Shown: one piece after another, positions 1 through 64,000 of the stretch
How positions within the stretch are numbered: position 1 is the stretch's first letter
Layout: every line of letters begins with the position of its first letter
DNA from: Prostheceraeus crozeri
Taxonomy: Eukaryota; Platyhelminthes; Polycladida; Euryleptidae
Assembly (NCBI GenBank): GCA_907163375.1
Contig: CAJQUW010003017.1
Coordinates: forward strand, 230,010-294,009
DNA length: 64,000 bases
Reading direction: 5' to 3'
Notes under the pieces: generated by a model
Databases searched by the model: none
Seen by the model: only the letters and a program-made list of their open reading frames with translations
What the model was told of the DNA's origin: nothing
Program-made: the position numbers and the translations under genes

Positions 1-9
1 TGAATACAT
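1..9 (-). CDS. Penton-like capsid protein, first codons only (copy A)
   Basis: The ATG at 9-7 follows the same AT-rich leader (ACTAAAAA before ATG) as the penton gene of the complete element at 17295, and the gene order is the same. Only the first three codons lie in the window and the rest runs off the left edge. The second codon differs (TAT here, TGT at 17298). Confidence 0.6.
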
Positions 10-75
10 TTTTTAGTTAAAATTTTAAATAAATATTTTTTTAAAAAAAAATTAGAAACAACATATTTCAGCTAC

Positions 76-102
76 GGGCGAAGCCCTAGAACATTCGGTT
101 CG
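76..102. repeat. Double-hairpin element, copy A
   Basis: GGGC-GAA-GCCC (76-86) is followed by the stem GAAC/GTTC around ATTCG (89-101). It overlaps the stop codon and last codons of the 86-910 gene. In the complete element the GGGC stem is kept (17200-17210) but the partner hairpin has a different sequence. Confidence 0.75.
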
Positions 103-910
103 TTACACTTTTATAATCCGCTTCATTTAGAATCTTCTTTTCTAACAGTCTTTTCAATATAGCATGAATTTCATTGAAACTAGAATTATGTCCTTCTTTT
201 ATTGCAGATAATAAAATATTCAATCTATTTAGTAATTCTTGTGGATCATCTGGTAAAAATATGGTTGTTTCTGTTTTCTGTTTTTCAGATAAACCTTTTC
301 CTACTTTAACCCCCGTTGATAATAAATTTTCTAATTGTTTATAACGTCTAAGAGTTTTTACTGCACCAACTCTGTCTAACATAGCTTTATATTTTATGAG
401 ATCTTCTACAGCATAATTATTTAAAGCTGCTCCTCTTAAAAGATCAACAAAATTTCTATCTAAATTAAAAGGAGATTTATCTGGTGAAAAAATTATACCT
501 CGAAAAGGTTGTGGAAATATTTCTTTTTGTCCGAGATAAAATCTAGGTATTATTTTTCCATCTATAAATGAAATAGAATGTTCAAATTGCATAGATTTTG
601 GTAATTTCTTATTAATGTTTGATTCTAGTAATCCATAGTCATCTAATATAGTTTTGTGCTCTGGATCTGTTATATCAATTTGTTTATCATTATTTGTACT
701 TTCTTTTTCAAGAGTTTTAAATGGTTTCATAGTTTTTTCAAAATCAGTTTTTACTTGTTCGGTTTGCTGCATTTTTTCAAACATATCAGATTGAATACCA
801 GCTTTTATCATTCTATGTTGAAGATGATTTTCTTTCATAATATTTCTTTGTTTTATTAACTCTTCTAATTGTTTAATTCTTTTTTGATTATCAGCTTTAA
901 TTTTATCCAT
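86..910 (-). CDS. Conserved Polinton hypothetical protein (copy A)
   Basis: This 274-residue protein is nearly identical to the product of 16369-17190. The frame opens further upstream to 976, but the ATG at 910 is preferred because it follows the TTTTAAAA-ATG context seen at most starts in this element. The first 100 residues are charged and look coiled-coil; the rest is mixed alpha/beta with no motif I recognise. It lies between the penton and membrane-protein genes in both copies, so it is probably a virion or assembly protein. Its last residues differ from the other copy because of a hairpin exchange at 76-102. Confidence 0.75.
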   Translation of the reverse strand: MDKIKADNQKRIKQLEELIKQRNIMKENHLQHRMIKAGIQSDMFEKMQQTEQVKTDFEKTMKPFKTLEKESTNNDKQIDITDPEHKTILDDYGLLESNINKKLPKSMQFEHSISFIDGKIIPRFYLGQKEIFPQPFRGIIFSPDKSPFNLDRNFVDLLRGAALNNYAVEDLIKYKAMLDRVGAVKTLRRYKQLENLLSTGVKVGKGLSEKQKTETTIFLPDDPQELLNRLNILLSAIKEGHNSSFNEIHAILKRLLEKKILNEADYKSVTNRMF

Positions 911-1031
911 TTTTAAAATATAATATTTGAATTTTGTGGTAACATTGGAATACAACAAAAACATTTTACTGAACAAATTATTTTTTTATTGCTTTGTTGT
1001 TTGACATCTTTTCGTTTAAAGTTTTCTCGTT

Positions 1032-1637
1032 TTAAGTTTTGTTTAATAAAGTTTTGTTTAATAAAGTTTTGCTTAAATTTTCGCTTAAAGTTTTTAGCTC
1101 TTCTAAAAAAATTTTGTCATTTTCTTCATTAGAAATTTTACCATCACTAGAAATTTTGCCATCCTGTCTATTCTTATCATCAACTTTTTCGGACTGTAAT
1201 TGAAAGGTTTGATTTACTTCATTAGCTATTTGATCAAATTTTTCAATCTCATCTAACGTAATAACATTATCATCACATACTCTTTGAAAGTAGTAGTGTA
1301 GTTTATCATAGACTTCTTTAATATGTAAATGCTTAGTTTTTAATGATTTTCGTTTCTTAGTTATTAAAGATTTATCTAACATTGTAACAAGTGAAGTTGC
1401 AAAAACACCCGTACCTGTTAAAGCTGTAGCAACTACTGGAATTACTAAAACACCTGAAGATATAACAATTGTTAAAGCACCTAAACTTATTGTTAAGAAT
1501 ATGCCAATTCCTTGTGTTACATTCTTAACTATAGTCCATCTCTTTCTTAATTTTTTATAATGCTCTAATCTTAATAATAATTGAGATTCCTTATCTTTCA
1601 TATAGCGTACTCTATCTTTGTGTTTTTCAATGTTCAT
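1032..1637 (-). CDS. Polinton two-helix membrane protein, main frame (copy A)
   Basis: The 201-residue frame has a basic N-terminus, two adjacent hydrophobic stretches (about residues 42-90), a basic patch and a polar coiled-coil tail ending in a short Leu-Asn-Lys-Thr repeat. It is near-identical to 15642-16247. A short upstream frame (1726-1634) ends inside an eight-A run (minus strand) that overlaps this ATG, as in the other copy. The function is unknown. A membrane-active virion or core protein is an inference from the hydrophobic hairpin. Confidence 0.65.
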   Translation of the reverse strand: MNIEKHKDRVRYMKDKESQLLLRLEHYKKLRKRWTIVKNVTQGIGIFLTISLGALTIVISSGVLVIPVVATALTGTGVFATSLVTMLDKSLITKKRKSLKTKHLHIKEVYDKLHYYFQRVCDDNVITLDEIEKFDQIANEVNQTFQLQSEKVDDKNRQDGKISSDGKISNEENDKIFLEELKTLSENLSKTLLNKTLLNKT

Positions 1638-1726
1638 TTTTTTTCAATGTCCATTAAAGTAGAACTACGTTCATATGATAACGAAGGATATATTCTTGCG
1701 GTTTCTTCCACTTTTGTTTCTTCCAT
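1634..1726 (-). CDS. Short upstream frame of the membrane-protein gene (copy A)
   Basis: A 30-codon frame begins at an ATG in the TCTTTAAAAA-ATG context typical of this element and stops in TGA one base past the start of the next ATG (ATGA overlap). The matching frame in the complete element is 36 codons. The 18-base difference is a multiple of three, which suggests the frame is kept as coding. It runs into an A8 tract, so a -1 step would continue into the 1637-1032 frame. Confidence 0.5.
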   Translation of the reverse strand: MEETKVEETARIYPSLSYERSSTLMDIEKK

Positions 1727-1902
1727 TTTTTAAAGAAATATTTTGAATAAATATTTTGAAAACAATCTTCTGAAATGGTATTTAAATCGAAATACGTAGT
1801 TGTTTGTTTGTCGTATATTTCTAAGAACTCAGTCATGTTATTAACCTGAGGTAATATATCACCTATATTACTCAGTATAACTGTCGGATTTTCATCATTC
1901 AT
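1654..1902 (-). pseudogene. Adenovirus-type protease, N-terminal fragment (copy A)
   Basis: The first part of this 82-residue frame matches the start of the intact protease at 30213-30698: both have a Phe-Leu-x-(Ile/Leu)-Tyr segment followed by a Gln-Thr-Thr-Thr-x-Phe-Asp-Leu segment. It then runs through the membrane-protein leader in another frame. The catalytic His, acid and Cys regions are missing, so it cannot be a working protease. A comparable fragment lies at 30927-31115 in the complete element. Confidence 0.55.
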
Positions 1903-2027
1903 TTTAAATGAAATAAATTCCAATAACTGTAATAATGTCTACTTCTTGTACAGGAAAATGAAAACAACGGCAGTGTATTTTGCATCAAATATAATAATAC
2001 AACAATCAATCTTATCATACAATTGTA

Positions 2028-2255
2028 CAATGTCAGTCTTCTACCATGAGACTGGAGAACAAAAGAAAATAGAATTACATTTCAAAATAATCCAAAATGC
2101 AATACTACTAAGTTCCATGAATCATTCTTAAATATCAAAGATTATGTTACATACTGAAATATAGATCTATACAATGTCAGTCTTCTACCATGAGACTGGA
2201 GAACAAAAGAAAATAGAATTACATTTCAAAATAATCCAAAATGTGTTACTACTTA
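2028..2255. repeat. Direct repeat of about 75 bp, two copies
   Basis: About 75 bases starting ACAATGTCAGTCTTCTACCA recur at 2171 after beginning at 2028, 143 bp apart and almost identical. Each copy contains an inverted pair around CAGTCT...AGACTG that could fold. It lies in a non-coding gap of the element. Confidence 0.7.
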
Positions 2256-2339
2256 TAAAGAAGTCTTCATAAATATGTATACATCAAATATGTATGTACA
2301 TTGCACATATCTTAAAAAGTGAAACAACACAGTTAATGT

Positions 2340-2945
2340 TCATTCATCTTGGGAACCAAACCTCATTTCTTCTATAGTTGTCGGTTGATCCAATTTTTCT
2401 ATATAAATTTTGATTTCTTTAAAATGTTTTCTAACAAAACTAATGGGCATTGATGAATTTAAAAATAATACGTGTGGTAGAATTAGATCTGATAAGTTCA
2501 TCAAGAAATAACAATAACTTACGTTATAGGAAATTCTAAATAGTTCCAAGTTTACCACAAATCTGTTTTTTTTATTGTCACTCAATTCCAGAATTCTTTT
2601 AAATCCATAACCTTGATAAGCAGCACTTCTCAGCAACGACCCATGGTGCACTTTATCACTTGCAATCAGTTTTGAAATCATAGTAGCACTATCTTCGATG
2701 GTAATGAAATGTTCTTTTGTAACATTGAACTGAGGAATTGTAGTAGTGTTAAGATACTGTTCTATTTTTACTGTAATATCCTCCACTTGTTTTTGAGAGT
2801 CCAATTTGTTCTTCTTTCTCGATTGAATTTCTAACTTCCACTCTTCAAAGTATTTATTCGCAGTTTCCTTGTGCTCTTCTTTAATTAAGTTTAGTAAAAT
2901 CGGCATGTAAAACGAAAAAGCTTCTGCGGCAGTACGTTTTGGCAT
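2340..2945 (-). CDS. Unrecognised cargo ORF or exon near the element end (copy A)
   Basis: A 201-codon frame starts at the first ATG (2945); the frame opens to 2972 but with no ATG there. The protein is lysine-rich with a likely helical first half and no motif I can name. A good splice donor (GTAAGT at 2522 on the minus strand) falls inside the frame, so it may be the first exon of a spliced gene and not a whole protein. The complete element carries a different ORF (31902-32201) in the equivalent position beside the same flanking sequence, so this looks like a variable cargo slot. Confidence 0.45.
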   Translation of the reverse strand: MPKRTAAEAFSFYMPILLNLIKEEHKETANKYFEEWKLEIQSRKKNKLDSQKQVEDITVKIEQYLNTTTIPQFNVTKEHFITIEDSATMISKLIASDKVHHGSLLRSAAYQGYGFKRILELSDNKKNRFVVNLELFRISYNVSYCYFLMNLSDLILPHVLFLNSSMPISFVRKHFKEIKIYIEKLDQPTTIEEMRFGSQDE

Positions 2946-3030
2946 TTTGCAATAAGGAAAGAAAACAGTCACTAGTTATGATTAATGGAATTGTAAATGA
3001 AGTCTTACTTCCTACATGCTGCAGTTATAT

Positions 3031-3215
3031 TCCACGTCTTACAAATGAATAAGTGGGTGTAGCAGCTGTTTGTTCTTTCATACATTGTTTCCTTTCAAAT
3101 GTTTGAGTTGGAGGTCACAGCTCTTTACACTGAAATGCCTTTTATTCATAAATGCGAGAAGCAGATGTTCTCTACAATTGAGTGATCATCTGAGTGCAAA
3201 GCAGTAACAATAACA
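3031..3215. repeat. Subterminal segment shared by both Polinton ends
   Basis: This segment matches 32369-32544 in the same order next to the inverted repeat. It begins TATTCCACGTCTTACAAAT and ends near GAGTGCAAAGCAGTA. Just outside it (about 3225-3248) is a short remnant of the membrane-protein gene (TGTGTTACATTCTTAA), comparable with the remnant at 32558-32625. Confidence 0.8.
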
Positions 3216-3248
3216 GGCATTGTGAGAGATTGTGTTACATTCTTAAAG

Positions 3249-3826
3249 AAATATTATTAGTCACATGATATATTTTAAAAACCTGAAAGATGGATAAAAT
3301 TCATGAATTTGAAATTCTCAACTTTTATGATTTTTGGTGTCCTTGAACGGTCATGATTTAAGCAATGAAAATTGTAATTCTCAAATTTTGAGATTCTTAA
3401 CTTTTATGATTTTTTCGGTGTCCTTGAACGGTCATGATTGTCAAAGTAAAAAAATGATCTTAATCTCAAATTTGTGATTCTTAACTTTTATGATTTTCGG
3501 TGTCCTTGAACGGTCATGATTTTGGGGGTGAAAATTGTAATTCTCAAATTTGAGATTTTGAAAAATTTGAAAATTGGGTATTTTTAAAAACGCCCAAATT
3601 TATGAATGTAGGTCTTCATAACCTGAAAAAGGGTTCAAATTCATGAATTTATGTCGTTTTTAAAAATGTCATTTTTTGAAAAATGGTACTTTTTGAATGG
3701 ACTAAATTCATGTATTTAGGTCTTAAAAACCTGAAAAAAGGACTAAATTCATGAATTTATGTCGTTTTTAAAGATACTATTTTTTTGAATTTTATGGTGT
3801 CCTGGAACGGTCTTTTGCCCATTACT
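3249..3826. repeat. Terminal inverted repeat of Polinton copy A
   Basis: About 578 bp ending GCCCATTACT. It has repeated modules of about 80 bp that carry GGTGTCCTTGAACGGTC (3336-3352, 3417-3433, 3499-3515). A related form, GGTGTCCTGGAACGGTC, lies 14 bp from the tip (3796-3812). Small palindromes AAATTCATGAATTT recur between modules. It has one more internal module than the arms of the complete element. Confidence 0.88.
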
Positions 3827-3934
3827 TATGACATTAGAAAATGATACTTAATTAATCTCTTTAAAAATCCACTGCATCTACAGATAATGTAATCAATAAA
3901 TGTTGCTTCAAACCGCTTTGCAAAAGATATAAGC

Positions 3935-4005
3935 CTGATAGGACTCGAACTTACGACCATCCTGTTGTGCTGACTTGCCAAACTACTGAATCTGGTGCAC
4001 CCGAT
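3935..4005 (-). repeat. tRNA-derived SINE-like head
   Basis: Read on the minus strand there is an A-box-like stretch (AGTAGTTTGGCAAG) and, about 30 bases later, a B-box (GTTCGAGTCC) at 3941-3949. The outer ends do not pair as an acceptor stem, so this is a SINE head or tRNA pseudogene and not a working tRNA. Confidence 0.5.
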
Positions 4006-4012
4006 GAAATTC

Positions 4013-5017
4013 AACGGTACAGAAATATGAAATACAATTTGAATTTATATGATGAAAAGTTTGGATAAGAAGCACGCACTTCAATCATTATGGATATTGT
4101 CATCATACAGTGCAGTGATATTGTTTGTTAGAATAATGACATCTAGTTTCCGAAAATGCTTAAAGTTGTATGTTTGCTTACAAAAGTAAATGGAGGCTTG
4201 TAGCATTGTAGCATTGATGGACTGAGTTAAATCAAGGATATGAACGTTTCATAGAAGCGTGTGCACAATGCGGATAACTCAATCGTAAAAGCACAAATTA
4301 GGGTAATGAGAGATTTGCATGAAACCATAGTTTTATCATTCTTTCAAAAACCAAGCATTAGATTGACTATTGTCGATAAGCTTATAGATTAAAATGGTGG
4401 GCGTCTGAATTTCAGTGAAGAACAAAAATTCAATAATTTTTTTCATTACTTATTAAATGACTCTCATAAATCAACAAAAATTATTATTTTGCATTTCAGA
4501 CTATAGTTTCAGTAACAAGGACTGGTATCGGCCACTAACCTTAACATTTCATACCACTGCTGGTTGCGACACATCCAGCAATTTCTCCACCAGCGCGACA
4601 TGAATATATTCATTACCTTAATTCTGGAACATTGATTCTCAGTCGGGTGCCGCGGAAAGTTCAAAGAGTGATACAAGAGTGCCGTTTCGTTAATAAAATA
4701 TACATTCGTAGAAATGCAGAATTTACATAATAGAAAAGCTTTGTATGCCATAATTTGGACTGTGCGATAGTCGCACCTGTCCGCACTGGTGCACCGAAGA
4801 ATTTAAAAAGTCATGTTGAAGCACTTGTGCATGAGCATCAAAACAATTGTTTCGCGCTGTAGATTGTCCTGCGAACATCTTAAGGTAGGGTTCTGTCTTT
4901 GGTCAGAAGTGTTAATATTTTCTAGAAATAAATGCAAATTGTGCGAGGTACTTGGAAAATTCTGATGCTACTAAAGAGTTAGAAGTCAGTGGTCGTGAGA
5001 GATTGAGAAAATATTAG
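4013..5017. other. Intergenic, no supported gene
   Basis: AT-rich host sequence. On the minus strand about 4509-4760 a short frame has a segment faintly like the Asp-Glu-Thr-(Ala/Gly)-Leu-Phe-Tyr region of pogo/Tigger transposases, too weak to call. Nothing else is recognised. Confidence 0.4.
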
Positions 5018-5362
5018 GATCCCGACCGGGATATGGATAATTATCGGGATCGAGATAACATTTATGAAACTAAGGGCTAATAGCGTGAAGTTGAGTTAGC
5101 AGTTAATGAGATTGTAAATTGTATACACTAAAGTAGTAGATAGAAATAAGCAAATGTAACTAAATAGCAGTTAATTGTCAACAATATGACGCATTGACTG
5201 ATTTGTTGACCGTCAATAGAGATGAACTAGATATAACCAGAATGTTATCTAACTTTCTATGTAATAGCCTATTTATTCAGTGCCTTTAAATCGAATATAA
5301 TGTGCTTCACACAATTATACTTATCGAGATTCGGGATCCCGATAAATCTTGGCCGGGATCAG
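5018..5362. repeat. Small MITE-like element with inverted CGGGATC ends
   Basis: GATCCCGACCGGGAT with TTATCGGGATCGAGATAA at 5018-5062 is roughly inverted at 5318-5362, which reads TTATCGAGATTCGGGATCCC then GATAAATCTTGGCCGGGATC. The core is AT-rich without a frame. This looks like a short non-autonomous DNA transposon; the family is not identified. Confidence 0.45.
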
Positions 5363-5789
5363 GATCAAAATTGGCATGCCGGGATGCCTCAGGATTGGGA
5401 ACTCGCACGATCACGGTTAGAAAAGACTTAGATAGGCCTCTTTTAGTCACTTTTTATCAAAATTTGCAAGTGAGTCTAATCCTATTTAACCCGTCATAGT
5501 TCTAGCTAGGCTCTTTAAAAGTAAGGCACAACAGGTGTTGTAAAGATATGCAACCAGTTAACAGAACGAAACAATAAGAGCCTCCCATACATTAAAACAT
5601 CCGAAAATGCATACTTTTTTCGGATACAGCCGTAATTTTCATAAACTTTTATAAAATTAATCTTAAATAAATTATTCATGAGTTTCTTTAGGAGCTCAGA
5701 ATGAGTGCACATTTATAGAATTGTTTATTATTTTGTGTATAGCATAATCCATTTTCCTCACACAACACATACTAAATACAGAAGTTGTG

Positions 5790-6030
5790 CGAAGAATACG
5801 CTCACTTAAAAAAAAGCATGTAGCATCAACCACTGTGATTACTCGACGACAACTACAATGGTTTGGACACGTGATTAGAAGAAATCTCGATCGATGAATT
5901 GACGAAGATCTTCAAGCTTGGCTAAGAGAAATGGACCACGAAGAAGACCTCGAGACACCTGGTTGGACCTCCTACTAAAGGAAACACGGATACAAGAACC
6001 GAAGCGATGACGATGGCTTGCGATCGATCA
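5790..6030 (+). pseudogene. LINE reverse transcriptase C-terminal remnant
   Basis: A broken frame encodes an Arg-Arg-Gln-Leu-Gln-Trp-Phe-Gly-His-Val segment and, after a frame change, Gly-Pro-Arg-Arg-Arg-Pro-Arg-Asp-Thr-Trp. This Trp-Phe-Gly-His-Val plus Arg-Pro-x-x-Thr-Trp pair is typical of the end of many LINE (RTE and relatives) ORF2 proteins. Stops and a frameshift show it is dead. Confidence 0.6.
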
Positions 6031-6909
6031 GAACGGAGGAGTGTGATCCAAACTCTGACTTTCTGACATTGTCTGACGCCCTCTAGTTTGTCAGTCGTTA
6101 ACCCAACACTTCACAATAAAATTCGCCCCTTCTAATGACCAACTCAAATTCCCATCTTACAAGCGTGGTCTGTGTTTCCGAGAATCATTGTAATTAACCT
6201 TAGAATGTCCATGAGAATATCCGCCCAGGTGAAGAAATGGTGCGTAAGCACCATATGGTTCTACTCATTCAAACAAAGCGAAGAGTCAAGGTTCAATGGT
6301 TGCAAGTTATCACCTGCGTGAAAGTTTGCAACTGATATATTGCAAAATTAATTGTAGATTTTTGAACATCCCATTCAATCGAGAGAATGTTTTTTGTGAC
6401 TCACTCTGTATACTAAACTAAGGGAGCCAACCTATCCTGCTAATTTGTTGGCAAATACATGTAGATCTTACAGAACTGTATTGTTGGATAGCTGTGCATA
6501 TTTGTCCATTCAATGCTTAGTTCAATGAGCAAACGTTCTAAGGATGTTCTATTTCCTGGATTTTATTGTTTCTTTCGATCGTAGAGTTTGTGAAGGAAGA
6601 TCAGTTAAGCTAACATTGTTCCATTTAATCCATCAGTCATGATCTCACATGTGTAATAGCTTCCTAACGGCATTCACTTCACTCCTCTTCCGAATACTAT
6701 CAGGTATGTCACAGTTTTATGAAGTTCAGCTTTCCTCCGCTCATTCGCTTCCTCATCGTCGTCCGCTCCCTTTTCCTCTGATTTGTCACCTGCTCTTCCA
6801 ATCTCCTCTCGCAATTTACTTCATCTTCTTTCATCGCTCTTCCCTCACTCATCACCGTGGTTCCTCTCGCAGCTTCACCACGTTCTCTCCTACTATTGCC
6901 ATCCCTTCC

Positions 6910-7998
6910 ATGTCTGGCCGGGGGAGCAGCAGTCCAGCCTCGGTGCACTTCGCGGGCCATACCTTCGATAATGACGATGGCGACGATTGTCTACCCATGG
7001 CCACTCCCTCTGCACCTTTGGAAGCATCCTCAACCGTGGCCAAGAGGCCGAGGGGTCCACTTAAACGCTCTTTCACACTGGTACCGGAGAGGATTGGGAA
7101 TGCTCGGTTTAAGACTCGTTTTGGGCGACGCTTTGGGAAATCTTTGTCTTCATCTACTTCAGCTAATACGAATGCCAATCGCGCGATCGACGTCGGCTCA
7201 CTGCCACAATGCGAATTTCTCATGAAAATTTTGGCCATTCTTGTTGTCATTTTCACATTTCCACTGTGCCTAATCGTATGCATCAAGGTCATCGCGCAGT
7301 ATGAACGCGCTGTTATATTCAGACTTGGTCGCTTATTGGATGGTGCTCGAGGTCCAGGACTTATCTTCATACTGCCATGCCTCGATTCCATCAAAACCAT
7401 CGATTTACGAACTTTTACCTTCGATGTACCTACACAGGAGGTGCTAACAAAGGACTCTGTTACTGTGGCAGTCGACGCAGTCGTGTATTATCGGATCTTT
7501 GATCCTACTATGTCGGTAGTGAACGTCGAGGATGCTAATAGATCTACGCGTCTACTTGCCGCAACCACTCTACGAAATGTGTTGGGTACCATGGACCTCT
7601 ATCAGCTACTTACAGACCGTGAAAACATTGCTGCATTGATGCAGGAATGTTTGGACGTTGCGACGGATACATGGGGCGTTAAAGTTGAGCGCGTTGAAGT
7701 CAAGGACGTGCGACTGCCGATTCAGCTGCAGAGAGCCATGGCGGCTGAGGCCGAAGCGACACGAGAAGCGAAGGCGAAAGTAATCGCTGCCGAAGGGGAA
7801 GAGGCGGCGTCCAAGTCGCTCCGGAAAGCCGGTAAAGTTCTAGCTGAGTGTCCAATCGCCCTACAACTGCGATATTTACAAACATTGAGTAGTATTTCCG
7901 CAGAGAAGAACTCAACCATCATATTTCCACTACCGATTGATATAATCAAATACATGCAACAGCGACATGATGACCCTTACGACGAGGATAATGTGTGA
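6910..7998 (+). CDS. Stomatin-like SPFH/band-7 membrane protein
   Basis: A 362-residue intronless coding frame. A long Ser/Thr/Arg-rich N-terminus is followed by a hydrophobic hairpin (about residues 98-125) that dips into the inner leaflet of the membrane, then the SPFH/band-7 domain with Gln-Tyr-Glu-Arg-Ala-Val-Ile-Phe-Arg-Leu-Gly-Arg and Gly-Pro-Gly-Leu. The Glu/Ala-rich helix and the (Ile/Leu)-x-Leu-Arg-Tyr-Leu-Gln-Thr-Leu motif near the C-terminus are classic for stomatin, MEC-2 and podocin, which oligomerise at the membrane and regulate ion channels. The ATG at 6910 is chosen: the frame opens upstream to 6649, but a donor-like AG/GTATGT near 6703 suggests that part is 5' leader. Which stomatin subfamily it belongs to is not decided. 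Confidence 0.9.
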   Translation: MSGRGSSSPASVHFAGHTFDNDDGDDCLPMATPSAPLEASSTVAKRPRGPLKRSFTLVPERIGNARFKTRFGRRFGKSLSSSTSANTNANRAIDVGSLPQCEFLMKILAILVVIFTFPLCLIVCIKVIAQYERAVIFRLGRLLDGARGPGLIFILPCLDSIKTIDLRTFTFDVPTQEVLTKDSVTVAVDAVVYYRIFDPTMSVVNVEDANRSTRLLAATTLRNVLGTMDLYQLLTDRENIAALMQECLDVATDTWGVKVERVEVKDVRLPIQLQRAMAAEAEATREAKAKVIAAEGEEAASKSLRKAGKVLAECPIALQLRYLQTLSSISAEKNSTIIFPLPIDIIKYMQQRHDDPYDEDNV

Positions 7999-8000
7999 CA

Positions 8001-9765
8001 CCGCTTCCACGATGCTATAGTGCCTCAACATGGCCTCCCGGGGAGGATGGCCTTCCACATCGTTCGTGCTGAACAATTCAAACTTCACATAACATGGCTG
8101 TGATTCGTCTGTGTCGATCGTGGATGGAATTTCGTCAGGAATCGAGTTGTTGCTTGTCAGATGTCCACTATTCCATTGTTGAGAAAAAACGAAATAATTC
8201 ACAACTAATTATGAAAATAATACGTTTTATTCATAATTTGGACGAAAATGTGGTGTTGTTATAAAGTATCATCAACAACAATGGACAATCAGCATCCGAC
8301 TACACGTCGGCTGACCGATTATCTGCAAGTTCTGCAGATGCAGATAGGATATGATCCAAAAATTTACCAGAAGATATTCCCCATGCGAAATTATACATTT
8401 AAGGCAAAGTCAAATGAAGGTTATATGATCCCATCGACGTTTGGGACAGCCTCTTATCAAATGAATTTGGTTGAAACCGGTTGCTAGCCCTACATATCTT
8501 CTTTTCAGACTGGCTTAGACCAGATTTTTTCCAACTGGTATAATTGGAGCATTCAATTTTAATTATCATGTTACTACGAAACCATGTGATATTAAACTAC
8601 ATTAAGATCGGTTTTCTTTTAGCGGCGAGGAATCTTTAGTTAATTAACCCCACTTGATTTGATGTTTGTGCTTCTATCTTCCTGAGACTTGTTTTGAAAC
8701 ACATTCGTCGCATGTTCTCCCGAAAAGTTAGAATTCTGCATTTTTAAGATTCTAAAGTAGTGATATTTTTATAAAACGCTCGCAAAAATAAGTTTCCTCA
8801 TAATTTTGATCAGATGAATTTCTGCTTTGCTTTTATCTTCGATGTCGTTACTATATTGCATAATATGAAATCTTGAAATAATGGCCATTAATTCTTCATT
8901 ACTCTTCAATGCTTTATATATACTGTATATGCAGTTACGCCGCTAGAGCTACTAAAATTGATAGAAAATGGTTATTATGTATTCTTTTGCACATCAAAGT
9001 CCTAAATGCTTCATAATGTCGACATTCTTTTCCAAGAATGAATCTTTGAATTTGGAATTTAGAGTTTGGAAATTTTGAATATCAAATTCAAGTGGAAAAT
9101 CAAGCAGCAAAAGGAAATGGTCCCCACTTTGAAAGTGCTCTCAACAGATTAGAGTTTCCAACAATTTTGATTAAGTATACAAATATCACTCGACGTCATG
9201 CTGGACAATGCAGAAGTGCTCACTATTTTTACAATTCACCTAACATAACTGAAATCAATGTTTCAATGAGCGAAAATGATGCAGAAAATCTATAAGCCTA
9301 TCTGCATGCACATGTGTATACATAGGCGTGCATGTAACTGATATCTGTATTTTATACAACTGCGTCATGTTCTGTATCATGATATCTAGCCTACATGCAC
9401 TGCACATGTATGTTGTGGTGCAAGCAAGAGGTCGTGTAATCAATGCATAATCTTTGAAATTGAACATCGAAGATTTGAATTATTGTATGCAATGAGAATA
9501 AAAGAAATAGACGGGGAATAGCATGAAATACTTTAATATCTTTCGCGAATGCTATTCATGCATTGATCAAACAGTATAAAAAACTATTTTTCAAAAAACA
9601 GTTTTGATAAATTACTGTGCCTAGTGTTGGTTAATTCATGTACATAAATTTGATCGGTGAATTACGAGGAAGTGGAAAAGATTTTTCGATAAGTGAAGTG
9701 CGATTCCGCTGTGGTGTGAAACCTCTTCCGCGCACCTCCGAGTTCTTCCTCCCAATGACTATTGT
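8001..9765. other. 3' flank and intergenic, no supported gene
   Basis: The stomatin 3' untranslated region probably occupies the first 200-250 bases. A 79-codon ATG frame at 8248-8487 and a 67-codon frame at 9092-9295 have no recognisable similarity and ordinary AT-rich surroundings. They could be chance. Confidence 0.4.
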
Positions 9766-9830
9766 CTGTCGCTGGACTCGAACCTCTTAAATATTGATCT
9801 CTAATGCAGTTAACCACTGTGTCGCAGAAT
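9766..9830 (-). repeat. tRNA-derived SINE-like head
   Basis: On the minus strand an A-box-like AGTGGTTAACTGC is followed 20-odd bases later by the B-box GGTTCGAGTCC (9774-9784). The acceptor arms do not pair. The SINE body would run down to about 9660. Confidence 0.55.
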
Positions 9831-10309
9831 TTGAGAAAAATAAAATGTGTCATTCTTTATTCCTATGTAAGCAGACAAATCTCAAAATCAAAGTAAAAAA
9901 TAGTATGTGTGTGCAGACTAAGAACTTAAAGTGCATGAAATATTGCAATCAGGATATGAACTGAACTTGAACTAAAATTAAATCTATAAATCACTCATTC
10001 TGACTGAGTGTAATAATAATGATGGGCTAATCACTTGAAGATTTAGGTTCACTCTGAAAATATTGATGAAACTGAAGAGCAAATCATAGGAGCTCATTCT
10101 AAAACAGTCTACAAATTTATCAAATTCATAATTTTTTCTAATGTGCTTTTTCAATTTAAATAATTCTCACATGTAAATGAGGTTGCGGATTAGGATTGAT
10201 AATCAGAGAGCTTGAGAACACGGAGTTAAACTTTAAATATTGTAGATGCGGATGTGGATGCTTATCCAACTTCTGTCCTCAAGCGATTTGCTCAGTTCAG
10301 AACATAGCA

Positions 10310-11010
10310 ACTTTCTTCCTCTTCTTCTCAGCCAAGATCGGTCCACTGCTGGACGAAGGCCTCCGCATGACTTTCCCAATAGTCCGGGGGACCTGCTGAC
10401 ACTTTCTTCATAAATTCTCGCACAAAGGGCTTAGTAGCATGGATTTGTAGATCTTGAAACGCTGAATACAAAAATCAAATTCTTAGGTGTCACAGTCAGT
10501 CGCTTTCGGTTATAGGTAAGGTTAAAGGATTCACATTGGAATCCAAATGTAAAATTCAGGAAATATCTGTGAATTGTGAATCACTTGGCAATTTTCGTAC
10601 ATTTTCTTTTGCAGAATGCCATGAAATTTGAAACATGATTGAGTTCAGAACATCAACTTCGATATAAAAGTTGAAGTGAGTCACATTGTTCAGTGTTTGA
10701 TGTCTGAGAGTCTATACAAAATGAGTAAATTTCATGTTTTTACTTAATCTTGGCGAGTTTACTCGTTCTACGCGCCATATTATGTCTGGCCCAACTCTAT
10801 TTCAATCATACTGCCGACTCCAGGACATCCTTCACACCAGTTCACCCTCTGATTCAATCGTTCTTCCTCCGGTACCTTCTTGTTATTTTGAGCATCGCTC
10901 TTTCCATCGTATACTGAGTAACTTCGAGTCTTGAGCGTTGTTTCTTCGCAGTTGTCCATGTTTCACATCCGTAAGTCATCACTGGCAAAATACACTGGTC
11001 GAAGACTTAT
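10310..11010 (-). pseudogene. RTE-type LINE reverse transcriptase C-terminal remnant
   Basis: On the minus strand from about 11005 the frame reads Val-Phe-Asp-Gln-Cys-Ile-Leu-Pro-Val-Met-Thr-Tyr-Gly-Cys-Glu-Thr-Trp, then Gln-Tyr-Thr-Met-Glu-Arg-Ala-Met-Leu. This is the conserved block after the RT domain in RTE-like LINEs. Several stops follow. The stretch near 10330 (CCACTGCTGGACGAAGGCCT) is also a typical 3' piece of this family. Inactive. Confidence 0.7.
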
Positions 11011-12519
11011 CTCTTTAAGCAGATTGGAATTTTGCTTTTAAACATTGCAATACAATAGATTATTTAACCCTTGGAGAGTTTTTATGGCTATATAGCTCTA
11101 ATGAGCACAAATCGATTCATTTATTTAGGACATATAGTACAAAAGCACGGTAAATGAAAGAAAGAAAGATACATAATCGTCATGCCTTTGAGGTGCACAT
11201 TATTCGAATATTATCTCTTGCATCAGGTCTAGCTTTGGCTATCCGTTTTCATGACCTATTTAATTATTTGACGTTATAAGTAATTTGAAATCTGGCATTT
11301 GTTTGATGTTTTCACGAACTCTTAATTAGAAGATTTAGAATGTAATGAAATATGAACAAGCATCAAGAAATAGGAGTAGCAACAAAAGGTTAAATCACAT
11401 CCACAGATTTTCGATGCATGAAATGAAAGTCATGAGAATATCGGAATGAGCAAGAATTCACAAGACAGGAATGAAAATATTAAACCTCCAAGGATCCTTG
11501 AAATCTGCTTAAAGATGATCAAATTCATCAGTGCAGAACTCTGTGATGGAGATAGGTTATTGATATTCCGCAAGTGCACATAACTCTATAAGCAAAATGT
11601 ACCAAATTATACACTTGGAAGAATAGGACTTAGGCCTGTTTATGCATATATTGAAGACATAGTAAAGTCCTAGCTTCCGCTAGACAGGTTTCGCAAAAGT
11701 GCACATCTCCTTCGGAATGAACAACTAAACTTGAGATATTTGTTTAAACATTTTTATGCTTAATCGATTACATGCGTATGCTTTCACAAAATGTTGTTAT
11801 TTTCTAACGTTCATTATCGGATGAGAATTATCATATATTGCTGAATGAGGAGAAGTGGATAAGTTGTGTCTATCAGTTAGGGTGTGTTGATAACAATATG
11901 CATAAAAATAATAGGCCGACAAGTCTGAAATGCGAGGACACATTGCCTCCAAACAGTTATAATAGTTGAATTATCTCAAGGTTGTGACAAAGTTGGCAAC
12001 GTTCAAGCTGTAGAAAGTCTCAGTTAACGATTAAGGTACTGTTCCCTGTTCTATCAAAGTTAACTCTGTGCGCTCATAAAGAACCTGCCTACCTATGAAA
12101 TGTGAGCCCTATTGTTTTTCGCGACAAGCTGCAACTGATATGCTGGCAGATGCATCATAAACTTATTATCCGATTTGATCATCAAACCGTCAACCATACT
12201 TACGATTTCATAAATACTAAAGATGGAACCCAACCTTTTGGTGGAATGCAAAAATCAGAAATAAACGCCACTTTGGCACCCACCGTGATTCATCACTCTC
12301 ACGCATGCATAGACAGGTGACACATTTTCTCACACACATGGATTTCTTTACTATGCGGCTATCTATCGGTGTCTGTGCATTGTCTAGAATGCTTGTGGCA
12401 GACGAGAACAATGCTGTGTAATCGAAAGACATCAAACTCATTCATCTCATTTGGTTTGTATCTCTCAGTAACATGCGAACTGCTGTACTGAAAGCTTACC
12501 AAAACGACTATCATAGGGG
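11011..12519. other. Intergenic, nothing recognised
   Basis: Low-GC sequence with no frame longer than about 75 codons and no clear repeat. I see nothing I can support. Confidence 0.4.
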
Positions 12520-13005
12520 TCAAGCTGAGGCTTATACAGTGGTCAATGAAACGTTGCCACCGGCGTCATCAGTGGTCACGTGTTGTTTGGTCGGATGAGG
12601 CAGCTGTGCGATTAAAATTCAAAGATAGACGTATACGCCTTTAGCTAAAGTCTGGGCAAGACATGATCGTTTTTTTCGTTTTTTTACATCGAGGAGTCAG
12701 GACGATTGTAGGAAATCGCTCATCTGGGGAGACATTTGAAGTGATGGTCGCAGCTCACTACATGTTATGAGGGAAAACATGAACTCTGAACCCTACGTTC
12801 GAGTGCTCGAAGAACATGTTTATCCTTTAGCATTCAGTTTAGGTGATCCATCATCTGATTAGATTCTCATGGATGACAATGCTCCATGCCAGGGTAACTC
12901 AATTGTATAAAAGACAGGCAGGAATATGAACCTCAGACTGGCTGGCAAAGTCTCCTGACTTTAATCCAATCGAACATGTCTTGTCTATAGTCTATAAACA
13001 TCAAT
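12520..13005 (+). pseudogene. Decayed Tc1/mariner transposase
   Basis: Translated pieces match the order of a Tc1 transposase catalytic domain: Trp-Ser-Asp-Glu near 12590 (first Asp), Met-Asp-Asp-Asn-Ala-Pro-Cys near 12873 (second Asp), then Ser-Pro-Asp-Phe-Asn-Pro-Ile-Glu-His near 12960 (the Glu). Stops and frameshifts occur throughout. It is older and unlike the intact Tc1 copy at 34096-35491. Confidence 0.75.
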
Positions 13006-13126
13006 CGTTCATCACATTTGTCACTTGAGATAGTAGGCTGAGAGAATTGAGAGATTGAAAGCCCAAGGTGGAAGTGTGGGCCTACCTTTGTGTCACGATG
13101 GTCCAAATGCCTCATCAGAAATTGCC

Positions 13127-14555
13127 ATGAAATCTTCAAAAAAAGCAAAGTTGATGATAAATGTTCACCTAGCCCTGATAAAGTCAATAAAGAGAAAGTA
13201 CCAAATACGCAGAAAATTAGCCAGCACGCTAAAAGACGTCAGTAGAAAGTTTCTTGGTGCCAAGAGTCATCTGAGACAGTTGCTGCAGACAGATTGCAGG
13301 ACCATAAATAATGCTACCATCAACATTGCTCGGTCAAATCCAATTCGTCACTTAGTCATTTCCTTCTATTGTCGTGATGATAATTCCAGACTTGCATCAG
13401 GGAAGAAAGAGTTTATTAGGATTCGTGGACAGTCTTTTCAGAAGAGGTATCTGCTGTTTTCTATCAGTGACCTGCACATGAAATATATGTCCGAAAATTC
13501 AACAGAAAAGATTTCTCGGTCATTGTTCTTTTTATTGAAGCCAAAACAAGTTGTGAAGTCCAAGATTTCTGACAGACAGTTATGCATGTGCATAAAATGT
13601 GAAAATCCTCGATTGCTCCTCCAGGCATTACGAAATATCAAAGTTCTCAAGTCATCAAGTATGTCTGAAAATCTTCGACAAATTGTATGTTCGCCTTATT
13701 CAGAGTTGTGCTGTTCGCGCCTGTGTCCAGAATGTCAATCAAGGAGTGTGTGTCCAAGGGAGGAAGATGGGTCATTTTTGTCATCGTTGTCAACAATTCC
13801 GTATGTCCAATGGCAGCGAATCAAAGACAGAGAAGTCTCGGTAGCACTCACCAAGCGTGTTCAACTCACTGATTCTGTCCAGAAGCTAGCTCTGAAGTGT
13901 GAAACTGCGATGGAAATGTATGCATATCACCAATTCTCCTTCACTAACCAATATCATGAAATGAGGCTAGCGAAGCAAATGATGTCAACAGATGAAATCT
14001 GTTTGCTGGTGGATTTCAGTGAAAATTACACAATGAAATTTGGGAATGAAGTCCAATCGGCACACTTCGGCTACAATGAGCAAATTACTATTCACCAAGG
14101 AGTAGCATATGCACAAAATGAGGAACCGAAATGTTTTGCGACACTAAGTACGGACAGGCGGAAAACAGCCGAAGGAGTGGTGGCACATATTCACAAAGAT
14201 CTCGATTTGATTGACAGGACATATGTAAGGAAATTGATTATCTTCTCTGATAGCCCTAGTTCACGGTACCGTAACCGTTCTACTGTTCAGCTTCTTGCTC
14301 GACTTTGCGATTTTTTTCATATCGATTCTCTAGAATGGTATTTCAGTAAGAGTGGGCACGGTAAAAGCGCAGCGGATGGCGTCGGCGCTGTTTTGAAACG
14401 AACATGGGATTCGCATGTTTCGAATGGAGAGTTTATTGATAACCTGGGAGATTTATGCGATTTGACAAAAAATGTGGATACTTTGATAACCACTGTGTCC
14501 AAAGAGGAAATCGACAGAAAGATATATTGGAAGTCAAACTTGCGTGACAAGGAGG
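13127..14555 (+). CDS. Uncharacterised metazoan protein, 5' part or first visible exon, probably transposon-derived
   Basis: The open frame runs 13055-14555; the first ATG is 13127, but an upstream exon is possible since the frame opens without an ATG and a CAG precedes 13121. Visible features are a Cys-(Arg)-Asp-Asp-Asn-Ser-Arg segment with Gly-Lys-Lys, a cluster of cysteines (about residues 175-230), an Asp-Phe-Ser-Glu-Asn-Tyr motif followed by Gln-Ser-Ala-His-Phe-Gly, a Phe-Ser-Asp-Ser-Pro motif, and Ser-(Gly)-His-Gly-Lys-x-Ala-Ala-Asp-Gly-Val-Gly-Ala. I know this motif order from large, unnamed multi-copy protein families in insects and cnidarians that look like transposase-derived RNase H-fold proteins. 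That placement is from memory. A strong donor GTGAGT starts at 14556, and the frame joins in phase to 33318-33598. Confidence 0.6.
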
Positions 14556-15019
14556 GTGAGTTATTTTATATTTTATAATGTTACTTTTTGTGTAGATATG
14601 AATGCTTACTCTGATGATTGACGATCAAAATTCAACTGCAGGATTTGCTGCATTTTTACCGACCGTGGCCTACATGTAGCCTATCTATGGAGAGCGACAT
14701 GAATAGAAATGAACTGTTGTTGCCTTCTAGTCTTGCTCATTCAGTAGGCCTAAAGCTACATTATCAAGCCTCTTCCTATAGCTTCTGACTGCAAACATTG
14801 ATCAGGCCTATTGAAAAAATCATTCTGCTGTAGAGGTCTCATAATGATAATTGCTTGAACTTGATATAAAGAAGAAAAATTGAGAGCTTGGTAGATTTTA
14901 TGCATAAAATCACATTTGATCTAGGGCCTATACTTATTCTAGAATTTTTATTCATTATTTTGACATCATGAATGCATCACGAGATAGGCCATAGGCCTAT
15001 ACACGTCATTTTTATTTTC

Positions 15020-15025
15020 CCCGTG
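15020..15025. repeat. Target site duplication, left (CCCGTG)
   Basis: CCCGTG directly precedes the first base of the inverted repeat and is repeated exactly at 33123-33128. Six bases is the size made by Polinton integrases. Confidence 0.93.
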
Positions 15026-15526
15026 AGTAATGGGCAAAAGACCGTTCCAGGACACCATAAAATTCAAAAAAATGGTATCTTTAAAAACGACATAAATTCA
15101 TGAATTTGAACCCTTTTTCAGGTTTTTAAGACCTAAATACATGAATTTAGTCCATTCAAAAAGTACCATTTTTTCAAAAATGGTACTTTTTAAAAACGAC
15201 ATAAATTCATGAATTTGAACCCTTTTTCAGGTTATGAAGACCTAAATTCATAAATTTGGGCGTTTTTAAAAATACCCAATTTTCAAATTTTTCAAAATCT
15301 CAAATTTGTGATTATGACATTTTTCATTGCTTAAATCATGAACGTTCCAGGACACCGAAAAAAATCAGAAAAGTTAAGAATCTCAAATTTGTGATTATGA
15401 CATTTTTCATTGCTTAAATCATGACCGTTCCAGGACACCGAAAATCATAAAAGTTGAGAATTTCAAATTCATGAATTTTATCCATCTTTCAGGTTTTTAA
15501 AATATATCATGTGACTAATAATATTT
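15026..15526. repeat. Left terminal inverted repeat of copy B
   Basis: About 501 bp, inverted at 32625-33122. GACCGTTCCAGGACACC lies 14 bp from the tip (15040-15056) and recurs inside as variants at 15340-15356 and 15423-15439, each in an 80-bp module. Short palindromes AAATTCATGAATTT recur. Confidence 0.95.
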
Positions 15527-15533
15527 CTTTAAA

Positions 15534-15644
15534 AATGGAAGAAACAAAAGTGGAAGGAACTTCAGAAATGGAAGGAACCTCAAGAATATATCCTTCGTTA
15601 TCATATGAACGTAGTTCTACTTTAATGGACATTGAAAAAAAATG
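15534..15644 (+). CDS. Short upstream frame of the membrane-protein gene (copy B)
   Basis: 36 codons from an ATG in the TTTAAAAATG context to a TGA that overlaps the next ATG as ATGA (15641-15644). It ends on GAA-AAA-AAA-TGA, so an A-AAA-AAA heptamer sits right before the stop, and a -1 step would enter the 15642 frame. It is Glu/Ser/Thr-rich. The copy A equivalent is 18 bases shorter, still in frame. Alternatives are a separate short peptide with stop-start coupling, or a one-base loss in the A run. Confidence 0.5.
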
Positions 15645-16247
15645 AACATTGAAAAACACAAAGATAGAGTAAGGTATATGAAAGATAAGGAATCTCAATT
15701 ATTATTAAGATTAGAGCATTATAAAAAATTAAGAAGGAGATGGACTAAAGTTAAGAATGTAACACAAGGAATTGGCATATTCTTAACAATAAGTTTAGGT
15801 GCTTTAACAATTGTTATATCTTCAGGTGTTTTAGTAATTCCAGTAGTTGCTACAGCTTTAACAGGTACGGGTGTTTTTGCAACTTCACTTGTTACAATGT
15901 TAGATAAATCTTTAATAACTAAGAAACGAAAATCATTAAAAACTAAGCATTTACATATTAAAGAAGTCTATGATAAATTACACTACTACTTTCAAAGAGT
16001 ATGTGATGATAATGTTATTACGTTAGATGAGATTGAAAAATTTGATCAAATAGCTAATGAAGTAAATCAAACCTTTCAATTACAGTCCGAAAAAGTTGAT
16101 GATAAGAATAGACAGGATGGCAAAATTTCTAGTGATGGTAAAATTTCTAATGAAGAAAATGACAAAATTTTTTTAGAAGAGCTAAAAACTTTAAGCGAAA
16201 ATTTAAGCAAAACTTTATTAAACAAAACTTTATTAAACAAAACTTAA
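15642..16247 (+). CDS. Polinton two-helix membrane protein, main frame (copy B)
   Basis: A 201-residue frame. The Lys/Arg-rich start (residues 1-40) could be coiled-coil. Two hydrophobic segments (about 42-64 and 66-90, rich in Gly, Ala, Val, Thr) look like a membrane hairpin, followed by a basic stretch, an acidic tail and a short repeated Leu-Leu-Asn-Lys-Thr end. It is first in the left plus-strand block, 55 bp before the next frame. I do not recognise a family; a membrane-active virion component is my inference. Only four or so residues differ from copy A. Confidence 0.65.
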   Translation: MNIEKHKDRVRYMKDKESQLLLRLEHYKKLRRRWTKVKNVTQGIGIFLTISLGALTIVISSGVLVIPVVATALTGTGVFATSLVTMLDKSLITKKRKSLKTKHLHIKEVYDKLHYYFQRVCDDNVITLDEIEKFDQIANEVNQTFQLQSEKVDDKNRQDGKISSDGKISNEENDKIFLEELKTLSENLSKTLLNKTLLNKT

Positions 16248-16368
16248 AACGAGAAAACTTTAAACGAAAAGATGTCAAACAACAAAGCAATAAAAAAATA
16301 ATTTGTTCAGTAAAATGTTTTTGTTGTATTCCAATGTTACCACAAAATTCAAATATTATATTTTAAAA

Positions 16369-17190
16369 ATGGATAAAATTAAAGCTGATAATCAAAAAAG
16401 AATTAAACAATTAGAAGAGTTAATCAAACAAAGAAATATTATGAAAGAAAATCATCTTCAACATAGAATGATAAAAGCTGGCATTCAATCTGATATGTTT
16501 GAAAAAATGCAGCAAACCGAGCAAGTAAAAACTGATTTTGAGAAAACTATGAAACCATTTAAAACTCTTGAAAAAGAAAGTACAAATAATGATAAACAAA
16601 TTGATATAACAGATCCAGAGCACAAAACTATATTAGATGACTATGGATTACTAGAATCAAACATTAATAAGAAATTACCAAAATCTATGCAATTTGAACA
16701 TTCTATTTCATTTATAGATGGAAAAATAATACCTAGATTTTATCTCGGTCAAAAAGAAATATTTCCACAACCTTTTCGAGGTATAATTTTTTCACCAGAT
16801 AAATCTCCTTTTAATTTAGATAGAAATTTTGTTGATCTTTTAAGAGGAGCAGCTTTAAATAATTATGCTGTAGAAGATCTCATAAAATATAAAGCTATGT
16901 TAGACAGAGTTGGTGCAGTAAAATCTCTTAGACGTTATAAACAATTAGAAAATTTATTATCAACGGGAGTTAGAGTAGGGAAAGGTTTATCTGAAAAACA
17001 GAAAACTGAAACAACCATATTTTTACCAGATGATCCACAAGAATTACTAAATAGATTAAATATTTTAATATCTGCAATAAAAGAAGGACATAATTCTAGT
17101 TTCAATGAAATTCATGCTATATTGAAAAGACTGTTAGAAAAGAAGATTCTAAATGAAGAGGATTATAAAAGTGTAACCGGACATCTCTGA
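16369..17190 (+). CDS. Conserved Polinton hypothetical protein (copy B)
   Basis: 273 residues from the ATG at 16369, chosen because TATTTTAAAA precedes it; the frame opens to 16303. The N-terminal third is charged and helical with Lys/Glu/Gln heptads, and the rest is a compact-looking domain with a Pro-Gln-Pro-Phe-Arg-Gly segment. No catalytic motif is seen. It is conserved between both copies next to the penton gene, so a structural or assembly role is likely but unproven. Its C-terminal codons and stop come from a hairpin (17179-17195) that differs from the one in copy A. Confidence 0.75.
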   Translation: MDKIKADNQKRIKQLEELIKQRNIMKENHLQHRMIKAGIQSDMFEKMQQTEQVKTDFEKTMKPFKTLEKESTNNDKQIDITDPEHKTILDDYGLLESNINKKLPKSMQFEHSISFIDGKIIPRFYLGQKEIFPQPFRGIIFSPDKSPFNLDRNFVDLLRGAALNNYAVEDLIKYKAMLDRVGAVKSLRRYKQLENLLSTGVRVGKGLSEKQKTETTIFLPDDPQELLNRLNILISAIKEGHNSSFNEIHAILKRLLEKKILNEEDYKSVTGHL

Positions 17191-17210
17191 TGTCCTCCAG
17201 GGCTTCGCCC
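17179..17210. repeat. Double-hairpin element
   Basis: GGACAT-CTCTG-ATGTCC (17179-17195), four bases, then GGGC-TTC-GCCC (17200-17210). The first hairpin supplies the last codons and the stop of the preceding gene. Copy A has the same second hairpin but a different first one. Confidence 0.8.
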
Positions 17211-17294
17211 GTAGCTGAAATATGTTGTTGTTTTTAATTTTTTATAAAAAAAATATTTCATAAAAAAATGTTTATTCAAAATTTTAACTAAAAA

Positions 17295-18083
17295 ATGTGT
17301 TCAGCAGATTTAGACAAAATTAATAATCATTTAGAAAATCTAACAGAGATTTTGGGTTCATCAAAATTTAGTACGACATTAAAAATTATAACAACTACTT
17401 CATCACACACTTGTAATTTAGAACCCATTCTACATTTGGAACAAAATGAAAATTATCAAATTGCATTGACTAGTTTCTCTACATTTAACACTATTCAAAA
17501 CGTTATCAAAGATGTGAATGATCAATTTAGATATTCTACTGATAAAGGCAAAACATGGAAAATATTAACTTTTCTTCCTGGTTCTTACGAAGTTGAATCA
17601 ATATCAAATGAAATTAAGAGACATTTAGGTATACCATTTAAAGATAAGAAACAATTACATTTTGCAGTTGAACCGGCAGTTAATAAATTTTCTCTTACTT
17701 TAGACGAAAATCATCAAGTTGATTTTAATCATGATAGATCATTGTCAAAGCTATTAGGATTTAATAAACAAACCTATAGTCAAGGTTATCATTTAGGTGA
17801 GAAGATTCCAAAAATAACTGAAATAAATTCAATTGTTGTACATTGTGACATTATTGAAGGAGGATATATAAATGGTAAATTATCAAATTTAATATTCAGT
17901 TTTCCAGCTTTTACTGTACCCATTGGTTATAGATTAAATGTATTTCCCCAAACATTAATATATTTCCCTATTACAAGAAAAACTATTAACAACATTAACA
18001 TTAGAATCACTGATGAGAAAGGACAAGAAATAAATTTTGGAGGTGAAGAGATTATGATAGATCTTTTGGTTCGAGAGGTATAA
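17295..18083 (+). CDS. Penton-like minor capsid protein
   Basis: A 262-residue, beta-rich protein that fits the single jelly-roll penton of Polintons and adintoviruses in length and layout. An early segment reads Tyr-Gln-Ile-Ala-Leu-Thr-Ser-Phe-x-Thr-Phe-Asn, a middle segment Leu-Pro-Gly-Ser-Tyr-Glu-Val-Glu-x-Ile, and a late segment Ile-(Arg)-Ile-Thr-Asp-Glu-Lys-Gly-Gln followed by Phe-Gly-Gly-Glu-Glu-Ile. These correspond to family hallmarks (a Gly-Ser-Tyr-Glu turn and a C-terminal Asp-x-x-Gly then Arg/Gly-Gly-Glu strand pair). Pentons occupy the five-fold vertices of the icosahedral shell. The gene lies just before the packaging ATPase. Confidence 0.8.
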   Translation: MCSADLDKINNHLENLTEILGSSKFSTTLKIITTTSSHTCNLEPILHLEQNENYQIALTSFSTFNTIQNVIKDVNDQFRYSTDKGKTWKILTFLPGSYEVESISNEIKRHLGIPFKDKKQLHFAVEPAVNKFSLTLDENHQVDFNHDRSLSKLLGFNKQTYSQGYHLGEKIPKITEINSIVVHCDIIEGGYINGKLSNLIFSFPAFTVPIGYRLNVFPQTLIYFPITRKTINNINIRITDEKGQEINFGGEEIMIDLLVREV

Positions 18084-18149
18084 ACTCCCACGCGAAGCTA
18101 GAGAAGTTTAATTTTCTTCTTCTTCTTTAGAGACAAAAAATAAAAAAAT

Positions 18150-18177
18150 AAAAATAAAATTTTTTTATTAAAAAATG
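18150..18177 (+). promoter_or_regulatory. AT-rich start-context motif upstream of the ATPase
   Basis: TTTTTTTATTAAAAAATG directly precedes the ATG at 18175. Closely similar T-run then (A)TTAAAA-ATG strings precede the starts at 15534, 16369, 17295, 25181, 26863, 28335, 28858 and, on the minus strand, 23610, 25075, 30698 and 31115. It may be a shared core promoter or initiator of the element. Confidence 0.45.
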
Positions 18178-18941
18178 AGTGAATTACCTCCATTTAATAA
18201 AAAAAACTTAAATTTAATCATCATCCAAATTTATCTAATAAAGTTTTGTCAGTTATTTGTGGAAGATCAGGTTGTGGAAAAACGTATCTATTGTTTAAAA
18301 TTTTAACGACTCCAAATATTTTGGATTATAACAATCTTATAATTTATACAACAACGGCAGAACAACCCGTCTATCAATTTTTAAAATATGGATTTGAAAA
18401 TAATCTTAAAAAAACAGCAATTGCTTCATTATTCAAAGAATATGAAAAATCTGAAGATGAAGAAGAAATAAGTTCGTGGTGTGAAGAAGCAACAAAAAAT
18501 AATCAGTTAGTTGAAACCAATAAAAATAAGCATATAAAGATACAACTAATAGATGATAGTGGTAATATGCAAGATCCTAGTAAACTAGATAAAACAATGA
18601 AACATTGTGTAATTTTTGATGATTGTGTTAATGATAGAAATCAGTCAGTTCAGAGAAATTATTTCACAAGAGGTAGACATAATAACTGTAGTGTTTTTTA
18701 TTTAACACAAAGTATGTATTCATTAGACGGAAGTGTTATTAGAAAGAATGCAAATATATTTATACTATTTGAAATAAATGCAAGAAACATAAGTGATTTG
18801 TTAAGAGATTTATGTGTAAGAAATAAAGATGAATTTAAACAATCGTGTAACAATGCTTGGTCAAAAGATTATGGCTTCATTACAATTAATGTTGATAAAA
18901 AAATTCATGATAGAGTTATAGAACATTTGTTTGCCGAGTGA
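18175..18941 (+). CDS. FtsK/HerA-type genome-packaging ATPase (frame interrupted once)
   Basis: The main frame (18198-18941) has a Walker A motif Gly-Arg-Ser-Gly-Cys-Gly-Lys-Thr (about 18258-18284) and a Walker B-like Val-Ile-Phe-Asp-Asp (about 18606-18625). Downstream Arg-Gly-Arg-His-x-Asn and Thr-Gln-Ser segments are usual in A32-like packaging ATPases of Polintons. It would pump DNA into the shell. The main frame has no ATG before Walker A. The only ATG in the usual start context (18175) is in another frame, and the two meet at A-AAA-AAC (18201-18207), where a -1 step is needed. Programmed frameshifting, transcriptional slippage, decay or a homopolymer read error are all possible. Confidence 0.8.
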
Positions 18942-19027
18942 TAAAAATATACAAATATAGTGTTATAATATTTTATTTTTTTTATTTTATGTATATATCA
19001 AATTTGTCTATCTTAGAAATTAGAAAA

Positions 19028-19960
19028 TTAAAAAGGTTCAGTAGCTATTCCATCAGGTAAAATTTTTCTTTTATCATCAAATGGATCTAATGCTAATTTA
19101 TGTTCTTCTTTTAAATACATGTTATGTTTTTTTGAATTAAGTCTATACTTACATGCTGTTTTTATTTCATTATTAAATAATACATTTTTATAATCTTGAA
19201 ATGTTATTTGATTAGCCACTGATGCCTTTGAAATTCCTTTTAATGTTTTATGTGTTTTAATATTATTAGTTGTATCATAACAGTAACATTTAGATTTTAA
19301 AAATATAGCTTCTGTTATGAAATCTTCATTTCCTTCTAATTCATCTTTTACTTTACATAAATCAGAAGGATGAATGATATCTTTTATTTTATTAATTTCT
19401 TCATCAAGTGAAGAATTATACGGTATTGTTAATTCTAAGAAACCAGAATCGGTATCTGTAAAGTGTAATTTATAGTTTTTGCCATAAGCAGGTGCTAAAT
19501 AATCATATATAAATCTATACATAAATACTTTAGCTAATTCTAATATAGTGAAACCAATAAAATTAAACTTATCATGTTTTACGCTAATTCGACGTAAATG
19601 TACAGCACATAGTTCATCACTAAATCTAGTAGTTCTTTTATATGTAGGTTTCCTTGTTAAATTTTGAAACCTATCTTTATCATAAACTATTTCAATATTT
19701 TGTCTATTACGCACATTTTCTAAAGTCTTACCATAAAATGCATTATTCATTAATTTGAAGAACACGTTTCCAAAATCATCTTTATTTCTTTTAGCTATTT
19801 TACGTTTTTCAATATTGAACTCTATATAATTTTTTAACCACCTAGATTTTTGATAAAATAGTTTTCGATGTATTTTGGTGAGAATCATTCCATGATCTAA
19901 ATACCAATCTAGCATTCTTCCTTCAACAACATACTTTCCTTTATTGCTTTGTGTTAACAT
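19028..19960 (-). CDS. Protein-primed DNA polymerase B, C-terminal part
   Basis: 310 residues with polymerase motif B (Lys-Leu-Met-Asn-Asn-Ala-Phe-Tyr-Gly-Lys-Thr, about residues 69-79) and motif C (Phe-Thr-Asp-Thr-Asp-Ser, about 165-171), the palm residues that bind metal and template. It overlaps the upstream frame by seven bases (19954-19960). The upstream frame reads CAA-AAA-AAC just before the overlap, so a -1 step at A-AAA-AAC (19969-19963, minus strand) joins the two. Alone this part lacks the exonuclease and motif A and could not act. Confidence 0.9.
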   Translation of the reverse strand: MLTQSNKGKYVVEGRMLDWYLDHGMILTKIHRKLFYQKSRWLKNYIEFNIEKRKIAKRNKDDFGNVFFKLMNNAFYGKTLENVRNRQNIEIVYDKDRFQNLTRKPTYKRTTRFSDELCAVHLRRISVKHDKFNFIGFTILELAKVFMYRFIYDYLAPAYGKNYKLHFTDTDSGFLELTIPYNSSLDEEINKIKDIIHPSDLCKVKDELEGNEDFITEAIFLKSKCYCYDTTNNIKTHKTLKGISKASVANQITFQDYKNVLFNNEIKTACKYRLNSKKHNMYLKEEHKLALDPFDDKRKILPDGIATEPF

Positions 19961-22900
19961 AAGTTTTTTTGTTGGTCTGTATTTTTAGGAATTAAAGATT
20001 TTTGATAATCTGAAAAATCTTCTATATTAGGAATTTTGTTTTCGGGACAGAAAGGAAAATATTTTGTTTTATCTTTTATTTCATCAGGGTATACTAAATC
20101 AACTTCATATATATAACCATGATTATAATTTCCATCATATGTTTTTTGATAATCAAGAATATTACACCATGACATTTCACCTGTTGGTAATTCTTGTATT
20201 ATGCAAGAAGAATATAAGCTATTAAAATCATAATATAACAAATAGTTTTCTCTCATGATTTCATCAACTGCTGCTTGACTATCTTCATTTGATATAAGTC
20301 CTACTATATTTTGATTAAACAATTTTATAAACTGATCACTTTCTTCTGGAGATAAAGGTTTCATTATTCCATAATCATCAGGATTTACTTTTTTATTGTA
20401 ACACTGTACATAACGATTACCTAAAACTGATGAAACTCCACCTCTAATTCCAGATTCAAAAAATAATAATTTATCATATGTATTTTCTTTATAATGTTTA
20501 AGTTTAACGGACTTTGTCCTAGAGCCATCGGCTTGAACGCCAGTATGTTTTAATCCTGCTAGCCATGTTAAACCTGGTGTAGAATAACAATAACATGGAT
20601 CTATTCCGTAATATTCTAAACGCATGTCACGAAAGTTTTCGAAAAGATCAGCTAGTATTAATACATCTATCTGAAGATATTTCATTGTATAATCATACAT
20701 TGTTTTACAATTTAACTCTCTCCAATTCTTTTCAGCTTCTGCATAGTCTTCTTCAGATAATTGTGATTGTTTCAATGTTGATTTAAATTTATTTATTGGA
20801 GGAAGTTGTTTTTCTTCCATAATTTTATTCACAGAATTAAAATCAGTCTTCGACTGTGAACCACAGGTTTTATCTCCAGTTATATCAGTCTTCGACTGTG
20901 AACCACAGGTTAAATATTCATACGGAAATATGCCTTTTAAAGGTTTTAAATTATATTTATTTAATATTTTACATTGTTCAGATTTCAAAGTTTTTCCCAT
21001 AACATCTAATGAATAAGGAGTAAAAAATCTAAATGCATCTAAAATTCTAATGCAACCTAATTGCATTGAAAAATATTCTTCTTCTGTTTTACGTAGTACA
21101 TTTATTTGTTGTTGTTGTAATTTTTCAGATGAAAATAAATCTTTCATTACTAGATGGAAATCATATTTAGAACCATTATAGAAATATAGAGGAACAGAGT
21201 TATATTTAAATTTATTAGCATTAAGATTACAAGAATTATGTGCTGCACCTCTATATAATCCATTTAGATGATCATGATCTTTTACCTTGACGGCAGAGCC
21301 GTCGCTTCGCTTATCAAGATATCTACCTTTGCCATTTTTATAATTTTTTGTAAATTCTTTTCCACAGTAATAACATTTTGTTTCATTAATAAAATTTAAT
21401 TTTTCTTTTTCTGTTAATGGCATCATTGGAATATTTGTTTCAAGCAATTGTGAAAAATAATTTTGTAATTCTTCTACTTTCTTTGTAAACATTTCTGAAC
21501 TATCTTCACCATAGTATTGAAAATATTCTGATTTAAATAATTCAGGATAATTTGAATGAATATACACGTACATTCCCCAACATAATGGTTTTTGTTCAAA
21601 TAAATATTTTTCTTTACTTTGTTCAGATGCACTTTTTTCATAATTACAAACCGAAGGTTCTACGGCTTGGCCCGTACCATTTTCAGAATTATAATTTTCA
21701 GAATCGGGCGAAGCCCTGGAACTTTCCGTTCGATTTTGTGTCATATTAACATTATATGCTTCAAAATCACAATAAATAGTAAAGGGTACTTTATTTTTCA
21801 AATAATGTCTATTATATATTAAATAATCATCTTTAGGAAAAGTATTTTCAACTGCTTCATTTTGTTGGCAATTCTCCAAATGTCTATTCATTTCTTCTTT
21901 AGTTCTAAAGCTCGTCATACATTGGAGACAAGGAAAATTGGCATTATCTGAAGTTTTTGTAAATATAGAAACATCTTTACACAATATAAAATGACCCTGA
22001 TAATATAATATATTCGCTTGTGCTGGCTGTTTTGTCTGTTCTAGTTTTTCAAATTTATCTTGATATATTTCATGTGTTTCATCAATTTCTTTTGTAAGAT
22101 TAAATGTATTTCGATGAAAATTTTGATTTAATATTTGTAACTGATAACTATATTCTTTATCATATTGTTCTTTATATTGTTGTAGACATTTTTTTAAAGA
22201 TTCATTTATTTTTTGATTGGTTTCATTTTCTTCATTATTTAATTCTTTATTGTCTTCATTTAATTTTTGAATCGTTTCTATCTTATTTTGATATTTATGG
22301 TCATATTCTTGTACTAATATTTTTGTTTGTTGTTGATAATCTGTTTTACATTTTTGTAAAATTTCATTTAAATTTTGTAATTTTTGTTGATATTCTAAAG
22401 ATAAAGATAAATAATCGGTATCATAATCATAATTATAATTACGTCCTTTATAATTATTATGACTAATCATTATTGGTGATAGTGTTTTTATAATTTCAAA
22501 TTTTTCAGTACATATTATATTTCCTTGGTAAAAAATATTATGATGCATGTAATTTCCCCTATCATTATATACTATTTCTGATTGACATAAATTTTTATTA
22601 TTCAAATAAATTTTTTTTGAATCTGAGTAAAGTGGAGTAATTTTACCAATAGAAACATAATTCACATTTAATTCAAAAACATTTACTTCTATTAAATTTT
22701 TATTCTTTTTATGAAACTTTTTTAACCTATTATAATCATATGGAAAGTCATCTAAGCCATCAGAAAGATCAAATTCATTTATGTATTCTTCTTTATTGTA
22801 ATGACTTAGTCTTTCTTTGTGATATTTTGCAGGATGTAAATGTGCTATAATACTCCACAGAAAACAATAATCATCTTCATTTTTTATGTTGATTATTTGT

Positions 22901-23610
22901 GGTGAACTGAAAGGCAAAGGAACATAACTACCACCAGTATTATTTTTATATTTATCAATTACTATTTTCTTAGATAGTATTTTAACAAATCTCCAACCAG
23001 ATTCACGTAACTGGGCTTCAATTATGCAATTTTCTAATTTAAGTATCATCGATTCAAATATGGGTTGTATATCATTTACATTATGAATTTCTTGTGAATT
23101 TGTAAAATGTCCTTGTATTATTTCTTCAGGAATTCCATCAGGTCCATTTTTTGTATAAAGTACTTCTACATTCATATAACATTTGAAAGATTTCTTAAAT
23201 ATTTTGAAAAAGTTTTTTAATACATTATAAAAAGTTTCATCGGTTTCATTATGTTCAACAGATTCATTAAATAAATATTTTATATCTATTACCGCTTCAT
23301 CGGTTCGTTCAGCTTCATCAAATTCATCAGTATCGCTAAATAAATATCTTCCATCTGGTAGGGTCTCATCTTCACTATTAAAAACTTTTTTATATTCCGA
23401 ATGTGAATAATCATCAAACATTTTTTTAACTTTTATATCAGTAGGTAATGTTTCTAGATAGTTTTTATAACTATTTAATTTTAATATATTTCCTTCATCA
23501 ACTCGTTCTACATTTTGTAAATGCAATTTAATATTTATATGAGATTGATAACTTCTTTTTGTTTGCAACTTTTTTTTACATAAGTTACAATAAAACTTGG
23601 TATTTTCCAT
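19954..23610 (-). CDS. Protein-primed DNA polymerase B, N-terminal and exonuclease part
   Basis: 1218 residues. In order: a C2H2-type finger (about 8-30), a long Gln/Glu/Lys coiled-coil (about 400-540), a second C2H2 finger (about 555-580), exonuclease motif I Asp-Phe-Glu (about 615), a Cys-x-x-Cys with Lys-Asp-His-Asp-His and His-x-x-Cys-Asn (about 747-790, resembling an endonuclease-VII type HNH zinc fold), exonuclease II (Tyr-Asp, about 815), exonuclease III (Tyr-x-x-x-Asp, about 975) and polymerase motif A Tyr-Asp-Phe-Asn-Ser-Leu-Tyr (about 1125-1132). It would replicate the element from a protein primer with 3'-5' proofreading. At least six hairpin elements lie inside the frame, including a tandem pair encoding a repeated nine-residue peptide. 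Motifs B and C are in the next frame (19028-19960). Confidence 0.9.
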   Translation of the reverse strand: MENTKFYCNLCKKKLQTKRSYQSHINIKLHLQNVERVDEGNILKLNSYKNYLETLPTDIKVKKMFDDYSHSEYKKVFNSEDETLPDGRYLFSDTDEFDEAERTDEAVIDIKYLFNESVEHNETDETFYNVLKNFFKIFKKSFKCYMNVEVLYTKNGPDGIPEEIIQGHFTNSQEIHNVNDIQPIFESMILKLENCIIEAQLRESGWRFVKILSKKIVIDKYKNNTGGSYVPLPFSSPQIINIKNEDDYCFLWSIIAHLHPAKYHKERLSHYNKEEYINEFDLSDGLDDFPYDYNRLKKFHKKNKNLIEVNVFELNVNYVSIGKITPLYSDSKKIYLNNKNLCQSEIVYNDRGNYMHHNIFYQGNIICTEKFEIIKTLSPIMISHNNYKGRNYNYDYDTDYLSLSLEYQQKLQNLNEILQKCKTDYQQQTKILVQEYDHKYQNKIETIQKLNEDNKELNNEENETNQKINESLKKCLQQYKEQYDKEYSYQLQILNQNFHRNTFNLTKEIDETHEIYQDKFEKLEQTKQPAQANILYYQGHFILCKDVSIFTKTSDNANFPCLQCMTSFRTKEEMNRHLENCQQNEAVENTFPKDDYLIYNRHYLKNKVPFTIYCDFEAYNVNMTQNRTESSRASPDSENYNSENGTGQAVEPSVCNYEKSASEQSKEKYLFEQKPLCWGMYVYIHSNYPELFKSEYFQYYGEDSSEMFTKKVEELQNYFSQLLETNIPMMPLTEKEKLNFINETKCYYCGKEFTKNYKNGKGRYLDKRSDGSAVKVKDHDHLNGLYRGAAHNSCNLNANKFKYNSVPLYFYNGSKYDFHLVMKDLFSSEKLQQQQINVLRKTEEEYFSMQLGCIRILDAFRFFTPYSLDVMGKTLKSEQCKILNKYNLKPLKGIFPYEYLTCGSQSKTDITGDKTCGSQSKTDFNSVNKIMEEKQLPPINKFKSTLKQSQLSEEDYAEAEKNWRELNCKTMYDYTMKYLQIDVLILADLFENFRDMRLEYYGIDPCYCYSTPGLTWLAGLKHTGVQADGSRTKSVKLKHYKENTYDKLLFFESGIRGGVSSVLGNRYVQCYNKKVNPDDYGIMKPLSPEESDQFIKLFNQNIVGLISNEDSQAAVDEIMRENYLLYYDFNSLYSSCIIQELPTGEMSWCNILDYQKTYDGNYNHGYIYEVDLVYPDEIKDKTKYFPFCPENKIPNIEDFSDYQKSLIPKNTDQQKNLC
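20509..20533. repeat. Double-hairpin element in polymerase frame
   Basis: GGAC-TTT-GTCC (20509-20519) and AGCC-ATC-GGCT (20523-20533), both perfect stems with three-base loops, inside the coding frame without breaking it. Confidence 0.75.
20844..20869. repeat. Double-hairpin element, tandem copy 1
   Basis: CAGTC-TTC-GACTG then AACC-ACA-GGTT. The same unit recurs 42 bp downstream. Confidence 0.8.
20886..20911. repeat. Double-hairpin element, tandem copy 2
   Basis: Identical in both stems and loops to 20844-20869. The pair encodes a peptide of nine residues twice in the polymerase. Confidence 0.8.
21289..21309. repeat. Hairpin element in polymerase frame
   Basis: GACGGC-AGA-GCCGTC (21289-21303), a perfect 6-bp stem, followed by the mini-stem GC-TTC-GC. 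It sits just upstream (in protein order) of the Asp-His-Asp-His motif. Confidence 0.65.
21649..21675. repeat. Double-hairpin element in polymerase linker
   Basis: AACC-GAA-GGTT (21649-21659) then the ACGG/CCGT stem (21662-21675) with a six-base loop. It falls in a Ser/Asn/Glu-rich linker just before exonuclease motif I. Confidence 0.65.
21706..21731. repeat. Double-hairpin element in polymerase linker
   Basis: GGGC-GAA-GCCC (21706-21716) then GAAC-TTTCC-GTTC (21719-21731). It is nearly the same as the copies at 76-102 and 24329-24354. Confidence 0.8.
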
Positions 23611-23629
23611 TTTTTAATTTTTTTAGAGA

Positions 23630-23782
23630 AAATTTGTGTTTTAATTTTAGATATAAACATTTTAATATCAAGGACTTGAGTGTTATTTTATATTATTATA
23701 TATTACACGTTCTTTAGTTATTTTTTTCTTTATCATATCAAGTTTAATCACATTAAGTTTTATCATATTAAGTTTTATCATA
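23630..23782. repeat. AT-rich imperfect tandem repeat between polymerase and clamp-like genes
   Basis: About five imperfect copies of ATCATATTAAGTTT (about 23738-23800) after an AT-rich polymerase leader. This is probably the polymerase promoter region read on the minus strand. Confidence 0.5.
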
Positions 23783-25075
23783 TTAAGTTTCATCATATAA
23801 TGTTTTATCAAAAGATAATTTAAATTTATTTTCACTAACTATTGATTCTTCATCATCATAAATTGATTCTTCATCATCATCATAAATTACACTTTTTGGG
23901 GATTGGATACCATTCCTGATAGGAATATCTAATTCTAAATTACATTTCTTATCTGATAATAATATAATAGAGAAAAATATTGGTCTTTGTTCTCTTTTGG
24001 AAAATTTAATAACTCCACTATAATCTGAATCACTTTTAGTTTTTATTAAAGAAGATAAAATTTTAAATTGATTAGATGTAAATCCTAATTTAAATTTTGT
24101 AGACCCGACACATAGTTGTCTAACAGTATCTTCAACTATACCATCATTATTATTTTCAATTGTAAGAAAATGAAATTTAGATAAATTTTTATAATTACTA
24201 ATATTTTTATAATCTTTTTTACCATTTACACCATTTTCAGATGTTTCTGAATCATCATCTATATTATCATCATCTATATTATTATCATCTATATTATTAT
24301 CATTATTATCATAAGATTCTTTAAGATCGGGCAAAGCCCTAGAACCTTCAGTTCGTTTATTATGATTATGATTATGGTCATTGTTAATAGTATAAGGTGT
24401 TGTCCACATATAAATTTTCTCTTGTTGAGCTAAACCATTTATATAAGATTTTAATAAATTAATATTTAAGTTGGAATATAATCCTATATACGTATCATCA
24501 TCATATCTTTGCGGCATTTCTAATGTTTCTTGTTTATAAATTGTATCTCTATAATATACCTGACATAATAATTCTTCATTATGTTTTTTACTCTCTATGT
24601 GAATGTTATATTGATTTTGTTCATCAACAAATAATCTTATTTTTTCTTTGGAAAAAGATTTTAATTTTTTAACTAATTCTTTAATATTGATATAATTAAT
24701 AATTTTATTTTCTATCCAATCAGTATTACTAATCGGCAAAACTGCTCTGATAAACCCATATACATTATTATGACCTATTATAACCATATTTTCTTTATTT
24801 AATTCAACATAAGCTACATCATTATATTTACTTACAATCTCCATAAATTTAATAAATGGATCCCCCGGAAATAAACAATAATTAGTTTCTATAGAAGGTA
24901 AACCTTTTGTTTGTTCTCTAAATATTTCGGCTTGTAATTGAAATAAAATATTAACATCTATACATGGATTATTATTATTATTATCAAAACATTTATTTTC
25001 AAATCCCGTTGATCTCGTCGAATAAGAACAGGATGATGCGGACGAATATAATTTTTTTAAATTTGGTTTTTCCAT
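23783..25075 (-). CDS. Hypothetical replication-associated protein, possibly sliding-clamp-like
   Basis: 430 residues starting at an ATG in the AAATAAAAAA-ATG context, directly upstream of and co-oriented with the polymerase. The body is mixed beta/alpha. The last third (Phe-Lys-Leu-Gly-Phe-Thr-Ser-Asn-Gln-Phe then Leu-Glu-Leu-Asp-Ile-Pro) has a strand-helix rhythm like a PCNA half, but I see no sure signature. An Asn/Asp-rich low-complexity stretch (about 24230-24310) and a hairpin element (24329-24354) split the protein, suggesting a tolerant linker between two domains. A clamp is suggested by position and fold rhythm only. Confidence 0.55.
   Translation of the reverse strand: MEKPNLKKLYSSASSCSYSTRSTGFENKCFDNNNNNPCIDVNILFQLQAEIFREQTKGLPSIETNYCLFPGDPFIKFMEIVSKYNDVAYVELNKENMVIIGHNNVYGFIRAVLPISNTDWIENKIINYINIKELVKKLKSFSKEKIRLFVDEQNQYNIHIESKKHNEELLCQVYYRDTIYKQETLEMPQRYDDDTYIGLYSNLNINLLKSYINGLAQQEKIYMWTTPYTINNDHNHNHNKRTEGSRALPDLKESYDNNDNNIDDNNIDDDNIDDDSETSENGVNGKKDYKNISNYKNLSKFHFLTIENNNDGIVEDTVRQLCVGSTKFKLGFTSNQFKILSSLIKTKSDSDYSGVIKFSKREQRPIFFSIILLSDKKCNLELDIPIRNGIQSPKSVIYDDDEESIYDDEESIVSENKFKLSFDKTLYDET
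24329..24354. repeat. Double-hairpin element in clamp-like frame
   Basis: GGGC-AAA-GCCC (24329-24339) and GAAC-CTTCA-GTTC (24342-24354). It lies beside the Asp/Asn-rich linker and keeps the frame open. Confidence 0.8.
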
Positions 25076-25180
25076 TTTTTTATTTTTATTAGAAAAAATT
25101 TTATTTTTATATTTTTATTAGAAAAAATTTTATTTTTTTATTTTTATTAGAAAAAATTTTATTTTTTTATTGTTTTAAAA
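25076..25180. promoter_or_regulatory. Divergent promoter region with three AT-rich repeats
   Basis: The 105 bp between the divergent clamp-like and fibre-like starts consists of about three copies of TTTTTATTAGAAAAAATTTT. Start-context motifs face outward at both ends, so it should drive both genes. Confidence 0.55.
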
Positions 25181-26068
25181 ATGATGTTGCCAAATGTTGG
25201 TGGAGGTGCATATATCCCGAATAATCGTGAATTAGAAATAGAGATAGAAAATTATATTATGAAAACTGGAGACGTTTTATCTGGTCCATTGCATCTTTCT
25301 ATTCTTCCGCAACAAAATACAGAGTTAACAAATAAACAATATGTTGATACACAAATCAATGATTTAAAGGAAAAATATATAAACGATGTTTTGGTTCCAC
25401 TGATGAATGAATTAAAGTTGCTTAAACTTAATGACAAGTCATTAAACGAAAAATTATTAAAACTTGATAAAAAGGATAGAGAGCTAAAAGCAGATATAGC
25501 AAAACTTTTTAAAAAGATTTCTGAACAATCAAAAGTTTTAATATTACTTTCTATAAATTTAAAATCTGCAGTCATTAAAAATAAACATCAGATAAAAATG
25601 TTAAAAGAACAATTAGAAGATGAAATAGAAAAACTTCCTGAAAGAATTAAAAAAAATTTAAAGCAGTTACAAACTACATTCCAAAAAAGTGTTGATGAAT
25701 TGAGTTCTAAAATTACTCAACAAATGAAAAAGATGAATAGAATAATAAATGAAGTAAACTCACTTAATCAAAGAGTTGATAAAATGAAAACTCTTAAAAT
25801 CAATTTAGAAAATGAATTAAAGAAAAATTTACAAGAAAACTCTAAAGAAAATAAAGAACAGTTAGATGCTATTAAAAGACAATTAGATGTTCTTAAAATT
25901 AAGTTAAATGCTCTTAAAACGGCGTTGAAGATGAATCAGCAGAAAATGCAAGTTAATAGAAAAGAAATTAAAGTACATCACACGCTGCTTGACGCAATAG
26001 ATAAAGTGCAACAGTCAATTAATAAAGTTATCTCGAAGTTGTTGTCCATTCACAAACGTAAATCTTAA
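25181..26068 (+). CDS. Coiled-coil fibre-like protein with a tail-fibre-type N-terminal motif
   Basis: 295 residues. After a Gly-rich start, residues about 27-60 read Met-Lys-Thr-Gly-Asp-Val-Leu-Ser-Gly-Pro-Leu and then Asn-Lys-Gln-Tyr-Val-Asp. This pattern is common at the collar of phage tail fibres (Gly-Asp-x-(Met/Leu)-Ser-Gly-x-Leu ... Lys-Gln-Tyr-Val-Asp). From about residue 65 to the end the chain is almost uninterrupted Leu/Lys/Glu heptads, so a long trimeric or dimeric coiled-coil is likely. It starts the structural plus-strand block. A vertex fibre or attachment shaft is my inference; no globular receptor-binding head is seen after the coil. Confidence 0.6.
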   Translation: MMLPNVGGGAYIPNNRELEIEIENYIMKTGDVLSGPLHLSILPQQNTELTNKQYVDTQINDLKEKYINDVLVPLMNELKLLKLNDKSLNEKLLKLDKKDRELKADIAKLFKKISEQSKVLILLSINLKSAVIKNKHQIKMLKEQLEDEIEKLPERIKKNLKQLQTTFQKSVDELSSKITQQMKKMNRIINEVNSLNQRVDKMKTLKINLENELKKNLQENSKENKEQLDAIKRQLDVLKIKLNALKTALKMNQQKMQVNRKEIKVHHTLLDAIDKVQQSINKVISKLLSIHKRKS

Positions 26069-26110
26069 CACATAGATATTTTTCCCAAAAGTCAAATTTA
26101 ATCCTAAAAA

Positions 26111-26701
26111 ATGCCTATAATTTATAAACACAATCTTAAACAATTTGCTTCAAATCAAAGAATTGCTCATGAACCACGTATGAATCCTGTTTATCATTAT
26201 GATAATAGAGAAACAGTCGGAACAGAAAAGTTCCTAGGCACCGCAGGTGCCGTTCACACGGAAGGAGCTGGGATCTTCTCTGGTATTGGAAGTATCGTTA
26301 ACTTAATTAAAAATAATAAAGATTTGATTACATCTGCTGCAAAAGGAGAAGCTGCTATAGGTAGTACAGCTAGTGCAATATCAAATGCTGTCAAGTCTCA
26401 AAACGAATTAAAACAACTAGAAGCTATTCGTAAACTTAGGAATGATTCCGAAGAACTAAAAAATTTAAAAAAACTTTCAGATGAAACAAAAAACAAAATT
26501 GCTAACATAGCTGTAGGGGGTGAAACCTTGAGGAGCGGAGATCCGTCTGATAGTAAACATAAGAAGAAATCAGGCGTAGCCATAAAACGTTCAATTGAAC
26601 CTGCGGTTCGTTCAATTGAAGAAATAAGAGGCAATGGTATTAATAGCAACCTTCGGTCTAACCAGCAAAGCTGTAGCGTAGCTGGTCTAGCAAAATTCTA
26701 A
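26111..26701 (+). CDS. Hypothetical Polinton virion or core protein
   Basis: 196 residues. A Gly-Ala-Gly-Ile-Phe-Ser-Gly-Ile-Gly segment (about 52-62) begins an amphipathic helix of the sort seen in membrane-active minor capsid or core proteins of adenovirus-like viruses, followed by an Ala-rich helix and a charged coil. The C-terminal third (from about 26514) is densely packed with hairpin elements and probably disordered. It sits between fibre-like and hexon genes. The role is inferred from position and the amphipathic segment only. Confidence 0.5.
   Translation: MPIIYKHNLKQFASNQRIAHEPRMNPVYHYDNRETVGTEKFLGTAGAVHTEGAGIFSGIGSIVNLIKNNKDLITSAAKGEAAIGSTASAISNAVKSQNELKQLEAIRKLRNDSEELKNLKKLSDETKNKIANIAVGGETLRSGDPSDSKHKKKSGVAIKRSIEPAVRSIEEIRGNGINSNLRSNQQSCSVAGLAKF
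26237..26261. repeat. Double-hairpin element in core-protein frame
   Basis: GGCACC-GCA-GGTGCC (26237-26251), overlapping CCGT-TCAC-ACGG (26250-26261). Confidence 0.7.
26573..26609. repeat. Double-hairpin element in core-protein frame
   Basis: GGC-GTA-GCC (26573-26581) and GAACC-TGC-GGTTC (26597-26609), split by TTCAATTGAA-type sequence that itself recurs on both sides. Confidence 0.7.
26649..26686. repeat. Compound hairpin element at end of core-protein frame
   Basis: ACC-TTC-GGT (26649-26657), then CAGC-AAA-GCTG and AGC-GTA-GCT, which can also pair as an outer ACCAGC/GCTGGT stem (26661-26686). It makes up the last codons before the stop. Confidence 0.65.
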
Positions 26702-26824
26702 AATATATTTTTTAGTAAAATTTTTCAGTAAAATTATTTTAGTAAAATTTTTTAGTAAAATTTTTTAGTAAAATTATTTTAGTAAAATTATTTTAGTAAA
26801 ATTATTTTAGCAGAATTTTTTGTG
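26702..26824. repeat. Tandem TTTTAGTAAAAT repeat upstream of hexon
   Basis: About nine imperfect copies of TTTTAGTAAAAT(T) fill the gap before the hexon start. It has no coding frame and may be promoter or transcript-end sequence. Confidence 0.65.
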
Positions 26825-26862
26825 TGTGAGAAAAACAAAAAGTCAAATTATTTTTTATAAAA

Positions 26863-28197
26863 ATGTCTTCGCTTATCGAAAATAAATTTAGATTAGACGA
26901 TCCTCCGTTCGTCAGTTGCAATCAAAAAAAGAATGACTATATAAGAATTGCTATGAATCCCGGATCTTCCAGTAGAGTAAATACTGGAGGTGATTTAATT
27001 TTTGAAGTTGATAATCAGCAGAGTTATATATATTTACCTGATTCGTTTTTACATTGTGAATATTCTTTATATAGTGATGCCAGTTTTACAACACCATTAC
27101 CTGATACCGATAATATTGCACTAGAGAATAATTTCTTTCCAAGATTATTTACACAAATGCGTTTAGATGTTGCAACTCAAAATATAGAAACAATAAGTGA
27201 TTCTCCAGGTGTAATTGATACAATGCTTAGATTTGTAACATTTGGTGAAAATAATAAAAAGTATAAAATCGAAGGTTGGTTTCCTGATACTAATGATGGT
27301 ATAATTGTTGATGATTTAACTCACGCTGGAACAGATGCAGCAGGAATTGCGAATGATGTAGAAAATATTGCAAAACATTTAAATAAAACAAATAATGATG
27401 CATATAAAGAAAGACGTGAATTTAACAAGAAAAGTAAACAGACAGTTAATTGGTCATTGTCTCCATTATTCGGATATTTAGATTATGATAAAATATCATA
27501 TCAATTAAAATTTAAATTAATAATTCATCGTACAGCAAATAATGAATTAATCTTTTTTGGTAAGACTGGGAAAAAAGCATATTTAAAAATTGATAGACTT
27601 GAATGGTGGATTAAGCATATTACTCCTAGTTTAGAGGTCGAAACAGCTATTGCAAAAAGATTAAATACTAACAAACCAATTCCAGTAAATTTTCTAAAGC
27701 GTACTGCTAGTTCAGTAACTTTTTCCGAACAAAGATTTAACTGGCATTTTACTAGAACTGCGAATACTCCAAGATATTTATTGCTAACTTTTCAAAGAAA
27801 TAATTCTCCAAGTTTTGATAAGAACAATAATCTCTTCCATATTAATACAATTCGAAGTTTACAAGTTTCATTAAATCAAACCCGTTATCCAATTGATCCA
27901 TTAAGATTCGATGATACCAATAATCAATTTATGGAAGGATATGATTCTTATCGAAATCTTTGTATAGAATTTGGAGTTGAACCACAATTAACTCCTGGAG
28001 ATTGGAGACATTTATATCCTGTTTTCTGTTTCGATTTAAGTGCATAATCTGAAGATATTATCAAGACTGGTTGTGATGTAATAATTAATATTGAAAAGAA
28101 AGATTCCACAACTTCATTGATGGCTTATGGTTTATTGCTAGAAGATGTAAAATATTCTATTGAAGTTCTTAATGGGAAGATGGCTAGGATAGGCTAA
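26863..28197 (+). CDS. Hexon-like major capsid protein, one internal stop
   Basis: The frame runs 444 codons with a single TAA at 28045-28047, 49 codons before the natural end at 28195-28197. It fits the double jelly-roll major capsid protein of Polintons and adintoviruses: an early Ile-Tyr-Leu-Pro-Asp-Ser block, an Asn-Asn-Phe-Phe-Pro-Arg-Leu-Phe segment, a central Trp-Ser-Leu-Ser-Pro-Leu-Phe-Gly segment and a late Tyr-Asp-Ser-Tyr-Arg-Asn-Leu block. Trimers of this protein make the capsid faces. The tail after the stop stays strand-like and in frame, so the stop is recent or is read through. It follows the core protein and precedes the small hydrophobic protein. Confidence 0.85.
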
Positions 28198-28204
28198 AGA
28201 CAGA

Positions 28205-28217
28205 GGAGCTTCGCTCC
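28205..28217. repeat. Hairpin element after hexon
   Basis: GGAGC-TTC-GCTCC, a perfect 5-bp stem with the TTC loop common in this family, 7 bp after the hexon stop. It could also act as a transcript-end structure. Confidence 0.65.
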
Positions 28218-28238
28218 GATAAATTAATTTAATTTTTT

Positions 28239-28334
28239 TTCATAACTAGAATAGATTAAAAAATTCTTAACTTACAATTTTTCATAACTAGAATAGATTA
28301 AAAATTTTCGTAACATAAAATTTTTTTATTAAAA
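28239..28334 (+). promoter_or_regulatory. Upstream region of the small hydrophobic protein gene
   Basis: TTCATAACTAGAATAGATTA occurs twice (28239 and 28279), followed by TTTTTTTATTAAAA and the ATG at 28335. A paired upstream element plus the common start-context motif suggests a promoter. Confidence 0.4.
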
Positions 28335-28817
28335 ATGTCGCAACCGAAAAGTAATAATAATAAAACTGTTGAATTAAAATTACGTAATATTGTTGACAAA
28401 AATACCCCTAAAACTATTACGATTAACAAAAAAAAGTATTACATAAGTAAACCAATGATAGAGAATATTCAATTACAAGAAAAAAAGAATGGCGGGATTC
28501 TCCCATTAATTCCCCTAATAATAGGAGGCATAGCAGCAGCAGGAAGTGTTGCAGGTGGGACAGCTGGTATTGTCCAAGCAGTAAATAAAAATAAATCAGA
28601 GAAGGCAGCATTAGAAGAACAAAAACGTCATAATAGAGAGTTAGAGAAAGTTGCTAGGGGCGAAGGAGTAGTAGATAATTTTATTAGTAAATTAAAATTA
28701 GTTGATGAAGGAAAACGAGTACTTAAAAATATTCTCCACAATGTTGATGATTTAATTGAAATTAAAGAAACTAAAGATGGTTCTGGAATATATCTAAGTC
28801 CTAGTATGATTCGGTAA
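28335..28817 (+). CDS. Small hydrophobic core protein (adenovirus pX/pVI-like layout)
   Basis: 160 residues. A basic N-terminus is followed by Gly-Gly-Ile-Leu-Pro-Leu-Ile-Pro-Leu-Ile-Ile-Gly-Gly-Ile-Ala-Ala (about 53-68), continuing into a Gly/Ala-rich stretch, then a Lys/Glu coiled-coil. The Gly-Gly-x-Leu-Pro-Leu-(Ile/Leu)-Pro motif before a glycine-rich hydrophobic helix is shared by core proteins of adintoviruses and adenoviruses, which bind DNA or disrupt membranes after protease cleavage. It lies between hexon and PLA2-integrase. The function is by family analogy. Confidence 0.65.
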   Translation: MSQPKSNNNKTVELKLRNIVDKNTPKTITINKKKYYISKPMIENIQLQEKKNGGILPLIPLIIGGIAAAGSVAGGTAGIVQAVNKNKSEKAALEEQKRHNRELEKVARGEGVVDNFISKLKLVDEGKRVLKNILHNVDDLIEIKETKDGSGIYLSPSMIR

Positions 28818-28857
28818 AACATTTATTTTATCTTTTAAATTTTTTTTATCTTTTAAA

Positions 28858-30147
28858 ATGAATTCTACAAATTCCGAAAATTTAATTAAATTAAAAATTT
28901 CTAATTTAGATTTATTAAATTATCTATTAAACAAAAATAAAAACTCAAATTGTCAGCATATTGAAGGTGACATACAAAAAACATTAGAAAACTTTCCTGG
29001 CTTTATTTGGAGTAAATATTCGAAAGAAAAACATCTTCCTGGTCATTCATATACCGGTCCAGGAACTCGATTAGATATAAGACTAGATGAGAATAATAAT
29101 CCGAAACCAGGTGAAGAACCAATAAATAGAGTAGATGCCGCAGCTTACAGGCATGATTTAGCTTATCGAAATCATGATCTAAGTTCTGGACATGCAGCTG
29201 ATAAGAAGATGATTCAAGAATTAGATAGTATTCAAAATCCAACATTTAGAGAAAAAATTGAAAGAATGTTTGTTAAGAAAGCTTTACAAGCTAAAATATT
29301 ATTCGGTCAGGGTTTAAATGAAACGACAGCTAAGCTGTCTGAGAGCAACGCTCGAACCTACGCGTCTGAAATTCATAGGGAATACAGAAGGCCTAAATAT
29401 TTATTGAAAGTAAAAGTATTTAATAAAGATGATATTTGGAGTGCTGATCTTATTCATATGCCGAATGAAAAAGATTATAAATACGCATTGACCGTTATAG
29501 ATTTATATACACGATACGCTTGGGTAAAGCCTTTAAAAAATAAAAGTGGTCTATCAGTTAAATATGCGTTTGAAGAAATCTTTAAAGAAAGTAAAAGAAA
29601 GCCAAAAAAATTGTTTGTTGATAAAGGGTCGGAATTTTATAACCGAAACGTTCAGCCACTATTTGAAACTGTTTATTCAACTGAAAACGCAGGAAAAGCT
29701 GTAGTGATAGAAAGATTCAATCGGACGTTAAAAAATAAATTATTCAAGAAATTTACTGAGCAAAGAAATCAGAAATGGTTGAAGATATTACCAGGAATTG
29801 TAGAAGAGTACAATAATAAAGTTCATTCTGGTATTGAAGAAACTCCAAAGAATGCTTCTGACGACCCTGATTTGATAAGAAAAAAAATATTCGAGAATAA
29901 TTATTCGAATGAGAGTAATCCGAATTTGCAGAAACTTAAGCCGAAATTTAAAATTGGAGATAGAGTTAGAATATTTAAATATAAGAATAAATTTGAAAAA
30001 GGCTTCGTCGGATACTGGACGAAAGAGATATTTGAAATTTCTAAAATAAATCAAACTTATCCGATTACTTATGAAATTAAAGATTTAGATAATGAGGATA
30101 TCAGAGGCCGTTTTTATCAAAATGAATTACAACGAACTGATTTTTAA
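28858..30147 (+). CDS. Phospholipase A2-integrase fusion protein
   Basis: 429 residues. Residues about 60-125 form a parvovirus-type phospholipase A2 domain: calcium loop Tyr-Thr-Gly-Pro-Gly (65-69), Asp-Ala-Ala-Ala (93-96) and catalytic His-Asp-Leu-Ala-Tyr (99-103). Residues about 170-300 are a retroviral/Polinton integrase core with Asp197, Asp255 and Glu285. The C-terminal part (about 355-425) is the SH3/chromo-like segment typical of Polinton integrases. The usual N-terminal zinc domain is missing, with PLA2 in its place. A double-hairpin element lies exactly in the linker (29325-29353). The second Asp to Glu gap is 29 residues, where about 33-35 is usual, so strand transfer may be weakened. 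PLA2 acts in endosome escape in parvoviruses; integrase inserts the element. Confidence 0.88.
   Translation: MNSTNSENLIKLKISNLDLLNYLLNKNKNSNCQHIEGDIQKTLENFPGFIWSKYSKEKHLPGHSYTGPGTRLDIRLDENNNPKPGEEPINRVDAAAYRHDLAYRNHDLSSGHAADKKMIQELDSIQNPTFREKIERMFVKKALQAKILFGQGLNETTAKLSESNARTYASEIHREYRRPKYLLKVKVFNKDDIWSADLIHMPNEKDYKYALTVIDLYTRYAWVKPLKNKSGLSVKYAFEEIFKESKRKPKKLFVDKGSEFYNRNVQPLFETVYSTENAGKAVVIERFNRTLKNKLFKKFTEQRNQKWLKILPGIVEEYNNKVHSGIEETPKNASDDPDLIRKKIFENNYSNESNPNLQKLKPKFKIGDRVRIFKYKNKFEKGFVGYWTKEIFEISKINQTYPITYEIKDLDNEDIRGRFYQNELQRTDF
29325..29353. repeat. Double-hairpin element at the PLA2-integrase junction
   Basis: GACAGC-TAA-GCTGTC (29325-29339) and GAGC-AAC-GCTC (29343-29353), both perfect. 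It encodes the linker between the two domains of the fusion protein. Confidence 0.8.
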
Positions 30148-30175
30148 TTATCATTATTTTTGGAACTAACGTTTC

Positions 30176-30190
30176 GGGAATGAAATTCCC
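30176..30190. terminator. Stem-loop between convergent integrase and protease genes
   Basis: GGGAA-TGAAA-TTCCC lies in the 65-bp gap where the plus- and minus-strand genes converge. It could mark transcript ends on both strands; this is only structural evidence. Confidence 0.35.
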
Positions 30191-30196
30191 TTATTA

Positions 30197-30221
30197 GGCG
30201 TAGCCATAGAACCTACGGTTC
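30197..30221. repeat. Double-hairpin element at the protease 3' end
   Basis: GGC-GTA-GCC (30197-30205) and GAACC-TAC-GGTTC (30209-30221). The second stem overlaps the last codons and stop of the protease, much as at 76-102. Confidence 0.75.
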
Positions 30222-30698
30222 GTTCAATTCTAACATAATATCTAGAAATGGCACTCCTTCCTGTAATTTAAATAAAACATAAAGACATAATTTACCACAA
30301 TAAGTAGTTCCCGGTTTTTGAATTTGAAACGTATTATAAATTCCATTGCCAAGTATTTCTCTTACTTCATTCGTAGGTGGAAGTCCGTATGAGTCGAACC
30401 AATAGTTCTCAGCCTCCGGGCGGTCAAAATAATAATTAGAACAGTTTATATTTCTTTGTCCTGCTGACCAATGTACACCTTTTTCATCTGACGTATGAAG
30501 ATTCGTTATGAAATTTACAGTTTGAACTTTGTTCCGGGAACTGAAGGTTCCTGTCGGCTTATTTTTTAGGAATTGTAATTCGCCTCTCATTAGAACATGA
30601 AAATTCTTTATTCCTAATCGATTAGCGATTTTCTTTAGGTCGAAATTCGTTGTCGTTTGTGTTCCATATAATTTCAAAAACTCATTTATGTTGCTCAT
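30213..30698 (-). CDS. Adenovirus-type maturation cysteine protease (adenain-like)
   Basis: 161 residues from an ATG preceded by TTATTATAAA. Catalytic layout of the family: Val-His-Trp (His, about residue 77), Trp-Phe-Asp-Ser-Tyr-Gly (acid, about 101-103) and Tyr-Cys-Gly-Lys-Leu-Cys (about 132-138), with the second Cys in the nucleophile position after Gly. The length is a little shorter than adenain. It would cleave capsid and core precursors during virion maturation. It is the only complete minus-strand gene in the right part and converges on the integrase. Hairpin sequence forms its last codons. Confidence 0.85.
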   Translation of the reverse strand: MSNINEFLKLYGTQTTTNFDLKKIANRLGIKNFHVLMRGELQFLKNKPTGTFSSRNKVQTVNFITNLHTSDEKGVHWSAGQRNINCSNYYFDRPEAENYWFDSYGLPPTNEVREILGNGIYNTFQIQKPGTTYCGKLCLYVLFKLQEGVPFLDIMLELNEP

Positions 30699-30746
30699 TT
30701 TATAATAAAAAAAATTCTTAAGGGACCCCTAGAAGTCAGAAGGGAG

Positions 30747-30898
30747 GGGGTATTGATTTAAAACTGTTCTCTAATGATGTCTTTCCTTACTACTTGGGGG
30801 GTATTGATTTAAAACTATTTCATAATGATGACTTTCCTTACTACTTGGGGGGGTATTGATTAAAAACTGTTCTCTAATGATGTCTTTCCTTACTACTT
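30747..30898. repeat. Three tandem copies of a 50-bp unit
   Basis: GGGGGTATTGATTTAAAACT followed by a conserved block ending CTTTCCTTACTACTT recurs at about 30747, 30797 and 30847, nearly identical. It lies directly upstream of the protease start (minus strand), so it could hold regulatory sites. Confidence 0.8.
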
Positions 30899-30926
30899 AT
30901 TCGATTTTGAAATGATTTAATTTAGA

Positions 30927-31115
30927 TTAAATTAAAACGTTACATTGTTGCATTGTATTAGTAGAGTTAGTGTTTCGCACATCTTTTATCAATAGTAATT
31001 CATTACTCATCAATATGTGAAAATTCTTTATTCCCAATTGCTTAGCAATCTCATTTAAATCGAAATTCGTATTTTGTTTGCCGTATATTTTTTGGAAGTC
31101 TCTAATGTTTCTCAT
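30927..31115 (-). pseudogene. Second protease N-terminal fragment
   Basis: A 62-codon frame from an ATG at 31115 (context TATAAAA-ATG) resembles the first 45 or so residues of the intact protease (Ile-Tyr-Gly-Lys-Gln...Phe-Asp-Leu, then Gly-Ile-Lys-Asn-Phe-His-Ile-Leu-Met). All catalytic regions are missing. Its promoter context is preserved, so a short peptide could still be made. Confidence 0.65.
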
Positions 31116-31234
31116 TTTTATAGAAGATAAAATGTTTCTATCATATTCCCGTAAATGAGAAATTAAAAACAACACATGGATATTTCAATTTGGTTACATC
31201 CACTTTGCATACATTCAATTTGGATACATTGAAA

Positions 31235-31500
31235 TACATGTAAATTTGTCCACGGGTGGACAAGGTTTCATTGGTTGAAACACTCTATTGTATTTACATG
31301 TGCAAGAGGAAATAACATTGCATATAAAACAGGAAATAACATTGCATATAAAACAGGAAATAGCATTGCATATAAAACACACAGATACAAGTTTTCTAAA
31401 CAATGGGATTTCTGTCCACGGGTGGACAAGGTTTCATTGGTTGAAACACTCTATTGTATTTACATGTGCAACAGGAAATAACATTGAATATAAAACAGAG
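31235..31500. repeat. Direct repeat pair with a 16-bp palindrome and a 22-bp tandem
   Basis: About 85 bp beginning TTGTCCACGGGTGGACAAGG repeats at 31247 and about 31413. Each copy has the palindrome TGTCCAC-GG-GTGGACA. Between them AGGAAATAACATTGCATATA-type units (22 bp) repeat three times. No gene. Confidence 0.85.
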
Positions 31501-31901
31501 GGGTTTCAAGAATGATAAATTTTCTTCACAGCGCGTCTAATGTTAACGCGTTGATTTTTGATTAGTTGAATGGCGCAGTATTTCAGCTGAATGGCGCACC
31601 ATTATTCAAGAGAATATAATGAAATAGCATATGTCTAACATTGAAAATAAAGTGTCTTGCGGCCGTATCGCAATAACAATAGCGGAGTTTAACATCCAAA
31701 TTCCATTGAATATGTCAGCGCAGTATTATCGCTAAATGACGCACCATTGTTTGGGAGAAGAATGGAATCATTTGGAATGACACATAATTGCTTTACACAA
31801 TGAAGTCAATCTTTCGATAACGTTAGGTCGTGACTTTTAAAGTAGAAGAGAAACAGACACCCAACAAAGCGTAGGAAATTTGTCTGCTAATTTACCTAAT
31901 T
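31501..31901. other. Non-coding subterminal part of copy B
   Basis: Two short segments with GGCGCA(G/C)(T/C)ATT and TGACGCACCATTGTTTGGGA-like sequence recur loosely (31570-31610, 31715-31755). No frame of note. Confidence 0.4.
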
Positions 31902-32201
31902 TCATAACAAATGAAACTTCGGTAATTGATCACTATAAAAATAAGACTTGTCATTATCACAAACAGAGAGCAGATAGTGCTTACCGATAAAAATTTTACA
32001 CATAACACTGAGTGAATTGTTTCTTTTTTCATGCAACAAGAATTTGTGTAAGTTTACAATTGTATTATTCTGTCCACCATTTGGCTCTATGAAATCACTC
32101 AAAGAATCTGTAAATTCATTCCTCTCCAATTCCTCCCGTAATTTTTTCATCCTCCCTGGCAACGATTGTTTTCTTCTATCTTCAAATTGATCTTGTCTCA
32201 T
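31902..32201 (-). CDS. Unrecognised cargo ORF or exon near the right end (copy B)
   Basis: A 99-codon frame from the first ATG at 32201 (the open frame extends to 32249). The start is Lys/Arg/Glu-rich and helical; no motif is recognised. A donor-like GTAAGC at 31984 on the minus strand lies inside it, so it may be a first exon. It occupies the same slot as the unrelated 2340-2945 frame in copy A. Confidence 0.4.
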   Translation of the reverse strand: MRQDQFEDRRKQSLPGRMKKLREELERNEFTDSLSDFIEPNGGQNNTIVNLHKFLLHEKRNNSLSVMCKIFIGKHYLLSVCDNDKSYFYSDQLPKFHLL

Positions 32202-32368
32202 TTTGAGAAATATATGACGAGAGCGTTTTGACACAACCTTCACTGACAAGAAACACTATTTAATTAAATAAGTCTTCAGCACAATTGTTTGAAATAGCCA
32301 TATCGATTATTATTGTTGTGTATTGTTTCACGGCACTATAGCTGGAGTAGGATTTGCTGGATATATAT

Positions 32369-32625
32369 TCCACGTCTTACAAATATCTAAGTGGGTGTAG
32401 CAGCTGTTTGTTCTTTCATACATTGTTTCCTTTCAAATGTTTGAGTTGGAGGACACAGCTCTTTACACTGAAATGCCTTTTATTCATAAATGCGAGAAGC
32501 AGATGTTCTCTACAATTGAGTGTTCATCTGAGTGCAAAGCAGTAGATAAATTGTAAGAACGCCTGATGAAATGACAATTGTAAATACTCCTAAACTTATT
32601 GCAACAGGAATATGCCAATTCCTTC
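32369..32625. repeat. Subterminal segment shared with copy A plus membrane-gene remnant
   Basis: 32369-32544 matches 3031-3215. 32558-32625 is a diverged copy of the hydrophobic-segment region of the membrane-protein gene (compare 1453-1518), in inverted orientation relative to 15642-16247. The right end therefore carries a relic of the left-end gene. Confidence 0.75.
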
Positions 32626-33122
32626 AAATATTATTAGACACATGATATATTTTAAAAACCTGAAAGATGGATAAAATTCATGAATTTGAAATTCTCAACT
32701 TTTATGATTTTCGGTGTCCTGGAACGGTCATGATTTAAGCAATGAAAAATGTCATAATCACAAATTTGAGATTCTTAACTTTTATGATTTTCGGTGTCCT
32801 GGAACGGTCATGATTTAAGCAATGAAAAATGTCATAATCACAAATTTGAGATTTTGAAAAATTTGAAAATTGGGTATTTTTAAAAACGCCCAAATTTATG
32901 AATGTAGGTCTTCATAACCTGAAAAAGGGTTCAAATTCATGAATTTATGTCGTTTTTAAAAATGTCATTTTTTGAAAAATGGTACTTTTTGAATGGACTA
33001 AATTCATGTATTTAGGTCTTAAAAACCTGAAAAAGGGTTCAAATTCATGAATTTATGTCGTTTTTAAAGATACCATTTTTTTGAATTTTATGGTGTCCTG
33101 GAACGGTCTTTTGCCCATTACT
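32625..33122. repeat. Right terminal inverted repeat of copy B
   Basis: About 498 bp, inverted relative to 15026-15526, ending GCCCATTACT. GGTGTCCTGGAACGGTC occurs at 32713-32729, 32793-32809 and near the tip (33092-33108). Confidence 0.95.
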
Positions 33123-33128
33123 CCCGTG
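33123..33128. repeat. Target site duplication, right (CCCGTG)
   Basis: Exact copy of 15020-15025. Confidence 0.93.
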
Positions 33129-33317
33129 TGTCACGCTAGAAATTGCTTCTTTAGGCCTGCCTATATTTTCATGCTTTCAAAAACGCTTTTCGATGTCATA
33201 AGCATGAAATTCAAAATAATTGCAGCAGTGGTGGACTTGACACGTTTGACAAAACAAATGGAAATGATCTCACAACGTGTCCTGAATTGTCCACAAGCTC
33301 ATCTCCTGTGGTTGCAG

Positions 33318-33598
33318 TCCCACTCAAATCCAATGATTGGATACTTGTTGGTCTCGAAACGGGTGACAACAGGAAAAAGCATTTCGTGGCTCAGATTACC
33401 AGCAGATTTGAGAATGGGGATTTTCGTGTTCGTTTTTTGAAGCAATACACGTTTAGAGGACGATTTAATGAATTCGTCGATTCTCTTGTAACTGATTGTT
33501 CCGTGATATCTCCCTGGGAAATTGTGAGAAAGTTAGATGATCCAAATATTGATAGAAGAGGGATAAAAGTGTTCGCTGACATTGATATTCGCGAGTGA
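33318..33598 (+). CDS. Uncharacterised metazoan protein, last exon
   Basis: 93 codons to the TGA, in phase with the donor at 14556. It has an Asn-Asp-Trp-Ile-Leu-Val-Gly-Leu start and a Phe-Val-Ala-Gln-Ile pattern like an SH3/Tudor-like barrel that ends the same unnamed metazoan family. AATAAA signals follow at about 33659 and 33713. The Polinton lies in the intron before it, so splicing could still make the protein if the very long intron is removed. Confidence 0.55.
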
Positions 33599-34093
33599 AT
33601 ACAGGATCGCTGCTTTTTTTTTCATCAAAAAAACTTGTAGTCCTGCGATAGGCCTGTGAATAAATGCAAATCATGCAGTGCCCATAAAGCTGTATTTTTA
33701 TGCTGGCCATTTAATAAAGATAGAACCCATTTGGGTATCATAGTTCTACAGTTCTACATATAAGTAAACACTAAATCACAGGAAACACTGAGCAGAGCAA
33801 TTACTGCCTTCAAGGTAAACATGAATTCCAAAAATGCTAGCTCCAGATAACTCAGATAAATTCGAAAAATCACCATTATGCATTTAGTGGGCTGACGTCC
33901 AAACAGAAATAGGTGCTAGAACTGCAACCTTTTATGTAAATAACTGTTGATGTTATCTTGATTAAGCTTCTACGAAAATAAGGTACCTGAGCAAAATAAA
34001 TTGAACATTGTAACTTGAGGGACGTCAATTGTAACTTGAGGGACGCCTGGTGTAACTTGAGGGACGCTTCATTTTTTCTTCGAGTCTGATATA
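33599..34093. other. 3' flank with a short tandem repeat
   Basis: Probable 3' untranslated region. At 34006-34070 TGTAACTTGAGGGACG repeats three times in a 22-bp spacing. No gene. Confidence 0.5.
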
Positions 34094-34095
34094 TA

Positions 34096-35491
34096 CTCAG
34101 TGACAAAAAGAATGAAACAAGTCCTGATATGAATACTTATGACTAAAACTTGGTTGTACTGTACGTTTGTTTGTTGTTTGTAAAAGGAAAACTCGAATGC
34201 TTTACTCAAAAACATTTAATTTGATACACATGATTTTATCAACTTAAGTTAGAAACGGGTGTGACCACCGCGAGCATCCAAACAGGCATCGATGCGTGAG
34301 GGCATGGATGAGCACAGTCGCTGGATGAATGCCAGGTCTAAGAGGTTCCACTGCTCGATCAGTCTGTCGGCCAACATCTTCAAAGACACTGGTGGGTGGG
34401 TGTACCTCTCCCTCACTCTGCGACCAAGTTCATCCCAGCAGTGCTCGATGGGGGAGAGGTCGGGAGAACGTGAGGGCCATTCCAAGATTGGGATTCCACT
34501 GCTTGCTATCCTGTTAGAGACCACTGAAGCGCGATGGGGCCTTGTGTTGTCATCCTGAAAAATCAATTGATTCGATGTCACTGCTGGAGCCACGACCGGT
34601 GTCACGATCTCGTCGGCATATCGCTGTCCTGTCAATGTTCCTTTCACTACGATTGCTGGTGTTTTTCCATTGTGCCAGATACCGGCCCAAACCATGACAC
34701 TACCGCCGCCGTACCGGTCGTGTTCTTTGACGCAACATGGAGCAAATCGTTCACTTGGCAAGCGATGAACACGGATCCGACCATCGTTGAAATCGAGAGT
34801 AAACCTCGATTCATCAGTCCAGAGCACACGTTCCCATTGACTGTCACTCCACGACTGATGACCTTGACACCACGTCACTCGTCTCCTTCGATGTTCCAGG
34901 CTCAGCGGAATTCTCACAGCGGGTCGTCGAGACTGTATACCAGCTTCTCGCAATCTTCGATATGCATTTCGAACGCTACAGGCAACGTTCCCAGCAACCT
35001 TCCAGTACACAATTAGCTTCGGGACGGACACAAATCTGTTTCTTTTAGCAGCTAAAACTAAGCGTGCATCTGTCCGCTTGGATGATACCCTTGGTCTTCC
35101 TGATCCGTTCTTCTTTTCCACATTTCCTTCTGCTTTCCAACGACACCACCACCTCCATACAACGACCCTTGAAATTTTCAATTCTTTCGCAACAGTTGTA
35201 GAACTTTGCCCACAACGCATCATCCCAATTGCCATTCCTCTGGTAAAGTTATCGTGCGCCATTTCATAAGTCAAATCTGGTCAGCAGTAGGTGGTGATTC
35301 TGTTCAACTTCTAGCTGTTACTGTGATCAATATCAAATATTGAAATTTGATGGTCCTATATCATTTCCCTTATCATATGGAGTTCAATGGTGATACATAG
35401 AAAGCGAAATATCATCTCAAACCATAGAAAAAAATGAAACAAACTTCCATTCAAGTCAATGATAGTTGGTTTCATTATTTATGTCAGTGAG
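34096..35491 (-). mobile_element. Intact Tc1-like transposon
   Basis: Inverted ends CTCAGTGACAAAAAGAATGA (34096 on) and, inverted, CTCACTGACATAAATAATGA (ending 35491), each flanked by TA (34094-34095 and 35492-35493). It is 1,396 bp long with a single uninterrupted transposase gene. It looks young. Confidence 0.9.
34249..35274 (-). CDS. Tc1/mariner-family transposase, DD34E, full length
   Basis: 341 residues, normal for Tc1. Paired helix-turn-helix DNA-binding region (about 1-110) with a Gly-Arg-Pro-Arg linker, then the catalytic triad: Trp-Thr-Asp-Glu-Ser-Arg-Phe, Phe-Gln-Asp-Asp-Asn-Thr-Arg-Pro-His, and Ser-Pro-Asp-Leu-Ser-Pro-Ile-Glu-His with 34 residues between the last Asp and the Glu. 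No stop or frameshift. It cuts and pastes the element at TA sites. It may be active; the two ends match imperfectly. Confidence 0.95.
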   Translation of the reverse strand: MTYEMAHDNFTRGMAIGMMRCGQSSTTVAKELKISRVVVWRWWCRWKAEGNVEKKNGSGRPRVSSKRTDARLVLAAKRNRFVSVPKLIVYWKVAGNVACSVRNAYRRLREAGIQSRRPAVRIPLSLEHRRRRVTWCQGHQSWSDSQWERVLWTDESRFTLDFNDGRIRVHRLPSERFAPCCVKEHDRYGGGSVMVWAGIWHNGKTPAIVVKGTLTGQRYADEIVTPVVAPAVTSNQLIFQDDNTRPHRASVVSNRIASSGIPILEWPSRSPDLSPIEHCWDELGRRVRERYTHPPVSLKMLADRLIEQWNLLDLAFIQRLCSSMPSRIDACLDARGGHTRF

Positions 35492-35493
35492 TA

Positions 35494-36225
35494 TATGGCC
35501 ACAGGAACTTCTTGTGGTTGTCACTATGCCAATTTAGTTTCTTATGATGTCACAGACATTTTTAGGGCAAAATTTCAAAATTCTAATACTGAAACGCTTT
35601 GCGACAAAAAAGTGTAATCTAATCTGGATTTACCCAATTGTGTTTTTCGTTGTTGATGTGAGTGCTTCAAACAGTGATTACAGATACTGTTAGGATTTTA
35701 CCAATGTCTTGCGCTTACCACTCATGAATTGCGATGATTTATTAAAGAAATGAAAACACTTGCCCAATGATTCAACAATGCCCGGAGAGGTTTTGGTTGT
35801 CTTCACCTTATGCGCAGGTGGATGACAGAAGCATGGATTAAGCTGCTGCTATCAAAGGTTCATCACGCGATCGAGGTGGAAGGTACAAGTCTTCTCAACA
35901 AACATGGAAAAAAATGGGAGAAGTGGACAAGGAGGCCTTACCCTGCAACTACCATCCAGTATAGTGGTCATTACAGACCAGTGTTTCCTTCCCATACGCA
36001 GACTCATACATTTGTCTTCCTCCATCACAAAATGATACTAGAGTCGTTTTGAACTCCGATAGTTATGGGAACAAGATTCAGATTCCTACTTATACTGCTA
36101 ATTTGTTAGATAAAGGCCCTAAATACCGCTTGTCACTCACGTAGGATATGACGGTTATCAGTAATGCAGAAAATGAATTAGACAAGCTTACTTATTGCTT
36201 TGGATGGAGTAATGTTTTCGTAATG
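35494..36225. other. Intergenic, no supported gene
   Basis: An 80-codon frame at 35810-36052 has no recognisable similarity. Otherwise plain host sequence. Confidence 0.4.
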
Positions 36226-36405
36226 ATAATAATAAAGGCGTTTATTGTTCAAAATGAAAATTACACTTTCGACAGAGTTTCACATTCATAACTTAAGTCC
36301 TTCAAGATGAGGTAACGAGTGATAAAGTCAGGTGATGCGATAAAGTACAAGTCAATATAATCAGTCAACCTATCACACTTATAGAAAGCATGTAGTGATA
36401 ACCGT

Positions 36406-37990
36406 CTAAAACATTAGCCGTTCTCTTTCTGCTAAACTACAAATAAAAGGAAAGAAAGAGTTCATGCGCCTTGCGGTCGTGCACAAAGGAATGCGAAAGC
36501 GTCGTGTCAGCTTCAACCTTTCAGGAACAAGGTGGCTCAGAGGGTGAGAAGGGCTTTGGCAGTTAGTGAAGAACTTGCAAGCTGCTTTCCTTTGTTCGGT
36601 AATGGGATCACGCAAGCATGTTGAGGAACACTCTTCACCGCAAATGATACGATGTGCGCGTCTACACAATCTCTGCATCTTGGATATAATGTCACACGAC
36701 AGGTTACAAAAGACGGGTGATGCATATAAAGCAACCGAAAGGATGTAGGCGTTGTAAACTTCGATCAATTGCTTCTTTCCAACATGAGATTTCAGTTCGC
36801 GGAGTGTAGAGACGACGAGATGCATTGAGAATGACACGATCTAAATGATCTGTCCACTTCAACCGTTCGTTGATCGTGACGCCAAGGATACTGACCGTCG
36901 ACGTTGACTCGATGTCTTCGTACGGGGAGACTCCATGGTCTCGAACGCGGGGAAAGAACATTTGTCGGCACTTATCTCTGTTCAACCACATGTTGTTGTC
37001 GTCGATCCACTGCTGAATGTGAGCAAGGTTTTGTGAATTTCTTGAGTCCAACGTGCATGATTCGACCAACGTGAGGTCATCTGCAAACTTGACTAAGTGA
37101 GATGATGCTGTCTCAACGTTGATGGAGGACATAAACATCGCGAAGAGATGTGGTCCAAGGACCGATCCTTGTGGAACACCCGAGTGTGCGTGCATCAGTT
37201 GACCCAAGTTTTGATCCACATACACTCTCTGAGTCCGGTTCGACAGAAATTACTGCAGCCACTTCAAAAAGCCATAGTTGATTCCATTTGAGACGAGCAT
37301 GTTCAGGAGTCGATTGTGCTGGACTTTTTCAAACGCCTTGGATAAGTCTAAGCACGTTAGGCGAACACATACATTTCTTGGGTCTTCCATGTACTTTGTT
37401 ATGCTGTCGTGTATGTCTATCAATGCACTCGTGGTGGACCCCGAAGGTCTGAAAGCGTGTTGGTTCCTTCCAAAAAGACTGATCATAGAGTCACGCATCT
37501 CGTTCAGTATCAACCTCTCGAATACCTTGGACAAGATCGGCAATAATGATATCGGACGATGTTCATGAATCTGTGGGTTTTTCTTCTTTGGGATGGATCG
37601 AACATATGAGTTCTTCCACACCGTGGGGAACGTTCGTGTATCGATGGAATTGCGATAGATGTCAGTTAGCGGATCACATATGATTTCTGCACTTTCCCAC
37701 AGTAGTCTAGCACTTATACAGTCATGGCCATTTGATTGCCGAAACTTCAATTTCTTTAACAAGCGAAATACATCAAAAGAATCGAAGAAGGTTATCCATT
37801 CTTCGTCAGGAAAATCACTCAGCTCAGCGTCGGGATACTCATTGAAGCACGTTGAGAAGAAATTCGTCAAGTTGTCCAGATCTTTGGCAGAATTTCCATT
37901 GATGCACGTGGTTTTGCTCTTTTTTTGTCCTGCAGCTCGTGGACAATGTTCCAAACATTCTTGCCTTTTCTGACAACGCGATTGTTCCAT
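36406..37990 (-). pseudogene. LINE 1 reverse transcriptase region
   Basis: Contains the thumb-preceding block, Pro-Ile-Ser-Leu-Leu-Pro-Ile motif, Asp-Leu-Ser-Lys-Ala-Phe motif, Gly-Val-Pro-Gln-Gly-Ser-Val-Leu-Gly-Pro and Phe-Ala-Asp-Asp active site, spread over at least three frames (37250-37990, 36704-37225, 36406-36837). Confidence 0.85.
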
Positions 37991-38990
37991 GATGTCTTAG
38001 CTTTGAAAATTTCAGTTTTAGTCTTGTCCTTCAAATGGTTGTACAACGGCCAGTTTTGAGCTCGATAAGCTGACCAACGATCTTCAATAGGCTTCTTTAA
38101 TAGAGGTGTTATCCATGGCTTATCGCTCTTCAAGATTGTCACTTCTCGAAATGGTATACAAGTAAGAGCTTCGTAAAATAACCTGCAGAATTCTGTACAT
38201 TTGTCTTCTACCTTAGCAGCTTCATAAACTTTGTGGAAGTCTGCTTTGGAGAGGTTGTGCAGGAAGGCGTCAATGTGAGATCTTCGATAGTCATAGACTA
38301 TTTTACGGGAGACTACGTTCGGTTGAGAGCTTGCCGAGGACTGAAGAAGAACGCAACTGTGGTCGGAGGAAGACAAAGGTGGGCCGATTTCTGCAGGATC
38401 AGGGTAGCTGTCACGAAGACGATGAGATATCCAAATTTGGTCGAGAAACGAGCTTCCACGAGTTGGCAGCAGCACACAATTTGAGAGCGTGAAGGTTTCA
38501 GCGAAGAATCTTGAGTCAAAATCGTTAAGGTCGCCGCAGAGAATGAATTTCGAGAGGGGCAGATATCCATTATGCCATCCAAATGTGAGCAAATAAAATC
38601 CCGGACGGTTCGGTGAGTTGGAGCTGACAGATTGGGAGGAATGTAAAGACATGTGAGAACCACATTGTTTCCACCGGTCAACCTCACGGACAAAGCCTCG
38701 AAATCAGGAGAGCTCAGCTGCTGGATAATAATCGGCTGTAGATGATCTCGCACGAACATGCAAACCCCTCCGCCTTTGCGACCAATTCTATCAGCACGAA
38801 AGAGACTGTAGTTCGGAATTTCAAGACATTCATCTGGAACCTCGTTGTTGAGCCAAGACTCCGTAATGGCGATGCAATCGGGCGCAGTATTATCGGCCAA
38901 AATTCGAAGTTCGTCCAGCTTGTAAAGGATTGACCTAGCATTCAGCAAAAGAATCGATGGAGCCTTAATGGTGGTTAAAAGCGTTCTCGA
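37867..38990 (-). pseudogene. LINE 1 APE endonuclease region
   Basis: Leu-Asn-Ala-Arg-Ser-Ile, Thr-Glu-Ser-Trp-Leu, Arg-x-Gly-Gly-Gly-Val and Cys-Gly-Asp-Leu-Asn blocks of the APE endonuclease occur in order, split between frames 38313-38948 and 37867-38652. Confidence 0.8.
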
Positions 38991-39066
38991 AAATTTGTCA
39001 CCGAGTCTCTATTACAAATTCGGCCTTTGTGTATGATGACGTCCTTTCCTTCTTCTTTTTGCCTTT

Positions 39067-39594
39067 TCAATTCTTTGAGCAAAGAGTGTTGTTCCATTTG
39101 TTGCTTCTTTGTAAGATCGCTGCAATGTACACTTTGCTGGTTTCGTTACTTTTTCGCAACTCTTTAGATTTTCGCAGAGCTTGCAATTTTGCGTCCCTGT
39201 GTTTGAAGACAACTCGTAGTGGGCGAATTTTACCTTGTAGGTTCTTCCCGATTCTACGAATGTCGAGTATTTCAGCATCGGCTACTTCGATCTTCTCGAG
39301 AATCGCTCTCAGTGATTTGGCATCGTGATCCTTTCGTTCGGAAACTGTTCCGCTTGATGATTCAGGCAAGCAGGAGACAACGGCGTTGTTCCGACGGTTT
39401 TCTCTTTGCTCAATTTCTGCAAACAATTCCGAGGGATCAGCCGTGTTCTGAGCAGACATTAATGTCTGTAGATTCTGTTTGAGGTTGTTGACAGTGCTCA
39501 TGCAGAAATGCACGTCCTTTCTCTGCTCGGTACTGAAAGAAGTGGTCAGAATTTCAAATTCCATTTGAAAAGATACGGTAACTTTGCCTCCCAA
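39067..39594 (-). pseudogene. LINE 1 ORF1 fragment
   Basis: A coiled-coil segment followed by an RRM-like domain with Arg-Arg-Ile-Gly-Lys and Arg-Pro-Leu-Arg-Val-Val-Phe, as in ORF1 proteins that bind LINE RNA. It matches the ORF1 of LINE 3 in layout. The end is truncated relative to that copy. Confidence 0.65.
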
Positions 39595-39790
39595 ATCAGA
39601 TGAAACAGACGAAAGTAATTTGAAACTGTTTAGGACCGAAGTTCTAAATGTGATTAGAGAAGAAATCGGATCGACCTATAGTGCCTATTCCAAAACTGTC
39701 TTAAAATGTAACAAAGGCTAAAAAATTTTTAAATAAAAATAGGCTAACAGTAGTTCCGACCGACAAGAGTAATCTTCTGACTATAGAGCA

Positions 39791-40621
39791 GGTATATTAG
39801 GTAGAGTGGTAACTCCGCATTTATTAAATCCCCAATGTGCATACACGTTCGATTTTATTAAATGAACTCGAAGGAAACACAATTAGGTATTGCTACCAAA
39901 TGTGAGGTATGCAAATTTTTGCAGTTTTAATGAAATTACCACAGAATTGAATGATCATGATAGCAATGTAGAAGGAATGATAGTATTCTATAGATCCTTC
40001 GTGTCATAACAGCCTTGGAGATTTAATGTTTGTTGAATGAGAAATTCGATGGGTTCCTATTACTTTCATGCTCAACCTCGAGAGAAACTTCTTAAGCGTG
40101 ATCAGGCAACAGCTGCCACTGGCACAGCAAAATCACATAATCAAAGACAATGATTTAATTTAACTTCGAAAGATGTAGATGGTTCCACATCACTATTCAG
40201 ATTCTTGAAATGAAACATGAATTTAGTGAATCATAAAATCATGCCTGTGAAAATTGAATTAAGAACTTGAAATTTCAGCCAAGAAAGCACGAATATTATA
40301 CCGTGACCTTTTCATGAATGTTTCGTATAATACAACTCATGAAATTCCCTTGATAATCAGCTTGATTTCCGCTTAGCTAAGATGCTTATTAGCAAATATT
40401 CATTGCTTTTAATATCCAACATGTTTCATACTACTTAGTTAGGAGAGTATATCTCGGTAGTATATAAATTGGCAAATTTTGACTTTCTTCAAAAGTCTTC
40501 AAAAATTTTTTGGACCACGGGAACGTAATCTCTGCAAAAAACTGAATCTTTTGATGTAAAAATTTTCACTGTATGCAGATACTTGTTTGAGTCGACACTC
40601 TACCTATATATCCCTACTCTA
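39791..40621 (+). repeat. About 830-bp repeat family, copy 1
   Basis: Starts AGGTATATTAGGTAGAGTGG and ends CTCTACCTATATATCCCTAC, so its own ends are roughly inverted. Inverted copy 2 lies at 42031-42852. No coding capacity; it looks like a large MITE or foldback arm. Confidence 0.8.
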
Positions 40622-42030
40622 TGAGTCCGATTCTCTTCAAATAGATCTTATGTTTAGCGACATCTTATCCTTGAAAATGGCATGCAATTATTCAGTGGAT
40701 ATATTACAAGAAACCTACGTACGTATTGCTTTTCTACACCGATATAACAAGCGTCTTTACAATTTCAGCTTTAAAACTTGTTCTAAAACAATTGCAACTC
40801 TTGAACAATTACATGGACGGTTCCCATAGAACACATACTTAGGCAGTTCTAATCATAAGTACAGGAAAATCCTATTTGGCTAGAAAAAAACGATATCACA
40901 GCAGAATACATTTTAACGATAAAAAAATTAAATTTTTGGAAATTTTACTAAAAATCGCTCTTGTTCAGGCAAGAAGATTTCTAGGGTAAGCGTTCTAAGT
41001 GAGCCACTTGTCAATGAATATTTTGCTTGAAAAAGATCATGAAACTTCTAATACATGTTCAATACAAAACAAGCTAAAAAAGTCCGCATCACACTTTGGA
41101 TTTATGGTAGGTTACGTGGTAAAATTTGAAATATTTGGAAAATTACAAAATTAGCTTTAAAGAAATTTACGCAGAAGAGTAGTCAGGCCCATGCATATAA
41201 AATCATATCGATTTATTAGTAATGGACTTAGTTAATCAAAAGTTTGGAATATTGTGTCTTGTCAAACACATTTCGAAAACATTCATAATATTAATTTGCA
41301 ACCATCACGTCAGCGCATCACGATTGCGAAAAGCAGTTGCTCAACAAAAAATGACTGGATCATTTGCTCGCTACATCAAATGATTCTACGATTTTGTTTG
41401 TTGAAAATTTTGTTGTCATCTCATACTAAAAGTATTGTAGGCCTATCTATCTTCATAATTTCCTAATACACGCAAAATATATGTGCACCGTAGCAACTAT
41501 AGCCTAGGGACGGTAATCTGTGATCACAACACGCTTCAACGAAAGGTTGATTAAATAATATTTTTTCGGTTATTCATGAAGAGGGCGCACATATGCAACA
41601 CCTGCAGCACTCCTGCCGGCGTCCCTGCCCACACGAGAAAAATTATAAAAGTCAGTTTGATGAATGGTAAAATAAGACGAAGATGCAACCATCCAGACAT
41701 GGATGATGACTGCAGAAGTCCTTGAAGCTGTTCTTCAACGCAATGCGCGGAGAGGCTGCGGTTTCTCTTTTGAAGTTGTCGGGGATGGATTTCGGCGATA
41801 GAGTTGCGAGAATGAGAATGTTGACCACTTTTAGAATCACCTTTGCAATCCAAAGTCTGTCTATAATCGCTTGGAGAAATTAATTGTTGCTAAAGTAAAA
41901 GCTAGAACATGATGGTATACAGACCAGCGATGCGGGCAATTGGTTCACGATCACCGTCCCTAATTCTTTCTCGGTTCCGCCTTTGCAAAGTGAGCAAGAT
42001 TGTTGCTAAATTGTGAAGTAAAAGTGAATA
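40622..42030. other. Core between inverted copies 1 and 2
   Basis: 1.4 kb without a convincing gene. A minus-strand frame at 41551-41853 (100 codons) has no family I recognise. Confidence 0.4.
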
Positions 42031-42852
42031 TAGTAGGGATATATAGGTAGAGTGTTGACTCAAACAAGTATCTGTATACAGTGAAAATTTTTATATCAAA
42101 AGATTCAGTTTTTTGCAGAGATTACGTTCCCGTGGTCCAAAAAATTTTTGAGGACTTTTGAAGAAAGTCAAAATTTGCCAATTTATATACTACCGAGATA
42201 TACTCTCCTAACTAAGTAGTATGAAACATGTTGGATATTAAAAGCAATGAATATTTGCTAATAAGCATCTTAGCTAAGCGGAAATCAAGCTGATTATCAT
42301 GGGAATTTCATGAGTTGTATTATACGAAACATTCATGAAAAGGTCACGGTATAATATTCGTGCTTTCTTGGCTGAAATTTCAAGTTCTTAATTCAATTTT
42401 CACAGGCATGATTTTATGATTCACTAAATTCATGTTTCATTTCTAGAATCTGAATAGTGATGTGGAACCATTTACATCTTTCGAAGTTAAATTAAATCAT
42501 TGTCTTTGATTATGTGATTTTGCTGTGCCAGGTCTTTGATCACAGGTTGCCTGTGATATGATCACGCTTAAGAAAATACTCTTGAGGTTGAGCATGAAAG
42601 TAATAGGAACCCATCGAATTTCTCATTCAACAAACATTAAATCTCCAAGGCTGTTATGAGAATCTGTGAAGTACCATCATTCCTTATGCATTACAATCAT
42701 GATCATTCAATTCCTGCTCAATTCCGTGGTATAATGTGTAATTTCTGCAAAACTGCATAAATGTGCATCTATACATAAATCTCGCATTTGGTGGTAATAC
42801 CACATGTATCTCCCTTGACTTTACTCTACCACTCTACCTAATATACCTACTT
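42031..42852 (-). repeat. About 830-bp repeat family, copy 2 (inverted)
   Basis: Reverse complement of copy 1 over almost its full length, with small indels. Together copies 1 and 2 make a 3.06-kb inverted-repeat structure. Confidence 0.8.
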
Positions 42853-42900
42853 TATGATATAGAATGTATAAAGGTAATTTTTCGAAATTTTTTTTTGAAA

Positions 42901-43092
42901 TTTAGGAGAGTCATCTCGGTAGTAAGCTTATATAAATTGGCAAATTTTGACTTTCTTCAAAAGTGCTCAAAAATTTTTTGGACCACGGGAACGTATTCTC
43001 CGCAAAAAACTGAATCTTTTGATATAAAAATTTTCACTGTATACAGATACTTGTTTGAGTCGACACTCTACCTATATATCCCTACTCTATTG
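42901..43092 (+). repeat. About 830-bp repeat family, copy 3 (3' part only)
   Basis: Matches the last 190 bp of copy 1, from AGGAGAGT...CTCGGTAGTA to CTCTACCTATATATCCCTAC. Confidence 0.75.
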
Positions 43093-43837
43093 GTGGCACT
43101 GTTACGAAATCTGAGATATGCAAATTTTGCAGTTTTGAAGAAATTACAACGGAATTGACTGATCATGATGGTATAATAAATGCAGAAGAAAATGCTATTA
43201 TTATATAGATTTTCGGCGTCATGACACCCTGTGAGATTTAATGTTTGTTAAAATAGCAATTCGGTAGGTTGCCATTACTTTCATGCTCAACCTCAAGAGT
43301 ATTTTCTTAAGCGTGAGCATGCACAGGCAGCCTGCGACTGGCACAGCAAAATCACATAATCAAAGACAATGATTTCAATTAACTTTGAGAAATGTAAATG
43401 GGTCCACATCACTATTCGGAATCGAGAAATGAAGCATGAATTTAGTGAATCATAAAATCATGCCTGTGAAAATTGAATTAAAAACTTCAAATTTCAGCCA
43501 AAAAAGCACGAATAACATCGCGACTTTTTCATGAAGTCGACTTCCATTATGATACGGTTAATGAAATTCCCATGATAATCAGCTTAATTTCCGCTTAGTT
43601 GAGATGCTTATTAGCAAATATTCATTCCTTTTGATATCCAACATGTTTCATACTACTTACATGGGGGAGTCATCTCGGTAGTATATAAATTTGCAAAATT
43701 TTGACTTTTTTAAAACTGCTCAAATAATTTTTTTGGACCACGGGAACGTAATCTCCGCAAAAAACACAATTCATGTAAAAATTTTCATTGTATACAGATA
43801 CTTGTTTGAGTCGATACTCTACCTACATTTGTTTCTT
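43093..43837 (+). repeat. About 830-bp repeat family, copy 4 (5' truncated)
   Basis: Begins where copy 3 ends and matches copy 1 from about 39883 to the end, more diverged (for example an extended T run near 43730). Confidence 0.75.
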
Positions 43838-44129
43838 AAGATGCTAAAAATTTGTGTCCAAGTATTCCCCTACAAGAGGACATCACAGAAGTAATGAAAT
43901 TCGCCAGAAAAATTGAAGCCGAATAGAAAGTTATGGGTTAAACCCAGAGGGCCTGAATAAAATGTTGGTATTCATCTGTTACATTTATGAGATGCAATAT
44001 AATGAAAAATATTATTTGCAAATAAAAAGATGTCTCATGGGGGCACACTTCAGTCCACCTTTTGCGATAATTTATATGCACACCATAGAAACTACTGCTC
44101 TTCAAAAACTTTGAGATGATTGCAGCCTT

Positions 44130-44145
44130 TCCCCCCCCCCCCCAA
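44130..44145. repeat. Poly-C tract
   Basis: A run of about 14 C. A likely polymorphic homopolymer, nothing more. Confidence 0.8.
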
Positions 44146-44184
44146 TTATACTGTAGATATACGGTATTGATGATATTATTATCG

Positions 44185-45200
44185 GATCATTTGTTAAAAA
44201 TACAACATCTTTCACTGACATGCTAAATATTTTCAATTCATCAAACACATCCATCCATTCAATTCACTTACCCGAAAATAATATCCTCAGTTTCTTTGAC
44301 ATAAGTGTCTACATGAGTAACACATGAGTAACGAAGAAATAAATTATATTTGGTACCAAAAATTACGACATTCAGGAATAACTCTATCCAAAGATAGCTT
44401 CGTTCCACAACACATCAAAACTAATTACCTCAAGAACAGTGCTAACTATGTAAGAAAACGATGCAGCAATACTCATCTACAAACTAAATCCGAAGATAAG
44501 TTACATAAGAAGTTTATGGACAATGGATTTTGCCGGTCTAACTGAGAAAATAAAAAGTCTTACACGAGTAAAAAGCAAGCAGTCGACGATAAAAGATGCA
44601 ATTACTTAAAATTAAATTGTATTAGCGATAGAACAGATAGGAAAATACGAAAACTTATCCAAAAGTACAAAATATCAATAAAACTAGTGAGTAAACGAAA
44701 CTTAACCACTTACAATGCTCTAAAAAATAGAAAAAATAACGAAAAGCACAGTTATTGCAAAATCTGTGACCGTTTACCCCTTAATTTAACTGCACTATAA
44801 CACGTCATCTTATTTAAAAAAATTCTTGCTCGCTGTGCAATGAATTTTATATTAGTCAGACCAACAGACCATTTAAATACCGGTACATGGAACACAGACG
44901 TAGTTTGCACAATAGCAATTTTGACAGCGCACTTGCTGAACACATGCAACGCTAACATGATAGAAGGCAGATGGACATTGAAGATTTTGACCTTTCCATA
45001 TTACAAAAGTGCACTGACCCATTTGAGACCCGCCTAGCGGAGGCTAGACCTATTGAACATCTCTCTCTTAGCATCAATCGCAAGTTAGAAATGACGAACT
45101 TCTGCACGCTGAATCTTGTTCCTTGATATCTAAATAAAAGCAGGCATCATTTGACTCATTTTATCGCTAATTCCCCAGAAGACTGGCGAACGTTCGAAAC
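44185..45200 (+). pseudogene. Penelope-like retroelement remnant (RT end plus GIY-YIG region)
   Basis: Frames broken by stops encode, in order, pieces like the Ser-Phe-Phe-Asp-Ile-(x)-Val block of the RT end (about 44290) and a GIY-YIG-like region (about 44830-45020) with Cys-x-x-Cys, Phe-Tyr-Ile-x-Gln-Thr-Asn-Arg-Pro and Tyr-x-Glu-His-Arg-Arg. GAACGTTCGAAACGTCGG at about 45190, with CAGAAGA 16 bases before, resembles the hammerhead-ribozyme core common in these elements, but one core base is off. Dead copy. Confidence 0.55.
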
Positions 45201-46490
45201 GTCGGGATGTGTATATATCGTTTTTACTGACAAACCTGCTAAAATGAAGGAGTGGAATTTCACGTACTGTTTTACGTTTTTTCATTACATAATGAAAGGC
45301 CTCCTGTTAACAACAATTCTGTTAATGAAAAACGCTGCTGCTGGAATTCGATTCATTACTAACAGAAAGGCTCATTCTCAAGCGGTATTTTACAATTTAT
45401 GCGGAATAGTCTTCGTGAATGCGCATTTGCTTCTATTAATTGAATAAACTACATGTAAATAATCTTACTGTCTGTGCATGGCTGAGTAGGGATACTAGTA
45501 GGTTTGATTAGGTAGGAATAAGTAAGTTTCGAATGCTTTAAAAAAATATCTGTTATCAAATATTTTATGCAAACTTAGTAAACTTACAATTAACATGTTA
45601 TCGACATTACATGTGCCTTATTTCACACATCAAAACAGCTTTGACGTTACCGATTAAATCAGCCGAAAAGAGAAGATACAAAATGATGGATAAGAAAATC
45701 AATGAATACATGACGATTTTTATGATATCATATCTCAAAGTGTCGCCAATGTGACCCAAACAATTGTTACATCACTTCGGACATAATTTATTGATCTGTC
45801 AACAAAAATCCTGGCGTCCTGTCGAGAGCACTCATTTTCTCAGTCAGTAACTATTTTATTGGATACGATTAATGTCAACAAGCACATTATTTTTTTTGAA
45901 TAAGCATAAATTCTCATGAGATCATCGGATCTTTGCTAACTGTGGGGACAGAAGTGGTTAGCCGGTTAATCTCAGATTAAACAGTTAATTGTAGATAAAT
46001 TTTGACATTTATCAATTCAAACATGACGCGTCTATACACCACGCTAAATAATGCTAGTTATTGCTTCATGCTTATCGATGACAGCTACGTGGGAGACACC
46101 GCTCGCATGGATTTGAGTGTTCAAGTTAGGGATCGAAGCACGTCTATGCGAATACCTGCTAGTGACTGACTTTCCACAGTGTCATGAATCATGCCTTTTA
46201 GCATCGCATTCAAAAGTAGAAGTTGTAGTCAGTGCTGGACGCAATTGCGACTTTTCAATAGGCGATTAATCGCACGACTTTTATCGGAATTATTTTGGTG
46301 GTAGACTACTGCAAAGTCTGTGGTTTCATAAAAGGGTCAAGCTAAAGATAAGTGAAGGCAATAGATATAGTCCGGCAGCCAGCACGAGTTTCTGCAGGGA
46401 ACGAGGCCGAAAGTGAGACTTTCACAGAATGATGTACAAATCCTCCTACTACGAATCGGCACGTCTACCGAGCTCTAGTGGGTTTCTCTA
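45201..46490. other. Intergenic, no supported gene
   Basis: Only short frames; nothing recognised. Confidence 0.4.
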
Positions 46491-46967
46491 CTTGTCAGAC
46501 AAGATCAAAGAAAAACACCTGTAAATCCAATGGAACGCAGATTGCAGTTTTTGGCTAAAATGAAATTTTCTATGTTTTTTCTTATGGACTGAAAAGTATT
46601 AAGCTTAGAGTCATAATGTTTGGCATGGAATGTCTTCAGGTAATTTCCTATTATGTGTACAGGCTATTATCATGCATCTGATCGGCAATGTATGTTAGAA
46701 TGTGGTTCAATGTGGATGAAGGGGCCAACATGTTTGTGTTTGCCGACATTAAGAGGCTCGCCAAATCTAAATGTATTTAGCTTTATAGACAGGGATGCAT
46801 GAACATGAAAGGAAATTACCTGAAGACATTCCATGCCAAAAATTATGGCTCTAAGCTTAATACTTTTCGTTTAATCAGAGAAAACATAGAAATTTTCATT
46901 TTAGCCAAAACTGCAATCTGCGTCCCATTGGATTTACATGTGTTTTTCTCTGATATTGTCTGACAAG
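46491..46967. repeat. Foldback element with 157-bp arms
   Basis: 46491-46648 is inverted at 46811-46967 (outer end CTTGTCAGACAA...), with about 160 bp between the arms. No frame. A MITE or foldback element. Confidence 0.8.
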
Positions 46968-47261
46968 AAGTGAATGTGATTTAATTGATCCAAATGCATT
47001 TATGTTTAATTGCCACAGCATTTCTTATAGATGGATGTGCATTTGAGATACTGCGGGTTAGATATGCCGTATGGCATTTATCGACGGGTGGAAGTGCTGC
47101 ATTTTCCCATAAGCAGCTCATTGAATGAGTACTAAAATCAGTACGAATGAAGTACCGTGCTTTCGAACTCAAAGAGTAGTAGCATTTGGGACTCATTTCT
47201 TAGTCGTATTTAGTACTCAGATTCAGTACTCTTTCTAGCTATCTAGTGCTCATTTGGGACT

Positions 47262-47540
47262 TTATGAATAACAGTGCAGTTTTGCATCTTTCAGGATGAT
47301 GGGTGTGCAAAAGTTCGTTGCGCCTAGAAGTCCACTGCATACAGTTGTTGTCTTCTTTTGCCTTGTGATCCTCAAGGTTCTAGCGCCGACTTTTACAATA
47401 CATTTCCTCACCGATGAAGCACCGAAACCAAGGCATCCCTCTTCAGGGAGCAATGAGCTCACATTTCCACCATTGCTTTCGAATTCCTTCGGCAAGTTCT
47501 TCATACTTGGCAGCTTTCCTCTCATGGGCATCCTGAACGA
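47262..47540 (-). pseudogene. LINE-associated C-terminal remnant
   Basis: The minus strand reads like the block Ala-His-Glu-Arg-Lys-Ala-Ala-Lys-Tyr-Glu-Glu-Leu and then Gly-Cys-x-Gly-Phe-(Gly)-Ala-Ser-Ser-Val-Arg-Lys found downstream of the RT in several invertebrate LINE proteins. The frame is split near 47500. Family assignment is from memory and weak. Confidence 0.35.
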
Positions 47541-47619
47541 ATCCCTTAACAGACGAAAATTAGTTCAGCTAGATATTTCTCTCTATTGTGTCGATCGACA
47601 ATTGAGCAGGCCTTAGAGT

Positions 47620-48600
47620 ACTTACTCATTTATCAACAAACTTAGCAGAAATTGACCGTGACCTCATGGTCACGCTGGGCAGCTTCTATGACAGAGCAAG
47701 AAGACAGTCAGCAAAATAAAATATGCACAATCTGACATTGAATTTTTTGCATTCCGATAGCACAACATATTTTCAAAACTTCTCAGCATACTTCTGACGC
47801 TCGTGGTTTGGTGGAACACCGAGCAGATGACTGATTCTGTCATAGCTTAGTTGAACCTGTAATTGAAACATGATATACTGCAGTACTGTATTTACATTGG
47901 GCATAATCGAGATGAATCCTTAGCAGTAGATGCAATTCTGCTTTGTTTGAAAATCTCCCTTGTCCTCTTTTGTTCTTCCATGTGTGCTCCCAGACAAGAA
48001 ACAAGAATAGTTCAGCGTAACTGGAATCAAGTCAGAACCACCTCTCGCTTTGTTAAGCAGTCAGCCGTTTTTTATCACTTATTTAAATACTAGCTACTCA
48101 TTTGCTCTTATATTTATGTGATAGTTTGCGACATAGCTGTCCCACCCATGTTGCCATAGAATACATCTTGCTATCGAATATTCTATTGGGGACCGGAACT
48201 GATTTGTTCTGATTTTGTTTATCCTGGGTTAGCCATACGACTGATTGTCATAGAGATTGCAGAGTGCCGGTTCGCCTGCGCACAGAATAAAAGGATATTC
48301 TTTCTATTCTATGCCCACGCAAGCAAATTGCAGTCGTGAAATGTAGTGATGAAATAATGGAAAACACAGATGCATTTTTTTCCATTTGACATGGATTATG
48401 TCCATAGCATGACCATATGGCCATTGGCCATTCAGTGAAATTCTTGAAAACGATTATTTGAATGTTCATTTGAAACAAAAAGGAAATGATGTAACTTACC
48501 TTTATTGGGCAATTTGAAGACATCAATTTTCAAACGTTTATTGACATCATCATCATTATCATCATCTTCTTCTTCGCCTTCTTCCGCGGACGTAAATCTT
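47620..48600. other. Intergenic, no supported gene
   Basis: A (CAT/CTT)-rich stretch at about 48545-48590 is the only feature. Confidence 0.4.
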
Positions 48601-48619
48601 CATTAATGGAGTCCTTCCG

Positions 48620-49583
48620 TCGCATCTTGGGCCTCCGCGTGGCTGCGTGCCTGGCATCTCCAGCTGCATTGCGGTTTTGCCAGCATCGTCAGTTCCAGTG
48701 TCAGACCATCAGCGTCTTGGGATCGCCGCCAAATGTGCAACATTTCCTTCTTTTTCCATGCTGCCTCCTGAGCCTCTCCACCACCAGACTAGCTTCTCAA
48801 TGTACCGTTTTCCAGGGTTGGCTATTCCCATTCTCACACTGACCACCGCACGCACTTTTCATGTCATGTTCTTCCATCTTTCATTTATGCTCTCGCCATC
48901 GTGGAGGGTGACTTCCCGCAGCGCCTCTTTCAACTGCTTTTGGTGTCTCGGCAAGTTCCACCACTCGATCTGCGGCGGTCCAGTCTTCGGCAATCGCTTC
49001 ACCTTGAACTCCATTCGCAGGTCCAGAATGAGTTGCTTATTTTGTGGTGCCACAATATCTGATGGGATGATTTTGCAGTCCATTTCTAGCCTCAGGTCAA
49101 TTGTTTTGATCAGCCACTAGTCTATCTGAAATCTTCCTCCATTCTCACAGGTGATGAGGTGCGATTTTCAGGGCTTATGTTCATCCAAATAGATTTTCAG
49201 CGACATGAGTCTGTCAGAAACGCGACGCACTTCTGTCACGTTGCCACGGAATTTTCGCTTACTACAATACCGACACCATTCTTCTTGTTAGCAGACCCGT
49301 TGTAGCACAGTTTGTAATCGTCACCGATATCTCTGCGTTTCGCTCCTGCCCATCTCGCCATTCTCGTCCGGTTGGCGAGCATAACTGCCAACTCGCGACT
49401 CCGGCTAGTGAGTGTGCCAATGTTCATTGATGCTATCCGGAGTTTTGGCAATCGCTTTTGTTTTTGCCTTTGAACTTGCTTCTTTGGCCGACTCCGTCCT
49501 TGAGTTGGTAGCCCTTGTCCACTTCTCACATCGTCCAGGCGAGGACGTCGCGCGTCCTTGCAATTGCATGCTGCATGTTGCAC
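48620..49583 (-). pseudogene. RTE-type LINE endonuclease fragment
   Basis: From 49583 the frame reads Leu-Arg-Ile-Ala-Ser-Met-Asn-Ile-Gly-Thr-Leu-Thr and later Asn-Gly-Val-Gly-Ile-Val-Val-Ser-Glu, the APE endonuclease start of RTE-like LINEs. About 49083-48859 has the following Asp-Cys-Lys-Ile-Ile-Pro and Trp-Trp-Asn-Leu segments of the endonuclease-RT linker. An internal piece is missing near 49400, and frames change. Dead. Confidence 0.75.
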
Positions 49584-49619
49584 TTTCGCGTAATTTACTT
49601 TGCTGACTAACGACTATTC

Positions 49620-50695
49620 AGATTGAAATATGCATTGAATAAATGTATCAATTTTGTGAGAGGTTAGATGTGGCTTTTGACATGAAATAATTCACATATA
49701 TACAATGGCCTACATATAAGGGGTAGTACATGGAATTGCATGCAATAAAATGTATTTTAAGTCTATGCATGTGTGGCTATTCAACATTGGTACTTGGGTC
49801 TAAATTTTCAAATAAACCATATAGACAAAGAGTGCTTTACTAAGAAGATGGCCAATTCGTGGCACTGCAGTATATCAAGACAAAATTGACCCAAGCTTGA
49901 GATGATTAATCGAGGCACCTCTAGTAAAGTTAAGTCACATTTTGTAGCTTCTTTTGTGTCATTTTTATCAAACATAAATGTTTATTAAATCAACATATCC
50001 AAACTTTGTGAGAGAAAAAGTCATAAAATACGCAAAAATACCAAAACATACAGAGCAAATAGTTTTAACACTACGAAAGGGCTTTAATAACCCTAATATT
50101 AGGAATTTATGCTTGAAAAATGTCCATGTGCAAGTTCATGTCGCCAGCATGTGATATTTCAAAGTATATAATCGAAGATCAATATATTTTCCTTGTAAGT
50201 GTCTAGAAAAGAAATCAAAATCTTCTACAGGGAAAAGGGCAATACTACGTGACTATCAGTTGAGAAATTAAGCACTTTCTTCAATAGAGATGATTTCTTT
50301 AATATTTTCAGCTCATTCTACAAAAGCTCGCTCGTAAATTTCCTTGGCGTGCAGCTAAAAGACGCTATGGATTTGCCTTTCACAAAGAGAATATGCCATT
50401 AGATGAAAATTCGTTTGCGTCGAGATATTTCAAAGAAGATATTCTGTTTTAACTTACGGGGAATTAGGAAGTATCCCTTTTCATGAGTTGTACAGCGTGA
50501 TAGCCAGTAACAGCGTCAATATTTAGGCATGGGAATTGAAGCCCCAGACACTTTAAATCTCCTGAGATTAAAATTTAAGGAGCTATTCATCAAATCTCGA
50601 CATAAATCCCTTTGGGATCCATTTTTGATTCAAAAACTAATATGACTGTGATATTGTAACGTGCTGAAGAGGTCGATTTGTGAGAAAAGTTGCCA
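49620..50695. other. Intergenic, no supported gene
   Basis: Low-GC host sequence; nothing recognised. Confidence 0.4.
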
Positions 50696-50878
50696 GTATT
50701 ACAAATAATAATAATAATAATAATAAAACGTTTATTGAATTAATGCCCCAATATTGGTAATCGTGAGGCTCATTACATGATAACATGAACATACATTTGG
50801 TGCATATAAAAGAGCAATAACAATGAAAGAAGTAATTAAATCAAATTAAATCAAATGTTAATCTATGCAGACGGTTGG

Positions 50879-53461
50879 TCAAGTTCTGAAGCCACTATTG
50901 GATAGTTTCAACATTACAACGAAGAATGACTTCTTGAGCATGGACTTTGTGCACATGGGAATCCGGAACTGCTGAGAACGAGGCAAAAGAGGCAATGAAA
51001 GATCATGAAGCGAATGAGTCGGATCAGAATTCACATGTGAAAACAGTCTCCAACCTAACACAATTCGGCGATAGTCAAGAGGAATGAAATAAGGACACTC
51101 ACAATTGCTGGATCCGCATATTAGTCGATGACAACGCCTTTGCACATTCTCTAATGATGCCACGTGTGTGACATTTAGTCCTACAAACACCGGGGCACAA
51201 TACTCCAGCAGGCTCCTGACACAAGCGTAGTAGATAGTTACAATTTGCTCTTTGTTGAAAAAAGGTTTCAATTGTCTGAGGATGTAGAGTCGTGAAGCGG
51301 CTTTCTTGGTGATGATGTCTACATGATGCTTCCAACTTAGAGTTTGGTCGAACATCACTCCCAACAACTTCAGCTGACTAACTGATGGAATGTCTGGTAC
51401 TTGTCTCACCGAAAAATTTGAGGCTAATCTTGGACGCAAAGTGACCATCATCTGTTTGCACTTTTGAGCATTGAATTTCATCCCATTCTCAGTCATCCAA
51501 TCCATAATTGATTTCAGAGCACTCACAGTGGAATTATCCATACTTTGTTGGTCAACAGCACCACAAATGATGATGTAATCGGCGTATTTAATGGGGCTCA
51601 CATCTTGACGCAGTTGCAGGTCAGATACAAAATACTTGAATAATTAGGGACCGGCAGATGAACCTTGTGGAATACCACTACTTGCTGTCTTTAAACCACT
51701 CAAGTTTGAGGACCACCGAAACCTTTGAGAACGATTAGTTAAATAGTTGCCGATGAAAGTCGCAAAGAAGGGATCGAAGTTGTCGCTGAGTAGCTTTTCA
51801 TACACCAAGCGATGTGAAAGTCTGTCGAATCCTTTCTCCATATCAATGCTTACAATGTGGCATGCTGCAGTGTTTTGTGTGGACAAGGCATTCGCTATGT
51901 ACTCAGTGAGTCGAATCAGAGCACATGTTGTTGAGCTCTGTTTTCGGTACCCATGCTGAGTAGGATGCGTCCGTCTTTCAAACTCACATTCATATCGCTT
52001 GAAAATGTCCTTCTCCAACAAACGGGCGGGCATCGGCAGTAAGGAAATTGGGCGACTCTCCAAGAGAGTAGGCCTTTGAGTTTTTGGTAATGGCACTACA
52101 TCGGCAATTTTCCACAAGGATGGTAAATTAGCCGTCTGAACACATCTGTTGAATATTCTGCATAAAGGTTCGGCCAATACTGATGACAATTTGATCCAAA
52201 TAATCAATAAAATTCCATCAGATCCGGGGGATTTTCGTGGGTTGATAGTATTCAGCAACTTCTCGACATGAGCATCAGTCAACACGAAAGGAACGATGTA
52301 AGGCTGTGGTGACGGGATCAGAGGATCTGTTTGCATTGTTGATACATAACGGTCATTAAGTAACTCGAGTATATGATGCCCTGACAGATTCGGATCACAT
52401 TTTCGTAGCCAGTCAGGATCTTTCGACGAACCAAGTATTCTATTTCGAATTTTCCATATTGATGTACCATCACGCTTTAAACGTGCTCCCCAGTTATGCT
52501 TGGCATCATAAATAGCTGTCCTAACCTTCTCACGAAAATGAGCATAGAGAGGCCAGTTTCGAGTACGATATGCATGGTATCGTTTATTGATTAAGAGCTT
52601 GACTGTAGCAGTCATCCAGGGCTTGTCATTTGGAGTGATTTTGATTAAATCGAAGGGCACGGACGTCAGACTGTCATTCAAAATATCGTAGAATGTCTTG
52701 CACATGTCATCTAAAGAAAGTCCTTCGAATATTTGCTCAAAGTTCATGGAGTGGAAATGAGCGAAGACGGTCCGTAGATTAGAATCCCGTAAGTCCAAAA
52801 CTTTCTTGAAGGAAACCGGCGTAGGCAACTGAATTATAGGCTTCAAATGTATAACACAATGGTTACTAGAAGCTAGAGGAGCGTGAAATGTCGGCTTGTG
52901 ATATTGACAAACAAAGATTTCAGGTAGGAGTATGAGATCCAGGGTCGCATCATTTCGTGTCGGCTCTTGAACCACATTAACCAAAGAAAAATTGACTTCG
53001 AGAAATGCAGGATCTATTCTATTGAAATCCCCGACCACGATCACTGGAGTATTGAAATAAATATTACATTGACCATCCAGTAGACCGGAAATGTAGTTGA
53101 AAGCAACTTGTTTGGCAGCTGCGTTCATAATCTGTCCGTGTGGGAAATATAGAATCAACAGGAAACAAGAAAAATTTCTGCAAGTCACTCTCAGCAGTAG
53201 TATTTCAACGTCGGAATTTTCAGAAGCGCTCAGGATAACGTCAACAGAAAAATCGAGCTTAATCCACGCACAGATTCCTCCACCACGTCGATTAAAGGGA
53301 CGGTCAGCACGAAAAACACAATATCCTTGTAAATTGATAGCAATGTCTGGGACGCTTTCATTCAACCAGCTTTCAGTTAAGCAAACGAAGTCACTCGAGA
53401 AGTCAGTAATAAATGCGGATAGTTCATCAGTCGTTTTGATTATGGATCTTGCATTAGTCAA
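50879..53461 (-). pseudogene. LINE 2 ORF2, endonuclease and reverse transcriptase
   Basis: 861 codons in one frame with a single TAA at 51641-51643. The N-terminal endonuclease (Thr-Asn-Ala-Arg-Ser-Ile, Thr-Glu-Ser-Trp-Leu-Asn, Arg-Arg-Gly-Gly-Gly, Gly-Asp-Phe-Asn, Ser-Asn-His-Cys) is complete. RT has Arg-Pro-Ile-Ser-Leu-Leu-Pro, Gln-His-Gly-Tyr-Arg, Asp-Met-Glu-Lys-Gly-Phe-Asp, Gly-Ile-Pro-Gln-Gly-Ser. The catalytic box reads Tyr-Ala-Asp-Tyr in place of Tyr-Ala-Asp-Asp (near 51580), which would abolish activity. Otherwise very well kept. Confidence 0.9.
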
Positions 53462-53488
53462 ACAGACAGATGAAAGAAGTCGCTGTTG

Positions 53489-54234
53489 TCAATCACGCTG
53501 AGAACGTCCAGGAACAATCCTTCCCTGACGTATCACGACATTTTCTCCATCATTTCTTCGAGAATTCAGTTCTTCCATTAGACGTTTGTTATCTTCTTGC
53601 TGAGCACGCGTGAGATCTGGGCGGATAAAGACTTTACCATAATCTTTACTTCTTCTCAGCTTCCTTGCATTGTACAGACAGCGCTGTTTATCCTCCACTG
53701 TTCGTATACGTTATACGTCGTGTTCGTTTATGTTCCACTGAATCGTATACGCATTGGTCTGGGCCATTTGGCATGATCTTTCTCTACACCAACACGTTGG
53801 TAAGAGGAAACCTGTTTCTTGTCGATATCCATTTCTGCAAATAGATCCTCAGTGACATCCTTATCGTGCTCGATTTCAGAAACCGGCGATTCACCAAGAC
53901 CAAATATCATGACGTTGCATCGTTTATCGACGCGTTGTTCATGCTCATTGATGGCCTGATGGATAATCTGCCCAATATTTGAATCTGCTTGGATTTTCAA
54001 TCGTTCTCTGAGGGATGAGATCTCTTGCTCGATAACAGAAAGTCTGTTAAACATATCGGATAAACTTGTCGATTTGTAAGAGTTACACAAATAGGTAATG
54101 TTATCGCTGGCGATGACGGATTTCACAACATTAGCTGGAATACCGGCACATTCTTTCTTTGCATGAAAGCTCTTCTTGCAAAGGCTGCAAACAATCAGAT
54201 CATTGTCAATCGCTATTTCACAACCAGAACACAT
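53489..54234 (-). pseudogene. LINE 2 ORF1 with PHD-like finger
   Basis: The start (54234) has Cys-x-x-Cys...Cys-x-x-Cys...His-x-x-x-x-Cys...Cys, a PHD/zinc-ribbon finger seen in ORF1 of CR1-like LINEs. A coiled-coil (about 60-110) and an RRM-like part follow. The frame breaks near 53700-53728 at a TATACG palindrome and continues as 53698-53489. Confidence 0.75.
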
Positions 54235-54490
54235 GCGTATTATCTTCGTGACGTCACTACCTTTTCATGCGAAGCAAGGGACGAATGAACACAAATCAAC
54301 AAGGAAAAGCAAAATGAGGAATAATGTGATGAATATTCGTCGACGATTTATGAAATGTGGACCAATGGATTTTTGCTCACGAGAGGATCACGATGATGTA
54401 AAAATTAATACACAATCCCAAGTAATAAGCTAGAAAAACAGTGATAATAGGTCTGTTGACACGCGGAGAGAGAAGACACAACCGTCAGTC

Positions 54491-55590
54491 TACACACTGC
54501 GATAAAAGACAATAATAAATAAACTCGTCGAAGGATTTTCTATTTTCTTCAGCTCTTATTATTGCTTTGATAATCAAAATGTCGAAAGAACTGTACCGTA
54601 ACAAGAAGATCGGCGTGGGAGGATGATTCAATCCCTAATTCCGAGAGCATTGCTGTGCATTACATGCAAATCGAGGTGGTCGCTGCTGGGGAGTCAGTAC
54701 ATTGGAAAATTGTCCGGTGAATAGGAAAGCGGTCGTTAAAAGACAGTGGTTGCAGTAAGGGGTACTATATTATCATAAACACTGTCAGCCACTACACTAG
54801 AAGCCTCAATTTATGCAGATGCTATACATCATGGCAATGTGTTTACGTGGTGCAGTATTGAGTTCAATATACTATACATGTACATGCCTCTCTAGTCGTT
54901 TGGTGATGTTGAGTGTCGGATGTCTGTGGTTTGCAGTGGACATTGAGGGTGATTAGAATTCTCATGCTTTGCATTTTTGTAGGCGCATTTTTTCAGTGAG
55001 CGATAAACGTAGGAGCTGTTGAAGGTGAGCATCTGTCAAGCGTGCTCTGTATTTACTTTTAATGAAATTCGTGAAAGAAAATGCTGCTTCGCAGCAATAA
55101 ATGGAGTCAAACATACTCAACAATTTTATTCCAGCAAGTAAAATATCTTGATACTCATCTTTCATAGGAAAACGTAACCATCTCTTCTCGGAGCGATTCT
55201 CTAGTATCAAATATATATTGAACCAAAACATTATTTCTTGGTGACGGCAAGTGACTGTTCTCGCGAACTATCGTACGACAAAAAGAATCCTTGCGTAAAT
55301 TCAATCAAAAACAAAACTGAATCATGCCACAGTTTGCATATCCTTGTATTAGAGAAAGAGAAAGGAATGAGACGTGGATGAGAATGAAGAGAGAGACCGC
55401 TGAGCGAATAAGTGCATGTAATAATAAGTTTTAAATTTTTGGAGCAATTATTCTACTCTTTGGATCAATGAAATAGTTTTAGGATTCTAAAAAGTAATTG
55501 GTAGTATCATAAAAATGTAAATAGAAAGAATATAAAAGAAAGAAATCATGTTACAAGTAGCATCGTGGTGAAGAGGAGGCTGTAAGTCAT
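54491..55590. other. Intergenic, no supported gene
   Basis: A minus-strand frame at 54962-55231 (89 codons) has a Phe-Asn-Ile-Tyr...Cys-Glu-Ala-Ala-Phe-Ser-Phe segment reminiscent of the hAT/zinc-finger transposase C-terminus, too short to call. Confidence 0.35.
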
Positions 55591-55998
55591 CTTTGTTAAA
55601 TGAAAATTCGTGAAGTTTTCTCTCCTTTTATATTTTTCGCGTAAAATTAAAAAGTTGAGGGTAAAAACATATGTACAAAACCCAACGTTTCGCGTATTCA
55701 CCCGTCCTCAAGGGTATCAGCGGTAAAAGTGAATGAAGCAAATGAAGACTTCCTGTCGGACAACTGATGATGAGAACAAGATTCAAAAATCGATTAACTC
55801 ATATTTGCGATTGATTTTCGGAGAAAGATCTTTCTTTCAGTAAGTCTTTATTTACTTCATTCACTTTTACCGCTGATACCTTTTAGGACGAGTAAATACC
55901 CGTAACGTTGGGTTGTACATATGTTTTTACCTTCAACTTTTTAACTCTACGCGAAAAATTAAAAAGGAGAAAATTTCACGAATTTTCATTCAACAAAG
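55591..55998. repeat. Foldback element with about 145-bp arms
   Basis: 55591-55738 is inverted at 55855-55998. The arms carry CCCAACGTTTCGCG...CCCGTCCTCAAGGGTATCAGCGG. Read in reverse this has CTGATA, a CCC/GGG stem and CGAAACGTT, loosely like a hammerhead-type core. Confidence 0.75.
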
Positions 55999-58213
55999 AA
56001 ATCATGTTGAATTTGTGAATGCCTTAATGTGGAAGTGAAATATTTTCTTTTGATTACCCTGCAAATTGACGATGCGTATATCGGGAAAGTTAAATGTATC
56101 GCCAGCAAACAGTTAATTTTGCAATCATTTGGGTGTGTTTTATTTACTAACTCTTGCAGTTTTCCATTCCACCAGCCTTTGACTATGGATTTTCAAGCTA
56201 TTTTCTACCTCTTCCCAATTTCATTACAGCTGCACCTCTCAAGGTTTCAGCTGTATTCTCTCCTTGGACACTTAACACTTCTCTATAAGTAGAAATTGCT
56301 CAAACTCTGTCTACATTCCAGTTCATTTCGTGCTTCGAGATGCGTGTTTCGATAGTTATGTTGCATTAGTAAGAGAAAGACAAATAAATCACGATTTAAT
56401 TTCTCGCGTCTCATGGTTTATCCCTGAAATATCATATTCTGCACGATAACAGCTGAGTAATGAATTGTGAAGGCTGTTTCATTCATTTAGAGTATTATTA
56501 ACTACTTTGAAACCAAGAAGCTAAGAGGATGGTGAAAAGTTTCAGGATTTCGAGAGTAATGGAACAGTTTTGTTTCAATTCTCATTCAAAAATATTGAAA
56601 ATTGAAAAGATCCCATTTTAGAGATTCAGTGGAAATTTTGATACAAATGCTGATGGATTATTGCCTCAGTTTGAAGCCAAAGAATCTGATTGATATAAAT
56701 CGATATACGATCCACTATTGATATAAATTTCATTATCTGTTGCCTTCGAATAGGCAGAAATTTTAAGAACGTTGCTCTGATAACTGTGAAATGATGTTAT
56801 ATGCCTAATCCGTTTTTGAGGCAAAGCTCGCCATTCAGTTTAGTAAAAAGATAGGATCACCATTAAAAATTATTTGGATAATCTGTTTCATTTGATATCA
56901 TATCGTGTTGACAACTACATTATGATCAGTAAAAAAGGCTTAAGTTTCTGAGCTATCTTGATGGAAAGTGCATTCTGGAATTTTGAAATGTCAGAGTACA
57001 GCTTCAGATCTCAATGAGGGCTCAGACTTCGGAAACTTCGTGCACTATTTGGTGGTCAGAAGCATGTTGAAATTTCAGTCAAATGAGGCTAAATAATCCA
57101 TTTACTTCGAAAAAGAAAAAAGATCATGTTTTCTACGTATATTTTTTGCGGTCTTTCAAATAGTGTTAATAGGTGATACTGGCTTGTATGATAAGCATGT
57201 TAATGCAATTCATGTAAGTATGCTATGTAAATTGCGCATTAACAACAGCCTGATACGGGATGCTAGTATGGGCCATCCATACAGTGCTCACGTAAAAACC
57301 TCGTTTTTTGAGGACACTCTCTCCCCTGCACGAAACTGTACGCGTTTGTTGACCTATCCCCTCCATGCTTGCGCATTGATATCCCTTTCCCTTCAATTTA
57401 GGTAAACTGCGATATACACATCATTGCTATAATATACAGCATAGTTTACTGAAATTAAGCGCATTTTTCAGAAAAGATTATGCACCTCGACAAATATTTA
57501 AAACGGTACAAGTATAATGGATATGAAGTATACTCAATTACTCATTACCGTACCTGTGTATTTATGCATCGTTACAATAGAGTAGGCCAACATATTTCCA
57601 GGAGACCAACCGTCAAACACTGACATCTGATAGGTAAGTGCTCATGCAACAATGTTTGCATATAAAAATCGAGAGAGTTCTTGGAGTTATGTGTTGTGAT
57701 TATTGTCATTTCATACTCGAACTTTATGAAGTGGTGTGCAAGTTTCAACATAAAACAGCATAATAAATTGAAATTGATACTTTTATATCTGAGGCAAAAG
57801 CTCCAAATATGATCTTTAATCATATTTGAACAGTTCTGTAAGCAAGATTGTTGTTGAAATGTTTAGTATGGCGTTTACGAATGAATTTAAGATAAATATA
57901 ATGAGAGGAGCATTTAAAATTAACAGAGAAAGCGTCTAACAACCTGGTTACATTTAGATACAGACACAATCATCTCGATAAAGTATCCATCAAGATCGCA
58001 GCAGAAAAAAATAGTTTGATAGCAAAAATGACCTTTATACAAAATAAGAAGTCTGTTGACTTCAATGATCGGAACTAATTTTCATTATCTGAAAAACCAT
58101 TTTCCTGAAGATATGGTCGATAGTTTATCGAGACGAAACATCCTTGATGCCCTGAAGCGTCATTATCACAAATTTGAAGCTGAATAAATGTCTAATCCAA
58201 AGCGTTTGAGCAG
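55999..58213. other. Intergenic, no supported gene
   Basis: 2.2 kb of AT-rich host sequence. Frames at 56029-56292 and 57163-57405 are short and unrecognised. Confidence 0.4.
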
Positions 58214-59512
58214 TTAATACTAGAAAGACCAAGCAGTCATTTTGACCGAAAAGCTAAGCTTTTATTGTCGATAGATTAATTTAGTAGTGACTTGTGAGTT
58301 GCATAATCCGTTGAAAATGGGCACATGCTTGAATAGCTGCCATTTCATCCAGTATATCAGGAATCATCAGCAGGCCTAGTTCACATCTTTTAACATCGAC
58401 AAAACTCCCTATTTAAAGTGGCAGCCATGCCAAGGTAAATTTGAGATTTGCAATTACCAAGTTAGTGAAATTTCGACGGGCATTCATTGAATATCACTTA
58501 AGACACATTACTGGCAAATCGCCTAGGTCAGTGCGATTGTAATGATTAATAAATGCTGCTTTTTTGCAAACACAATATAAATAGAATAATTAAATTAATA
58601 GAGAGCGATCATTTTGACTGCAACAGAATATTTGATTGCTTCGAGCAAATTTTTGACAGCATATGCATTTATGTAACTATGACAGTGCTAAATTCATTAC
58701 TAATTCATTCTACACTTAATTCTGAATTACTGTAATCGTCTGAGTTACTAAGTTCGCATAGTACACGCGGATAGCTTCTGAAAAACAGTGAAATAAAAGG
58801 TAGACAAAGATCTGGATCAGAAGATGAAGAAGATTCCGATGACGTTGACGTCTTTCACCACAACCACTGTATCGATTACTGAGTGGATATAGATGATGAT
58901 AGACGTGCACATAGCTCCGGTGATGAAGAAGCAGTAAAAATTATTATTTCTCGAGGTTGTGTAAGACGGAGAATCCGATCTAATTCTGATGCCAAACGCA
59001 TACGTAAACGCATTGGCATATAATATGAAAAATGTGAATGTGTTAACCGCCAGATCTGGTCCTGGCCATTCTACTGAGACCTACTCGCCTGAGACAGCTT
59101 CATGAATAGTCTATTCATACAGTTACAAATTGTTTATTGACCGTCATTTTTTGAAAAAGTTAGTGCATTCGCCGGTAGTTCCCCTTCAACATTTGAAAAG
59201 CAAAACAGCAACCTAGCGAACCTGACGTTGTTGGTCCCAAGTAATCTCTAAAACAACATCAAAGCAACATCTGACGATGCAAAGCGGGGAGCAACAGTTA
59301 ATTTTGCAGAAAAACAGTTTGTGGGCAGTTGTGCTGCAGAAAATGAAATGTAAAGAAAATTTTGTAATTGCATCCCCAAGTGATGATTACTTTTTGTGAC
59401 AAAAACATAAAAGTTAGGCTGGAAGGATTTTTTGTTCAATTTAATTTCATGAATTTTGGTAATTTCCCACAGCGGCCAAAATGATCGTTGCTGGAGTTTC
59501 TAGACAAGTTAT
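58214..59512. mobile_element. Decayed piggyBac-like element
   Basis: TTAA (58214-58217) precedes TACTAGAAAGACCAAGCAGT, and the other end, inverted, has CTAGAAACTCCAGCAACGAT next to TTAT (59509-59512, one base from TTAA). Both ends continue into (A)TCATTTTG(A/G)CCG, an inverted pair. Inside, about 58810-58870 encodes a Ser-Glu-Asp-Glu-Glu-Asp-Ser-Asp-Asp-Val-Asp acidic stretch like the N-terminus of piggyBac transposases. Stops throughout. Confidence 0.55.
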
Positions 59513-60174
59513 TTTTTTTATCTTTCTACATTATGAACTGTACATCGTTAAAACAGCTAAAATGATCGTTAAACTTCACAGAAAAGCTTCACAGAAAATG
59601 TCCGAAATCTCAGTTAAAATGATGACGTCACAACGTGATGAGTGATGACGTAACAGTTCAAATCCGTTCATATAAGATAAAACAAACGTCTGCTTTTACG
59701 GATATTTACAGTTCAGAATGCAAAAAAGCGTGAAACAAATTTTAGCAGTTAATTTCAACGGATATTTACGGTTGACAGTTTACACTGTAATGTTAAAGTG
59801 TGCGCACCATAACTTATGCGAGTACGAAATGCATTTATAAACCGCTCAAGCGTTTAAACAATATATGGACGCACATTAATTTCATGATCCATGTGCACAA
59901 ATATGCTCTACACTTCCGGAAGTTCTAGCTCAACCGTCACTATCTACCTTTGGTGAAGTGACACGCACTGTAGCAGCAATATAGACTGCATCTTTAATTT
60001 AGACACCTCGATTATGGAAGCATACATGTGTGTTCACCCCCCCCATGCATACATGCGAGAGATAGTAAACTCATTCTCAAGAGAGGAAGGAATCTGTTGC
60101 TTTTGTGACCGACGTCTGTTGAGTGCTTATGTAATTTAAAGTTAAAGTGTATGTATGTGTGTGTATATTTTTAA
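59513..60174. other. Intergenic, no supported gene
   Basis: GATATTTACAGTTCAGA and GATATTTACGGTTGACA recur 60 bp apart (59700 and 59760). A GT-rich microsatellite lies near 60150. No gene. Confidence 0.4.
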
Positions 60175-60268
60175 ATAATGGTAATCGACACTTTCAAAGA
60201 GTAGTTACAATAAATAAAGGTTCATATATCTTCAAGGAATGACAAAATAACTTGACGTGATTTAATGT

Positions 60269-61576
60269 TCAAACACGTGTAAAAGACTCATTCATGTACA
60301 TGGCTGTTTTGATGGTAAATGAATTTAGTCTGCGTGCAGAATTGACATGTGGCAAGATGACACGACCACTTCTAGCGATAGGACAGAGTAAAGTGTTCAA
60401 TATGTGGTCCTCATTCATCGCATGTCGATAGAGTTTGGTGGCTTGGGAAATAAGTCTCTCGTCCAGGGATGGCAGGCATTCATGCCTGCAGCCACGGCCA
60501 CAAAGAAGACGATGAAAGCGATTTTGGAGCATCATCAGCCGGGACATATCGTTTTTGGTCATTCCAACCAACAAAGGAAAGGAATATTCGATCAGCGATC
60601 TCATGATGCAGAAGTACATTCTTCTTAAGGACCAATAGCTCAAATATGGCCGTATCAATCTTAGTGGAAAGAGTCTTCTAGATGCATTCGATGTCACTCT
60701 GTCAATGTGGTTAGACCAAGTGCCTTTTCTGTTGAACACAACACCAAGAATGCTTATTTTATCAACGTTTTCGATGTTCGGTAAATTTACAATGGGAGCA
60801 TTCTTCCGCTTTGACATAGTTAGACTTTTGCACTTCCTTGTATTGATGGGGAGACTGTGAATATCCGACCATTGTATGATGGCTTCGTGATTTTTGTAAA
60901 TATGCTGATTTTGACAGTCTTTGTAAATTGGCATGCATAGCGCAATATCATCCGCATATTTGATAATTCGAGACCCTTCATGACTAATGACAAGATCTCC
61001 CAAAACAACCGAGAAAAGAAATGGGCCAATGATTGAGCCCTGTGGCACTCCTGAAGTGACTTCAGCTATTGAACTGTGCACTGTGCCCACTCTGACATAC
61101 TGACATCGACTTTCCAAATAATTGCATACCCATAAAATTAATTTACTTGGCAGATTGCACTCAATGAGGCGATTGATTATAATATGGTGTCTTAGCCGGT
61201 CGAATGCCTTCGAATAATCATATGTCACAATTTGAACACCGGATGTTTCTGGACTGTCTAGGCACTTTGTGAAATGATCAGGCAAAGTAATAAGGGCACA
61301 TGTGGTCGAAGATCCTGTACGGAAGCCGAATTGATTGGGACCAAACTCCTTCAGAAATAACGGTTTTGTATACTCCAAAATGACTCTCTCAAGAATTTTA
61401 CCAGGAATGGGTAGCAAGCTTATTGGTCTGATATCGTCTGTTGTCGTTGGAGAGGAGATCTTCGGTAAAAGTGTGATTACTGCTGCTTTCCAAGCGACTG
61501 GGACTTTGCCACTTTCAATAGAAAGCTGAAGCAATTTAGTCAAAGGAGACGCCAAGATGTCTGCTGCAGCAGACAA
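60269..61576 (-). pseudogene. LINE 3 reverse transcriptase, open but detached
   Basis: 435 open codons: Arg-Pro-Ile-Ser-Leu-Leu-Pro-Ile, Gln-Phe-Gly-Phe-Arg-Thr-Gly, Asp-Tyr-Ser-Lys-Ala-Phe-Asp, Gly-Val-Pro-Gln-Gly-Ser-Ile-Ile-Gly-Pro and an unaltered Tyr-Ala-Asp-Asp catalytic box, through to the C-terminal cysteine-rich block. It lacks the N-terminal RT region and endonuclease in frame, so it is probably not expressed as an active enzyme. Confidence 0.85.
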
Positions 61577-62300
61577 AAATTGTCAATATTTGAACTGCGA
61601 AGATCAAATAGTGGCCGAGTTATTTTCATATCATTAAATCGAACAGATTTCGGAATTCCCAATAAAGAAATATGTGGTGTAGATGATGAATCAATGGGAA
61701 CTGATCCATAGATGGTATACGATGTAGAAAGAGATTCTGATATCAATATGTAATCAAGCTCTGCATTTCCATAGGTGGGCTTCTTATGTAAGTTTTTGAG
61801 ATTACAATTGCTGCAAATCAATCTCGTATTCAATCTGTTCATGTCACCACACAGAATGATATCACAGAATGGGAACTTTTCCAAGAATGAGTCAATGAAG
61901 CCGATCATAAAATTTAATATAATTTGATGACTACCGAGCACAATTTGAGGAGGGAAATAACAACCAATTAGTAGTATTTTAGAATTCAGCTTTACAGCTA
62001 CCATTTCAATACCATCGGGTTTTCCAACAATCGGAATTCTTTCAGGGCAAAAATCATGCTTCGACCAGATTCCAACTCCTCCACCTACGCGATCAGTCCT
62101 GTCATCTCGATAACAAACATAACCAGGTATATGAGTCATGGACTATGTGTGATGTTGCTGAAACCAAGTTTCGGAAGCTACAAAGCAGTCAATATTTTTC
62201 AAAATTAATGTAGAAGTAATAATATCCATCTTTGGAAAAGCAGATCGAGTGTTTGCGCATAACACTGATGGAGAACTTTGGGGAACTGTTTTCCAGTTAC
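61540..62300 (-). pseudogene. LINE 3 APE endonuclease, truncated
   Basis: From about 62300: Cys-Ala-Asn-Thr-Arg-Ser and Glu-Thr-Trp-Phe, a stop near 62142, then Gly-Gly-Gly-Val-Gly-Ile-Trp, Cys-Gly-Asp-Met-Asn-Arg and Leu-Asp-Tyr-Ile-Leu. It ends at the deletion junction with RT near 61560. The frame overlaps the RT frame by 37 bases. Confidence 0.8.
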
Positions 62301-62303
62301 CCC

Positions 62304-63035
62304 CTAAAAGAGTTGCTGAAAATCCTTTATGTCATTCCGTAGCATCACTTTATTGCGATAAATGACAGCATCATCTCCAGGGTCTTTTCTCATTTTCAGT
62401 TCCTGTCTTAAGTTCCATAGTTGCCTTTGCTGCAAGGGAGTTAAATCGTGATTAATATACACTGATTTAAATGAATTTGAATTTCGAAGCAATTTCCCTT
62501 TTCTGAGGATTTTGAACTTCGAATCTTCAGTTCTGCAAATAACTTTCAACAAGCGAGGTTTGTTCTGTCTTAGCTTCCCAATACGAGAAATTTTGTAATC
62601 ATCAGAATTATTCACACCGATATCCTGTAGAAGATTATCAAATGTCTCAGAATCATTTGATTGTCTTTCTGTAATTGAGCCAATATTTGATTCAGGAATG
62701 CCACTAATAATCAAATTCAATAGTTTTCGGTTACGCTGCTCCATTTCAGACAATAGCTGTTCAGGAAGATCATTATTCAGATGATTTACATGATTTTGTA
62801 GTTCTTGTATCCGTTCGTCTTGTCTATCAGTTATTGTTCGGAGATCAGTAATTTCTTTTTCAAAGTTTTCAACCTTTTTAGTCAAGAAGTCTATCGAAAC
62901 AGATAACTTTGATAATTCAGTATGGAAAGCACTCATAATTTCTTCTTTTGACTTCATTATCAACTGTTTGATATCATTCATAGTAATACCTGAGGATGAA
63001 TTCGATCGGGTTGTATGGGTCGGCGTTTTCGACAT
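62304..63035 (-). CDS. LINE 3 ORF1, intact
   Basis: 243 residues. A Ser/Thr-rich start, a long coiled-coil (about 25-100) for trimerisation, an RRM-like domain (about 105-190) with Arg-Ile-Gly-Lys and Arg-Leu-Leu-Lys-Val, and a C-terminal domain with a His-Asp-Leu-Thr-Pro-Leu-Gln-Gln-Arg-Gln motif, the plan of L1/CR1-type ORF1 RNA chaperones that coat LINE RNA. No stop, unlike ORF1 of LINE 1 and LINE 2. It could supply protein in trans. Confidence 0.8.
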   Translation of the reverse strand: MSKTPTHTTRSNSSSGITMNDIKQLIMKSKEEIMSAFHTELSKLSVSIDFLTKKVENFEKEITDLRTITDRQDERIQELQNHVNHLNNDLPEQLLSEMEQRNRKLLNLIISGIPESNIGSITERQSNDSETFDNLLQDIGVNNSDDYKISRIGKLRQNKPRLLKVICRTEDSKFKILRKGKLLRNSNSFKSVYINHDLTPLQQRQLWNLRQELKMRKDPGDDAVIYRNKVMLRNDIKDFQQLF

Positions 63036-63072
63036 ATCTAATCGACGAAAACAACCAAAAATAAAAATATAA

Positions 63073-63146
63073 ATCCGCGGTGGGGCTCGAACACACTTCA
63101 GAGAGACGTTGATTCAGGTCATTCAACCAACAGGCTATCACAACAG
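63073..63146 (-). repeat. tRNA-like sequence in the LINE 3 5' region
   Basis: The minus strand reads GATAGCCTGTTGGTTGAATG (A-box-like) and then GTGTTCGAGCCCC (B-box-like) at the usual spacing, just upstream of ORF1. Acceptor arms do not pair. It may be an inserted SINE head or a captured internal Pol III promoter. Confidence 0.45.
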
Positions 63147-63445
63147 TGTAGATACTGACTCAGATTTGTCTACCGTATCTCGGCATTTGATGCGTGGAAG
63201 AGCGGCGTGGAACTTTAATCAAGTACGTGACTTGAAACGAAAAATGCAACTAACACCAAAAATGGAGGAAATTGCGAATTTCTCAGCACAGCGATGTCCC
63301 ACGGAGATAATTCCAACACGAATAAATAGATGACTCGACGAGGAATCTGATGATGTATAACACTTGTACCAATATGAGATCACAACCAGGAATAACACTT
63401 GGTGAAGATGCACGATGACATGGACAGAGAAGACACAACCGTCAG

Positions 63446-64000
63446 CCAGGTGACAGTAGAGTTTACATAGGACTCTCTAGTTACAGTGTCCATTCACACT
63501 GAGCATGCAGGTGATAATTCACTTATATTGCTACATGTACATTGTAGTTAAAATTGTGATTGTGATTGTGATTATACTGCTAATGCATCTGGGTGAAGAA
63601 TTCCCATTCCCTGACACGCATACTACGATGGTAGCGGTACGCGTGAAATTTTCACATGAAGGAAGCAAAATATACAAATTCGATTCTAAAAGAATCAGAA
63701 AGTTAATACAACTCACGGGATTTCATATCTTTGATTTCTTTAGGACCAACAGTCACACAAACAGATTAGATTAAAAAAATAGTAGCTTTATCTAGCTATT
63801 CATTACAATTATGTATTCGGTTCTTCTGATCTTTCAAACTCTGTCCAGAGCAGAAATACACATAGTATTTGACGCGGTTTCATAGTTTTGATATAAATTA
63901 TATGGCCAAGCAACATCCAAATATAGAAATTAATGCTTCCAGCGAGGCAAACAAATTGTATGAGCCACATTCACTAATCCATAAAATTCAATCAGACCTG
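63446..64000. other. Intergenic, no supported gene
   Basis: A short ATTGTG repeat (63552-63572) lies inside an 89-codon frame without recognisable similarity. Nothing else. Confidence 0.4.

What the first reader, a model, noticed from the sequence alone, without database searches (positions are those of the whole stretch)
17179..30221. A family of tiny double-hairpin elements scattered through the Polinton, including inside its genes
At 15 or so places GC-rich perfect stems of 3-6 bp, mostly with 3-base loops (TTC, GAA, GTA, ACA and similar), occur in pairs within about 30 bases: 76, 17179, 20509, 20844, 20886, 21289, 21649, 21706, 24329, 26237, 26573, 26649, 28205 (single), 29325, 30197. The host element is very AT-rich, so these are far from chance. 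Most lie in linkers, at protein C-termini or between genes, and those inside genes keep the frame. I saw none in the host sequence or LINEs. Analogues are rickettsial palindromic elements inside genes and double-hairpin elements of some mitochondrial genomes. I know of none described for Polintons or adintoviruses, but I could not search.
Basis: partly seen in the sequence, partly recalled or inferred. Interest (0 to 1): 0.87.

Follow-up and report, generated by a model that had tools for sequence, protein, structure and literature searches.

The report
Tiny hairpin transposons inside a Polinton
A virus-like Polinton element in what is probably a flatworm genome carries families of mobile DNA only about 28 letters long that fold into two small hairpins, insert inside the Polinton's genes without breaking their reading frame, and were found only in Polintons in the copies examined.

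Summary
The Polinton core has 20 GC-rich triloop hairpins against 1.7 in shuffles. They belong to insertion elements. The commonest ("type A") is 28 bp, CGGGCGAAGCCCT[AG]GAACnTTCnGTT[CT]G; its core has 6073 exact matches in the 2.05-Gb assembly, reversed control 0. A 37-bp relative has 1831. Other Polinton copies give clean empty sites: type A adds 30 bp, that is 28 bp plus a duplicated A/T dinucleotide. Nine sites in the polymerase gene vary among 13 copies. Hairpin-bearing insertions in coding sequence are multiples of 3 in 31 of 31 classes, outside genes in 2 of 13. Tandem arrays are spaced by one A/T dinucleotide. The same elements occur in a second Polinton family, 64-70% identical in polymerase. 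All 62 pattern-chosen loci lie in Polintons. Closest analogues are yeast mitochondrial GC clusters and fungal/sponge double-hairpin elements; ten literature searches found no report for Polintons. Insertion and Polinton context are well supported; the enzyme is inferred (hairpin-dependent copying during Polinton replication, perhaps with the polymerase's endonuclease VII-like domain).

The parts
15022..15526 (.). left terminal inverted repeat of the Polinton, itself made of tandem repeats; type A site (target AT) empty here, filled in other copies
   Evidence: inverted repeats I1-I7
32626..33126 (.). right terminal inverted repeat
75..102 (+). type A element (28 bp) in a second Polinton at the left end of the window
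17177..17211 (-). type B-like element (hairpins GGACATC-AGA-GATGTCC and GGGC-GAA-GCCC); some other copies carry an extra type A inserted at the adjacent TT
20508..20535 (+). type A' element (28 bp, diverged stems) in PolB, flanked by AA; empty in L036, L037, L040 and L082
20842..20870 (-). type C element, copy 2, in PolB (exact ends uncertain)
20884..20912 (-). type C element, copy 1, in PolB (exact ends uncertain); empty in L036, L077, L079, L082
21289..21310 (-). type D element (22 bp + AA), inside the endonuclease VII-like region of PolB; present in 5 of 13 copies
21647..21674 (-). type A element (GGGC-CAA variant), target TA; present in 10 of 13 copies
21705..21732 (+). type A element, flanked by AT on both sides, in PolB; no empty allele was found for it
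23359..23360 (-). empty target; other copies carry type A (30 bp), type B (39 bp) or both in tandem
23291..23292 (-). empty target; type A in 2 of 13 copies
23258..23259 (-). empty target; type B in 3 of 13 copies, type A in other loci
20158..20159 (-). empty target; type B (39 bp) in 2 of 13 copies
24328..24355 (+). type A element (GGGC-AAA variant) in ORF 23783-25075
26214..26261 (+). hairpin insertion with GGCACC-GCA-GGTGCC in ORF 26111-26701; 36-bp presence/absence
26519..26545 (+). hairpin insertion with GGAGC-GGA-GCTCC (stem mutated in the window copy), 24-27 bp
26570..26611 (+). hairpin insertion, 42 bp, absent from L042, L043, L046
26635..26682 (+). hairpin insertion, 48 bp, absent from L043, L045, L046
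28205..28217 (.). single hairpin GGAGC-TTC-GCTCC between genes
28662..28663 (+). empty target; L042, L115 and L118 carry a 42-bp type B insertion
28808..28840 (+). position of arrays of type E units spaced by AT in other copies
29324..29361 (+). double hairpin GACAGC-TAA-GCTGTC / GAGC-AAC-GCTC between the PLA2-like and integrase domains
30193..30221 (+). double hairpin GGC-GTA-GCC / GAACC-TAC-GGTTC between genes
30393..30422 (.). 30-bp double-hairpin insertion in ORF 30213-30698, absent from L042 and L045
30522..30560 (.). 39-bp double-hairpin insertion in ORF 30213-30698
19957..23610 (-). PolB (type B DNA polymerase) open frame hosting nine presence/absence sites
21226..21375 (-). endonuclease VII-like segment of PolB (CxxC ... 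DHDH ... CN), candidate enzyme
   Evidence: family hit in relatives and in copy L036, not in the window's own PolB at E<=0.01; domain in Maverick PolB also reported in PMC5803895

Best explanation
These are minute non-coding mobile elements (22-39 bp, canonical 28 bp) that parasitise Polintons. Each is usually two GC-rich hairpins (typically 4 bp + 3-base loop, 2-base spacer, 5 bp + 3-base loop); type A is bounded by C and G. They insert at an A/T dinucleotide and duplicate it, sometimes next to an element already there, so arrays form. They code for nothing and must use enzymes in trans. Because every copy examined sits in a Polinton, they probably spread while Polinton DNA is replicating or recombining: single strands exposed during protein-primed replication fold into the hairpins, which are then copied into, or excised and joined at, a 2-nt staggered break. 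A plausible enzyme is the structure-specific endonuclease VII-like domain carried by the Polinton polymerase. Selection removes insertions that shift the frame, so surviving copies in genes are probably translated as short linker peptides. Shown: structure, copy number, empty sites, duplication, frame, arrays, sharing between families, Polinton context. Inferred: the replication step, the enzyme, translation.
For: Enrichment. Exact copies: 6073 type A and 1831 type B cores, reversed controls 0. Empty sites and a 30-bp step for type A. A/T dinucleotide left of the element in all 100 listed places (of 337), in 16 distinct 7-base contexts; 2-bp duplication unambiguous at the TIR site (ACAAT|TTTC) and at 23292 in L024/L027. 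Tandem units spaced by one dinucleotide, TA..TA or TT..TT or AT. Coding insertions with hairpins 31 of 31 in frame, non-coding 2 of 13. Outgroup polymerases lack the inserts. Same elements in a second family at 64-70% PolB identity: A' 30/30 nt identical to the window in L077 and L079, empty in L082. Stems vary but stay paired between types A, A' and C. The exact canonical 28-mer occurs in at least seven different contexts. 44 distinct triloop hairpins in Polinton pieces: 17 GNA and 10 AAA loops, 25 of those 27 closed C-G; host flanks 6 of 23, shuffled core 14 of 82. 62 of 62 pattern-chosen loci match the window's Polintons, 57 on both flanks and 5 on one; no flank matched the window's host DNA. 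Endonuclease_7 hit in PolB relatives: P0013 25.8 bits (cut-off 23.6), P0008 23.4, copy L036 20.6, P0009 14.8.
Against: No enzyme was tested. The endonuclease VII-like domain is also reported in insect Maverick PolB (PMC5803895), and I know of no such elements there, so it cannot be the whole answer; only P0013 passes the family's cut-off, and the window's own PolB gave no hit at E<=0.01. Many insertions slide by 3 or more bases, or by 0-1 (slide counts over 44 site/length classes: 3 bp 12, 0 bp 11, 1 bp 7, 2 bp 5, others 9), so 2 bp against 3 bp is settled only at a few sites. Non-hairpin insertions in coding sequence also keep frame (9 of 9), so frame keeping is a property of the genes, not of the elements. 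Same-site sharing between families could be recombination. The assembly was searched only for exact type A and type B cores, so diverged host copies could be missed. Single units fold only modestly better than shuffles as single-stranded DNA (z -1.5 to -2.1 for eight units).
Confidence: 0.62

Rival explanations
1. RNA route: a short structured transcript of the element is reverse transcribed, for example by host LINE enzymes, and inserted at nicks; hairpins matter at the RNA level.
For: Copies lie in genes; reverse transcriptase ORFs are in the same window; an RNA route was suggested for yeast GC clusters (PMC4478555, passages read).
Against: The fixed 28-bp unit shows no tail or truncation in the alignments; LINE products should also land in host DNA, but 62 of 62 pattern-chosen loci are in Polintons. 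The loop preference (GNA, AAA) is, from recall, that of stable DNA mini-hairpins.
Confidence: 0.13
2. Mobility ended long ago; today's presence/absence pattern only reflects recombination among Polinton copies that carry old insertions.
For: Polinton copies recombine heavily: SNP pairs with all four combinations rise from 12% (<50 bp) to 54% (600-1500 bp), and 11 of 36 pairs of insertion sites show all four. The same sites are shared by two families.
Against: The exact canonical 28-mer sits at several unrelated sites while flanks differ by several per cent between copies; type A beside type B in some copies only; sites filled in only 2 of 13 copies.
Confidence: 0.15
3. Regulatory hairpins (transcript end or translation signals) duplicated under selection.
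For: Some lie between genes; hairpin transcript ends are known, from recall, for mimivirus and virophages.
Against: Most of the polymorphic sites found are inside coding frames, copies without them exist at high identity, and both orientations occur within one gene.
Confidence: 0.04
4. Chance, base composition or repeat slippage.
For: Some AT-rich indels nearby look like slippage (rows with long duplications and no hairpin).
Against: 20 against 1.7 hairpins; thousands of exact copies with zero controls; short duplications rather than repeat units.
Confidence: 0.01
5. Translational bypassing elements (byp-like): ribosomes skip the inserts.
For: Mitochondrial byps are short inserts in genes (PMC5009743, passages read).
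Against: 31 of 31 coding classes keep frame, so skipping is not needed.
Confidence: 0.03

Closest known systems
GC clusters of yeast mitochondrial DNA (e.g. GC42)
   Same: Short GC-rich palindromic units, short flanking repeats, present/absent between relatives, merger of units (PMC4478555, passages read); tandem arrays (title of Weiller 1989 in its reference list); some in the var1 gene (PMC2800124, Discussion part 1).
   Different: Mitochondrial, flanks AG or ACT; here virus-like Polintons in an animal assembly, flanks A/T dinucleotides, 28 bp, in-frame in several genes.
Double hairpin elements of fungal mtDNA and repetitive hairpin-forming elements of sponge mtDNA
   Same: Hairpin or double-hairpin units, dispersed, sometimes inside genes and kept in the transcript (PMC2800124, abstract and Discussion part 1).
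   Different: Organelle location; sequences not compared; a 4.3-kb mitochondrial piece of this assembly has no excess.
Rickettsial palindromic elements
   Same: Palindromic inserts in open reading frames (recalled).
   Different: Larger and bacterial (recalled); no sequence relation tested.
Byps of Magnusiomyces mitochondria
   Same: Blocks of nucleotides inserted at 81 places in protein genes (PMC5009743, passages).
   Different: Byps disrupt the frame and are skipped by ribosomes; here frame is kept.
DNA transposons (MITEs) of Pandoravirus salinus
   Same: Small non-autonomous elements living in a viral genome (PMC4495683, title and start of abstract in a search listing; MITE detail recalled).
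   Different: They belong to a known DNA-transposon family; this unit has no terminal inverted repeats and is far shorter.

Membership tests
Mitochondrial GC clusters / double hairpin elements | Short GC-rich unit folding into one or two hairpins | tested here: met
Mitochondrial GC clusters / double hairpin elements | Near-identical copies at many sites, present/absent between relatives | tested here: met
Mitochondrial GC clusters / double hairpin elements | Short target duplication and tandem arrays | tested here: met
   (A/T dinucleotides; yeast reported as AG or ACT)
Mitochondrial GC clusters / double hairpin elements | Residence in mitochondrial DNA | tested here: not met
   62 of 62 pattern-chosen loci in Polintons; a 4.3-kb mitochondrial piece has 1 hairpin, 0.8 expected
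MITE of a DNA transposon | Terminal inverted repeats | tested here: not met
   unit ends C...G only; its inverted repeats are two internal hairpins
MITE of a DNA transposon | Superfamily-specific target duplication | tested here: not met
   TA, AT, AA and TT all occur, not TA only as in Tc1/mariner (recalled)
IS200/IS605-type or REP elements moved by Y1 transposase | No target duplication (recalled) | tested here: not met
   2-bp duplication at empty sites
Rickettsial palindromic elements | In-frame palindromic inserts in genes | tested here: met
   31 of 31 coding classes in frame
Rickettsial palindromic elements | Sequence or length class of the RPE families | not tested
   definition recalled; no RPE sequence compared
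Byps | Insert disrupts frame and is bypassed | tested here: not met
Known structured RNA family | Rfam gathering score | tested here: not met
   0 matches in window 15000-33200

The most novel reading that the evidence does not exclude
A hyperparasite near the lower size limit for mobile DNA: 22-39 bp elements confined to Polintons, copied as folded single strands by the Polinton's own replication machinery and cut out or opened by the endonuclease VII domain of its polymerase, with a length (28 + 2 = 30 bp) that lets insertion into its host virus's genes keep frame.
Probability: 0.27. Interest if true: 0.93.

Novelty: new variant of a known kind. Interest (0 to 1): 0.85.

Why it matters
Hairpin micro-elements with no known enzyme have long been a puzzle of mitochondrial genomes. 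Finding the same kind of thing, with thousands of copies, clean empty sites and a defined duplication, in an animal's virus-like transposon suggests that the phenomenon is not tied to organelles and makes it testable with a small set of candidate enzymes. It also points to a layer of parasites on parasites, a source of new linker peptides in viral proteins, and evidence that these Polinton genes stayed under selection.

Tried and rejected
Rejected: chance hairpins; conserved coding hairpins; relatives in IMG/VR (0 for the 19-fixed-base core; 0 for a type B pattern; 30 hits of a 16-fixed-base core, none followed by hairpin 2); PolB relatives in IMG/VR (36 stretches matched a peptide pattern, none confirmed); known RNA families (0). 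A co-conversion tract round the A' insert was looked for: flanks are conserved in filled and empty copies alike, so nothing could be concluded. A PDB sequence search with P0013 found no endonuclease. In one search locus L082 was aligned in the wrong orientation; its rows there are void and were redone. The slide counts pool alignment-derived classes (44 classes; some sites counted under more than one length or bin) and are a rough guide. I judged sites by eye; rows without hairpins (AT-rich slippage, tandem codon repeats) were left out of the element counts. For one search I took 12 of the 38 listed PolB places, choosing for spread in length and identity; for, 10 of those 12. One search lists 100 of its 337 places and one search lists 100 of 1831, in contig order. 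L004 and L005 overlap, and some of the 62 loci lie on the same contig or Polinton, so they are not 62 independent insertions.

Literature: ten searches found no report of such elements in Polintons, Mavericks or adintoviruses; only open-licence PMC papers were searchable. Papers seen: PMC2800124 (abstract, outline, Discussion part 1), PMC4478555, PMC5803895, PMC5009743, PMC4592705 (passages); others as search listings only.


Full report
What was checked first. The window holds a Polinton between terminal inverted repeats at 15022-15526 and 32626-33126 and part of a second, inverted Polinton at its left end: ORF 86-976 matches ORF 16303-17190. Pfam finds an A32-like ATPase, a double jelly-roll capsid protein and a fused PLA2-like/integrase ORF. 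PolB is identified by its homologues, several of which carry the Pfam DNA_pol_B_2 domain. In 15530-32620 a strict scan finds 20 triloop hairpins with 3 or more GC in the stem against 1.69 (sd 1.38) in 100 dinucleotide shuffles, and 6 close pairs against 0.02. The right host flank is near chance; the left flank, which includes the end of the second Polinton, is mildly enriched.

What the elements are. Repeat analysis showed related 20-mers at 21703, 24326, 26569 and 30193. The commonest unit, type A, is 28 bp: C, hairpin GGGC-GAA-GCCC, T[AG], hairpin GAACC-TTC-GGTTC, G. The core GGGCGAAGCCCTNGAACNTTC has 2940 + 3133 exact matches in the 2.05-Gb assembly, 0 for the reversed control. Type B, 37 bp, shares the first hairpin and has GACATC-nGA-GATGTC as the second; its core has 927 + 904 matches, control 0. 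Types A' (20508), C (20842, 20884), D (21289) and E (arrays at 28809) have other stems. A and C share the same layout (4-bp stem, 2-base spacer, 5-bp stem, 28 nt) although their stems differ, so pairing is kept while sequence changes.

Presence and absence. The 46 type A copies of the first 28 loci plus the window fall in a few sites by their flanks. At most of these sites other copies are empty; the recurrent empty allele is shorter by 30 bp (27-base core plus 3), while other offsets occur in the repetitive TIR and in AT-rich flanks. No empty allele was found for the site at 21705, nor for the lone type A at 17177. At the TIR site the empty sequence ACAATTTTC becomes ACAAT[28 bp]ATTTTC, which fixes the duplication at AT; at 23292 L024 and L027 give TA. 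In 61 copies the flanking dinucleotides are identical in 43, differ by one base in 17 and by two in 1. All 100 places listed (of 337) have an A/T dinucleotide (TA, AT, TT or AA) before the element, in 16 distinct contexts. Thirteen PolB copies show nine presence/absence sites, filled in 5, 2, 3, 10, 5, 12, 10, 10 and 2 of 13 copies. A 4.6-kb piece downstream in ten other copies shows further ones, and no gap block of 12 bp or more inside the capsid gene 26863-28047. Metagenomic polymerases P0008, P0009, P0011 and P0013 lack the inserts where they align.

Arrays and re-use of targets. At 23360 some copies have type A, some type B, and L051, L052, L055, L060 (and L056, with a shortened B) have both, as TA[B]TA[A]TA, with L031 and L017 as the allele without the second element. 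At 17177 type A sits beside the type B-like element as [B]TT[A]TT in L006, L053, L071 and L076, and the window is the allele without it. At 28809 up to four units follow each other, each separated by AT (L048).

Frame. Of the site/length classes of hairpin-bearing insertions, 31 of 31 in coding sequence are multiples of 3, against 2 of 13 outside. Insertions without hairpins give 9 of 9 in coding sequence and 15 of 30 outside. So the genes are under selection for frame whatever is inserted. Type A has 28 + 2 bp outside genes too (TIR), so its length is compatible with genes in itself.

Between Polinton families. A search with a more distant polymerase found a second family whose PolB is 64-70% identical to the window's in protein and 75-83% in DNA, by aligned segment. 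It carries A' at the same position, 30 of 30 nt identical in L077 and L079, with one difference in L081, and empty in L082 (hairpins of it also in L078 and L080). It has D in L077-L081 by its hairpin and not in L082; C in L081 only; and type B in the 3' part of PolB (L081:4046), a site also filled in a member of the first family (L119, near window 19260). Polinton copies recombine, so shared sites may reflect recombination; identical units at unrelated sites and tandem insertions require transposition.

Where they are not. Of loci chosen only because they matched a type A or type B pattern, 28, 12, 14 and 8, all 62 match the window's Polintons next to the element: 57 on both flanks, 5 on one; none matches the window's host DNA. 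They are a sample of about 7900 matches and not independent events. A 4.3-kb mitochondrial piece has 1 hairpin against 0.8 expected. IMG/VR has none.

Host. The assembly's only COX1 match has three unnamed best relatives (76-90%), and its closest named ones are polyclad flatworms (Pseudostylochus, Stylochus, 71%), so the host is probably a free-living flatworm.

How it probably works. The unit codes for nothing, so enzymes act in trans. Confinement to Polintons points to Polinton replication or recombination. Loops are biased to GNA and AAA (27 of 44 distinct hairpins, against 6 of 23 in host flanks and 14 of 82 in shuffles), closed by C-G in 25 of 27 cases; from recall, such loops make very stable DNA mini-hairpins. 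Relatives of PolB carry an endonuclease VII-like segment: P0013 25.8 bits against a cut-off of 23.6; P0008 23.4, L036 20.6 and P0009 14.8 lie below it, and the window's own PolB gave no hit at E<=0.01, where the type D insertion splits the segment. Its CxxC, DHDH and CN residues are invariant in the five polymerases aligned. From recall, T4 endonuclease VII cuts cruciforms and hairpin junctions with a short offset, which would suit a 2-bp duplication. That step is inference. The domain is known in insect Maverick PolB (PMC5803895, passages), so it cannot explain by itself why the elements are here.

Comparison and verdict. It works like yeast mitochondrial GC clusters (short GC-rich hairpin units, short duplications, arrays, some in genes; PMC4478555, PMC2800124) but is not a member: it is not mitochondrial and no sequence relation was tested. 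It is not a MITE, since it lacks terminal inverted repeats. I rate it a new variant of a known kind in an unexpected host, with the mechanism open.

Noticed in passing
window 19957-23610 and 19028-19960: The PolB open frame of this copy and of the neighbouring copy (L035) ends early, with a second ORF following here, while many other copies read about 1500 aa. Described only.
   Followed up: no
window 28858-30147: One ORF joins a PLA2-like domain (residues 57-137) to an integrase core (191-268); hairpin elements sit in the linker between them.
   Followed up: no
window 1-3850: Second, inverted Polinton of the same family about 11 kb from the first; its PolB is at G000:C2500:223688-227242.
   Followed up: partly
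PolB copies of the window and L029-L040: Strong recombination between Polinton copies: SNP pairs with four combinations rise from 12% to about 50% with distance.
   Followed up: partly
window 26705-26830 and 25074-25181: AT-rich tandem repeats of 13-14 bp and 29 bp between Polinton genes; the first varies in length between copies.
   Followed up: no
L077:4389 and L079: A 31-bp double hairpin flanked by CTAGTC repeats is present in L077, L078, L080 and L081 and missing from L079, which is 99% identical to L077; it may be a deletion between the repeats rather than an empty site.
   Followed up: no
L083:1222-3060: The mitochondrial COX1 frame runs about 65 aa upstream of the conserved start region under code 5.
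   Followed up: no
window 6649-7998: 449-aa Band 7/SPFH ORF in one uninterrupted frame in the host flank.
   Followed up: no
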